A DNA stretch of 64,000 bases from NCBI GenBank assembly GCA_011033025.1, contig WFMF01000106.1:410421-474420 (forward strand), written 5' to 3'. The notes under the pieces were generated by a model. That model was not told the DNA's origin. It saw only the letters and a list, made by a program, of their open reading frames with translations, and made no database searches. Positions 1 through 64,000 of the stretch are shown here, one piece after another; position 1 is the stretch's first letter, and each line of letters opens with the position of its first letter. Source of the stretch: Beroe forskalii. Taxonomy: Eukaryota > Ctenophora > Nuda > Beroida > Beroidae. The position numbers and the translations under genes were made by a program.

Positions 1-27
1 ATTGTTATCTTCCTTATCAATAACGAT

Positions 28-33
28 TTTATT
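28..33 (-). terminator. candidate polyadenylation signal of the CFAP97D-like gene
   Basis: AATAAA on the minus strand about 300 bases after the stop codon at 334. It is the first clear hexamer seen downstream, giving a short 3' UTR at 1-333. Nothing else is recognised in that stretch. Confidence 0.4.
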
Positions 34-333
34 ACTTCTATGATATTACTGTCATGTTTTAAGAAAATGTAGATAATGTGCACAAGAAGTGAAGAAGATA
101 TTCCTAATTTCTTGAAAAAAATCAACCAAAATAAAGAAATTTGATTACTGCTTTCAAGAATAAGTCAAAGAGTGTGCTTTGGCTGACATTTCTATTTGAC
201 AGCTGAAGGGCACGAACAAGAGGAGGCTTCATCATCTCCGGAGTTTTCTAAGATACACAAAACAGATGACTTCTTAATCACATCTGCAGGAGGGCCTCAC
301 AAACACAAGGGTTCCGTTTAGCAACCACAACAG

Positions 334-3300
334 TTATAAACTTGCCTCCGGAGACTTTTTAGGGGTCGCACTGGTGGTCTTAGGCTCGGCAGATTTAACT
401 GATGCTGATGACTGGGGTTTTGTTGATGACCGTGGAGAGGCAGGAGGGGTGACTGCATCCTCAATGACAGCTACCTTGGGAGTAGCAGAGCTCTGGGCTG
501 GAGTGGAGGGCTTCTTGGCTGGACTTGCTGATGCTGCAGAAGGGGTGGCAGACTTTTCCGAGGGAGTCTTAGCAGCTGCAGGTGTCGCGGACTTTTCAGA
601 AGGGGTTGCAGGTTTAGATGACTTTGTAGTTGATTTTGGGGTTGCAGGTTTTTCACTTGGTGTAGTGGAACCAATCTGTGGTATTTCTGCTCCTGGGGTT
701 GCCGACTTCTTTGCAGGAGTTGCAGCTGATGCTGCAACTACAGGCGTGGATGACTTGGCAGTTGGAGTAGCACTACTTCCAGAAGTGGAGCTTTCCCTAT
801 CAAATTTTGCAGATTTTCCTGCTGGAGTTATGGTTTTTTCTGAAGCAGAATCATTCACTGGCGTAGTTGATGCAGCGCTTTTTGCTGCCGGAGTCGCTGA
901 TTTGGTCGCTGGAGTTGCAGGTTTTTCGGCAGCAGGAGTAGCCGTCTTTGTGGCAGGAGTTGCAGGCTTTTCAGCGGTTGGAGTTGCTGTTTTGGTGGCT
1001 GGGGTTGCAGGCTTTTCAGCGGCAGGAGTCGCAGATTTTGTGGCCGGAGTTGCAGGCTTTTCAGCGGCAGGAGTAGTCGATTTTTTGGCCGGAGTTGCAG
1101 GTTTTTCGGCGGCTGGAGTCGCTGCTTTTGTTGCCGGAGTTGCAGGTTTTTCAGCGGCCGGAGTCGCAGACTTTGTGGCCGGAGTTGCAGGCTTTTCGGA
1201 AGCTGGAGTCGCAGATTTAGTGGCTGGAGTTGCAGGCTTTTCGGCAGCAGGAGTCGCAGACTTTGTGGCCGGAGTTGCAGGCTTTTCGGAAGCTGGAGTC
1301 GCAGATTTAGTGGCTGGAGTTGCAGGCTTTTCGGCAGCAGGAGTCGCAGATTTTGTGGCTGGAGTTGCAGGCTTTTCGGCAGCTGGAGTCGCAGATTTAG
1401 TGGCTGGAGTTGCAGGCTTTTCGGCAGCAGGAGTCGCAGATTTTGTGGCCGGAGTTGCAGGTTTTTCAGCGGCTGGAGTCGCTGATTTTGTGGCCGGAGT
1501 TGCAGGTTTTTCGGCAGCTGGAGTCGCTGCTTTTGTGGCCGGGGTGGCAGGTTTTTCAGCGGCAGGAGTCGCAGACTTTGTGGCCGGAGTTGCAGGCTTT
1601 TCGGAAGCTGGAGTCGCAGATTTTGTGGCTGGAGTTGCAGGTTTTTCAGCGGCCGGAGTTGCTGTTTTTGTGGCTGGGGTTGCAGGCTTTTCAGCGGCTG
1701 GAGTCGCAGACTTTGTGGCCGGAGTTGCAGGCTTTTCGGAAGCTGGAGTCGCAGATTTTGTGGCTGGGGTTGCAGGTTTTTCAGCGGCTGGAGTTGCTGT
1801 TTTTGTGGCTGGAGTTGCAGGCTTTTCAGCGGCTGGAGTCGCAGATTTTGTGGCCGGAGTTGCAGGCTTTTCAGCAGCAGGAGTCGCAGATTTAGTGGCT
1901 GGAGTTGCAGGCTTTTCAGTGGCAGGAGTCGTAGATTTAGTGGCTGGAGTAGCAGGTTTTTCAGCGGCTGGAGTCGCAGATTTTGTGGCCGGAGTTGCAG
2001 GTTTTTCAGCGGCAGGAGTTGCCGTCTTTGTGGCCGGAGTTGCAGGCTTTTCAGCGGCTGGAGTTGCTGTTTTTGTGGCTGGGGTTGCAGGTTTTTCTGC
2101 AGCTGGAGTCGCAGATTTAGTGGCTGGAGTTGCAGGCTTTTCGGCAGCAGGAGTCGCAGATTTTGTGGCTGGAGTTGCAGGCTTTTCAGCGGCTGGAGTC
2201 GCTGCTTTTGTGGCCGGAGTTGCAGGTTTTTCAGCGGCTGGAGTCGCAGATTTTGTGGCCGGAGTTGCAGGCTTTTCGGAAGCTGGAGTCGCAGATTTAG
2301 TGGCTGGAGTTGCAGGCTTTTCGGCAGCAGGAGTCGCTGCTTTTGTCGCCGGAGTTGCGGGCTTTTCAGCGACTGGAGTTGCTGCTTTTGTTGCCGGAGT
2401 TGCGGGCTTTTCGGTGGCTGGAGTCGCAGATTTAGTGGCTGGAGTTGCAGGTTTTTCGGCGGCTGGAGTCACAGATTTTGTGGCCGGAGTCGCAGGTTTT
2501 TCAGCGGCTGGAGTTGCAGATTTTGTTGCTGGAGTTGCAGGTTTTTCAGCGGCGGGAGTAGCCGTCTTTGTGGCCGGAGTTGCAGGCTTTTCGGCGGCAG
2601 GAGTAGCCGATTTTGTGGCCGGAGTTGCAGGCTTTTCGGCAGCTGGAGTCACAGATTTTGTGGCTGGAGTTGCAGGTTTTTCGGCGGCTGGAGTTGCTGT
2701 TTTTGTGACCGGGGTGGTAGGTTTTTCAGCGGCTGGAGTTGCAGGCTTTTTAACCGGGGTTGCAGGTTTTTCTGCGGTTGGAGTTGCCGATTTTTTGGCT
2801 GGCGATGCTGATGCTGCAACCAATGAAGCCGGGGTTTTGCTCTTCTTTCCTGCAGAACTCTTACTTCTGTGTGAAGCCGAGCTCTTTCGTTTATCATCAT
2901 CAGAGCTTGAAGAATCACTCAAGATGGCATCCTTCACCTTCTCGAAGAACGTTTCCTCTTTCTCGGGGTCACTCTCGGAACTTGAAGACGATCCTGCGCC
3001 CTTGATTTGGTCAAAGAAACTGTCAGATTTCTTGGAAGCTGGTCGCGGACTCGGACTAGCTTTCTTCGATGAAGCTCGACTTTTTGTTGTCGTTTTCACA
3101 GGGCTCTTCTCATCTCGATCAGACTCGCTATCAGAACTATACGAGTAAGCTTTGGACGCTTTCCCTGAAGCACTGGCACTCTTGGCTTTGGTAGGAGTAG
3201 CCGACTTGGCAGGCGTTGAATGCCTTGACTTGGGGGTAGTCTTACCACTACTGCTATAATGAGACTTCTTGGAGACAACCCGGGAGGATGATTTGTGAGT

Positions 3301-4691
3301 GCTCGGCCCTCTCTCGTGATCAGACTCGCTTTCAGACGATGCTTGCACAATGGCCTTGTTTTGGTCAATGACAGGGAGTTTGAGACGCTCGGCTGTGGGC
3401 TCCCTGGAAGGCTCTTCATGATCATCACTGTAATAGTCTTCGCCGTACTGACAGGGAAAAGATGGTGACACTCACATCCCGCGCACGGCAATAAAAGGCG
3501 GTTCAATGTCGTCAATGCACCGAATTCTAACCCAAGATATGTAACGACACCACTCTTAACCGCCGAATACTTGTGCGAGGCATGCGCGCGTCTCAGTGAA
3601 TGGTAGTCTATGGCCCATGATAAGTAACGTCTCGACCTTTTGAGGCTCGACGTATTACGCCGTGCGAGGATACTTTTTAATTTTGGGGTGCGTTACAGCG
3701 CGCAAATGTGCTTTGTGTACGAATCATGTAGTAAAGCACATTTGCGCGCTATCACGCGCCGCAAAAAGTGCCAAGCGCGGCGTAAGACACCGCGCCTCGA
3801 AGGGTCGAGACACCACGGAAATCATTCTAAGAGAGAGCGGGGGTATTGTATGATCACAAAGGACGGTTATCATGCTAACATACCTCATCGTCAGACTCAG
3901 CGGCGGCTTCAGGCGCAGGAGAAGGCGAGGCCAGGGCGGCGGCGGCCTGATTTAGTCGCTGTTACCCGTATGTGTGCACGTGAATCGATCGATAAAACAC
4001 GCGTAAAAAGACGTTTTTTCGACAGAAATTCTATGAAAAGTAAATAGCGTGCATTGTAAAATGCGTGTCTTTATCAATCCCTTCATCGATCGATGCATGT
4101 GCACACATATTATGGGTTATACTTATATACCCCACACCGGAGAATAGCGGAAATATGACGGAATTATCATAGTAAACAATGAAAAATTCGAGTCGCATTT
4201 ATTCCGTGTGCGGGGTATAGAAGCAGAAAAACTAAACGCCGCTATAAGAAGTTTTTCAAATCTCAATAATATAACCGTGCAGGAGATGGGGACCAACATG
4301 CCAAGTTTATTATCAAGCACAGTGGATGATGCAACTTACTGGTTTAGTGCCTCTTCTGGTGCGACCAGCAGTAGTCCTTTCCTTCTGCATCATCTGGTAC
4401 CAATCTTCAGAGTACTTCCTGATGCTCTTCATGTACTTCTTGGTTTCACTCCAGTCGTCTTCCTGCGGACAATGATTTCATGACCATGTAGAATTGGGAA
4501 TAACGCGATTCTATGAAAAAAGTGCCTGATTCCCATTTTAATATCAACAGGAGCAATTTTCTAGCATACGGTTAATACTTACCCATTTCTTGGCACTGTA
4601 CTGAGGTTGCTTTGCTTGAATTCTGGCAAGGATCTTCTGATTTTCCAGAGTAACCCTAATCAGTTCTCTTGTTCGTTTCGACTTGTTCAAA
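334..4691 (-). CDS. CFAP97D1-like (Hemingway family) ciliary protein with long TP-repeat tail, 5' end missing
   Basis: Four exons join in phase on the minus strand: 4691-4583, 4462-4340, 3946-3884 and 3447-334 (stop TAA at 334-336), each with AG acceptor and GT donor. The first two encode LNKSKRTRELIRVTLENQ, then a segment ending in PQYSAKKW, then DWSETKKYMKSIRKY. This matches in order the C-terminal half of vertebrate CFAP97D1, as I recall it, an axonemal protein of sperm flagella. An acidic Ser-rich stretch with casein-kinase-like SDDE/SESE runs follows, then about 42 copies of a 15-residue unit such as EKPATPATKSATPAA. Vertebrate CFAP97D1 is only about 160-170 residues, so this tail of over 1000 residues is exceptional. 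Exon 4691 needs two bases from an upstream exon that I did not find; it must lie beyond the 12.5-kb element at 4782-17262. Family call fairly sure; function of the tail is unknown. Confidence 0.8.
890..2770 (-). repeat. 45-bp coding minisatellite (about 42 copies)
   Basis: A tandem 45-bp unit inside the last CFAP97D-like exon. Each unit encodes 15 residues with the pattern EKPATPATK(S/A/T)ATPAA. The period is a multiple of three, so changes in copy number keep the frame. Variation falls at a few positions (S/A/T after K; AA, AS or AT before E). The same property leaves a long open frame on the plus strand, which is not a gene. Confidence 0.95.
3629..3811. repeat. foldback MITE-like element in CFAP97D-like intron
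   Basis: The outer arms GTCTCGACC and GGGTCGAGAC are inverted. An inner pair of 17-bp arms (GCGCGCAAATGTGCTTT and its complement) flanks a short loop near 3715-3740. It lies between exons 3447 and 3884 of the CFAP97D-like gene. No clear target-site duplication was found. Confidence 0.6.
3971..4109. repeat. foldback MITE-like element with ATCGATCGAT arms
   Basis: The left arm GTGTGCACGTGAATCGATCG is repeated inverted at the right end (CGATCGATGCATGTGCACAC), with about 90 bases between. It lies in the intron 5' of the 63-base exon 3884-3946. Confidence 0.6.
4125..4220. repeat. small foldback element with TATACCCC arms
   Basis: TATACCCCACACCGGA near the left end is mirrored by TCCGTGTGCGGGGTATA near the right end, 1-2 differences apart. 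It sits beside the preceding foldback element in the same intron. Confidence 0.5.
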
Positions 4692-4781
4692 CTGATGAAA
4701 GAATGGGTTCAAGGATTGTAAAAGAATAATTGGTAGTGTTCAAAACGAAAGCACGTTTGGCAATTTGGCACAAAAATAGAG

Positions 4782-6110
4782 TCGGACTTCCATGTACCAC
4801 TTGTACCATTTCGCAAAAAGTGGTACAATATGGTACAAAAGTGGTACAAAGTCGTTTAATTCAGAAACTACACCTTGGAATTTGTTGAAACTTGGTTTAT
4901 ATGTTCATTGTATGTCCCTCAACACAATTGTAAAGTTTGAAACGAATCGTATGTGTAGTATCCATTTTAGAACACAAGGAAATCTCTCATTTCAAGAAAG
5001 TGGTACAAAATCGGCTTCAAAGACGGTTTAATCAAAAACTACACCTTGGAATTTGTTAAAACTTGGTTTATATGTTCATTGTATGTCCCTCAACACAGCT
5101 GTAAAGTATGAAACGAATCGTATGTGTAGTTTCCATTTTAGAACACAAGGAAATCTCTCATATCAAGAAAAGTGGTACAAAATCGGCTTCAAAGTCGATT
5201 TAATCAAAAACTACGCCTTGGAATTTGTTGAAACTTGGTTTATATGTTCATTGTATGTCCCTCAACACAGCTGTAAAGTATGAAACGAATCGTATGTGTA
5301 GTTTCCATTTTACAACACAAGGAAATATCTCATGTCAAGAAAAGTGGTACAAAATCGGCTTCAAAGTCGGTTTAATCAAAAACCACACCTTGGAATTTGT
5401 TGAATCTTGGTTTATATGTTCATTGTATGTCCCTCACCACAACTGTAAAGTATGAAACGAATCGTATGTGTAGTTTCCATTTTAGAACACAAGGAAATCT
5501 CTCATTTCAAGAAAAGTGGTACAACATTGGCATTAAAGTCGATTTAATCAAAAACTACGCCTTGGAATTTGTTGAAACTTAATTCATACGTTTATTGTAT
5601 GTCCCTCAACACAACTGTAAAGTATGAAACGAATCGTATGTGTAGTTTCCATTTTAGAACACAAGGAAATCTCCTTTCTTACACGTAAGAAAAGTAAGGT
5701 ACAAAATCGGCTTCAAAGTCGGTTTTAATCAAAAAACCAAGGCCTGGAATTTGTTGGAAACTTGGTCATAAAAAATTTTCCAAAACACCCCTTGGGAATT
5801 TTTGGGAAACTTGGTTTATTTTATTTTTCCTTTAAAAACTTAAATATGAAAAATTCATGGGTGGTTTCTTTTTAGAACACAGAAATCTCTAATTTCGAGA
5901 AAATACCGGTTTTAAGTCGATTTGTCAGAAACTAACATTAAATTTTTGAAATTGGTTTATTGTTCATTGTTTCCTCAAAAAATTAAAGTTAAAAAAGAAT
6001 CTATTTTTTTCCATTTTAAAACCCAAAAAGGAAATCCCCCTTTTTCAAAAAAAGGTAAAAAATGGTTTGAAGTCATTCAATAAAAAACTGCCCGGAATTT
6101 TTAAAAATTT
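4782..6110 (+). repeat. satellite A array, left arm (172-bp unit)
   Basis: A head-to-tail unit of 172 bp; equivalent points recur at 5053, 5225 and 5397. The unit contains AAAGTGGTACAAAATCGGC, CTTGGAATTTGTTGAAACTT and GTATGAAACGAATCGTATGT. About five clear copies lead into degraded ones after about 5740, where homopolymer runs are lengthened. Short open frames in each unit come from the repeat itself and are not genes. Confidence 0.92.
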
Positions 6111-7130
6111 CGGTTTATGAACCTCCACATAAAAGGAAGGGGGCCCAAAATTCGCCAATTTTTCAATTTGTTGCTGCTATGGACGTTGGAGCCCCCTGGG
6201 GTGAAAGAAAGAACTGGATTTTTGAAAATTTTTCAAATTTTTAAAAATCAAAAGGGGTTATAAAACAGGACCATCATGCTATTTAAAATTGTAATGCAAG
6301 AACGGGCTAAAGGAACTTAGCTCGGGATCATACTGAAATTTCTAGCAAAACACTGGGCCATACATTGTAGACCACCACAAATCTAGTCATTCCAGGTTAG
6401 AATTTGGGGCCATCTTACATAGCCCGCTTTTAATGAAACATTTTTCATGTGGGCTAAGCACATGGCCCATTTTTCTGAGTAATTTATATAGATGAATTTG
6501 CCTGTTTCATATGGTCTAAGTCAACACAGCCCATTATTGCACAAAATGAGGTTACAAATTCAGGCTTATTGATTATGGCAAAATATGTATTTTGGGCCAT
6601 CTGCTAACCTAAGTCAAAGTTTATAAGATTTGTAGTAAAATATCTCCATGGGATTCTGCAATGTGTGATTCCTGCTAGCAGTTGCCAGTTATTAATTTGT
6701 CTTTTACTACAGAGTCATGATCTGCGAAGCAAGCAAGAAAATCAAAACTGTCAGGTGAACAGAAAGATCCCGAGCGACTTCGAATGCTTCCAAACGCACA
6801 ATGTAACAGAACCCTTCATAGCACTCAAGATTCAAAAACACATTGCTTCCTCTTGAGGCAGCATAAGAGCTAAGCTCTTCTGTGTCTATTCTTTCGTAGG
6901 AACCAACATCTTCAGTAGACAGAAACTGAGTATAATTGTAAGCTATGTCCATAGAACTGGTTGATCATAACCTAGGAAGTCAAACGATGAGCCTGCCAAG
7001 TGCCAACACAGAAATGGTCCTTAGTATCTAGAATACAATTTGAAAGGACTTCATATAACACTCCATAATACGCCTCAGCACTTCATCATGATTTCACAGA
7101 ATCTCAGCAATTCAGTAACGCCATAAGTCC
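6111..7130. repeat. layer D, left arm, with an unassigned open frame
   Basis: Scattered hairpin motifs of the type GGGCTAAGCACATGGCCC occur, for example near 6450-6470. The right-arm counterpart is at 15480-15660. On the minus strand at 6707-6952 there is an 81-residue open frame containing STEDVGSYERIDTEELSSY, which looks more protein-like than its surroundings. It has no recognised domain, so I do not call it a gene. Confidence 0.45.
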
Positions 7131-7131
7131 A

Positions 7132-9076
7132 TTACATAGAACGCTTTCCAAACTTGCAAACACACCGGATCACGCCAAAGCTCTCCAGATCGCTTCCATG
7201 TGCTCCAATTCGCTTCCAAGCTCTAGATTGTTCCCCAGTTCTCTGGATCGTTTCCAAAGTGCTCCAAATGACTTCCCTAGCCTTCCTAGCCTTCCCTAGC
7301 CTCTCAAAAAGCTTCCAGATGGCTTCCAAGCTCTCAGATCGCTTCAAAGCCCTCCAAAATGTTTCCTTAGCACTCCTGGTCGCCTCGAATTCTTCCTAAT
7401 TGCTTCCAAGCGCCCCTGATCGGTTTCTATCTCTGATCACTTCAAAGCGCATAGTCGTTTCCAAGTGCTTCAAGTACTCGCTATAGCTTCCAAGAGCTCC
7501 ACACTGCTTTACACGCACTTCTGCTTCCTGATCCTTCCAAGCTCTCCAGATTGCTTACAGGCGCTCCTGCTTGCTTCAAGGTGCTCCTGGTTTCTGCCTA
7601 GTACTCCTGATTGCTCTTAGCCCACCAGGGCGCTACCAAATGCTCTCGATCGCTTCCAAGTGTCAAGTGCTCCAGAGCTCTTCCAAGTGCTCGTGATCGC
7701 TTCCCGTTCCAAGCGCTTTTGATCGCTTCCAAGCTTTGCAGATTGCTTCCAAGGTCTCCAGATCGCTTCTTAGCGCTCTTGGTCGCTTCAAAGCGCTCCT
7801 GACTACTTCCAAGCACTCCTGATCGCTTCCAAGCGCTCCTGATCGCTTCCAAGCTCTCTAGATTGTTCCCCAGTTCTCTGGATCGTTTCCAAGTGCTCCA
7901 AATGACTTCCTTGCCTTCCTAGCCTTCCTAGCCTCTCAAAAAACTTCCAGATGGCTTCCAAGCTCTCCAGATCGCTTCAAAGCCCTCCAAAATGTTTCCA
8001 AGCACTCCTGGTCGCCTCGAATTCTTCCTAATTGCTTCCAAGCGCCCCTGATCGGTTTCATATCCTCCTGATTACTTCAAAGCGCGTTTAGTCGCTCCCA
8101 AGTGCTTCTAAGTACTCGCTATAGCTTCCAAGTGTCTACATTGCTTACACGCACTTCTAAGCTTCCAGATCACTTCCAAGCTTTCCAGATTGCTTACAGG
8201 CGCTCCTGCTTGCTTCAAGGTGCTCCTGGTTTCTGCCTAGTACTCCTGATTACTCTTAGCCCACCAGGGCGCTACCAAATGCTCTCGATCGCTTCCAAGT
8301 GGCAAAGTGCTCCAGAGCACTTCAAGTGCTCGTGATCGCTTCCCGTTCAAGCGCTTTTGATCGCTTCCAAGCTTTGCAGATTGTTTCCAAGGTCTCCAGA
8401 TCGCTTCTTAGGGCTCTTGGTCGCTTCAAAGCGCTCCTGACTACTTCCAAGCACTCCTGATCGCTTCCAAGCGCTCCTGATCGCTTCAAAGCGCTCCTGA
8501 ACGCTTCTAAGGCCTCCTGATTGTTTCCAATTTATGCACTTGATCACTTTCAAGCGCTTTTGACCGTCTCCAGGCGATCTTGCTTTGTTCCAAAATCCAA
8601 ACCCCCTTGTTTCGTTCCATGCACACCTGGCCGCCTCTAAGTGCTCCTGATCGCTTCATAGCGCTCCTGATTGCTTCCGCCTTCAAAGCTCATAATAGCG
8701 TTTGCAAGTGCTCCTTTTAGCTTCCAAGTGTCAAGACCACTTCCAAGCATATCAGAGTGCTCCAAGCACTTCAGAACGCCTATGGGTGATTCACTGACTC
8801 AGATCAGCTCTTCACTCTTCGGACTACTTCGGATTGCTTCAATAGCCTTCAATACTCTTAAACCTACATATTAGTAGTTATAAGGAGTGCTTGGAAGCGA
8901 TCAGGAGGGCTAGGAAGCTATCAGGAGCGCTTGAAAGCAATCTGGAGCGATTGGAAGCAATCTGGAGCAATTGGAAGCAATCTGGAGCGATTGGAAGGAG
9001 CTAGGAGTGCTCAGAAGCAATCAAGAGCGCTTGGAAGTGATCAGGAGCGCACAGAAGCAATAAGGAGCGCTTGGAA
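7132..9076. repeat. 20-bp array B, left portion, with orientation switch
   Basis: A diverged 20-bp unit, AAGCAATCAGGAGCGCTTGG. It runs in minus orientation from 7132 to about 8870, then flips to plus orientation from 8880 to 9076. A block of about 700 bp within the minus part is itself duplicated (7190-7860 resembles 7850-8470). Short open frames here are by-products of the repeat. Confidence 0.9.
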
Positions 9077-9239
9077 TAGTCAGAGACCAAACCTCCATCC
9101 GTTAGATTTCTTTGTTAAAAGCGTTTTCTCGACTGATTTCGGTAATTAAGACCATCAAAAACAAAATGGGCCTTGTTGCCAACGAAATTTTTGTTGGCAA
9201 CAGGCCCAAATCGGCCACGCCCTTTTTTCTGTAATACGC

Positions 9240-10130
9240 TTGGCTGATTTTCTGTATCTCGGCCCAGGAAGGTCGTAGAGACTTCGTTTTGGGCGCAAAA
9301 GAATCGCAAAGGCCATGTTTTTATACAATTCTTCCTGAATATATGCCCTTATTAAATGCTCAGGAACAAAGTTATTGGCGAAAAACTAATTTTTTGGTCA
9401 TTCGCAAGACATGGCGGATGTAATTTTTGTATCTCGGCCCAGGAAGGTCGTAGAGACTTCGTTTTGGGCGCAAAAGAATGGCAAAGGTCATGTTTCTATA
9501 CAATTCTTTCTGGATATATGCCCCATAATGCTCAGGAACAAAGTTATGGGCCGAGAACCACTTGTTCAGTGAAGCGCAATATACAGTTTGGAGGCAATTT
9601 TTGTATTTCAGCCCAGAAAAGTCGTAGAGACTTCGTTTTGGGCGCAAAAGAATCGCAAAGGCCATGTTTTTATACAATTCTTCCTGAATATATGCCCTTA
9701 AATGCTCAGGAACAAAGTTATTGGCGAAAAACTAATTTTTTGGTCATTCGCAAGATATGGCGGATGTAATTTTTGTATCTCGGCCCAGAAATTTCGCAGA
9801 CTTTAATTTGGGCGTAAAAGAATCGCAAAGGCCATGTTTTTATGTAATTTTTACAGAGAAATTCCTCTAAAATATTCAGGAACAAAGTTATGGGCCAAAA
9901 ATTGATTTTCAGTCATTTGCCAGACATAGCAGAGGCTATTTTTGTACTTCGGCCCGGGAAGGTGGTAGAGGCTTCGTTTTTGGTGCAAGTGAATCGCAAT
10001 GACCATGTTTATATACGACTTGTTAGTTGTCGAATAGAAACATGCCCTAAAATGCTCAGGAGTTATCGGCAAAAACTGTTTTTGGTCATTCACAGGACAT
10101 GGCAAAGGCAGTTCTAGTATCTCAGCCCAG
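9240..10130 (+). repeat. C-unit array, left arm
   Basis: About five copies of a unit of about 172 bp containing GGTCGTAGAGACTTCGTTTT and GGGCGCAAAAGAATCGCAAA. Matching points recur at about 9269 and 9441. The array is mirrored in the opposite orientation at 11530-12390. Confidence 0.9.
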
Positions 10131-10640
10131 GAACCCTAACTTTAATTTTAGGCCTGACCCTATCTCGTGACCTGATACATACCCTTAAGACCTAAAGCCT
10201 TTATTGCAACAATTACAAAATCCCTACCTTCAATCCCTCACCAGTCACCACTCACCTCTTATTTAACGTTAACCATAACCCTACCACCTTACCATAAACC
10301 TAAGCCGGTAAGCCAAACCCCAAACTCCAACCTTGAACCCTAACATTTCAACAATAATCGCAGGCCTATGGCTATAACCATCACCCAAGCCTTAATAATT
10401 GTCGCCCATAATCGGAGTCCTCACGCCTTTAATTTTAATGCTAGTCAAAACCCCACAACCTGACCCTTACTAACCCTTAGTACCAGTAATTGATATTAAG
10501 TTATATGAGCCAGGGTTTAAGTTAAGAGGGCTTCTAGGCCATAGATATGGGGTTATATTAGCACTCGAGGTCAGGGTTAGGGTAAGGGGTTCGGGTTAAG
10601 AGGGGCACTGCCAGCTTATGGGAATACTCATGTACAGAGG
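10130..10640. other. central loop of C: degenerate CCCTAA-rich sequence
   Basis: A loop segment between the C arms with many loose CCCTAA/TTAGGG-like words (AACCCTAACATTTC, GGTTAGGGTAAGGGG). They are not in regular tandem order, so this is not a telomeric array. No gene seen. Confidence 0.4.
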
Positions 10641-10674
10641 AATGGGACGAAAAGCGAGTTTTCAGAGTTTTGAT

Positions 10675-10965
10675 TTCATTTTTATTTGAAGATTTTACTT
10701 CCATTCAAACAGCTGTAATACTTAACAGCCAATAACAGGAATATAAGGATTAAAGGTAATTTTAATGGGCAGCTTCTTATTTTTTCCTCCTGCCCAGTTT
10801 CGTGTTCGCTTGGCTGAGTAAACTGCCAGGCTGCATAGACTCGAGATGAATCCCTCGCACTTAGTACGGTAGGCAGGCCCGTAATCAAACCAGCAATGGT
10901 CTTTCAATTGAACTATTGATCTACGCCTTAACCAACTGGCAACTGCACTACCTGACCGTGAACTC
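10675..10965 (-). mobile_element. tRNA-derived SINE-like element in the loop of C
   Basis: On the minus strand the head carries an A-box-like TTGCCAGTTGGTTAAGGCG, as in Leu/Ser tRNAs, and a B-box-like GGTTTGATTAC. GGTAG/CTACC ends could pair. The following non-tRNA body runs to an AATAAAAATGAAA tail at low coordinates. Box matches are imperfect, so this is a SINE or decayed tRNA copy, not a working tRNA gene. Confidence 0.45.
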
Positions 10966-11079
10966 TTGGCACAGGAACCTTGAAGGGTTACGCTTGACAC
11001 ATGTAAATTCATGGCATGTAATTTAGGGCATGTTGCATATAATGAAAATGGCCATTACTTTTCTTGTTCCTTCCTTCTG

Positions 11080-11450
11080 TTCCAGGCTGCACCCTGGAAC
11101 TGGGCTTTGCCCATTGAGCCTAGTTTAATCCCAATCAATGGGAATATTATTAACACAGTCTGGCTGGGTCAGACCTCCCAGTGACTCATCTAGACGAAGG
11201 GAGGTGGTACAAAGCCACCGTCGGCAAGCCTCGTCTTGCTTTACAGTCTGATTGATGCCATGGGCGTTGGCAGCTTGCCGGTCCAGAGAGGTCCTGGACA
11301 GACTGGCTGCTCTCAGCTCAGAATATCCCCAGCACTCCGGTGGCTAAAACCACCCAGGAGTTCACACCTTTCGCCTAGTGTGTGCTAGGGATAGTCTCCA
11401 TGCTCAGCATGGCTGCCACCAGCCTGGTCGGTCAAACCAACCCTGGCCGT
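11080..11450. other. GC-richer unassigned insert in the loop of C
   Basis: About 370 bases clearly richer in G and C than the surrounding loop, with local inverted words (CCAGGCTGCACCCTGG, CCATGCTCAGCATGG). It resembles a transposon fragment by composition only; the family is unknown. Confidence 0.3.
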
Positions 11451-11529
11451 TTTACTAAGACTAAGCTATTCTTCAATTCTTTTGCGTCCATAACGAAGTC
11501 TCTATTCTCTACAAACTATCTGGGCCGAG

Positions 11530-12390
11530 TTATGGTACAGAAATACACAATTACATCCGCCATGTCTTGTGAAGATAGAAAATCAGTGTATTGCCATAGC
11601 TCTTTTCCAGAGTATTGTATGGCATAAAATGTTTATTAATAACAAGTCCTATAAAAACATAGCCATTACTGCTTCTTTGCGTCCAAAACGAAGACTCTAC
11701 GAACTTCCTGGGCTGAGATACTATGTCTGGCAAATGACTGAAAATCAATTTTTATTTATAACTTTGTTCCTGAATATTTTAGAGAATTTCTCTGTAAAAA
11801 TTATAAAAAACAACCTTTGCGATTCTTTTACGCCCAAATTAAAGTCTCTGCGAAATTTCTGGGCCGAGATACAAAAATTACATCCGCCAAGTCTTGCGAA
11901 TGACCAAAAAATTAGTTTTTCGCCAATAACTTTGTTCCTGAGCATTTAAGGGCATATATTCAGGAAGAATTGTGTAAAAACATGGCCTTTGCGATTCTTT
12001 TGCGCCCAAAACGAAGTCTCTACGACTTTTCTGGGCCGAGATAAAAAATTGCCTCTGAACTGTATATTGCGCTTCACTGAACAAGTGGTTTTCGGCCCAT
12101 AACTTTGTTCCTGAGCACTATCGGGCATATATCCAGAAAGAATCGTATAGAAACATGACCTTTGCCATTCTTTTGCGCCCAAAACGAAGTCTCTACGACC
12201 TTCCTGGGCCGAGATACAAAAATTACATCCGCCATGTCTTTAGAATGACCAAAAATTAGTTTTCGCCAATAACTTTGTTCCTGAGCATTTAAGGGCATAT
12301 ATTCAGGAAGAATTGTATAAAACATGGCCTTTGCAATTCTTTTTGCCCAAAACGAAGTCTCTACGACCTTCCTGGGCCGAGATACAGAAA
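11530..12390 (-). repeat. C-unit array, right arm
   Basis: The inverted counterpart of 9240-10130, carrying the complements of the same landmarks (AAAACGAAGTCTCTACGAC). Homology is close in the outer copies and looser toward the loop. Confidence 0.9.
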
Positions 12391-12569
12391 ATCAGCCAAG
12401 CGTATTACAGAAAAAAGGGCGTGGCCGATTTGGGCCTGTTGCCAACAAAATTTCGTTGGCAACAAGGCCCATTTATTTTGATGGTCTTAATTACCGAAAT
12501 CAGTCGAGAAAACGCTTTTAACAAAGAAATCTAACGACTGAGCTTTTTTGGGGGTTTGGTCTTTGACTA

Positions 12570-15000
12570 AAAGCAATCAAGAGCGCTTGAAATCAATCAG
12601 GAGCGCTTGAAAGCAATCGGGAGTGCTTGGCAGCAGTCAGGGGTGCTTGAAATCAATCTGGAGCATTTGGAAGCAATCTGGAGCTATTGGAAGCAATCTG
12701 GAGCGATTGGAAGGAGCTAGGAGTGCTCAGTAGCAATAAAGAGCGCTTGGAAGTGATCAGGAGCGCACAGAAGCAATGAGGAGCGCTTGAAATCAATCAT
12801 GAGCGCTTGGAAGGGATCAGGAGCAAACAGAAGCGATAAGGAGCGCTTGAAAGCGACCAGGGGCGCTGGGAAGCAATCTGGGCACCAGAAAGCAACCAGG
12901 AGGGCTTGGAAGCAGTCAGGAATGCTTGGGAGCAATCTTGAGCAATTGGAAGCACTCAGACGCGCTTGGAAGCAATCAAGAGCGTTTGAAATCAATCAGG
13001 AGCGCTTGAAAGCAATCAGGAGTGCTTGGCAGCAGTCAGGGGCGCTTGAAAGTAGGAGTGCTAAGAAGCAATAAAGAGCGCTTGGAAGTGATCAGGAGCG
13101 AAAAGAAGCAATAAGGAGTGCTTGAAAGCAATCATGAGCACTTGGAAGCGATCAGGAGCAAACAGAAGCGATCAAAGGAGCGCTTGAAAGCGATCAGGGG
13201 CGCTGGGAAGCAGTCAGGAATGCTTGGGAGCAATCTGGAGCAATTGGAAGCACTCAGAAGCGCTTGGAAGCAATCAAGAGCGCTTGAAAGCAATCAGGAG
13301 TGTATGAAAGCAATCAGAAGCGTTTGGAAGCAATCTGGAGCAATTTGAAGTAGCTAAGAGTGCTCAGAATCGATCAAGAGCGCTTCGAAGTGATCAGGAG
13401 CGCAGAGAAGCAATAAGGAGCGCTTGAAAGCAATCAGGAGCGCTTGAAAGCAATCAGGAGCGCTTGGAAGCAGAAAGGAGCACTTCAAGAGTAATCTAGA
13501 AGTCTAGAGTGATAGGAAGCACCCAGCAGTGCCCGGAAGCAATCAAGAGCGCTTGGAAGTGATCATGAGCGCACAGAAGCGATAAGGAGCGCTTGGAAGC
13601 AATCAGGAGCGCTCGAAAGCAATCTGGAGCAGTAAGGAGCACTTCAGGAGTAATCTAGAGTGATAGGAAGCACCCAGCAGTGCCCGGAAGCAATCAAGAG
13701 CGCTTGGAAGTGATCATGAGCGCACAGAAGCGATAAGGAGCGCTTGGAAGCAATCAGGAGCGCTCGAAAGCAATATGGAGCGCTTGAAAGCAATTAGGAG
13801 CACTTGAAAGCAATTAGGAGCACTTCAAGAGTAATCTAGAGTGAATTGAAGCATTCAGGAGTGCCCGGAAGCAATCAGGAGCGCTTGAAAGCAATCAGGA
13901 GCGCTTGGAAGCAGTAAGGAATACTTCAGGAGTAAACTAGAGTGATTGGAAGCACCCAGGAGTGCCCCGAAGCAATCAAGAGCGCTTGGAAGTGATCAGG
14001 AGCGCACAGAAGCGATAAGGAGCGCTTGAAAGCAATCAGGAGCGCTTGAAAGCAATCAGGAGCGCTTGGAAGCAGTAAGGAGCGCTCGAAAGGTAATCTA
14101 GTGTGATTGGAAGCACCCAGGAGTGCCTGGAAGCAATCAAAAGCGCTTGGAAGTGATCAGGAGCGCTTGAAAGCAATATGGAGCGCTTGAAAGCAATCAG
14201 GAGCGCTTGAAAGCAGTAAGGAGCACTTCAGGAGTAATCTAGAGTGATTGGAAGCACCCAGGAGTGCCCAGAAGCAATCAAGAGCGCTTGGAAGTGATCA
14301 GGAGCGCACAGAAGCGATAAGGAGCGCTTGGAAGCAATCAGGAGCGCTCGAAAGCAATATGGAGCGCTTGAAAGCAATCAGGAGCGCTTGAAAGCAATCA
14401 GGAGCACTTCAGGAGTAATCTAGAGTGAATTGAAGCACCCAGGAGTGCCCGGAAGCAATCAGGAGCGCTTATAGGCGATTTGAAGCATTGCTTGAAAGCG
14501 ATAAGGAGCGCTTGGAAGCAATCAAGAGCTATTGTAAGCACTCAGGAGCTCTTGAAAATGATCTGGAGGGCTTGGAAGCCGTCATGAGCGCTGGGAAGCG
14601 ATCAGGAGCGCTTGAAAGCCGTCAGGAGTGGTTTTAAGCAATCAGGAGCTCTTGGGAAGAGTCAGGGGCGCTTTGAAGCAATCTGGAGCGATTGGAAGCA
14701 ATCAGGAGCACTTAGAAGCAACAAGGAGTGTTGAAGGTGACCAGGAGCACTTGGAAGGAGTCAGGAGCAATTGTAAACACTCGGGAGCGCTTGGAAGTAT
14801 TCATGAGCACTTGGAAGCAATCAGGAGAGCTTGAAAGCGATCCGGAGAGTAATGAAGTGATTTTGAGCGCTTGAAAGCGACCAGGAGAGCTTTGACGCAA
14901 TTATAAGCGCTTGAAACTGATCAAGAGCGCTTGAAAGCAATCATAACCGCTTGAAAGTGATCTGGAGTGCTTGGAAGCAATCAGGAGCGCTTGCAAGTTA
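12570..15000 (+). repeat. 20-bp array B, right portion, with higher-order repeat
   Basis: Plus-oriented B units continue for about 2.4 kb. From about 13470 to 14460 they form a higher-order unit of roughly 160-200 bp. It is marked by AGGAGTAATCTAGAGTGA followed by GGAAGCACCCAGGAGTGCCC and then ordinary B units, and repeats about five times. Confidence 0.92.
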
Positions 15001-15370
15001 TTAGGAGTGCTTTGAAGAGCTTGGAACTTCCAAGCTCTTCAATTTGAAGTTCAATTTGAAGTTATCAGGAGCGCTTTCAAGAGCTTGGAACTTCCAAGCT
15101 CTTCAATTTGAAGAGCTTGGAAGTTCCAAGCTCTTCAAAGCGCTCCTGATAACTTGCAAGCACTCCTGATTGCTTCCAAGCACTCCAGATCACTTTCAAG
15201 CGGTTATTGAAGTTCAAAGCGCTCCTGATAACTTGCAAGCGCTCATTGCAAATTGTTTCCAATGGAAGCGATTTGAGCCCTCCAAATTGTTTCCAATGGA
15301 AGCGATTTGGAGGGCTTTTGAGTGCAATCTGGGGAGCTTGGAGGCGATTTGGAGTGCTGTTCTGCAGACA
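15001..15370. repeat. array B inversion point with short hairpins
   Basis: GAGCTTGGAACTTCCAAGCTC-type perfect hairpins and repeated AATTTGAAGTT blocks mark where the B array flips. B units at 15130-15250 run in minus orientation. Confidence 0.8.
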
Positions 15371-15875
15371 CACTCTGAGTCTGGATACAGCCTTTTTCAA
15401 TAGAATTCAGTGGGCCAACTGACATTGGAATCGGGTTTAAAGCGTTTTTCTGGTCCATGTAACTTACCAAATGGAAATAAATGGGCCAAGTTTAATAAAC
15501 TAAGAACTTTGACAGAAATATGTGGGCCAAATAACATGGCCCAAACTATGGGTGTTTTAAAAATAGATTTTCTGGGCTATATATCTTAGCCCATATCTTT
15601 TGTAACAAAATTAGAGGGCTAAGTAACATAGCCCAAAAAATTTTCTCTTCAAAATGTGAAAAATGGGCCAAGTATCATTTTTCGAAAAAAAAACTATCAA
15701 AATTTTTTGCAAGAAATAATTGAAATTTGTATTGATAAAAACGTGCATCAGACGCCAAATAGCAATACCTTTCAGAGGAAAAAAAATTTCATGAAAACTG
15801 ACAATCCAGTGAAAATGGGAAGGTTTTTTTCGATTATCTCAAAACTATGGTTTTGTACTTGGCCCGTTCTTGCAT
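15371..15875. repeat. layer D, right arm
   Basis: Repeated GGGCCAAATAACATGGCCC and GGGCTAAGTAACATAGCCC motifs spaced about 70-80 bases apart, the counterpart of 6111-7130. No gene seen. Confidence 0.5.
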
Positions 15876-17262
15876 GTGCAGGTTCATATGTTCATCGTAT
15901 GTCCCTCAACACAACTGTAAAGTATGAAACGAATCGTATGTGTAGTTTCCATTTTAGAACACAAGGAAATCTCTCATTTCAAGAAAGTGGTACAAAATTG
16001 GCTTCAAAGTCGGTTTAATCAAAAACCACACCTTGGAATTTGTTGAAACTTGGTTTATATGTTCATTGTATGTCAATGAACACAACTGTAGAGTATGAAA
16101 CGAATCGTATGTGTAGTTTCCATTTTAGAACGCAAGGAAATCTCTCATTTCAAGAAAAGTGGTACAAAATCAGCTTTTAAGTCGATTCAATCAAAAACTG
16201 CACCTTGGAATTTGTTAAAACTAGGGTTATATGTTCATCTAATGTCAATGTACACTACTGCAGATTATGAAAAGAATTGTATGTGTAGTTTCTATTTTAG
16301 AACACAAGGAAATCTCTCATATCAAGAAAAGTGGTATAAAATCGGATTTGAAGTCGATTTTGTACCAATTTCTTCCTTGTGTTCTGAAATGGAAACTACA
16401 CATACGATTTGTTTCATACTTTATAGTTGTGTTGAGGGACATACAATGAACATATGAACCAAGTTTCAAGAAATTCCATGGCGCAGTTTTTGATTAAACC
16501 GACTTTGAAGCCGATTTTGTACCACTTTCTTGAAATGAGAGATTTCCTTGTGTTCAAAAATGGAAACTACACATACGATTCGTTTCATACTTTACAGCTG
16601 TGTTGAGGGACATACAATGAACATATAAACCAAGTTTCAACAAATTCCAAGGTGTAGTTTTTGATTAAACCGACTTTGAAGCCGATTTTGTACCACTTTT
16701 CCTGATATTAGATATTTCCTTGTGTTCTAAAATAGAAACTACACATACGATTCACTTCATACTCACCAGTTGTGTTCATTGACATACAATGAACATATAA
16801 ACCAAGTTTCAACAAATTCCAAGGTGTAGTTTTTGATTAACCCGACTTTGAAGCCGATTTTGTACCACTTTTCTTGATATGAGAGATTTCCTTGTGTTCT
16901 AAAATGGAAACCACACATACGATTCGTTTCATACTTTACAATTGTGTTGAGGGACATACAATGAACATATAAACCAAGTTTCAACAAATTCCAAGGTGTA
17001 GTTTTTGATTAAACCGACTTTGAAGCCGATTTTGTACCACTTTCTTGAAATGAGAGATTTCCTTGTGTTCTAAAATGGAAACTACACATACGATTCGTTT
17101 TATACTTTACAGTTGTGTTGAGGGACATACAATGAACATATAAACCAAGTTTCAACAAATTCCAAGGTGTAGTTTCTGATTTAAACGACTTTGTACCACT
17201 TTTGTACCATATTGTACCACTTTTTACAAAATGGTACAAGTGGGACATGGAAGTCCGACTTT
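15876..17262. repeat. satellite A, right arm, itself head-to-head
   Basis: About three A units in plus orientation (15880-16370), then about five in minus orientation to the terminal motif at 17195-17262. The switch lies near 16372. The terminal motif repeats at 43384-43465, where a similar A palindrome ends. Confidence 0.9.
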
Positions 17263-18380
17263 GTCGTACATCTTGATTGAAACTAGTATACTCAACCTAC
17301 ATGGTTCTAGAAGAAGTCTGTTTGGTTTTACGGAACATGATTTGTTACATTTGCTTGCATTATTCATTCCCAGTATTCCTGTATCATGTTACAATGCATC
17401 CCAAGAAAAGACACCCTGTTATTATGATGCTCCAATGTAGGGCGGGGGCTTGGTCAAGGTAATGTAATTTACACTTTTACGGGACACGAGATGTTTGCTC
17501 AATGCTAAGTTTGAGTGTACGAAAAAGCATGTTTGCTGCATATTCAGCAAAGATAAAAGCAGTCAATTCCGTATGAAGCAAGATCAAGATTACCGATCAT
17601 TGAAACCGTCGTGGTATGGTGTTTGAGACAACGCGCATGCACGGCGCGCGCTGTGCCACAAACCTTTTGCTAGTACCTGGACACAATTATTTCCACCAAG
17701 CGCGGAAAAAGCACGTACGTGCGCGTTTGGTGTATCCCCTTGCATCAAGAACGAAGCGTATGGCTTCGCGCGTTACATACATGCACCAACGATCCTAGAC
17801 TAAACTTACGGAAATAACACATGAAAGGCCTAAGATTAAGCTAAAATTAGCCCTTTAATTGATCCTAAATAGAATGAGAACAGAATGGGTACAGGTAACC
17901 CTTATATGGCTTGTCTAGCATTAAATTTCTGAAACTTTTCTGAGATGCTCATGCTCACATGAAACAAGAAACATTTATCTATAATAACCACGTTTATTCC
18001 TTCACAAAAACGAAATTCTACAATCGAATTACAGACGTAATTGTTCCTACCAACTCTGGATAATTGCAGTAAAATTCCCTGGTAACGTGTAAATCTATGA
18101 CTGCTGGGAATGTAAACAGCGATTAATGTGAGCTACGATTCCCAAGCATACTAAGAATGTACTTATGTACACAACGGAATTCTTCAAACATCATAGAATA
18201 ACAAGCACACATTTTGATCTGTGTATAATGTGTATGTGGCACTGGTAAACTAATGAATCAAGATCTGCAATAGAGCGCATGTTTAGATTAAACATACCAT
18301 TTAATTACGTGCGATCGATTAACATTTTGTTCCAAAATTTGAACTATTTCATTATTTGAACAATTATTTCGACCACTTAC
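17263..18380. other. no recognisable gene
   Basis: Unique sequence between the foldback structure and the small basic-protein exons. It has a GC-rich patch of GCGCGC words near 17630-17740 and otherwise only short chance frames. Confidence 0.5.
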
Positions 18381-21105
18381 GAATTATTTGGATTAGTTTC
18401 AAGGGGCGCAATTTGATACTTTCCTGCACTAAACAGCTCATAATTGCTGTGTTTAGGACTAAACTGAATTCGCATCAATTGTGAAAATGAACAGTCCGGT
18501 AGATCATTAGCCGTTGGCACAATAATGAATTCTCCTTCCTACTCGTGACTCTGCTCAACAGTACCATGAGACTTGTGAACATGAGTAACTTCAAAGAAAA
18601 GCTCCAAAATAACTTAATTCTACCAATCCTCTGTCCTCAGCGCGCTAATTTTCTAATTTAACAAAATATTTTCTTACAAAATATTAAGGTACTTAAAATA
18701 TTACAAAACAAAGTATTTATTTCTCACCTTTTTCTTAGGTTGCAGTATTCGTGTTACTCTAACAGTTCGTTTGTTACGTCGCAGAGAGGATCGCTGCTTT
18801 ACTAAACCACCTGGTAGGGGAGTTACTAGTTAGGGTTCAATGAATTGATGGAAATACTCAAACAAAAAGTATGATATTGAGTAGTTCTTATCTTTCCGTT
18901 ACCAATATTGGTACGTTTTCGTGTATGTAAAATGCCAATACAATTTTATCTGATGAGTGATGATGCCATAGATTTGATGATGAAAATTCGCTGCAACTTA
19001 CATAAGAATACTATCTTACTACACTTTCAGTGTACACTGTACAACTGTAAGTAGGCTCGGCTCATTCATGCCGATATCTGCAACTAGGATCCAAATAAGG
19101 CATCAAACACCACACTACAAAGCACTATTCCGTCACTCTTAATGCGTCACAACCCACCATTACCTTACTATACAATGTATTCATAACATGAAATGTAATT
19201 CAATCTATATTACTTATAACTTTATAAATACATGTCTATATAGCGTATTCCGGTTCTGTGAATGATTCCTCAGAATGCATGTCTGACACGCAATACCATC
19301 ATTTTAACGCTTTAGTGGGAGGGGCGGAAGCCATATATATACAGGACAAGCACTGAATAGATGCGGTTGAGAGTGACGTCATTATCAGGAGTTAAAGTTG
19401 TAAGTTGATGACGTAACAGCGTAATTTGTAGTGATAGCCTACGACGAAAGCGATCGTCATTATGTGAACTATTATGTGAATATTTCACAGTTTAGTTATG
19501 GATTTTAATGCGCATATTTCACGCAGGTTAAAGTAAATTATTATGAAATATGTAAATATTTCCTTTACCGGGATATTGATCTAAGACAGTCCACCGAAAA
19601 TTCCATCCGTGACCATGGGAAACGATTACAGTACCAATTTGTCTTAGTATGTAATTGTAATTCATTAATTTCACATGCGAAATTTAATCGAAGAGAATTG
19701 TATTAATAGACAATTGTGTAATGTTATCGAATTTCACAAAAGAACAAGGAAGTTACTATGCTTCATGGAAGGAAATTAAAGCGCAGCAAGGAAGTTTCTT
19801 AATTAAATATTTCGACAGGTGCAGAGCCAGACATTCACAAATTTCTGTATTATAAAATGAATTTCAAAAGTGGTATTAGGTATTGATAAAGTGATAAGAG
19901 ATCGTTCACATATTAAGATATTATAACGTCAATTTCTAAGTACATTGATCCCCTCCCCAAGTGATAAAGTTTGCTGTAGTTGTGTTTGGTAATATAATAT
20001 CATGCATCGGAATCATTTGAAAACCCCATCCCTCCCCAATCATAGCTGATTATGTAAAATGTGAACCATGGCTTAGTGGATAGCTTTAGAATTCTACCTA
20101 ATAACATTAACAAGTTTTCGCTACAGAATCGATTTTAAAGTGTTAGTATCAGGCACCTATAGGCTATCCCATATCTTGAAGATAAATCGGTATATGGCTT
20201 TATTAACCTTCGCCTAATGATCTTATCATATGAACAAGGTAAAGCAAGTATCATGGTACCATAACAAAAGGGGCTCACTCATACAATGATGCCTCACAAA
20301 GAACTCTAAATCGCCCGGATATATCACTCGTCCAGAGCTCCCCTCTTTCAAGGGCCTGCTATAATCACAAAATATGGCACCCACTAACTCCCTCTTAATA
20401 GTTCTCCTTTTATAATCCAGATTAATCATATGGTCCATCCCCTATCTAATACATCTTAGCATATATAATAAGAATATATCTGACATGGTCGCGCTCTAAC
20501 ATCAGGACAGTAAACGTCACCTTCTACCAGTCTAACTCATATGATAATTCCATCAACTCTAGATGTAAGTAATTTGTGAGCGATGGTATTACGGTCAATT
20601 TCATAGAATTTAGAGTCCCACTTCCATCACAATATATTGTAAGGCTCACCTATTGTATTATGATGGCTAGTGGCTACTGACAATAGTCATGATGGTAGAA
20701 TAGGTGGTTTTACGCAATCTATCTGCTCATTTTGAGGCTTAGTTATGACCCACGTCTCATCAGTCTATATATTATTTCGATATAATGATTATATCATTGG
20801 GTGACTGTGTGATGGGAGATTTGCTACAATGTAAGTTTCTACTCTGGTAATGAATTAAGATTTAAATGTCGATTTCGCACAATCTTTGGTGTGAATGATT
20901 GTAACTTATTGTAACTTATTACGAAATAAACAGATATTTTGATATATTTTGATATATCTAACGATAAATCGAAAACCTACCATGCTTTGGAAAGCGCCGT
21001 TTTGTCGATTGTTCTCGCTTCTTCCTCTTCTTCATTTCTTTCTCGGCTCGAGCTTGTTTTATGATTTCATCCATGCTGTTTTCGTAAACACTTTCAGATG
21101 ATTTC
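18381..21105 (-). CDS. small highly basic protein, partial (possible UAP56-binding-motif type)
   Basis: Two exons join in phase: 21105-20981 and 18810-18728. A third possible exon of 43 bases (18423-18381) follows in phase. The likely start is ATG at 21074-21072, in the context AGCATGG. The protein opens MDEIIKQARAEKEMKKRKKR and continues with RRFPKHGGLVKQRSSLRRNK. Nearly half the residues are Lys or Arg. The opening resembles the short MSLDDIIKLNR motif by which ALYREF and UIF bind the helicase UAP56, which would suggest nuclear RNA export. This rests on about eight residues, so it is a guess. Nothing was recognised in the 2.2-kb intron. The 3' end was not found and may be lost near the foldback structure. 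Confidence 0.4.
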
Positions 21106-23470
21106 CTGAAGAAGAAACAAACATTTAAATTAAGTACACCTACAATTTATTTCTACTGACTCGACTTATACAATTTGAATAAAATTGAAAATATTTAGAT
21201 ATACGTGACCTTGCCGCCGTAATTGCGAGAAAAAGTAGATAATCACCCGCCAAAACGCGATGAAGGTCAATTATTTTGAACATTATCCATCCTAAAATCA
21301 TGCACAGCTGCATATTTTATAAAATCACACGAGATAAGTGGGGTCCACAAAACTAAAACAGACCTACATACGAGTGAAATTGTGACTAACTTGTCCAGTT
21401 TATGCGAGGATAATTGTGTATTTGATAGTAATTGAGCCCGGTTTCAGTCACGAACATAAAAACTCTTTGAATTACTGTCTACCATACGTCAAATATTCTT
21501 ACTTCAATACTTCGATTAGACACGTGATAGTGTACGTAAGGTGGATATTTTGAATAGTGATGCGTGATGCACTGATGCATCCAGGAGAGCTATATACCTA
21601 TATTACTGCTCTTCAAATTCATTTGATCTATTCCGTTTCACTTGGCCCTTTCCTAAACTCTTGATATTGCACAACATAAAGAAACGCTTCAAAGATTCGA
21701 TCCTATTCTGCTTCACTTGCCTTTTCCAAAATTTTCTGAAAACACACCATTCTGAAACGCTACAAAATGCGAAGTTCCAAGCCAATTTCGTTTCACTGGC
21801 CCCTATATCAGTTCTCTGTATCAACAACTTATCTTGCAACATAGAGAAGCGGCACTATGGATCAGTGGTGTGAGTTTCAATCCTGCACGTGCAGAAAAAT
21901 TAAATAATCTAACGTCATCAATTTGCCACCTTAAGCAATCAAAATGACGTTACTCTCAAATGCCTTTTATATGATTCGTGTGCTGTGAATATTATAGTAC
22001 CCCACGTCCCCACGCCATTTTAAATGGTTTCGCTATTTTACTGTTACCTGGTCGCAGTTTTTTGATGTTCATGAGTTATATATCAACTTTTAGTAAAAGT
22101 AAATAGAACTAAAAGTCTTTTGCTATGGCACCTAGATGGTAAACGGTTACTTGTTCCATGACACGCGATAAGAATGGATCGTTGAAATGGCAGTCATTAT
22201 CAGGCGTTAGAATGGTGAATTGATCGCTTATCTTTTCATTTCATCGTAGTTTACAAAGACTACGCCGCAGACAAAGACCTCAAATATTTTCATTTCACCG
22301 ACGACCCGTGGTAACCCGCTTTTGAATTGCATGTGCTAGTTGTTGTGGGCCGCCTAGGGACTAGGGAGTAGGGAGCAAGTTTAAAGCGTTAAATGCTACG
22401 AGGAAGTTTGAAAATCAGGAGCTTTCGAATAGCATGTGCTAGTTATTGACAGGAGGAGAGTATGATATTATATCCTTCCATTTGGTCAGATTTGGTGTTG
22501 TCTGCTTTAAAAGTAGAGATTATTATATTCTAATCAGACAATAAGCAGGTTGAGATTGGCATTTTATCTCAAGTCTAAGAATATTGAAGTGTACACTGTA
22601 CAGTCGCATAAAATGCGAAGTGCGTAGGCGTATACTGTAATGTGGCCAGGTGGTGCCTGACCACTACCAGCGACCTGACTGAGCCAGTACGTTATATGCT
22701 ACAGGAGAGACAATGACATGCTCGCAAAAATGTGGTCGATTCGTAATCATAACATTAACAGTACGGTTATCATTACCTATTGCTTTTTTATTATTAATAT
22801 TATTATTAGTATTACTTTGAACCCGAAACATGTGAATCAACCCACACCCAAACCCGGTTGACTCGCTTGTTTCGGGTTGTTTCGATTTGATTTGCTTATT
22901 TCGGGTTGTTAATGATTCGCTCGTTCCGGCTTGATCATGATTCGGGAAGGTTTTTGGTTTGTTTCGGGGTGGTTTCGGGTTGATTCGGCTTGTTCCTGCT
23001 TGTAGTATCGACGATAAAACCTTAGCATTGATATTGTCAGACGTTGTCTGACCATTATTTCGGCGCGCCCGCCGAAGGCGAAGGGGTCAGACAACATTAA
23101 TAGTATTGATAATCATGCGATATTAAAATAAGCTCTCGGCCTATTGCCTTCGAATCATAAAATCGTCACAATCACATAATATGCACTTTTCCCTGATTCA
23201 AAACAATTCTAGTAAGGTCGCAATGTTCCTTAAATTTAAATTTCTCAAATCAAAACATTACATATTCAATCCCTGATTCCCTGAAACACGTTTAAATTTA
23301 ACCACATCAGTCTGCAGTCGATCCTTCGATGGCGGTCGAATGGAATTGGTCGATCGACCCAGAACAACTCGAATCGATTAGTCGAACGATTGATGTGTTA
23401 TACTTGTTAAACACGTATAACTATAAGCATATCCTGTTCGCGTTCGGCGTACGCACAGTTTTACTTTCTT
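21106..23470. other. intergenic sequence with low-complexity and foldback patches
   Basis: No gene is recognised. It holds an ATT-rich run (22785-22830), CGGGTTG(T/A)TTCG-type low-complexity sequence (22840-23000) and a short foldback at about 23030-23100 with arms GTTGTCTGACC and GGTCAGACAAC. Confidence 0.5.
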
Positions 23471-23476
23471 TATTTT
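23471..23476 (-). terminator. candidate polyadenylation signal of the PXK gene
   Basis: AATAAA on the minus strand about 400 bases downstream of the PXK stop codon (23873-23875). Confidence 0.4.
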
Positions 23477-23872
23477 GAAGATAAAGAAAGTAAGACACCC
23501 GCTGCCATGGTTCATCATGACTTCAAGAGCCGTTTTCCAATCTCAGTTCCTATCATTTCGTTATGTCAACACAAAACACTTGTTCTTCAATCTTCATTAA
23601 AATTCTTCTCTTCCACCGAGAGTTGTCCTGGAAAATAAACACAATCATAATTCATAGGACAGACTTGGACAAGATAATCCAAAAATTTAGAGTTGAAATG
23701 TATTATACCCTAAACCCTATTTCTGATTTCTAGGTAAATAATCGCTGATCAAAAGATTTAGTAAAGTTTTTCAAGTACCACTGCTTACTCCATGATAAGG
23801 AACTGTATTTAAGACACGAATTCACCCTAAAAAAGGAGAGGGAGTGTTTGAAAAACAAACGAAGGATACTCA

Positions 23873-26800
23873 CTATCGGAGTGGGGGAGGAGGTGGAGGA
23901 GGAGGGGGAGGGGGAGGAGGAGGGGGAGGGGCTGGAGCACTAGGAGGGGGAGGAGCAGGAGGGGCTGCACTTGACGCTTTCACTGGCTCCTCGCTTTTCT
24001 CCTTAGCCACCAAGGAATCCCCCCTGACCGCCTTCTTCCGGCGCTTCTTCTCCTCAGTTTGTGTCCGGAGGAGGGCTTTGGTCTGCCTCCGCAGTGCTTC
24101 CACCTGAAAACAGTGAGATGTTGAGTCATTGCCCGGGTTATCAGGGGATGTAAGCTTGGTACTTACCAGGAAACAACTGGTTAACCGAACTGCAACACTG
24201 CAAAAGTACTTTTTTGCTAAGAGGAAGTAAAACCGAAGCCGAAACGGAACTTTCTGATAATCTGATTTCGGAAAAAACTGTGACCACACCGTCCCCAGAA
24301 AATGAGTGACCGGTAATTCCCAGGTCACTACACCCCTTCACTGACATAGAAACCAATACCCCCCCAATACCAATGCTCCCATAGTACCTAGCTCAGTCCC
24401 ATTGGAGGGCCACTTTTGAGAGCAGGTGCTAATTTAGAGAGTTTGACTTTCAAGCCTACCAAAGACCTTAACAAACTTAGTAGAACGTTCTCATATCAAC
24501 TGTGTCACCTGCCAGTATATTGGAGAGGCCCACCACCATTACAGCACAGAGAATGTAGACAATAACCACCACTTTAGCACATATTAAATATAGTGCTCTC
24601 TAGCCACTACTGTGCAGTCCCCGCTGTGTACAACACAAAGGCCCTACTTCTGCTCTCTCGATCATTATATACAAGTGTTATAATTACACTCTGAGCTGTA
24701 TAAAGTCTACCGTGTACAGCTCGTGGCATCTTTCTCTCTTCCTCATGGGTCACGTGTTTCCGCATATCCGACCACGTGACTTCCTTCACAAGGTCACGTG
24801 GGTACGTGTCACGTCGTCATGGCAACGCACGTGCTACTGGCTTCCACCCTTAGTGGCTATTAGCGCGGTAACGTGACGAGTACCACGGCAGCAGTTGGTG
24901 GATTCAATGACACAGTGTATTACTCACTATATATAACATCAGGTGGCGTATACAGAGACTAAGCAGCGTGGGAGTCACGTGGTACGGGTTGCTGGCCAAT
25001 GAGCGGCCGAGTTGCAGGAGTGAAAACCAATGAGGAGGCGTGATCGGCCACTACTCTCATGACATATGATACGAGCATTTCCGTAACCCTATGCTCCAGG
25101 AAGCTGCCTCTGTCAGTGTGAGTTGCGTTGCCAAGGCAACAACGGCAGATATCCCGCTCCTCAGTCATCATCCACCACTTTTCAAATTTCAAATTTGATT
25201 TGCGTCGCCTCGCCCCAGTGAGGGTCTCTTACAGCGTCTATTGTGGACGCAGCTTGTTGAGTCCTGCAGTTGTCTGATGTCCTCTTTAATAGTGGGACAC
25301 AGCTTGTTGAGTCCTGCAGTTGTCTGATGTAGTCTTAAATAGTGGGGCGTTTTTAACGGGAGTTTTTTAGTTTTCATTTCCTTTACGGTGGGACAGTTTG
25401 ATAACGCGTGTTCTTTAGTTGTCTAATTTCGTCTATAATAGTGGGACATTTTTAATAGGAATTCTTTAGTTTTCATGTCCTCTTTGATAGTGGGATACCT
25501 CGATAACAAGAGTCCTTTAGTTTTCAAGTCGTCTATAATAGTGGGACATTTGATAACATGAGTTCTTTAGTTTTCAAGTCGTCTAACTTTACTGTCGATG
25601 ATATGAACTCTTGCGTGATTTTGACTTAGTCCGTTCTCCAGTCAGTTTGGCAGATTCAATATCAGTACCCGGAGTCAAATTCATTACCGTTAAAGTATTG
25701 CATGCTGATGACGCGCGTCTCCACATTTTAGCGGGCAGTTCGATTTTTAACAAAAATATTATTAAAAAACGGTAAAGAATAGAACCTTTTTCTGAAGAGA
25801 AATGCGGTCCACCAAAAATTCTAAAACTAGTGCAACATATTGTCTATATTAACAACTTAAGAAGGCTTTACAAAACCAGTATTTGAGGTAGCCTGACACC
25901 ATCGGGTCCATTTTGGGATACTTCCCGAGGTGCAGCCCGAGCCATGTATCAGGTTTTATGTATTATTAGAATCGATGGAAACGTGAAAGGACTATAAAAT
26001 GATGAAGCATTTATGAAAAAGTCAAAGAACACCCACCGCTTTTTGATCGCTGGCTAGACTGGTTTCGTAGGTGGAAACTGTCACACTGATAGCTTGTTTG
26101 TGTTTGTTTGACAGTTTGAGGACCGGTTGTACGTGATGCGTTGACAGGGAAGATGGTGTGAAGTATCTGAGAGGGGTAATATCAGGGGCCAATTTAGGGG
26201 AAAATCTAGTGTTAATTAATGAATAATAGTCTGACTAATTTATGGGAACGATAGGAGGTAACTTCATTTAAAAGTATTAACGTATTAAATACTATTAAAT
26301 AGCAAGAGGGCTGCGATTTTCCAACTAGATTTTGGCCCAATTCATTAAGGGTTAGAATTGAGAGAGGGTATAAACCCTCTCTCAATTCTAACCCTTGGCT
26401 TTGGACCAACACTTCACTCACATATCAGCGATCAGATCATCCAAGGTAGGCATCCCGTCCTTCTGCGCAGAGGAGGAGAGAATACTTTCCAATATGGATC
26501 CTGAAGAGGGAGATTCAGAGAATCAGAATATCCGATGTAACAAATATACCCATTATTGGCGAAGATTGAACAATACTTGGCCTGGCTGCTCTATACCAAG
26601 TTATTGGAACCATCATCTCCAAATCGTGTTAACTGTCTCCAAATCATTGAAATTAATAATCGAGATTAATCATCGAGATAAATCATTGAGATTTATCATT
26701 AAGATTAATCATTAAGATTAATCATTGAGATTAATCAATGAGATTAATCATTGAGAACGTAGTAAGAACTCACTGATAGGCGTTGGAACCGTGGCTGGAA

Positions 26801-29800
26801 TAACATCTGTAGTCGGCGCTCTAAGCTCAGTTCCAGTAGCCATTTCATACAACACCAATCCAAAATTATACACATCCGCATCCAGAGTCGACTGATGAAA
26901 TGGGAATTTATTATAGAACCCTCTGACGTTTTCATGCGGGTCTATAATACATAGAAACTTGCCTGATCGGGTCCATATCGGTTTAGACCCTCGTCCTACG
27001 GTATTGGGCCAAATCCTGATACATCCCAAATTGGACCTGACCGGCGCGTTTCTATGTATTTTATAGATAGAAGCCTTATCATGGGGGGTTTCAACAGACT
27101 AAATATTTTAATGATTTGAACAGCTGTCCGTTCGGAGGATAATAAAATGCATATTAGGTCATTTAACTAATCGTTAGCTCCCTGGGCTCGGTTATATTGT
27201 ACAGTAGTGATATTTAATCTAATTTTATTACATGTCATCCATGGTTTGGAAATGAACTAAATTACATAATTGTGAATTGAATATTGATCCAATGACATTA
27301 TTAAGTTAACAGAGATGAGACGAAACACGTCACATTATATCCACATTTCCAGGCAATAAATTAAGTAAATAAATATAGAAAATTAAATCATTCTTGATAT
27401 TGAATTCCTTAATTTTTGATGATAAATAGGACGAGGAGAGTTGTCTGCTCGTCCTATTTATCATCAAACTTCAAAAGAAATCCCTCTTCTTAACTCCTGA
27501 TTTCCTGAATGTTGCACGTGCTTTACTTTTACCTTGATTCCCCGTGTTGCACGTGTAGGTTCCTGTATCTGAATGGCAGGCCGAGAAGGAAGTTCTCAAC
27601 TTCTGAGATCTTGTACACGTTTCCTGCATGATAAGAAAACCTTTTTTCTATCACTTTATCTTAATTAGCAGAAAAGTCTCTGCTCTGATTGGTAAGGGGG
27701 AGAAGGGGAAGAAGGGGAAGAAGGTCGACTTCTAGTTCTTTTTGAGTTTTATGACAGATCGGAATTCAGGAGTGACGATGAGAACTGAGAAGGGAACCTG
27801 TGTTAAGAATTGATTACTGACCGTTTGAACTGTCTAATGTCTACTGACCGTTTGAAGTAGTGTCTACCATGACATTTCCCGTGTGCAGATGTCCATAGGG
27901 CAATCCTTTGTCCTGCAACACACTTAATAAAGCGAATAGAGTGAGGATAAGTGCAAAGACATTCATACAGACAGAACTGAGAACAGACAGAACTGAGAAC
28001 AGACAGAACTGAGAACAGACAGAACTGAGAAAAGACATAACTGAGAACAGACAGAACTGAGAACAGACAGAACTGAGAACAGACAGAACTGAGAACAGAC
28101 AGAACTGAGAACAGACAGAACTGAGAAAAGACAGAACTGAGAAAAGACAGAACTGAGAACAGACAGAACTGAGAACAGACAGAACTGAGAAAAGACAGAA
28201 CTAAGAACAGACAGGACTGAGAACAGACAGAACTGAGAACAGACAGAACTGAGAACAGACAGAACTGAGAACAGACAGAACTGAGAACATACAGAACTGA
28301 GAACAGACAGAACTGAGAACAGACAGAACTGAGAACAGACAGAACTGAGAACAGACAGAACTGAGAACAGACGGAAATGAGAACATGGCAACCTTAAAGT
28401 GATCGTTTGCAAACCTGTAGGAAAACCAGAGCTTCTAGGATGTGTCTGCAAGCTGTGGCTATCTCACTTTCCGGCAATACTGTCCCTGCGAACCATTGCC
28501 ATGATTACCAAGAGAGACCATAGGGTTACCATGGTTACCATGAGAGAGCATTAAGTTACCATGGTTACCAGGAGGAAGAATTAAGTTACCAAGAGAGAAC
28601 TGAGAAATCTTGGTTTATAATATGCAACAGAAATGACCTTTTAACAAACTGCACACTGATAGAGCAAAATTGAAAAGTGGTCAAAACAAGTAATTGAAAG
28701 TAGAAAGAATGTGTAGGTACCTACTTTGGTTTAAGTACTTTTTGAAGAAGGCAGTTTTAGGTTTGCTGCCACACAGTAGGTCCCTCAGTGAGCCGGAACA
28801 GTGGTAAGGCCTCGAGATGTGGACTCCGTTCTGATTCACAGCCGCCAGAGTCACTGAATGGAGTGAAAGTGGTTTACCAGCGAGTGGAGTTTAAGTAGAA
28901 AAGTAGAGTTTACATGTATCAAACCCCACTTGGAAAATAGGTGGTTCATGAACGGCATTAAATCACCATTTTCTTTGTTTCAAACCGTTGAAATATGGAG
29001 CCACTCCCAACCACATCAATTACTAATCCTTCGTTTGTACACTCAACCACACGCTCTCCTTATAATTCCCGTTATCTCCGAATATTAAATTTCAAATTCC
29101 TTGCCCCCGAGTTCCGCTTCAAAAGGGAAAGCGGAACTGTCCATTTGCGTTTCCCACAAAAGGAAATATATCGAAAACTTTTGGTTTTCCAGATGGTATA
29201 TAACCGCTGTATAACCAGTTTCACATTTAATATACTTTCAGTTAAATAGGTTTCTGTCTATTAGCGTATCAGGGAGTTAATCTATTTCCCTTTCATATTT
29301 TGCAGGTTTTCGTCTTAAAGGCTTCTGTCTCGGGGAACTCCAGAGTACTGTCTCCGCTTTGAATTGCCATGGGATTCATTCACTTTACACATCATAAATA
29401 AAACAGGATATATCAGAGTTCTTTCTACCGCGGCTGGGATTATAATTCGCATGGTTTTGGCTGAACTAAGGATATAGATGTCTGGCTCGTAAATGAATTG
29501 TGTTAATCGTCCAATGCTTGCTGTATTTCGGAGGAAAGGACTTTTCACCTCACGACACAGGACACTTGACTTGGTAATATCTCAGCTCTAGGACCTAGGC
29601 AAAGGCTAGGGTCGGGGTTATGGTTAGGATTTGGCTTAGAGTTCAGGTGTTGGGTAATATTGGGGCTATGGTAAGGGTTAGGCCTGGGAGGGTAAACGTC
29701 GTCAAGGACCTAAGTTGCAAAGTCGGGCTCCGTCCTTTGGCCTCGACCAATAATAACTTCAATGTTTCTACCTGGTGTTATGTAGGGATGTTGAATAGTA

Positions 29801-32800
29801 GTCAGCACTTTAGTTAGTGATGTGATCTCCTTTGATGATGTGCAGTAGTACGGTCCCATCTCTGTCTGAAAAGAAATCCGTTAGTTTTCCACCCTCCAAG
29901 CAATGCCAATAATAGACGGCAGTTTATACGACGCGTAAGAAAATAGGCGGTTTAACGTCATCAACAAACTACATTGAGCTATGATAATGACATCATCCTA
30001 TCCGCCTATTTCTCGTGCGCGGCAGTTTATAGTCCCCAATTAATGAATTCCTCATAACGGACTATGTTTCACTTACTGCCGTGGTAATTGCAATCCCTAT
30101 ATCTTGAGGTAAGGGTGCCGCTAGCTAACTAGGTCGCGTTATAGAAGGGTGTGCGGACTCATTAGACATGTCTAATTAGCTGTGTAGTTGTGTCACACAA
30201 TGTGATATATTGATCCTGGTTTGCTCATCCTATCAGATTGGTAGTTGTCTTGTTGTACTTTGATCATGGTGCTGGGGAAATGTACTTTCAATTTATCAAT
30301 TTGGGATGATTTGTAATATTTGTATTGTATGATGGTACAAAATGGTCTATAGCGGGCACACGGCGTTGATTTCAGTACCCGATGGAATTGACGAATTGCT
30401 AATCTTGTAGAATATACACAGTCTAAAATCTGAGATAGGTAATTTGATAATCATTGGTCTTATCTGTACAATATGTTAATAGATTTGATAAATAAATAAA
30501 AGACAAATTGATCAAAGATTAGATAAGATTGACTCATTTATTAGGTACATCAGGGCAACTTATTTAACTCGAACCATTTCCATTTTCCAGGAAACATTAG
30601 ATCACCTGCAGACAGATGATTGTAGTACATCTCTGATCTCGCACCTATTGAGCCTTTATGATTCGTGAGAATTGTGTTTAGACTTCAGGGTCGCATCCTT
30701 GCATCTTTTAGCAAATTAACCGCGGTGGCTGTGTGTAAATGACTCCCGAACAAAAGGCCCCTCCCCACAGGACAAAAGCCATTTAGACAGAGAGCTTACC
30801 ATAATTATATCCCCATAACACTCACGAGATTGATTTGAAATTCCTTGTCCCTGCCAAGCTGACAAAGTGACAACCCCACACCACCTCCTTAAGTCATTAG
30901 ATGTAAGATCATTGTATCCCCTCTCTAAGTCTTTAATCTCCTAATCAGAGGATACCCCTCTCTCTGTGGCTCTACGGCCCTCATTTCCTCTTCTAGATGT
31001 GAGTAAGGAAGTAGCCTGCAGAGTGTAAGCAGGTGTCATGAATGAGGGGCCCAATCATGCCTTATTTGGGCATGAGAGAGTTGCTACAGTAGCAGGATAT
31101 TGAGGAGTATTAAATTGTGTGTGTGTTATTATACATGAAACATGTTTCCGTGATGCTCGCTACCACATTATCTCCTGTATCCGGGTCCGCTGTGTGCTAC
31201 ACTACCAACATTCCGGCCTTATCCGGCTCTCGGTATTAAGTCACCTCTATAATAGGAGCCTCTGATTATTATCCAATGTATTTAGCTTATTTCTCTCTCC
31301 TGTTCGCATGCCAATTGACACTCCTGCCAAGATGTCCGCCTTATCAACGTACCCATTTTTACTTAAGTACTTGAAATTAATCACAGATTGTTGCTTTGAA
31401 TTCCCCCTCAAAACGTTATATTGCTTGCTTTTATTATCGTTAATATATTGTTTCAAACAGACCAACAAACACACACCGTACACACAATATAAGACAATGT
31501 AAGAAATTTCCTATGAGGCGGTGGCCTCCGGTTAACAATAACGGAACCTGTGCGTGTTTAAACCAACTATATTATATACCAGCAATGTACACATATTATT
31601 ATAGTGATATTGCTTCATTGGAACGCTATATAGTCAGAACAATGGCATAGTCCCCCATATGGCTGTGGGGTCTTAAGCGTCACAACGGCCCCTTAATAAT
31701 ACATTGCTGTTGTTCAGTGAGGAGTTTGGTCTTTAATAGTTTATCTAGAATAAAGGGCCTATTTCATGCGGCTTAACTCTGCGCTCACCTATAGTTTGTT
31801 GCGCAATACGACCTGAAAAGGGCCTTATTATTTATTCTTTCATGTTGCTTTCGTGGCATATTTAGCCTTGTTTTTCTGCAAGCGTCATATTTCCCGTATT
31901 CCGAGTCTAGCTGAATCCCTACATACCAAAGGAGGGCACGACAGACACAGGAATGCGCAGAATGAGAGCATTGTCTCCACAGACTCAGCTGATGACTTTA
32001 GTCAGTGTGTAGTGTGTAGACTGTAGAGTGTAGAGTGTGCTGTTAGGGCTCATGTGCACATCCTACACGTTTACAGACGCGTTTTACAGTCGACTTTTAC
32101 ACGTTCAATGAATCTTGACAGTCAATAAAACCGTGATAATTCCCATGTCAATCTGAGTTTAGAGAGGAACGCGACGGATACTCTTCGTATTTCCCACATC
32201 AGCGTTTAGCGCATTTTTGAAAATCTAAGCTTAATTTTGCTAAATTCTTGGCTAAATTTCCATTTTTCGAATCCCACGATGGAAGGTTTAGTCTTTTAAA
32301 TGAGAATCTGAGTGCAGTTCTCGACTTCCAATCTATTTCCTTTAATGTCGTTACGAGTCTTGAGTCCACTGCCGGCAGTGGTCCTAACATTTTGGTACAA
32401 TTAATAACATATTGCATCCCATTACGGAGGTTTTAGCGTTTTAATCGTTTTAATCTGTCTCATATCAGTCCCCTCGCTTTTACCACTTCCTGCCATGTAT
32501 CTATAGTCACGTGACGCAGCACGCGCCGCGGCGTCTACCCACGTGACTAGGATATCGTCATGCAGTTCTTCCTCTTCCTTGCTGTGTCACACACCCCACC
32601 TGACGCTATCTCAACGCTCTGATTGGTTGTTAGCCCCCAACCCCATCCCTGATTGGTTCGTTCCTTCCACTCATCTTACCATGCATTACGCCACTCCTTT
32701 GTTCTGCACGCTACATCATTGGCTGACGACCAGATCTGTGACTTGTGATTGGATGGCGTTGCTAACATGTTGTGATGATTTCATATGATGTACTTTAAGA

Positions 32801-35800
32801 AGGAGGCGGATCTATATTTGTCATGCTCCGCTTTTTATACTGCTCTATAATCCAGGCGGAGTTGCTACTGCTGTAGTTACACACTGTTAAAAATCCAGAT
32901 AATCCCACCCTTCGCGTCATTTCCCACGCAAAGAGTTTGCGTATACTCTGTTTTTGCTGCTCGTTACTCGAATACTCACTCAGTATAACAACCGTTGTTA
33001 GGCATTGTTTATCTTCTTTAGTTCTTTAGTTGCAAATTGTATAGCGAGACCATATAATATTAATTCTTACTTTGAATTGAAATGAATTGAATCTTTTCTT
33101 TACGGATACTCAAACTTTGATGATGAAACTTGGTGATTGTATAATGTATTCTATCCATTGTAACCCTTTCTTCCTCCCCAGAGTTCGCATGGGATGGCAC
33201 AGGTTTTAACCTCCGACTCCCCTGCCCTTATCAAATCAGAGACCCCTCCCCCACATCACCCCATGCCAGCTGATATCCTCGACAACCCCTCTGCTAACAC
33301 AGAGGTATCAGACGAAGCCCTCGCCCCTTTCCTCAAAGTAATATCAGAACTTGATCCCTCCGCTAAGACCTCCTTAATCCAGTCCATCTTAGCGGAACTG
33401 TCAGGAGAACGACCACTGGTTTGTCAGGAAGCGGTGAAGGAGGAATCAGCAGTGCCCCATGTCAAGGCAGAGCCATGTGCAGTGGAGAACAGAGTGTGTA
33501 GAGACGCCTCGGAGACTCCACCTAGCTACTCCTTCAGGTCAATGGAGACCGACTCCCTGCCTCTCTTACCTAAACTCATCCCCACATCAGCACCTGCCCT
33601 TCTTACTCTCCCCCACTCAGTTGTTACCATCCTTCAGAATACCAGCTCTAACCTTCACACTTCCCCCTCCAGCCTTCAGACGCCACCCACCAGCCTTCAC
33701 TCCTCCCCAGCCAGCCTTCAGACAGCAACCATCATACCAGTTTCAGCCGTTAATTTGACACCGGTGTCAGGAGTCAAGTTGACACCAGTTTCGGCCGTCA
33801 ATCTGACACCAGTGTCTACCCTCACCTCTCCAATCAGTATAATCGACCCGACATCAGAGACCTCCCCAGTACGATTGCAAACAGGTGTTCAGCGCTCCAA
33901 GCCCGCTGTTAACTTCGTACCCCATTCTTCCCTTCCTTTGCTAGTACCAGTGTCTTCAGATATCTTCTCAATTTCTTCATCCTTCGTCCATCCCTCCTCA
34001 TCCCCATTGGTTAGCTCTCAGTCTTCATCCCCTCTTTTTAGCGCCCAGTCTTCATCCCCAAATACTCCATTGATGAGTGCCCAATCTTCATCCCCTCTGA
34101 TGACTGCTCAGTCTTCATCCCCACTGATGAGTGCTGGATCACCAAGTTCCCTTCCTGACAGGGGAGGATCTCCCTGTACTCCAGCCCCAGATTTCATGAG
34201 GAATGGAAATCTAACACCAGTGAGTTCAACACTTAGAATTTGGTCCTTTTCACGTTATAGTTACAACAATCCGTTGTGGAGCATACTATGAAGCCCTCGA
34301 AAATCAAGATCAATTCCGAGTCTTCTCTCATTCATGGTCGCTACGTTAAAAGGCAAAAATACACCAAAATTACGTTAACAATTTCCGAACCCTACGGGGT
34401 AAACTCGCTAAGTGCTAATGTCCCCACCCCTCAGGCGAGCCTGGAGAGCCCTAGTGAGCTGGAGGAGCAGGCAGTGAAGTTGAAGGGCCAGCTGCTGGAT
34501 GTCAGGTCTAAGATCCTGCAGAGTATGACCGTTGAGGGAGGGCTGAGTGGACCTAACGCGGAGTACCTCGAACAGCTGCTCAAACTGGGTAGGTGTGGGT
34601 CATAAGAGCTGCTGGTTCTGATAACCATTGGTTTTCCTTTTTTCTGCTTCTTGATACAACTTCACAATGTTTATTTGCCTCAATCACTCTCCAAGCATGC
34701 CCCATGTATGGTCAACGTCTTTCCCCAAGTATCGACATTAGAACGAGTAACCCGCAAACTTGGTCGTCCTGTGAAGACTTTTCTTACTACAGCTTCTCTT
34801 AGAGTTATTTCAAACAACTCTCCCAAAAGCCACTCCTGAGTCTAAAATTAGCATTTGGGCATTAACCAATCAAATCTCGTCTGCTTGGCCTCTATCTAAC
34901 ACACACATATTCACTATTCGTTTGGCAGGCACGCCTTATGGAATATTTTATACCTTTTAATGATAATATGTTGCACACTTTATAGGTCTTCTCTGATTGT
35001 ATGTTTTCTTGCAATTCATTGTTCCCACGCACCTCTTCAACACAGCGCACGGAAAACCTACGAGCTGAGAAAAGTTAGATGTAGGATTGTCATGAGGGAG
35101 GCAGCATTCTTGTTATTTGAAAACAAAACCTGGTATATCCAAGGAGTTTCAGCCAAGAGGCGGACCTATAATCCTAGCACAATACCCACTCATTACATGT
35201 TGCTTGATGGTCGTATGGCATATTTCCGTTCAAAGCATGCGTGTAGATAACAAACAAACTAAAAGCAATGCGAATATTCTAAATATTTCCCTCTCTAGAG
35301 CAAGTGATAAAGCTACTACAAGAGGGCGTTCTTCCTGACAAAGAAACCACGCCTCCAGTGATTCTGGGAGGAAAGCAGGGCCTCAGTGACACCCCACAAC
35401 AAACCGGAGCGAAGGTTAGTTTTCCCAAAACCGATATCCTTTTAATTTATTCAAAGAAAACTCGATTCTATAGCTCGACCAATGCTCCTAATTTCTTGTT
35501 TTAAACAACTTCTTTAGTCAATGTTTTTATAATCTTCAGTTGGCGTTGTTTTTGAAAATCTATATCTTTTTATTCTGACTATTTCAGAGGAAAACGGGGG
35601 GAGCTAAACAATCTCAGAAAAATGGAAAGAAGCACAAACACTCTGGAGGTTAGTTTTAGCATCCAAAAGTCTTAATTTTTGTGGGTTATCATTTGTCTTC
35701 ACTCCCCTTACAGTGTATTGACAGCTGTGTTTACATTGTATGTATATGTATACATTGAGTGTACAATGCGTATACAATGTATACACTGTCTACAAATTGT

Positions 35801-38800
35801 GTAGTGTATAGTGTGCACTGTGTACTTTACTGTGTATTATCAAACCGCTTCCCGCCAAGGAAGTTTGTTTACACTGTATACTAAACCGTCCTCTCCCTTC
35901 CCCAGGAAGTCACGGGATCCAGCTTTGGCAGTTCATCCTAGAGCTACTCGGAGACAAGCTCCAGCGCCCGGTTATCTCCTGGACTGGAAACGGCCTCGAG
36001 TTCCGGATCATGAACTCAGTGGAGCTAGCCAGACTGTGGGGCATCAGGAAACGGAACCCCATCATGAACTTCGACAAGCTATCCCGGGCACTGCGTTACT
36101 ACTACGAGAAGAACATTATAAAACACAACCCCATGCATAGACTGGTGTACAGTTTCTGTAATAACCCGGATGATATGGTGTATAACGCTCCCTCCTCACC
36201 AAGGCTCTGGAAACGTGTCCTACGGACGCGGAACTGGCTAAAAAACAGGTGGGCAAACAACCGTACAGCTGGCATGAGAGCCCCAACACTATACCCAAAG
36301 CTATTAAAGTTACCTTACAGTCCATTAGAAATAAGATGGATATAGGAAACGAAGAGGCGTGTAATTCCCTTATTTTGTAGGAAATTATGCTATTTTCAAA
36401 GCACAGTGGGTAATATCCGTCGGTAGTTAAATTATAAATCCTTTTGAAGTAATTATAAGTCCTTTTGAATCAGAGTTTTTGAAATTTTATTGCAGTCAGC
36501 TCTGGAAATTGAACTGAATATGAACAGAGCCAGTTTTGTCTGCACCATCTTTTGAACCACGGTTCAAGCAGGTTGTGTGCAAGTTTATAACCCAGTTTAT
36601 AACCAGGAAGTAGTCTTTACAAACCAGTTTAAAACAGGTTGTAAACTTCCTTCAGTTGACGGGCACCTGTGAACCAGTGAAATACCCCAGGTATAATAAT
36701 TGAAAGGTACAAGTACACTAATTATATGGAAGGTACAATAACTAACGGGATCAGAACTTTTTAACCTCAGACATCTTGGAAAATATATATTTCTCTCGAG
36801 TTCGAGTAGTAGTTGAATGTAAATATTATATAGTTACAGTTGTGTTAGAGAATTTATTGATTGGTATGTTTATCTAATTATATCACAATATTTGATGCAT
36901 GTTGAATAACTTAATAATTAATTTGTTGAAGGAAGAATAAATCTCGTTTCATTATTGTCTGTAGGTTGTAATTTAAACCGATGGGGCTGGCAATATGGGA
37001 GCCCCGAAGATAACGAAAATTTGAGACCTCTTATACCCAGTATCCTTCAGATATTGGGTAATCCCAAGATGTGGGCTTCATCATTCTGCGCTACTGCTTT
37101 CATTGGAGGGAAAAACCATGTCTTGGACTTTGGAGGCCAAGGCTCTGGCTATTGATTTTTAGCCCGTGTATACAAAACGGATACAGGGGCTCCCATAGCT
37201 TGCAAACCCCATTCAAGACTGTTTAAAGTAGCCACATGGTCATCTTGAAGTGATGATGTCTTCAAGGGAGGGGAAGGAGCGATTTCAGATTCTAATACTC
37301 TAATATAATAATTTTGGAAACAAGTCACATAACCCATTTCGAATAGACGAATTTTTCTCCTCTGAAATTGTAGTATTGTTTAAACCAGCTTAGTACCGAG
37401 TACACAATTTTCATGATGTGTCAAACGGGAGATTTCTGGCAGTCTTGGCAGCCAACCGGCTAGCCGACCGGCTAACTGGCAAGCCAGTCGGCTAGCCGAC
37501 CGGCTGACTGGCTAGCCAGCCGGCTCACCAGCTAGCCGGCCGGCCAGCCGGTGGTGTCGGAGTAATGCAAGACTGCCAGATTTCTATCACTATTCAGTCA
37601 GTAATTTCAGCAATTCGTTCCCGTCAGTGTGAAACTGCTAACGCGGCTTCATCCCATTCGCCGGGACTTGAAAAAGGAGTCTAAACATGTAATTCTAGGA
37701 GTGATCGTGGAATAAATGCATGTATGCTGTATAACATGTATTGCATACCTGAAGTCTAAACCTTTTATCAGTTGAAACATGAACTCGCCTACACTAAACA
37801 TGTGGGATGTAAAATGAAAAGTTGCGTCCTTGATTTCTACAGTTCCAACAATTAGAACACGCGTGCATACATGAAATATCACTATCATGACATCGCGCCG
37901 TACGCTAAGTCTTAAATTAGGACTTTCTTCCAGTAGGACATAAATCGAAAGTGTACCAAGAATACTGCCGAAAGTAAGGTGTTTTGGTACAACAATTTTG
38001 CGAAAACTACTAGTCAGATTTTAAAGAAACTTTTCAGTTAAGTCAAGCTTGACCCAAAGAATATAGAAACGTCAAACAAGAATTGCGCCTGCCGGCACAT
38101 TTCTTGTGCCCATTGTTCCCGTATGCAGGCGCTTAATTTCCTGTTCCCCGGGGCTGGTATAAAAATCACGCCGTCATTTGATCGTCGACCATTGTCCGTC
38201 TCATTTACTGAGAAGATGAGTTGACGATAAAACACTACTATCAAGTGTCAAATCGCAATACCAAAGGGCAAAGTACCAATTCATCATTGAATTAATTTTA
38301 TAAATATTTCATTCATATTTCAGGCCTTAAATTATTATTAAAAATCATATAATCCTTTTAAGCATGATTTCTTGGAATGATATTACATAAATACATATGA
38401 AATGACCTTGCATAGTTACGTTATATATGAATGCACATACAATGGTTCATAATATGTTGCCTTTCTAACCCTGAGATATGCACGGTCCAAACTACAGCAA
38501 TTCTGTACTGTAGTTTGTAGATTATAATAGACTGAAACAATTAAGTTCGTACCTGATCACAACTCGCACGTGCATTTTATTGCGCGCGCAACACCTGCCA
38601 TCTTCTGTGTGTTTGTTTGCGCGCGTACAAATTCATTCTTGGTTGTTTCCTTTTGAGTTTTGTGCGACATCTGATCGTGCTCGCATCAAGCGTTGTACAT
38701 TATCAACCGTTTCCATTGATGACAATAATTATATCATACGAAATCGCATTATTTTCTGTCCTTGCAAGTTTCTGCAGTTTGAGTTTGTGTTGCTCAGCTA

Positions 38801-41800
38801 TCACAGTCAGAGAGTCAGAGCTCACTTCAAAATAAAAACTTGATCGAGGATTTCTCATGGTGACTATTGATATTCAACCAAATGCAATGTAATTTCTGGG
38901 CGTCGAAATTTGTGATGTTATTGAGATCAACTGTGCCAACTTGCAGATAAAGAGAAGGATTACTAACCAAGATTGAACATTCAGATATCGTCAATTCATC
39001 AAGTATCGGGACAAAATTTCATCTACTTTCCTCAGCACAATTGCTAAAGTGCTAAGGTCAATCATCATTGATTGAACTCAAATTGCTCATTGCCAATTGT
39101 CAACTGCTTAAAGAAAAATGTTAATTTGATTGAAACCCAATCAAAATTTGATGGAGATTCCCAAGAAAATCGATAAACATTCATGCACCTCTTGTCATTG
39201 ACTTAGGTGTGATGAAATTAAAGAATGATGAACTTTTTGAAAAATAATCAATTTCCAAGTTTCAACATTAGGATGGACAGAGCATTGAACCGGAATTCCT
39301 GTAAGCTAGCGGCTGCAGTGCACACTGAACAGTATGCCACTACACCAAGCTATATTGGCGCGAGTGATATTATAAAGGAGCAGTTGATCGAAAAAGTGAC
39401 ATACGACCAACGACCAAATTCGGTCGCGCGCAGCACACCACCTATTTCAGATTTAACAGTACGCATAAAGGTAGTATACACACAACCCCCACAAAACACG
39501 ATCTCTGCTAACCTTTTCTCAATGCCTTTTTGTAAAACAAAAACGCGATTGGGAACAGGAAAAAATTGGTAGGTCTATGTGCTAACTTTCGAGATATATT
39601 CCAACACATGGAAATGTTATTTTAGCGATTTTTACGGTATTTTGGTACATCGATTACTCGAAAACTGGTCGTCACATTTTTATGAGAAATTCCAATTAGG
39701 TCGACTATGGCCCAACTAACATAAAAACGTCAAAAAATTGGGTGGTTTATGAGCTAACTTCCGAGCTATAACAAAACAAAAGAAAAATGGTATTTCCTTG
39801 TGTTCGGGGATATCTCGAAATTTAGCATATAGACCCCTCTACTTTTTGACAGTTTTATGTTCTTCTAGTCATGCTCGACCTAACTGGAAAGTTTTATTAA
39901 AATGTGACGACCAGTTTTCAAGCAATCGTTGTACCAAAAATACTGAGAAAAATCGCTAAAATTATATTTTCTTGTGTTTGAATATAGCTCGTAAGTTAAT
40001 ATAGACCCCCTAATTTTTTGACGGTTTTATGTTCTTTGGGTCATGCTTGAGCTAACTGGAAAGTTTCATCAAAATGTGACGACTAATTTTCGGGTTACAT
40101 ACACTTGTACCAAATCCCATAATTTGGTACACTTGGTACACTTAGGTCCCTCTCCTTTCTTCAAATTTGTACCACTTTTTCTGGCTAGAATCGCGTGTTA
40201 CCGGCAAAGACTTAGAATTTATAGAGTCAAGTAAATCAAAAATTGCGCCTTGGAATTTCTTGAAACTTGGTTCATATGTTCATTGTATGTCCCTCAACAC
40301 AACTGTAAAGTATGAAACGAATCGTATGTGTAGTTTCCATTTTAGAACACAACGAAATCTCTCATACCAAGAAAAGTGGTACAAAATCGGCTTTAAAGTC
40401 GATTTAATCAAAAACTAAACCTTGGAAATTGTTGAAACTTGGTTTATATGTTCATTGTATGTCCCTGAACACAACTGTAAAGTATGATACGAATCGTATG
40501 TGTAGTTTCCATTTTAAAACACAAGGAAATCTCTCATACCAAGAAAAGTGGTACAAAATCGGCTTTTAAGTCGATTTAATCAGAAACTACACCTTGGAAT
40601 TTGTTGAAACTTGGTTTATATGTTCAATGTATGTCGCTGAACACAACTGTAAAGTATGAAACGAATCGTATGTGTAGTTTCCATTTTAGAACACAAGGAA
40701 ATCTCTCATATCAAGAAAAGTGGTACAAAATCGGCTTCAAAGTCGGTTTAATCAAAAACTACACCTTGGAATTTGTTGAAACTTGGTTCATATGTTCAAT
40801 GTATGTCCCTCAACACAACTGTAAAGTATGAAACGAATCGTATGTGTAGTTTCCATTTTAGAACACAAGGAAATCTCATACCAAGAAAAGTGGTACAAAA
40901 TCGAAGCTTTAAAGTCGATTTAATCAAAAACCACCTTGGAAATTGTTGAAACTTGGTTTATATGTTCATTGTATGTCCCTGAACACAACTGTAAAGTATG
41001 ATACGAATCGTATGTGTAGTTTCCATTTTAAAACACAAGGAAATCTCTCATACCAAGAAAAGTGGTACAAAATCGGCTTTTAAGTCGATTTAATCAGAAA
41101 CTACACCTTGGAATTTGTTGAAACTTGGTTTATATGTTCAATGTATGTCGCTGAACACAACTGTAAAGTATGAAACGAATCGTATGTGTCCAGTTTCATT
41201 TTATTTTAAAGAAATCTCTCATATCAAAGTATCAAGAAAAGTGGTACAAAATCGGCTTCAAAGTCGGTTTAATCAAAAACTACACCTTGGAATTTGTTGA
41301 AACTTGGTTTATATGTTTATTGTATGTCCCTCAACACAACCGTAAAGTACGAAACGAATCGTATGTCTTGTTTCCATTTTAGAAAACAAGGAAATCTCTC
41401 ATTTTAAAAAATGGTAAAAAATCGGCTTTAAACCAAGTTTCATATAAACCAAGTTTCAACAAATTCCAAGGTGTAATTTCTGATTAAATCGACTTTAAAA
41501 CTTTAAAGCCGATTTTAGACCATTTTTTCAATTGAGAGATTTCCTTGTGTTCTAAAATGGAAACTACACATACGAATCGTTTCATACTTAACAGATGTGT
41601 TTAGGTACATACAATGAACATATCAACCAAGTTTCAACAAATTCCAATGTGTGGTTTCTGATGAAATCGACTTTAAAGCCGATTTTGTACCATTTTCGTG
41701 AAATGAGAGATTTCCTTGTGTTCTAAAATGAAAACTACACATACGATTCGTTTCATACTTTACAGTTGTGTTCAGGGACATACATTGAACATATAAACCA

Positions 41801-44800
41801 AGTTTCAACAAATTCCAAGGGGTAGTTTTTGATTGAACCGACTTTGAAGCCGATTTTGTACCACTTTTCTTGAATAACTTGATATGAGAGATTTCCTTGT
41901 GTTCTAAATTTGAAACTTCTCATACGATTTGTTTCATACTTAACAGTTGTGTCCAGGTACATACAATGAACATATAAACCAAGTTTCAACAATTTCCAAG
42001 GTGTAGTTTCTGAATAAATTGACTTTAAAGCCGATTTTGTATTATTTTCTTGAATTGAGAGATTTCCTTGTGTTATAAAATAGAAACTACACATACGATT
42101 CGTTTCATACTTTTTAGTTATGTTGAGGGACATACAATGAACATATAAACCAAGTTTCAACAAATTCCAAGGATTAGTTTCTGAATAAATCGACTTTAAA
42201 GCCGTTTTTGTACCATTTTCTTGAATTGAGAGATTTCCTTGTGTTCTAAAATAGAAACTACACATACAGTTCGTTTCATACTTTACAGTTATGTTGAGGG
42301 ACATGCAATTAACATATAAACCATGTTTCAACAAATTCCAAGGTGTAGTTTTTGATTAAACCGACTTTGAAGCCGATTTTGTACCACTTTTCTTGATATG
42401 AGAGATTTCCTTGCGTTTTAAAATGGAAACTACACATACGATTTGTTTCATACTTTACAGTTGTGTTGAGAGACATACAATGAAGATATAAACCAAGTTT
42501 CAACAAATTCCAAGGTGTAGTTTTTGATTAAACCGACTTTGAAGCCAATTTTGTACCATTTTCTTGAATTGAGAGATTTTCTTGTGTTCTAAAATGGAAA
42601 CTACACATACAATTCGTATCATACTTTACAGTTATGTTCAGGGAAATACAATGAACATATAAACCAAGTTTCAACAAATTCCAAGGTGTAGTTTCTGAAT
42701 AAATCGACTTTAAAGCCGATTTTGTACCATTTTCTTGAATTGAGAGATTTCCTTGTGTTCTAAAATGAATACTACACATACGATTCGTTTCATACTTAAC
42801 AGTTCTGTTGAGGGACATACAATGAACATATAAACCAAGTTTCAACAAATATCAAGGTGTAGTTTCTGAATAAATCGACTTTAAAGCTGATTTTGTACCA
42901 TTTTCTTGAATTGAGAGATTTCCTTGTGTTCTAAAATAGAAACTAAACATACAATTCGTTTCATACTTTACAGTTATGTTGAGGGACATACAATGAACAT
43001 ATAAACCAAGTTTCAACAATTTCCAAGGTTTAGTTTTTGATTAAATCGACTTTAAAGCCGATTTTGTACCACTTTTCTTGGTATGAGAGATTTCCTTGTG
43101 TTCTAAAATGGAAACTACACATACGATTCGTTTCATACTTTACAGTTCTGTTGAGGGACATACAATGAACATATAAACCAAGTTTCAACAAATATCAAGG
43201 TGTAGTTTCTGAATAAATCGACTTTAAAGCCGATTTTTGTACCATTTTCTTGAATTGAGAGATTTCCTTGTGTTCTAAAATGGAAACTACACATACGATT
43301 CGTTTCATACTTTACAGTTCTGTTGAGGGACATACAATGAACATATAAACCAAGTTTCAACAAATTCCAAGGTGTAGTTTCTGATTTAAACGGCTTTGTA
43401 CCACTTTTGTACCATATTGTACCACTTTTTGCAAAATGGTACAAGTGGGACATGGAAGTCAGACTCGCCAAAACATGCGCCGCGCAATTGGCAGCAACAA
43501 ATTTCTTGGAATTGATGTCAAGGATACCATGGCACGGATTCTACAAATGAGGTTGTTTGGCGAAATCAATTGCCTGCCTTGCTTTTTGATGATTACGTCC
43601 TCATTAAAAGAATATTGAATTTGATATCAGATGAGCTCTTCATCGTTATAGCATGATCATTGATACTTTCATCCACGGATTACCGAGAAATTCGTTTTTA
43701 TAATGTTGGCCTATCAAGAACATTCTTGCTGAATCTATTGTTTGTACCATGACTTCACTTGAAGACCAGCCCCTCCTACTACACCCCCCTTGACGAGTGA
43801 TGAACAGCTCCCCCCTACTCCTACCACATCCTCCTTCACAAGTGTTGACCATCTCCTACTCTTACCACGCCTTCCTTGACAAGTAATGACTATAAACCAG
43901 CCCCTCCAATTCCTACCACGCCTTCCTTGAAAAGTTTACTAGCTCTCCTACTCTCATCGCACATTTCTTGATGAAGAAAGAGTGATGATCAGCCTCTCAT
44001 CCTGACCACTGACTAGACAGGGAAAGTGACGAAAAGGAGAATGGCCCCATCCCTAAACCTAAGAACTAGAACTTAAGAAGTAAGAATTAATTACTCAATA
44101 ACTCAATACTTACGTCATCAGTCACCTACCCAGCTAAGCAACTGCTTCCCCACTACCTCCGTTTCACAATTAACCAGGAAGTAGCTCCGTTTGAGGCGGT
44201 AGCCGATGTTTCTAAGAGGTTCTATCAGTTTCCAGTGGGGCTCGGTTCGCAACAACATGCTCGTTTGGCGTAACGCTTCCTCTGAAGAATTAGCCATTAA
44301 AGATAGGTTGTTGGATAAGAGTTGCAAAGTTTGAATGTTTTTAATTTGCTCTCCTTTGATTTAGTCGTATTGGTACAAGGTTACAAATGGTGTTCTTTTT
44401 ACTACCATAAACGGATGACGTTGAATAAAGACGCAAAAATTGATGAGAAACTTGTTAATTCTCTTTTTGGCCATTCAGTAGCATTGCAAAGAGTCAAATA
44501 CAAATAAAACAAAAAATATCCAAGTTTGCACAGATTTTCCCAAGTGAAGTAAGTCGAAGAATTATCGAGTCTCAAATGTGAGAGCTGGTTTGGTGCATAA
44601 GAAGCTGCATTATAAATTTTGAATCATCAAAGTCAGAATATTGGTAGAAATGAACATTATTTGTAAAAAGTATAATCAGTCAATGGATAATTTCAGAATG
44701 AATTCATCGCACATTCAGGGCCCACTTCAGATAAACGTCACAAATTTCCATACCATCAAAACCATCGTTGTAGTGGGAAGGGTCGAGGAACTTCTTTACC

Positions 44801-47388
44801 GTGAGACTCTCCGATATCATTTGGTTCTGTAGTAGCACATCGATGTACATCTGGGAAAGATAATACAGTTAAGTTTCAGACAGGGGGGGGGGGGCTATTG
44901 CAGGTTTTTTCGGATTTTTACTACAGTGGGGGAAAGTTATTAAACCTCTTCCTCTTATTTGAAACCTCCTTTTTACGACATTTTTCAAAAATCTACACGG
45001 GGTACAATTACAGGCCCTCATCTATTTGAGACTGAAGTATGTGGCTGGATTTCACCATTTGACAAGAATTTACACGAGGGCAGCTAGGTACTTAGGTATA
45101 GGTAGGGAGTATAACTTCATGATAATGAATCTGCTATTCTCTATAAATATCAGGGGCGTAGCCAGGGGGAGGCGACACAGGCGGCTGCTTCCCCCTTTTT
45201 GGACAGATGATATGAAAATTTTGTTCATTTTGATAAAACGAAAGCTTTGAGCCAACAAAATAAAACAGGTTTTGAATGTAACTCGCCGCCCCCTTTTCAG
45301 AAATCTGGCTACGCCCCTGATAAGCATCAAGTTATTCTTCTTTACCTGGAGAGCTCGCCGTCTGTCCTCAACAAAAGCCCTGTCCATGTTACCGAATAAC
45401 TTCTTCTTTGGAAAGGGAAGATCTGTTACTCCCCAACCCTGACAGGGAAAGTCTGATTTGATTACAGTAGATCACATCTAGGTCATTTCACTTGAAAATA
45501 TAGCATGGGGGCAACACTCCTCACACTCCTTTAAAAGTCCATAACACCCTCCCAAATCCCAACTCTTAAGTGAAACCCTCGTGCGCATGTTTAATAAATC
45601 AGTATTTCTACTTGGTAGTTTGGAAAGGTTTAACCCATCGCAAACATTTTATCCTGTGAGCTATTCAAACGGTATCAGCAGCTTGTGCAAAAACTGGCTC
45701 TTCAAATGTCTTCAAATGTCGATTGAAAAAGGTGCTGCATTACTGCTTAAAAGTGCCAAAAATTCAGCTAGAAAAGTAGTACCTATCATGAATTGAAGAT
45801 TGGAGGAAAGTGCTTCAAACTTATCAGTTCACAATGGATTTTGCTTTTTGGTAAGGATTTTTGTATAACTTGATTTGGCAAAATTAATACAGCATTCCTT
45901 GCAATTTATTCCACTTTCAAAGCTAGTCTGATTGAGCTAGTGTCACAACAGTTGTGAATTTTGTCCATTGGATCCATTGGATCCATCATTAGTAATTGAC
46001 ATATCCAATGGACATCCATTGGACATGCAATGGACATCCATTGAACATGATGTCCATCGGTAAAATTGTCCAATGGTGTTCAATGGATCCATTGGATCCA
46101 TTTTTGATGTTGAATGGACATGTTCAATGGATCCAATGGATGTTCAATGGATCCCTCTGAGTGGATCCAATGGACACAATCACCAAAAATGGTTTGGTAG
46201 ATGGACATCAGTCTGATATTTGTTTCAATGGATCCATTGTGTCCATTGGATCCAATGGATCCATTGTGTCCATTGAACACCATTGGACAAGTCCATTGAA
46301 TCCATTGAACACTGTTTCTATTGGATCCAATGGATCCATTTTGTCCATTGGACACAATGGATCCATTGGACACAATGTACAATGGATCCAATGGACATGT
46401 TCAATGGTGCTCAATGGACACAATGGATCCATTGGATTCAATGGACACAATGGATCCATTGAACAAAAATACCAGACTGATGTCCATCTACCAAACCATG
46501 TTTGGTGATTGTGTCCATTGGATCCACTCAGATGGATCCATTGAACATCCATTGGATCCATTGAACATGCCCATTCAACATCAAAAATGGATCCAATGGA
46601 TCCATTGGATCCATTTATCACCATTGGACAATTTTACCAATGGACATCATGTTCAATGGATGTCCATTGGACACGTCCATTGGACATGATAGATTCAATG
46701 GATCCATTGGACAAAATTCACAACTCTTGTGACTTTTACCCAATTTCAGCCAATTTTGCATATAATTGATGTTGGTTTTTCAGATTTCATTTCTCAAGAT
46801 ATCAAGGCCACTGAAATTTAAACTTTGTCTGATTGAAGTGAAACTTTCTATGCCATTCCTCCATGACATAAGTGGGACATGAGTGAAACTGGAATTTAAA
46901 TGAGAACTCTAAAAAACAATAAGCAATTTACCTGTATAGTAGAATTAAGTGCTGCAAAATCACTGTATCGATGCATAACTTTCCAGGAGTTATCACTGCT
47001 GGCTCCCCTGTGCACAGTCAGCTCATAGGACTGAAACATTGAATGAAGATTTAACCAACAAGGTCGCAAGTCCGTGTGCCATAGTGTTATCTTTCATTAC
47101 ACCATATTATTTTTGGTGTCTCATGCTTTATTTGGATCTGCCTAGCTCTATGATGACGGCATTTCTTTTATGGATCCAGTCAAAGACTATGGTTGGAGTT
47201 ATTGGAGAGTTGTGGCTTGACAACAAAGATGACTGTATTTGTTCTACAAAGAAGATAAGCTAATATGATAATTTGAACAAATTTGATAAACTTACAATAA
47301 AGTTCCCATTATTCTCTGTGTTTGCAATAGTCACCACCAAAGGTTTAGTGTCATCAATGATGTTGCTTGTTGATGACTCATCAAACAT
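23873..47388 (-). CDS. PXK: PXK: PX domain-containing protein kinase-like (pseudokinase), complete
   Basis: Thirteen in-phase exons: 47388-47296, 47030-46932, 45438-45346, 44850-44754, 44281-44130, 29865-29772, 28853-28725, 28485-28415, 27912-27849, 26962-26774, 26500-26422, 26085-26037 and 24103-23873; 479 residues. The PX domain (about 15-125) has SDNSWKVMHRYSDF and DLPFPKKKLFGNMDR, with the phosphoinositide-binding Arg-Tyr. The kinase-like part (about 150-385) has PYGHLHTGNVMVD where HRDxxxxN is expected and CIIDPHENV where DFG is expected, then DADVYNFGLVLYEMATG. It is therefore a degenerate kinase, as in other PXK proteins, which act in endosomal membrane traffic. A basic coiled stretch follows (LRRQTKALLR, then KKRRKK). 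The end is a polyproline run; the vertebrate WH2 actin-binding tail is absent. The start ATG at 47388 gives an N-terminus of normal length. Confidence 0.93.
24751..24981. promoter_or_regulatory. cluster of five CACGTG E-boxes in PXK intron 12
   Basis: CACGTG occurs at 24751, 24773, 24795, 24828 and 24976, two of them as TCACGTG. Such palindromes bind bHLH-zip factors (USF, MITF/TFE, MYC). Two more lie upstream of the ETS gene. Whether this is an enhancer or an internal promoter is unknown; short frames on both sides show no domain. Confidence 0.45.
25240..25620. repeat. diverged tandem repeat of about 50 bp in PXK intron 12
   Basis: Repeated GTCTATAATAGTGGGACA and GAGTTCTTTAGTTTTCAAGTC words at about 50-60-bp spacing. 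A near-exact pair with AGCTTGTTGAGTCCTGCAGT lies at 25250-25330. Confidence 0.75.
26630..26760. repeat. ATTAATCATTGAG minisatellite beside PXK exon 10
   Basis: About nine copies of a 13-bp unit, ending only a few bases from the splice donor of the kinase-domain exon (26774). Confidence 0.85.
27958..28385. repeat. 16-bp minisatellite filling PXK intron 8
   Basis: About 26 copies of GAACAGACAGAACTGA with rare variants (AAAAGACAG, GACGGAAATG). The intron between exons 28415 and 27912 is about 500 bp, and most of it is this array. The open frames through it are artefacts of the repeat. Confidence 0.95.
29866..32500. other. PXK intron 5, part before the ETS promoter
   Basis: No gene or clear repeat is seen. 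It has a small inverted pair near 29935-30025 (GAAATAGGCGG and CCGCCTATTTC) and AT-rich unique sequence. Confidence 0.45.
32506..32860 (+). promoter_or_regulatory. probable promoter of the ETS gene
   Basis: A perfect GTCACGTGAC at 32506 and a second CACGTG at 32540 are followed by four inverted CCAAT boxes (ATTGG at 32622, 32652, 32718 and 32748) and TATA-like runs at 32833-32850. The start of coding is about 340 bases downstream, after a 3' splice site at 33181, so a 5' UTR exon must lie in between. The spacing of repeated CCAAT boxes suits NF-Y promoters. Inferred from motifs only. Confidence 0.5.
33194..36345 (+). CDS. ETS-domain transcription factor, nested in a PXK intron
   Basis: Five in-phase exons: 33194-34219 (acceptor at 33181, start ATG 33194), 34435-34588, 35299-35414, 35588-35648 and 35906-36345; 598 residues. 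The ETS domain (about 457-540) reads IQLWQFILELLGDKLQ, then ISWTGNGLEFRIMNSVELA, then NFDKLSRALRYYYEKNII. The recognition helix keeps the two Arg residues that touch GGA. The N-terminal half is Ser/Pro/Thr-rich, with imperfect internal repeats (LTPVSAVN and PLMSAQSSS types). It carries three SUMO-consensus sites (IKSE at 13-16, VKEE at 81-84, VKAE at 90-93). No PNT/SAM domain was found. Features recall both the ELK/ETV and ETV6 groups, so I do not assign a subfamily. It lies opposite in strand to PXK, inside its fifth intron. Confidence 0.92.
36936..36941 (+). terminator. candidate polyadenylation signal of the ETS gene
   Basis: AATAAA about 590 bases after the ETS stop codon, the first clear hexamer in the AT-rich 3' flank. 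Confidence 0.45.
37438..37577. mobile_element. 140-bp hAT-like MITE with CCGGCTAGCC microsatellite core
   Basis: It is flanked by a perfect 8-bp direct repeat, AGATTTCT (37430-37437 and 37578-37585). The terminal inverted repeats are GGCAGTCTTG and CAAGACTGCC. The interior is a run of self-complementary CCGGCTAGCCGACCGGCT words. An 8-bp duplication is the signature of hAT-superfamily insertion. Confidence 0.85.
37749..37836 (-). other. orphan exon-like segment resembling a kinase alpha-E helix
   Basis: An 88-base minus-strand block between GTAG and a good donor (TTCAG then GTATGC). It encodes a stretch ending SVGEFMFQLIKGLDF, similar in style to the helix before the catalytic loop of protein kinases. 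No neighbouring kinase exon was found, so it could be a remnant or chance. Confidence 0.2.
38076..38141 (-). repeat. dispersed short foldback repeat (copy 1)
   Basis: The complement of 62714-62782. Both carry GCGCCTGCATAC at one end and GCAGGCGCAATTCTTGT at the other, with inverted GCGCCTGC arms. Confidence 0.7.
38850..39560. other. no recognisable gene
   Basis: Part of PXK intron 5. A 115-residue plus frame at 39225-39572 has no domain, no splice support and ordinary composition. Confidence 0.4.
39580..40095. repeat. palindromic tandem repeat (unit of about 180 bp)
   Basis: One unit in one orientation (39580-39780) faces two units in the other (39785-40095). Shared words include AAATGTGACGACCAGTTTTC, TTTTTGACAGTTTTATGTTC and complements. 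A decayed relative may lie at 37975-38060. It directly abuts the satellite A palindrome. Confidence 0.75.
40160..43465. mobile_element. satellite A palindrome in PXK intron 5
   Basis: About seven A units in plus orientation (to about 41435), then about eleven in minus orientation. It ends at 43384-43465 in the same terminal motif as the structure at 17262 (GTACAAGTGGGACATGGAAG). Layers D, B and C are absent. The left end is less well matched to that motif, so the left boundary is approximate. No coding capacity. Confidence 0.85.
43770..43980. repeat. imperfect tandem repeat of about 65 bp
   Basis: Three to four repeats of TCCTACCACGCCTTCCTTGA with CAAGT and CCAGCCCCTCC variants, in PXK intron 5 near exon 5. 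Confidence 0.6.
45151..45319. mobile_element. hAT-like MITE with CAGGGGCGTAGCCAG termini
   Basis: CAGGGGCGTAGCCAG at the left end is inverted at the right end (CTGGCTACGCCCCTG). Flanks ATAAATAT and ATAAGCAT look like an 8-bp target duplication with two later changes. CAGGGGCGTAG-type ends are common in animal hAT MITEs. It lies in PXK intron 3. Confidence 0.8.
45942..46733. mobile_element. 792-bp palindrome of TGGATCCAATGGACA words
   Basis: Arms start GTCACAACAGTTGTGAATTT and end AAATTCACAACTCTTGTGAC, and the mirrored order is kept throughout. For example, a non-repeat block with ACCAAAAATGGTTTGGTAGA at about 46180 reappears inverted at about 46490. The arms are almost wholly built from permutations of GGATCCATTGGACA. 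It lies in PXK intron 2. No target duplication was seen. Confidence 0.85.
47053..47262 (+). repeat. dispersed 220-bp repeat, copy 1 (fills PXK intron 1)
   Basis: Landmarks are CATGCTTTATTTGGATCTGC, AAGACTATGGTTGGAGTT and GATGACTGTATTTGTTCTAC. The same order occurs at 47682-47818 (partial), 61071-61303 and 61576-61788, all in the same orientation. PXK intron 1 (47031-47295) is almost entirely this copy. Confidence 0.9.
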
Positions 47389-47681
47389 ACTAACATAGCA
47401 CCTCAAGGAGTGAACAGTACGTGAAACTTGGTATAGCTTACACAAAATAAAATTTAATCAATATGGAACAAAATTTAAATGGTAATAATTGTGAATGCTG
47501 TAACTCAGCATAATCAAGAGGCATTGCAACTAATTTGCGAAATTATTGAAACAGAATGAAAAGAAATGCAACAGAATTCAAGGTTCTGGTTATGCTATGT
47601 GGTCAAGCAGCAATATCCAGATATCAATCCAACAATTAACAATGATGCTAAACTTTAATTCAATTGAATTCTTACAGCACA

Positions 47682-47818
47682 TGCTTTATTTGGATCTGCA
47701 TAGCTCTCTGATGAAGGCATTTCTTTCATGGATCCTGTCAAAGACTATGGTTGGAGTTGTTGGAAAGTTCTGTGGCTTGAATTACAAAGATGACTATATT
47801 TGTTCTACAAAGAAGATA
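47682..47818 (+). repeat. dispersed 220-bp repeat, copy 2 (partial)
   Basis: Begins at CATGCTTTATTTGGATCTGC and ends at TTCTACAAAGAAGATA; the 5' part is missing. It lies just upstream of the PXK start codon. Confidence 0.85.
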
Positions 47819-48068
47819 CAGCACAAAATTGACATAATTATATTCATCCTGCAGGGTTGTATAATTGAAGTAAATTATGTAGAGTTAGTAGTACTGCAGT
47901 TTGAAATAAAAAACAAAGACAGTTTCCAGGATGGTCAGGAATCAGAATAAATTTATGAATGAATAGGTACTGCTCTTTAATTATATTGAGTGGCATTGTC
48001 CTCTAAAAACAACATTGTCCTCTAAAAACAACATTGTCCTCTATTAAACAACAGTGATCACTGATCAT

Positions 48069-48149
48069 TTCCCCTAACCAGGGGCGTCGCGAGACGGCTT
48101 GCCGCGCCGCGCACTCCGTGCGCGAAACCAGGGCGCTGGTTAGGGCAAA
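48069..48149. mobile_element. hAT-like foldback MITE, CCCTAACCAGGG family, copy 1
   Basis: Ends TTCCCCTAACCAGGG and GGTTAGGGCAAA, flanked by a perfect 8-bp direct repeat CTGATCAT (48061-48068 and 48150-48157). The core is GCCGCGCCGCGCACTCCGTG. Confidence 0.88.
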
Positions 48150-48689
48150 CTGATCATTGGGAAGAAGCTGATTTAGTGATTTATTACATGAGCCAGGAAG
48201 CAGGCATAGAAAAGACATTTTAACTGACCACAACCATAGTTTTTACAATGGAGCTGTGCACACTGCACTTGAGTGCAGTGACACCCCTGGCTTAGGGGAA
48301 GTAGGATATTTATATCGCAGATTGATGTCTTGAAGAAAGATTTCTTTTTAATTCAAAAATATATTATAAATAAGCTATAAAATGGATCCTCCAGCCCATA
48401 ATATCAATTATGAACTTGTCATTAACAATTAACATTAGTGATTAGAACTGAATAAATTAGATCATACAATTTCGCACTTTCGCAGTAATTACATATGCAC
48501 CTGCGAAGTACTGGAATTACAGTTTTCAAATGCAAACAACACTTACAGCCTTTCTAATAACTAATAAGCCCGATGCAATCCATAAGCCCGCATAGCAATA
48601 TATTAATATAAGCTATAGGACATAGGTGCAGTGTGCGCGCCGCATTGCCACAACACAGCGATATGATATTCATGTCCAGCAACCTTGCC

Positions 48690-48790
48690 TTCCTAAGCCC
48701 GCATAGGTGTGTGTACGGCCAGTGGCCACGGTAGGCGCCGCGAAACGCAAACAGGGATGTACATGTTAAGCAAAACCGATGACATTAATT
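48690..48790 (+). repeat. dispersed repeat with CCTAAGCCCGCATAGG start (empty-site copy)
   Basis: CCTAAGCCCGCATAGGTGTG and a following GCAAACAGGGATGTACATGT stretch recur, diverged, at 63124-63325. The 63-kb copy carries a MITE at CATAGGTG; this copy does not. A wider GC-rich zone at 48620-49015 belongs to the same kind of repeat. Confidence 0.6.
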
Positions 48791-48802
48791 TATTAAAGTG
48801 GG

Positions 48803-48896
48803 TTCCCCTAACCAGGGGTGTCGATACGACACCCCTGTTTAGCGCTTGCCGCGCCGCGCACTCCGTGCGTGTAACCAGGGCCCTGGTTAGGGCAAT
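48803..48896. mobile_element. hAT-like foldback MITE, CCCTAACCAGGG family, copy 2
   Basis: Same ends and core as the copy at 48069, flanked by the 8-bp repeat AAAGTGGG (48795-48802 and 48897-48904). A 13-base inner hairpin (GGGGTGTCGATACGACACCCC) is added. Confidence 0.88.
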
Positions 48897-49096
48897 AAAG
48901 TGGGTCAGGCAACGTCTGGCGAGTGAATACAGCCTACAGCAAAGCGCGCGCTGCAATATTGCTTCGTGAGTTGCGCCGATCGCGGCGCGCTACGCGCGCG
49001 GTTTAAATTTAATATTAGCGTAGTGAATGTTTTAAATGGTTTTTTATATGCAAAAATGTATTCGCGCGCTACAAATAAAAGGGTCAGTATTCGATT

Positions 49097-49711
49097 CATA
49101 TGATCTTTCGCCGAAAATGGAACAAAAGTGTCAGGATTGTAAGCATATTACCTGATGCCAGATTAAGGCCCGGGTTGACTTAATGATGATATAGATATGT
49201 CTTAGAGGCATTGAATCGATAGTTTTGATAGGTTGTTAGGGTCAAGTTGCCATTATGGTGCCACCACTTAGCCGCCAAAGCCGCCTATTTTCATACACGT
49301 TAATGCCAGTATTTTGGGCGTTTCTGACGGTCCCACGGAGGTCATAGGTACTCAAATTGTTGCAAGATATGTTCTAGAAAGTGTATTTAATGATACAAAG
49401 TCCGTACGTCGCGTCGTAATCGCCTCAGAAAGTGGAACAAAGTGTATTTGAAAAATGGAACAAAAGTGTCAGGATTGTAAGCATATACGCAAAAAGTGTC
49501 AGGATTGTAAGCATATATGTGGCGGCACCATGGTGGCAACCTGACCCTAACAACCTATCAAAACTATCGATTCAATGCCCCTAAGACATATTTGTATCAT
49601 CAAAAAGTTAATCTAGGCCTAACTCTGGCCTCAGGTAATATGCTTACAATCCTGACACTTTTGTTCCGATTTTGTTCCATTTTTGTTCCAAAATCGGCGA
49701 AAGACTGACTC
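49097..49711. mobile_element. 615-bp foldback element with possible 8-bp target duplication
   Basis: Inverted arms of about 170-200 bp hold TCTTTCGCCGA, GTGTCAGGATTGTAAGCATA and AACTATCGATTCAATGCC with their complements. ATTCGATT lies on both sides (49089-49096 and 49712-49719). The loop repeats the GTGTCAGGATTGTAAGCATA word twice more. No coding capacity. Confidence 0.75.
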
Positions 49712-49719
49712 ATTCGATT

Positions 49720-50672
49720 TTTGTGACAATTGGCCGGAAAATTTTCACCGGAATGATAACACGTCGTTTGTGATCCAAGTAACAACAACTTTCGATGACT
49801 GACCATGATTTTACTGCGAGAATACTTCTCTTACTTTTGCGTTCATCAATTCAAGATGCCAATTGCCATTGTGTCACGATCAACGATAATATTGACGAAA
49901 GATGTTATATACAATTGTCTTGAACTCTTGGTGGTTATGGAATCAACTACTCATAACTCAACATGAATGTAAGGACAAGTGAAGCTTCAACATATTTAAA
50001 AAAGGCTTTATGGAAAATTTAGTAAATATGAACAATGTAAATATCAAATGTTCACACATTCATGCCATTAAACACTTATACATTTTCCAAATATTTATCA
50101 AATATCCTGCATTTTATTACTGCCAAATCATGGCTAAGTTCATCCCACTAAAATGAATAAACATATTTTTGACTAATCTAACTATGTTAACATGATTCTT
50201 CAATGTAAGCCTTGTGTCGCAGGAAAGTTTTGAAATCAAGCAAGCTTTGTAATCTTTGGAAATGCCAACAGCCTATTAACTAGTTATAGTCTTGGCACGT
50301 TGAAGTTTGACCAATCACTAATCATTTCATGGAGTTTAGAATTTCTATGATCAATAATCAACTGAAGTGCTGTAGGTAAACTAAATGAACTTAAATTGAT
50401 TAACCAAAGTACCCAAAGGCAAAATTTTCATAAACATAATATCTGCATGTATATTGATCTACACTTTACTTCGAGCATACAATATCATAGGTGCAGAATA
50501 ACATTTACTTAGTTAACTGCATTATACTTCTAACTTGATAATGCAAACATCTGTCCAATGATTTTACTGCTCAAAAAGAACCTACAATCCCTAACATCAC
50601 ACACACGATAGCAGGTGTTTAGACGTCACCGTTCCCACATTGTAACCTATGATGATGACGTCACCCTCAGAT
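49720..50672. other. AT-rich intergenic sequence
   Basis: No gene seen. It probably includes the 3' UTR of the gene ending at 50673; a minus-strand AATAAA lies at 50113-50118. Confidence 0.45.
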
Positions 50673-53600
50673 TTACCGCAAGGTCCTGCTCCAGTTGATT
50701 GGGTCTAGTTTGATGAGCCTGCGTTCCAAATCTACCGTGTTCTGATGCGACTGCTTCTTCTGTGCCTGGAGGTCTTCCATCAACTGAAAACACAGGGCGT
50801 TATATCAAGATTAGGCGATTGAAGTGAGCTTTTGATTGGACATCGGGAATAAGAATACCTACATAGTTATATAGTTCGGCACGCTCCACGCAAACGATTT
50901 AAGAATGCGTGAATAATGAATTCAAGATTTTAGATAATAGCTCAGTAAAGATCGCTTGCTTTTTAAATTGACGATGTTTTCGAACGAAAGCGCCAAAAAT
51001 TGATCGGTTAAGAATCGTTGACAACTGCTAGCAGGAACCCTCGAAATTCAGTAACAGATTCATCGCCGAAACCTAAAAATAGAATTTACCAAATTAATTT
51101 ATTACGACAAATGATTAGGTAATTGGATTTTATCTGTGGAGCTTTCCTATTGATATATCATTTTAATTTCTATCCCTTCTCATTTCCAATGTCCCGTCCT
51201 AATTCTTCTTCTTGTCAAAGTTTTAGGTAAGGCAAGCACGCCAAACGCAATAATTTGACACCTCAATTAGGTCCCTTCTCACATTATTATCACGGTCATA
51301 ACACTGAATACCAGTCCAGGAACCGCATGATATATCCCCCGTGCCCTAGCAACGAAAAATGTGAACCTAAATCGAATTACACATTCGCTCTAAATACATA
51401 CTCGTAACTATGGCAACCAGAACACATGTATTGATGAGCAGTGTTTCCCTCGGCCGAGAATTAATGCGTGATGCATTATCACCGGGCAAACAATAGGTCG
51501 TTAAAATGATGCCATTTTCAAGGTGTAAAGTGGTAAGTTGCTGGCATTAAATCGCCTATTTTTCCATGGTGGAACGGTTCATCTTTTCTCAAATTTGTTA
51601 CGTCATAGCCAATTAATGAACGAGGAGAAGAAAGCACAACATATGGTATTGTGGTAATCATGGAGCAAGGGGGCAAAATATGGAAATTTGGGTCTTGAAG
51701 CTTTGATGGCAGAAGGGGCATTATTTATCAAATTAAATGGATTCAATATTCTGAACTTATTGCTTGATGTTTCAGCTTTTCAGATATTTGGAGAGTTTCC
51801 ATGTATGGTAGATATATCACTATTAGCTGGTATTGATGTTCTACGTATGAAATGGAAATGTGAAACTCAAATTGCTTGTCATCATCATGTGGCTCAGTAT
51901 ATTTGGGTTTCACAAAATGAATAAATCATGCTCTCATTTCATGGAGCAGCAATAATAAGTAAATCAACTCAACGCCTGGTCACATGACCTAACACTGTTT
52001 TTAAGGTCAATAACAAGTCGCTCGGAACACCCAAAACGCCCCTAAACGATCAATAAAGAGCTGTTTGTTGCCAAGCCTTCGTGTATCTCCCGTGCTTCCC
52101 GCAACATTCTTTTTTCTTTTTGTGGTGCAATATCCACTGAACGCTTACCTTCTTGTTCTCGTCCCTGTAAACGCGGCAGTTCGCTCGCCGAGTGTCGTTT
52201 GCTTCTCTCTCAGCCTGCATCGCTATCTGCTGCTCCTCCCACGACTTTATCGTGCTGAAGTGATGGTGTCGTCAGGGAGTGGTGACGTTATGTGGATGAC
52301 ACCACTCTTCAACAGAATAGTATGCGTTTCAAGGTAAAAATTTGTAAATATGTTGGAGAAATGCACCAAAATACACCAAAAATGAACGTATAGCTACAAC
52401 GTAATTTATTCCAACCGAAAAGACCAATCGTCTAAGCTTATTATGTCGCAGCGTCACACTACGTTGAAGGTGCCTTTTATGTCGGTAGTGATTAAAGTGG
52501 CTATAGTGATTGAGTGAATTGAAGCGGTTTAACTTACTTCTGTACCGAACAATCGAACTCTTGTCTCTTTCTCCAACTCTTTTCATCCATCTGACTTTTC
52601 AGATAGCTCCTGTACCCTTGCCTGGAAAACATGTCGTTAAAATGTACTTCAAATTTTAGTTTTAAGCAATGAGAATGAAGTCTGGACGTCAGTAAAATCA
52701 CTCAGTAAACAACTCGGCAAATCAATCAGTGAATCACCCAGTTAACAACTCAATAAATCACTCAGTGAATCACTCAGTGAATCACAAATAAATCACTCAG
52801 TAATGAGTAGATCACTCAGTAAATCACCCAGTAAATAGGTAACTCTTAAATCACTAAGTGATGAGTAAATCTCTCAGCAAATCACCCAGCGAGTCACTCA
52901 AATCACTCAGCACCCTTGCATGAACTGCTCCCTTTCTGAGAATTCCCCGTATATGGGCAGGGCCCATGTCTCGTGTTGCCGCATGTAAACTGCCCTTTTC
53001 CTCCGTTGCACGGCACTGTGGATCCTGTCGTTTGTGCTCTGGGAAGGAGTGGAATGATTAAAGTGAAATAATTGAAATATACCGAGAATTATATCAGTTC
53101 GCAACAAAGGTCCACGACAAAGTTACTCAAATTTTGGCTTGAAAATCTATAGATTTATCGACGTTAACCACCAAGGCACGACCTGCTGGTGAATGGGCCG
53201 TTGGATAATCACTTTATATTGGATTTTTGGATAACTTTGGATAAAGACAGTTTGGTGTTAGCCGATTAGATTGGTATTAATTAAGCAATTACTAATAACT
53301 CTTGATTATGATTTTCTAGAAGAGCATTAGGAGGCCGAAATTATAAAATGAACTGGATTTACACGAAACATAAGGTGTGATACACCCATGATGTTTTGAT
53401 CACAGTATCTAATTCTATCAAATAGGAATGACGACTAATAACACTATGATAATAATGTGATTAAATGCTCCTTCATTAACGACATTAACTGGTGCCCCAA
53501 CTTAAATTAGTCTCAAAATGGTTCGTGAAATCACTCATCCACCATTCTAAAACATAACAGACACCATATTGTAAACCGCATATTCTTGTACGCAACCTTT

Positions 53601-54675
53601 CCCCTGTAATCACATTAACTGGTGCTGAAGACATATATAACATGGTGTATGACATGCCCCACATGAAATTGGTTCGAAGTCCTCGAACAGGGATGGTATT
53701 CTGTTTCAGTGTGTGTTGGGTAACATGAGCATTGGAAAAGAGGGATGTTTCTTGAGGAGTGTTGTTTATAAAACCACCCGTTACCTAGGAACACTTAGTC
53801 AGAGGGAACCGAGCACATTAGCCGCAAAGGAGCACCAAGTGTAATTCTCAACTTGAAAGGTGGAGCATTATAGGACAGTACCTATCTTAGAAACTCAACC
53901 ATTTGAGTTGGTATTGATTAATCGAGGTTGGGACTTCATGCTCAATTCCACCATGAAGTCTATTGAAGTGGTTTGATTACTCCAATGAACTGACTGTCCA
54001 AGTGTCCAAAGCCGAGGATTGGCGTTGATGGGCACACTATTTATGTCTTCCTGTGATAGATTTGACACACTTGATGCCTCATGGGCTTGATTGGCATACC
54101 TTTGATGAGATTGGTCCCCAGGCCGTAGGGGACCTAGTTAGGTGTTCCTATTTCCTAACCTGTTACCCTGATTAACATACCTTTGAGAGGTGGTGGAGGT
54201 TGGTCCCCATTCCATAACCCCTGAGAGGAGCCCCCGCGTAGGGGTAAGGAGGCCCGATGGCTTGGGAGGACTGAGCTGATAGAGGCACTGCCAGGGGAAT
54301 CTTCCTGAAGTCTTTCTGGAACTCTTCAGCAGGGGGTTCTGAGGATAGGTGGATGTTTTGGGCGGTATTGGGTGGTATTGGAGTATTGGGATGCAACCAA
54401 TCACAATGCATAACTAGGTCTGTTTTGGGATACTTCGGAAAAACTGCTGTAACTTGCTGTAAAAACTCCCCAAGGAAAACCCACCCAGTAAAACCCACCC
54501 AGTAAAAGCCCACCTATTAAAACCCACCTGGAATATTGGAAGTGCTCTTGAGCGCGTGAACGAGTTGGTGATGAGCGATGGCAGTGCTGCATGTCTTGAT
54601 GGGTTGCAGCTTCCTCCTTCCCTTAAAGTTCCTATCCTGCACCATTATCCACTGTGGGGTGGACTTGTCCATGTC
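50673..54675 (-). CDS. unrecognised coiled-coil protein, 3' six exons
   Basis: Six exons whose phases all agree: 54675-54528, 54443-54181, 53038-52914, 52621-52538, 52254-52149 and 50783-50673 (stop TAA); 278 residues. The first half is Pro-rich and irregular (MDKSTPQWIMVQDRNFKG; NIHLSSEPPAEEFQKDFRK). The second half is charged and helical (RRKRAVYMRQHETW; LKSQMDEKSWRKRQEF; AMQAEREANDTRRAN; DPINWSRTLR at the end). Loose resemblance to CCDC81-type or other ciliary coiled-coil proteins is not enough for a name. The donor after 52914 (GTGCTG) is weak. It could start at ATG 54672 or continue the exons at 55488-59657. The gene is likely real because six joins keep the frame. Confidence 0.6.
52690..52913. 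repeat. AATCACTCAGT minisatellite abutting a splice donor
   Basis: About fifteen diverged copies of an 11-13-bp unit (AATCACTCAGTAA, AATCACTCAGTGA). The array runs right up to the donor of exon 53038-52914, whose GTGCTG donor may itself be part of a repeat unit. Confidence 0.85.
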
Positions 54676-55487
54676 CTAACGGGGAATTGGGGAAGTAAGT
54701 GCAGGGATAGAGAAAGAAACTAGAGAGGATTTACCTTCAGAAACTTAAAATATAATCAACTTTTAGAGATTTTACCACATTTACATTTTCGTTGGCTATC
54801 GAATTCTTGGTCTCTAAAGCGATATAAATTCTCAGTGCACATTCACTGTTACGCAAAACAAAATAAAAACAATTTTATTTGAAATATCCGAGGTACAAAG
54901 CACATTCAACATCAATATGAAATTTGAAACGATGAAACAATTCCATGTTGTCAGAAGATAATTTGAAAATAATTTGATAATTTGAAGATGGATCAACTGT
55001 AACTTGCTCTATCCGGACTCAAACGAACCTTCAAATATTTTGAACAATTTTCAACATTCACTTCGATAACATTGTAATGCAAAGTGACCCTTCAACTCTA
55101 GTTGATCCAGGCTAGTTTTTCAGACGAAGCTAATTTAAGAACAGTCTCTGATCTAAAATTATAAACTAAAATTGCTGCTGACTCACAAATAGTATAAAAA
55201 GCAATAAAAATAAGGATTGATGATCAGCTTTGGAGAAGAATGAGACACTTAGTCAAACTTAGATCATTTGTTGTTCAGTAGCTTCACTGCAAATGTGAAG
55301 ATGGTTTTACAGGAATTCCTCGGGCCTATGTTCTGGGTTGGCATCAAGCCAACTCTTTCATATCGCCTATTATCTACAGCTTCACAGCCCAGCACAAACT
55401 CCCCCTCATTCAGGAGTGAGCGGAAAGGGGGGTGAGGGGCGTGGCAGGGGTCAATTCATTCAGCTGTAGGAGGAGCAGGAGGGACTG

Positions 55488-58400
55488 TCATTGAGGAATA
55501 AGAGTGAGCGGAAAGGGGGTGAGGGGCGTGGCAGGCGTCCAGTTCTCAGTGTCGGCCACGTCCCTGATGTCCTGTTCTGTGTGACGCTGCTTCCACTTCA
55601 GGTGCCCTTCTGGTAACCTGGATACGAGGATATGTCGTAGGAAAAGTGTGGATTTAGTAACGAGTCAATTAAACATGGTAGCAACAGTGTGAATAGATTA
55701 TATGGGATCCTGAAAGTGTCTTGAGGAATGAGGAATAATTGCAAAGATTGACCAATCAGATTCAGTGTGTGTTCTGACACTCAATACAATGATAGTAAGC
55801 GATAGAGAGTGAGGTATCTAAATTGAGATGAGCCAGTTTGAACCACACGTCACCTCAAAAGGTGACTCCAACAAGTACTATTGACACCGACAAGTGACAC
55901 CAATGACAAGTGACACCACCTCCTCCTCCTCCATCATACCCAACCTGCCACTAGATCTGGAGGAGCTGGTTGCGCTGATGGTTCCAGGCGTCTTGAGACT
56001 GCTCTTTGACAAGCTCCCTTGGATTGAGTGCTCAGGACTGAAGTATCCTGGGGATGCCTCGGGGGTAGAGTAGGACTTGTCTCCGGGATTAGCCTCACCG
56101 ATACCGTTACGCGTGTCCTCGGCTGAAAGGGACTAATTAATGTTATATAAGATGAATTTTTTCAGATCCATAATATGAAATTGAAACGTTTTTTCTCCGG
56201 TTATCGGTATCAGGAATTCCCAGCGATCGGAATGTTTAATTCAACATGCCCATTCATAAATGATGTTCAGCACTCATAATTGAAACATTTTGCTGCTCAT
56301 TTGCCTGGTTAGCATGCAGACGATAAAACTTTATTTTGCTTTTTATTGATTATCCTCGTTTTCAGATTATCAATCAAAAGAAAAAGGTGTGATTGTAATG
56401 CTTGTTGCATGGATTGTGCTTTCAGAAAAACTTTAAACCATAAGTTTTTATCTTTATTTATTAAACGAAGTTAAAAATAATGCGGGATGATCTTTTGATT
56501 CGTATCCATCCACTCGATCCTCCTTTTTTAAATTTGTGATATCAAATTGTTGGAGCATTGTCTTACTAAAGCTAGGAATTTGGCTCGGGTATCTCATAAC
56601 CGCAAATGCTTGCAATGAGAATATTGACATTATGGAGAAAAATGGGATTATAACAAATGTAAATACTTGGTAATTTCTCATAAACCATACTCATTAAGAT
56701 GATTTCTTGAATCACACGATAATACCTAATTTGGTAGCAAATATGAATCGACAGCCATGCAATACAAGAATAATTTCTCAATAAGCTGTGCAATTTGTTT
56801 TTGCAACAATCATTCTATCTGAACAAAGAATTCATGCAATTTTTGAATTCAAATATTTACACATGCTAACACACATATTTTTCAGTTATTAGTACACTTA
56901 ATATGTGAACAACTAAGGTACAACACGTTTTCTCACTGAAATCAGCAAGGAAACTCTATTTTCTAAAATCAACGTCAATGTCTTCATGCATTCATTAGGA
57001 GCTTGGTGATCCAATATATTTTGAATTTTTATGCTATTTTTAAGTTATTTTCTCGCTCGACCCTCGAAGCAACATCGAACTGTCAAAGTTTTCCAAACTC
57101 AACTGCCGTTCATTGACACGGATTTGATGTAACGAAAGCTTCTGACATATCCAAGTTGGCAGCAAGTCATGCATTCATTAGGAACATAGTTATGCGATGG
57201 AGTTTTTATCATGTTTATGTTTCGTCAAATTTTAATCAAGATTATTTTCATTAACGAAATATTTGACAAGGTAACAAACTAAGCGAACATCGATAAACGC
57301 TTCTGAGATGGGAAATTTATCTACAACTTTGTCGATCTTTATAAACAATCTGACATACATCTGACATAAATCTGACATACATCTGACATACATCTGACAT
57401 CACCATCGCATGCTTCCCATGCTTCCTGACTCAGGGGTGTGCTTCTGCTTCACGTCATCGTGCGGAAACACGGAACTCTTTTTGAGGTGCTCGTACTTCT
57501 TGGTTACCTTCCTAAGAAACGCGTTACAGCTTTCCTAAAACACGCGTTACAGCTCTATGAGACGTGTTACAGCTCTAAAACACGCATTACACTGTTACAG
57601 GTCTTAGAGACGCGTTACAGCTCTTACAGAGAACTTTTGATTGGGATAGACAAAAAGCCAGTACAGTGAGATTCATCCTTAGATTAAGGAACCAAGTGAG
57701 ACAGAGTCTTTGTGGAATTTTCGATACATTCTTAACAATTTACATTTATCATCATCAGCTCAAATTTGATCACACGAACTTATAAAGTAGCGTTGTTCTC
57801 TTCGCAGACGCGTTACAGCTGACTGAAAACGAGTTGCAGCTCCTTATAAACATATTGCAAGACAGCAGTAGAAAAATGCAGTTTTAGTCGCACAAAATAT
57901 GCTAGATTTTGTCACTTCTTGAAAATTTATATCCTATCAATACTACATTCAGTAATGATGCGAATATCGTTTTTCGTAGTTTAATCGGGCAAATTTCAAA
58001 TATCGTGATCAGTCTAAAAAACACAAGTGTAGAAGTGTGAACGAACGGATGATGACTTGATCTCAAGTATATTTTAAATGATTAAAAATGTTTAAGATTG
58101 CGTATTTAATTGTGAAAACTGCATGCTGTTCTGATATTTATCTCCATTATCCTCCACAGAAAAAAAGATAAAATTTAACTGTTTAATTGGAGATTATCGG
58201 TAAAATTAAAATTGGACAAAGATATGATATATTTATTATACCACAATGCGTTGAATCCGATCAATTGACTTTTTAAACGTTCTTTAATATCTTTTTCTCT
58301 GATATAATCTGGAAAATCGTGAAAAACGAAGGAAACAACGTTTTATACAGTTAATAACACATCCGGCGCAATAGAAAAGATCTGATAACAAATATACGAT

Positions 58401-59657
58401 ATATATTGTCAATGCGACGGTGAACACAATTGCTTGTTACGGCCACACTCTCTCTTTCACTTGCACTATAGGACCCCCTGCTAGGCAGGTAGACAGGTTG
58501 ACGGCAACAAGTGAACACTTAAATCCATTATAATTACGTCACTTCCAGCTTCCTACCAATGGTTCACGACATAAACATATATACTTGTATGGAGATTGCA
58601 ATCCGCTGCTTGCAGTAAAGACGTGAACTATGAATACAACAATCAATTGTCACTTGATTACTTTCTCAGACATGCTGTTATTGAAAGAGCGACGTGTCAA
58701 AATAATAACAAATACAGTATACAGTATGCAGAGTGCAAGAACAAGGGCATTGATAACATGGGCGTTGGAGGCAACAAATGATGTGCACTATTACAAGCAC
58801 AAATTCCAATAATAATCTATAGACAAAAACGAATACTTAGAAAAAACGAATATGTAAAATGATTCAGACGAGTTGCTTGCTTCATCAGACAGTTCAAGAT
58901 ATTTTCTGATTGCACTGTTTTGCTTGTGGAGCTATAGCCTACAGAGAAGCCCCCTTGTGGGATAGTGATTAACTTAATGGATGTGGTGAAAACCAATCAC
59001 TAAGCTGTTTGGTTACATACATATGGTTAAAGCAGGTTCTAGGATTTAACATTGTGCTTGAAAGTTGAATTTGTTGAAATTTAACAAATAAACGTCAACC
59101 ATTAAACAAATAATCACAAAAGAATTAAAGAAAAGAAAACCTCAGCAAATTTCAACATTCGCCATCCCTGATTTACCCACCTTGGTTCCACCTCTGGAGT
59201 CGGCTCCCGGCTCTGAAGCGATGTTTTCTCCTGGAATCCCAGTCTCTTGTGTAGGACTTGCTCTGGAAAGTGCTTCCTCCCCGCATCTAGCATGGTTCAG
59301 TTGTCAACAGATAATCAGCATGAAAGCACAGAACGGGTCATTAAATTCTGTGTGACCAACCCGAACTATGGGGTTTTGTGTTATGGGCACAATTCTACAG
59401 GGGCTTAGTACATATTGTGGCAGTCCATATGGTGAGGTTTTAGAGTTAAGGGCATTGCTTAATGTCAGTGCTCAAGTGTTAGAGTTGCATAACAAAAAAT
59501 TTCTGAGGGGCCAAAATTCAAATGCTGTGAGGTAAAAGTTATGTGCCCAAATTATCAAGCAATACTTACAAGGTACTTCTTGTGGCTCAGAGTGCCAAGA
59601 AAGACAAGTTCTGGTACCACTTCCTTTACCACAAGGATATGCATATGGGGTATGACC
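55488..59657 (-). CDS. unrecognised gene exons upstream of the coiled-coil gene
   Basis: Exon-like blocks 59657-59570, 59286-59181 and 57511-57404 join in phase (GTRTCLSWHSEPQEVPYAG; HFPEQVLHKRLGFQEK; TKKYEHLKKSSVFPHDD). Blocks 56122-55945 (SYSTPEASPGYFSPEHS) and 55617-55488 (LPEGHLKWKQRHTEQDIRD) also join each other, but the step from 57404 to 56122 is one base out of phase. A small exon or a different splice site is therefore missing. The last block either ends at TGA 55488-55490 or splices early (GAC then GTGGCC) into exon 54675 in frame, which would make this the 5' half of the coiled-coil gene. No domain recognised. Confidence 0.4.
57340..57640. repeat. two minisatellites around an exon-like block
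   Basis: About five copies of an 11-bp ATCTGACATAC unit (57350-57400) and five copies of a 23-bp ACGCGTTACAGCTCT-type unit (57525-57640) flank the block 57404-57511. Confidence 0.8.
57641..59160. other. AT-rich unassigned sequence
   Basis: No gene or clear repeat seen, apart from one more GACGCGTTACAGCT word at 57808. Frames at 58596-58812 show no domain. Confidence 0.4.
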
Positions 59658-60070
59658 CTGAAGAATAAAATTTTCGTTGTGAATCACAAAATGCAAGTAG
59701 TAAGGTAGGTACCAATAGAGCTGATTCATTTGGAACTCACTGCAGGTACAGAAAATCAATTTGAAAATTTTTGGTACAGGTCAATAACATCTTATTAGGT
59801 CACAAATTTGATTCAAGTACTGATAAAGTAGTAGGTAAAGTAGTAACACATGGCCAGCTGCTTGGTTTGTTGGTCTGGTTGGTCTACTTTCTTGCTGTAT
59901 GCACCTAAATACCTAACCTACTTTCCATTTCAAATTAATGCCATAAGTCATGACTTGATGCTTTAAGATAAGAAAGTTATCATAAGTTGGTACCTACCTA
60001 CATACAAGCTTATACCAGTATAAATTCAATACAGTAAACCAACTCCTCATGGGAGTTCCGACTTATGTTT

Positions 60071-60770
60071 TTACACTAAAAAAGGCATACAAATGCATGT
60101 TGTGGAATGAGATAAATATCCAAAATCCATTCCAATCCCTTGATAATAAACCTCTGCTCTAGACTGATCATATCGACGTCTGAACAAATGGTCTTCTATT
60201 CCAAATATCTTAGTATCTGACCCCTGGTTCTTGCTCATAACATCAGGAGTAGCCATTTTTGAACTTCTCTGCGAAATTATGTATTGGGTTAACCTTGAGA
60301 TAATTTTTAAATTGCCAGCTTCTATTCTCTTGTCTTTCATAATATCATAGTTAATGTAAAATCAATAAAAATTGTCAAAGGCATTTTCCTAAATCCAAAG
60401 GGTCAATATTCGATATCACATAAAATTAATATAAAGGTATTCAACCATCATAATTCTTAGCAATATAGGTACCTAGGTACCTTATTCATTGCCATAAGCT
60501 TCTGTTAATGCAAAAAATTAAAAAGCAGATCTTTTAAATAGTGTCCGCAATGCATAGGTGTGTGCAAATCACTTGATTACCAGAGAGCTTGAAAAAGACC
60601 CACAGATTTTCTGTTCACACATCAAATTTCTAACAATATTCCATTGAAAGCACACAATTTTTTGCATATCTTCATTGAGCCTTCTGTCAATAGAAATAGA
60701 TTTCTGGGAGAAATTATTGTTTTTAATTTGAATATACCTATGTTTTTTCAAAATATATGATATAAATTAT
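60071..60770 (-). other. two possible further upstream exons
   Basis: On the minus strand a block from about 60712 (SISIDRRLNEDMQKIVCFQ) can splice at GTAATC in phase to a block from 60268 (MATPDVMSKNQGSDTKIFG; HLFRRRYDQSRAEVYYQG). No in-phase join to the exon at 59657 was found. They look coding by composition only. Confidence 0.3.
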
Positions 60771-61070
60771 CCTCTCTCACATATTTAAGAATAACATCGG
60801 TTTGAAATGAAATAGTACTGTTGACATGGTATATGTTGTATAAGAAAGTCCAAATAGCTTTCCAGCTATTGCTTGTTCCATTATTTCTTGTTCTTGATTT
60901 CTGAGTTATGAGTACCGAGTTCTGTTGTGCTATGGATGATCATGCAGGAAATGTTGTGGAAATGTTGGATATGTGGCTACAGAAAAAAATGAAAGTGTTT
61001 GACTGTTTGGAAGCACAAGTTAAAAAGAATGACTCTTTACAACTTTAAAGCTTTTGAGAAGGATAAATGC

Positions 61071-61303
61071 ATTCAACCACACAACACGGTCGCAAGTCTG
61101 TGTGCCACAGTGTTAGCTTTCAGTATACCATATCATTTTTGGTTTATCATGCTTTATTTGGATCTGCCTAGCCCTCATATGAAGGCATTTCTTTCATGGA
61201 TCCCGTCAAATACTATGGTACCATAGTATTTGACGTTGGAGTTGATGGATCGAGTTCTGTGGCTTGACTACAAAGATGACTGTATTTGTTCTACAAAGAA
61301 GAT
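61071..61303 (+). repeat. dispersed 220-bp repeat, copy 3, with inner palindrome
   Basis: Same landmarks as 47053-47262. At 61205-61234 there is a perfect 30-bp palindrome centred on GGTACC, made by an inverted doubling of GTCAAATACTATGG that is single in the other copies. Confidence 0.9.
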
Positions 61304-61575
61304 GTTTTAACCTTGCAAGCAAGGATGAAGTCGCCCAGAATGGAGCCCCATTGTTTCTCTGGTTCATTCTTGTCTCTTCGGAGTCACAGCCTGATTTATG
61401 TTTACAAGTAAACACAGTTGACTTGATCTTTTGATCTTGTCAGGCCCAGATGGAACTTTATCTTCCCTACACTGGATAAAGACATTGATGAACTTAATTT
61501 CCTTGATGAACTTAGAGCTTCTGAAACTAACACAATAAATCTTGTGGTTGGGGGAGCATTGGGCGCCCATCAAAT

Positions 61576-61788
61576 GCATTCAACCCCACAACACAGTCGC
61601 AAGTCCATGTGCCACAGTGTAAGATTTCAGTACACCATATCATTTTTGGTGTCTCATGCTTTATTTGGATCTGCCTAGCTCTCATATGAAGGCAACTCTT
61701 TCATGAATCCCGTCAAATACTATGGTTGGAGTTGTTGGAGAGTTCTGTGACTTGACATAAAGATGACTGTATTTGTTCTACAAAGAAA
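61576..61788 (+). repeat. dispersed 220-bp repeat, copy 4
   Basis: Same landmarks as copies 1-3, without the palindrome. Confidence 0.9.
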
Positions 61789-62007
61789 AGGAGAGGATCA
61801 ACTTGCATCAATGATGTGTAAAGCATTTTTTCCCTCCCCATTGGCATTTTTGTGTATACAAAAAGGCAAATGAGAGGGTTGGCAGAGATCGTGGTTTGGG
61901 AAGGTGAGAAATAGGATACGTGTATATCAGGTCGAGGTTTGCAATACAACTACTGTAATTTCTGGAAAGTGCCCGGATTGCTCCTTTATAATATCAGTCG
62001 CGAAAAT

Positions 62008-62044
62008 GTCCCTCCGTCCGTCCCTCCGTCCGTCCGTCCGTCCC
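62008..62044. repeat. TCCG microsatellite
   Basis: An imperfect CCGT/CCCT tetranucleotide run of about nine units. Confidence 0.9.
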
Positions 62045-62391
62045 CTTTTCGCACAAATCTTCAAAATCACGAATTTCCTAATTCATGAAGCTTTCGGTAG
62101 TCAAAAATTTTAATCTCATACGTTGACCAGGCCCATCCGTGCCACATTCTCAGCCACTAAAGTTTTCATATCGACCAAATCTTATGTCCTGGAAATTGAT
62201 TTTCATTTCGACTATTTCAAACACGAAAAACACGATTTTTTTCGCCAAAAAAGATATTGACTGAGTAAATGTGAAGAAGGTTTGCCAAATTTGACTATTC
62301 TTTGAGTAATGATGTGTAAAATTGAATCAATATCACAATAAAAACTGAAATTTTACACGTATTGTTACACATAATTAACATGTCATTTCAC

Positions 62392-62464
62392 GACTTCGTA
62401 GCGTAATTGGTTAGCGCGTCAGGCTGTCACGCTAGAGGTTACGGGTTCAAGTCCCACTATAGTC
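62392..62464 (+). tRNA. tRNA-Asp(GTC)-like sequence, probably a pseudogene or SINE head
   Basis: The 73-base length fits a tRNA. An A-box-like TAGCGTAATTGGTTAGCGCG, the anticodon loop CTGTCAC (GTC, Asp) and the B box GGTTCAAGTCC are in the right order. However, the anticodon stem, the inner acceptor pairs and the T stem contain mismatches, so it probably does not fold as a working tRNA. Confidence 0.5.
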
Positions 62465-62713
62465 AAATCATAAATTTTTATTTTCTTAGCTTATCTTCAG
62501 TTTTCTGATAGCAAAAAATGATCCTGTACAGCCCAATCAGTTCATCAGAAAGGTTTTAAATCAGGTCACAGAAAATTTTCAGTAATAAGTTTAATTCAGC
62601 AGTTAGATTTCGAAATACACGATGGCACGATACTCAAATAAGCATGTTGCCCAGGTCTTTAAGACTAGAATTTCCAAAATGTTGAGTTACAAGACATCAA
62701 GCATCGCGGGGGA

Positions 62714-62782
62714 GGGAAATTAAGCGCCTGCATACGGTCCACGGGAACAACAATAATTGTGTCGGTGCAGGCGCAATTCTTG
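62714..62782 (+). repeat. dispersed short foldback repeat (copy 2)
   Basis: Inverted counterpart of 38076-38141, with arms GCGCCTGC and GCAGGCGC. Confidence 0.7.
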
Positions 62783-63142
62783 TTCCAGCTTGTGAAGCAG
62801 GTGAAGCTTGATGACTCACTGAAGACTTCTTCGGTCAGCCAGGCTAGTCATGATGGGATGAAATTGTTTTGCAACAAAAGCTGATTGGGTCTCTGCGGAA
62901 TGTTGTGCTGCTCCAGAAACAGTTGTTGGAGTTTAATGATGAACGGTCGTATGCAGTCATGTCATGAAGGAGATATAAAGAAGAGCTCTTTGAAAAGGTG
63001 GGGGCAGTCATGGAGGACATTAGAGAGAAGCCAAAGAATATGTAGGTCTGCAGAGTTGGAATAGTTACTGACAAAAAACCAAGACCAGTAAAGGTAACAT
63101 TGTTACAATGTTACCTTTAATGTTCCTAAGCCCGCATAGGTG

Positions 63143-63238
63143 TAGCCAGACGTTGCCTGCCCCATATTTTTTTCCCGACTCTGCGAGTCGGGGCGCGCGC
63201 GCTTCGCGCGCGCGAGGGGCCCAGGCAACGCCTGGCAA
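63143..63238. mobile_element. 96-bp hAT-like MITE with empty site in the window
   Basis: Ends TAGCCAGACGTTGCCTG and CAGGCAACGCCTGGCAA, flanked by CATAGGTG on both sides (63135-63142 and 63239-63246). The related repeat at 48692-48717 has a single CATAGGTG and no insert, which gives the empty site. The core is a long GC hairpin with two arms of GCGCGCGC around CTTC. Confidence 0.88.
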
Positions 63239-63719
63239 CATAGGTGTGTGTACGCGCGCGGCGCTTCCCTACGGGAAGCGCGCCGCGCAAAGCAGACAAG
63301 GATATACGTGTTTAGCAACCTTTAATGGCCAATAGTTTTTTGTAACAATGAGTAACTCACTTGCTGACTCTCAGATTCTATCTAAGGGATGTAATTAGCT
63401 CAGACAAAGTGATAGGTTTAATTCAACTTATTATTGTCTCCTGTCATTGTCTGACGTTGACAGACCCTCTCTGCTCTCGAGAATCAGCGCCGCGCGCGCG
63501 GCTGGCGTCGCGTGCGCGTCACACATCGTCAATCGTACGACAACGGTATACGTGTTTAGCAATGCTTATCACACCCCGCTCTTCGTGCGCGCGCATAACA
63601 TGGCCCCTGCGCGCGCCCCGACTCGCAAAGTAGGGGGAATATAGGGCAGACAACGTTACCACATGTTACGTGTCCTTCCTCTGAAGAGGCGCGCTTGCGC
63701 GCGCAAAATAAGGCTCCGT

Positions 63720-64000
63720 AACATGGAGTAAAGTACGGTGGCCGAGCAGGCTCACTTTTTTTTGCATAAAAAATTTTTCATAAAATTTTTTTTTATAAAA
63801 AATTTTACTTGAAAAATTTTTTATATAAAATTTGTGATCCTTTTTGTCCAACCCCGTGGCCGAGGAGGATCACTTTTTTACTATAAAAATTTTCAAGAAA
63901 AAAAAACATGAAAAATTTTTTAGGCTCACTTTTTATAAAAAAAGTGAGCCTCTTCGTCCATGCCCGTGTCGAGGAGGCTCACCCAGGGCATCACTTTTTT
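63720..64000. repeat. tandem GTGGCCGAGGAGG unit with AT hairpins
   Basis: GTGGCCGAGGAGGATCACTT-like blocks at about 63738, 63852 and 63964 are separated by runs of AAAAATTTTT. A hairpin AGGCTCACTTTTT with its complement lies at 63922-63953. The array continues past the window end. Confidence 0.7.

Follow-up and report, generated by a model that had tools for sequence, protein, structure and literature searches.

Nested foldback elements best explain a mirrored, layered repeat structure in the ctenophore Beroe forskalii

Introduction

How does a stretch of animal DNA come to carry several tandem-repeat layers in the same order on both of its arms? A structure of this kind, 12.5 kb long, lies in a 64-kb stretch of the Beroe forskalii genome (hereafter the window). 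A sequence-only reading of this DNA had suggested that the layers may be parts of one new element that propagates satellites. Here we argue that the structure is best explained as a striking but understandable case of a known kind of DNA: in all likelihood, it consists of three foldback-type mobile elements inserted one inside another and not of one new layered element.

Results

Layout of the mirrored structure

The structure begins and ends in inverted copies of one sequence. Positions 4780-5668 align to 17260-16373 with 94.3% identity over 889 columns, in agreement with the mirror-image termini that the sequence-only reading had placed at 4782 and 17262. Read from the outside, both sides present the same succession of layers: A (172-bp units), a hairpin layer X and B (20-bp units). 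Inside these layers lies a second foldback, C (9077-12569), whose arms, 9077-10103 and 12569-11559, are 88.8% identical over 1049 columns. The matching order and the inner foldback had both been noted in that reading and are confirmed, if its layer D is taken to be our X, whose match between the two sides is weak. The arms consist of tandem repeats with units of 172, 174 and 20 bp. Long inverted terminal arms are found in A and C, and in X-B the inverted match comprises only the outer ~33 columns of X and the B arms.

The layers are not mirrored about one axis. A changes orientation at ~16366, B at ~8800, and the ends of C centre on ~10823. These separate flips argue against a single layered element, in which A, X, B and C would be domains of one long inverted repeat that was transposed whole and spread its satellites. 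Such an element would account for the equal layer order on both sides and the nearly concentric ends, and it draws support from a single inverted alignment of 3039 columns (70.9% identity) that spans B and C together and counts against nesting. A palindromic layout over 12 kb might also stem from one large inverted duplication of a region with several satellites, followed by divergence. However, the identity of the arms is uneven (94% in A, little above shuffles in X, 71% in the B-C alignment and 89% in C) and does not follow the layer order, which argues against a single inverted duplication. Furthermore, A(+) flanks the inner block on both sides and B(+) flanks C on both sides. Only layer-specific gene conversion could rescue a duplication of this kind, and we give it a faint chance at most.

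The outer A foldback and its second copy

The outer foldback, E1, opens with a forward-strand terminal domain at 4780-4837 (AGTCGGACTTCC..., with extra GTGGTACAA motifs), which has inverted matches to the 17260 side and to 43466. The first part of the forward arm, the A(+) array of 172-bp units, runs from 4838 to 6118 and is probably unpolished consensus from ~5660 onwards. A(+) resumes at ~15881/15886 and continues to 16360. The A(-) arm occupies 16373-17202, and the right terminal domain, an inverted copy of the 4780 side, ends the element on the reverse strand at 17203-17260. Since the flip of A itself lies at ~16366, the whole X-B-C block is located inside the A forward arm. No target-site duplication was seen at the outer ends of E1.

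A second A foldback, E2, is found at 40222-43465 in the same window, with A(+) up to 41432, A(-) from 41441 and 8 bases between them. Its right end carries the E1 terminal domain (4779-5766 against 43466-42492, 90.5% identity over 989 columns) and matches both E1 ends; a left terminal domain was looked for in E2 and not found. The expectation of foldback-type repeats with tandem-repeat arms is thus upheld, with the A foldback occurring twice and sharing an outer end. A sensitive search of the 64-kb window (E up to 0.01) found no X, B or C in E2, which therefore carries A alone, an arrangement that speaks against one layered element. The sequence-only reading had itself named the occurrence of A, D and B solely in separate contexts as grounds for abandoning it; within the window A also stands apart from the other layers, in E2, and X-B and C occur at one locus each, inside E1 (same search, a 76-column match to X right apart).

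Counting both strands, the motif TGGTACA has 22 copies in E1, 20 in E2, 7 in the neighboring element F and 5 elsewhere in the window. In E1 it is carried by both terminal domains and opens the A units, except in a damaged patch, and 2 of the 22 copies fall in the C core. By analogy with the transposon Galileo, TGGTACA is a possible repeated transposase site. A tree of 31 units and mean identities give no clear sign that A units have been homogenised within each element. On the tree, E1 and E2 each need 8 changes, compared with shuffled means of 10.3 and 10.1, and shuffles were as low in 49 and 68 cases of 500, respectively. Mean identity is 92.1% within E1, 90.4% within E2 and 90.7% between them. 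Both comparisons exclude the decayed units and some of the partial end units; the means also exclude a damaged unit, 5515-5692.

Arrays that continue across the inner blocks

The register of the A array on the two sides of the inner block provides strong evidence for insertion. The array halts at unit phase 73 (position 6118). Past the block, phases 67-73 recur at 15881-15887, and phase 74 follows at 15888. Joining 6118 to 15888 gives a score of 153, and among consensus right flanks in all 172 rotations, rotation 74 alone scores as high (157; next best 152).

A similar continuity is seen in B. Its reverse arm of 20-bp units lies at 7161-8770 (the highest score in the control for the orientation scan was 55 in 100 windows), and the flip at ~8800 therefore places C within the B forward arm, at 8841-9076 before C and 12570-15017 after it. 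The array halts at phase 14 (9076) and restarts at about phase 12-13 (12570). Continuity across C is best with 3 bases counted as duplicated, scoring 130 compared with 119-126 for 0, 1, 2 or 4, and the flanks 8880-9076 and 12596-12792 are identical at 177 of 197 positions, ungapped and in direct orientation. Because the unit has just 20 positions, the register test in B is weak on its own, and the B evidence alone is weaker than that from A. At the insertion points themselves, candidate target duplications are ambiguous for X-B (AT, or GGTTTAT/GGTTCAT with 6 of 7 bases matching) and for C consist of GAA/AAA, 3 bp with a mismatch (2 of 3).

Arrays that resume on the same strand, in or near register past the inner blocks, point to insertion into a pre-existing array. 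With the inner blocks sitting within one arm of an outer array, the A and B flips off any common axis and E2 carrying A alone, we consider it very unlikely that A, X, B and C form one layered element, and this central claim of the sequence-only reading is not sustained. By simple arithmetic, the inserts lie ~49% and ~47% along their host elements. The structure looks concentric because they sit near the middle of their hosts by length; the nesting model leaves these positions, nearly concentric by ends, unexplained.

The left A/X junction requires caution, as it falls inside a patch of about 600 bases (~5660-6290) with abrupt indels and long homopolymers that is probably unpolished gap-fill consensus. 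Units of A at ~5660-6118 are rich in indel bases, with 62 in one (12 deleted and 50 inserted) and 30 in the next (26 and 4). The three units at 4999-5514 have none, and no other A unit outside the patch exceeds 13. In addition, the nine highest-ranking homopolymer windows (overlapping, 450 bases each) start at 5601-6001. Gap filling could accordingly have misjoined the X-B block to the left A array. However, the right junction at 15881-15888 falls outside the patch, shows nothing of the kind and is in register with the left one, and the nesting of C in B also lies outside the patch. X right is likewise homopolymer-rich, holding ranks 10, 13 and 14 among the 15 windows listed, so part of the homopolymer signal may be natural. 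We therefore regard an assembly artefact as highly improbable.

The X layer and the C foldback

X is the weakest of the mirrored layers. X left (6119-7150, forward strand) begins at its outer end with GAACCTCCACAT... and has hairpin-like sites at 6407, 6451 and 6513, while X right (15360-15885, reverse strand) has them at 15524, 15574 and 15616 and bears an inverted copy of the 6119 side at its outer end. A pattern search found three GGGCY...RGCCC-like sites per side. The best local alignment of the two sides scores 97, compared with 87 when one side is in the wrong orientation and with a mean of 63.7 (sd 9.1, maximum 91) for 200 shuffles. The match is clear in the outer ~33 columns, which none of 2000 shuffles equalled. 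When folded as single-stranded DNA, 15400-15700 in X right outperforms its shuffles (z -4.28, 0 of 100 as good), and 6380-6680 in X left does not (z -0.01, 48 of 100). Elsewhere in the window, X right has a single match, 76 columns long, at 63752-63826 (E 2.6e-4 in a search with E up to 0.01). Across 6290-7150, three of the six frames were scanned and gave no Pfam transposase domain; a match to a T-antigen domain in one frame was rejected as weak (E 0.061, 13.9 bits, cut-off 23). The boundary between B and the right-hand X (15011-15300) is composed of short palindromes and a B(-) stretch, with reverse B near 15161-15240. Sub-threshold microRNA family matches at 15008-15158 were taken to be these boundary palindromes.

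The C foldback has TAGTCARAGACCAAACC ends, with a 40-base palindrome close to each, and its arms of 174-bp units enclose a 1.4-kb core. A six-frame Pfam search of the core yielded no match and no transposase domain. The core contains a GGGTTAGGG-like stretch at 10550-10600. The units of A and C are similar in length, but alignment reveals no relationship between them: shuffles were as good in 328 and 217 of 500 trials in the two orientations.

Other features of the window

Beside E2 lies a further inverted-ended element, F (37949-40143), which stops 78 bases before E2. Its inverted ends, AAGTGTACCAAG, bear GTACC, and a repeat offset of about 172-176 is present near its right end. No target-site duplication was seen at the F ends, and six frames of its interior gave no Pfam match and no transposase domain. 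Homology between A and F units was not established (shuffles as good in 9 of 500 trials in one orientation and 297 of 500 in the other), and alignment of F and C units against shuffles gave no homology.

Several observations concern DNA outside these elements. Positions 35812-36342 hold an ETS-domain exon (Pfam Ets, E 2.5e-28), a sign of animal DNA, with C-ets-1 and ETV4 as its best solved matches and no match in phage records. Exact-pattern scans found none of A, B and C in viral contigs and neither A nor C in prokaryote genome contigs, an expected outcome for animal DNA; a 15-base end pattern matched 7 viral loci. An ~870-base palindrome of short TCCATTGGATCCAATGGA-like repeats occupies 45902-46768, and a further palindrome or inverted-ended element with arms of ~200 bases lies at 49114-49673. 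On the reverse strand, 337-3471 holds a 1045-aa open frame rich in Ala, Thr, Pro and Lys, with ~43 copies of a 45-base coding repeat and no Pfam match. A dispersed direct repeat family occurs at 47058-47258, 47682-47843, 61067-61305 and 61574-61817 (pairs 81-91% alike). Finally, 62392-62465 on the forward strand matches an Rfam tRNA (33.5 bits, gathering score 29), where ARAGORN reported none.

Discussion

The inverted ends, the separate flip points, the arrays that continue across inserts and the A copy that lacks the inner layers are all observed directly in this DNA, and the order of events may be read from them. A, with arms of 172-bp units, would have been the first to arrive. An X-B element, with hairpin-bearing ends and arms of 20-bp units, would have come next, entering the A forward arm at unit phase 73, and C, with arms of 174-bp units, would then have entered the forward B arm of X-B. 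Nesting alone would yield equal layer order on the two sides, since each insert is itself inverted-ended. X and B are presumed to be parts of one element, and all three are probably non-autonomous foldback (terminal-inverted-repeat) DNA elements, each of which would have moved by cut-and-paste with transposase supplied from elsewhere. The motif common to end and unit, GTGGTACAA in A, may serve as the transposase site. We place these elements in the foldback structural class as new members, an assignment by structure and not to a superfamily.

Long inverted arms of tandem repeats are also characteristic of Drosophila FB and sea urchin TU elements. Helentron and HINE ends, by comparison, are non-inverted. 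Both the ends and the arms are inverted here, and a central array between non-inverted ends was not found. Non-autonomous Cg_HINE Helentrons of the Pacific oyster carry and spread satellite-like arrays of one or exceptionally two types per element, and those arrays are central repeats, whereas the arrays here are inverted arms (PMC7492417).

In their satellite arms, A, X-B and C resemble two Drosophila transposons. Tetris, a foldback transposon of Drosophila virilis, has inverted arms, an outer flanking domain, a variable number of ~220-bp tandem repeats and a 37-bp stretch common to flanking domain and repeat, and its complete copies lack conserved open frames (PMC4079207). E1 similarly combines inverted tandem-repeat arms with an outer terminal domain; unlike in Tetris, the units are 172 and 174 bp, the A arms abut (~8-12 bases between them), the families are nested and none of the 8-10 bp target duplications described for Tetris copies is clear (PMC4079207). 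The inverted ends of Galileo, from Drosophila mojavensis, are long, and some contain ~210-bp tandem repeats, which differ in number between ends and are proposed to hold secondary transposase sites (PMC3573991). In most copies of Galileo the 7-bp duplications are identical, and its transposase sequence has been described; neither feature turned up here. Chimeric Galileo copies also lack matching duplications (PMC3573991). A 7-bp duplication typical of Galileo and the P superfamily was seen at neither the E1 nor the F ends, and X-B allows 6 of 7. Neither the C core nor the F interior gave a Pfam match in any of six frames, and so none to a THAP-type transposase, which a non-autonomous copy need not carry.

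According to a 2025 review, multiple transposon insertions into one another are common and tandem arrays can arise from transposons (PMC12628747). Among the literature matches listed, titles and abstract openings described no nested set of foldback families like the present one, which is no proof of absence. There is a slim chance that several foldback families of this animal, whose arm units are alike in length (A at 172, C at 174 and F at about 172-176 bp) and show no established homology, insert preferentially mid-arm into one another and so build near-concentric satellite nests, which may then spread or grow as composites. A preference for flip points or centres cannot be judged from two inserts.

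When inverted-ended elements nest, the outcome can pass for a designed, layered structure, and the register of an interrupted array offers a simple sequence test that separates nesting from a layered element. The window also suggests an animal genome with more than one foldback family carrying satellite units of ~172-174 bp, which bears on how satellites originate and spread.
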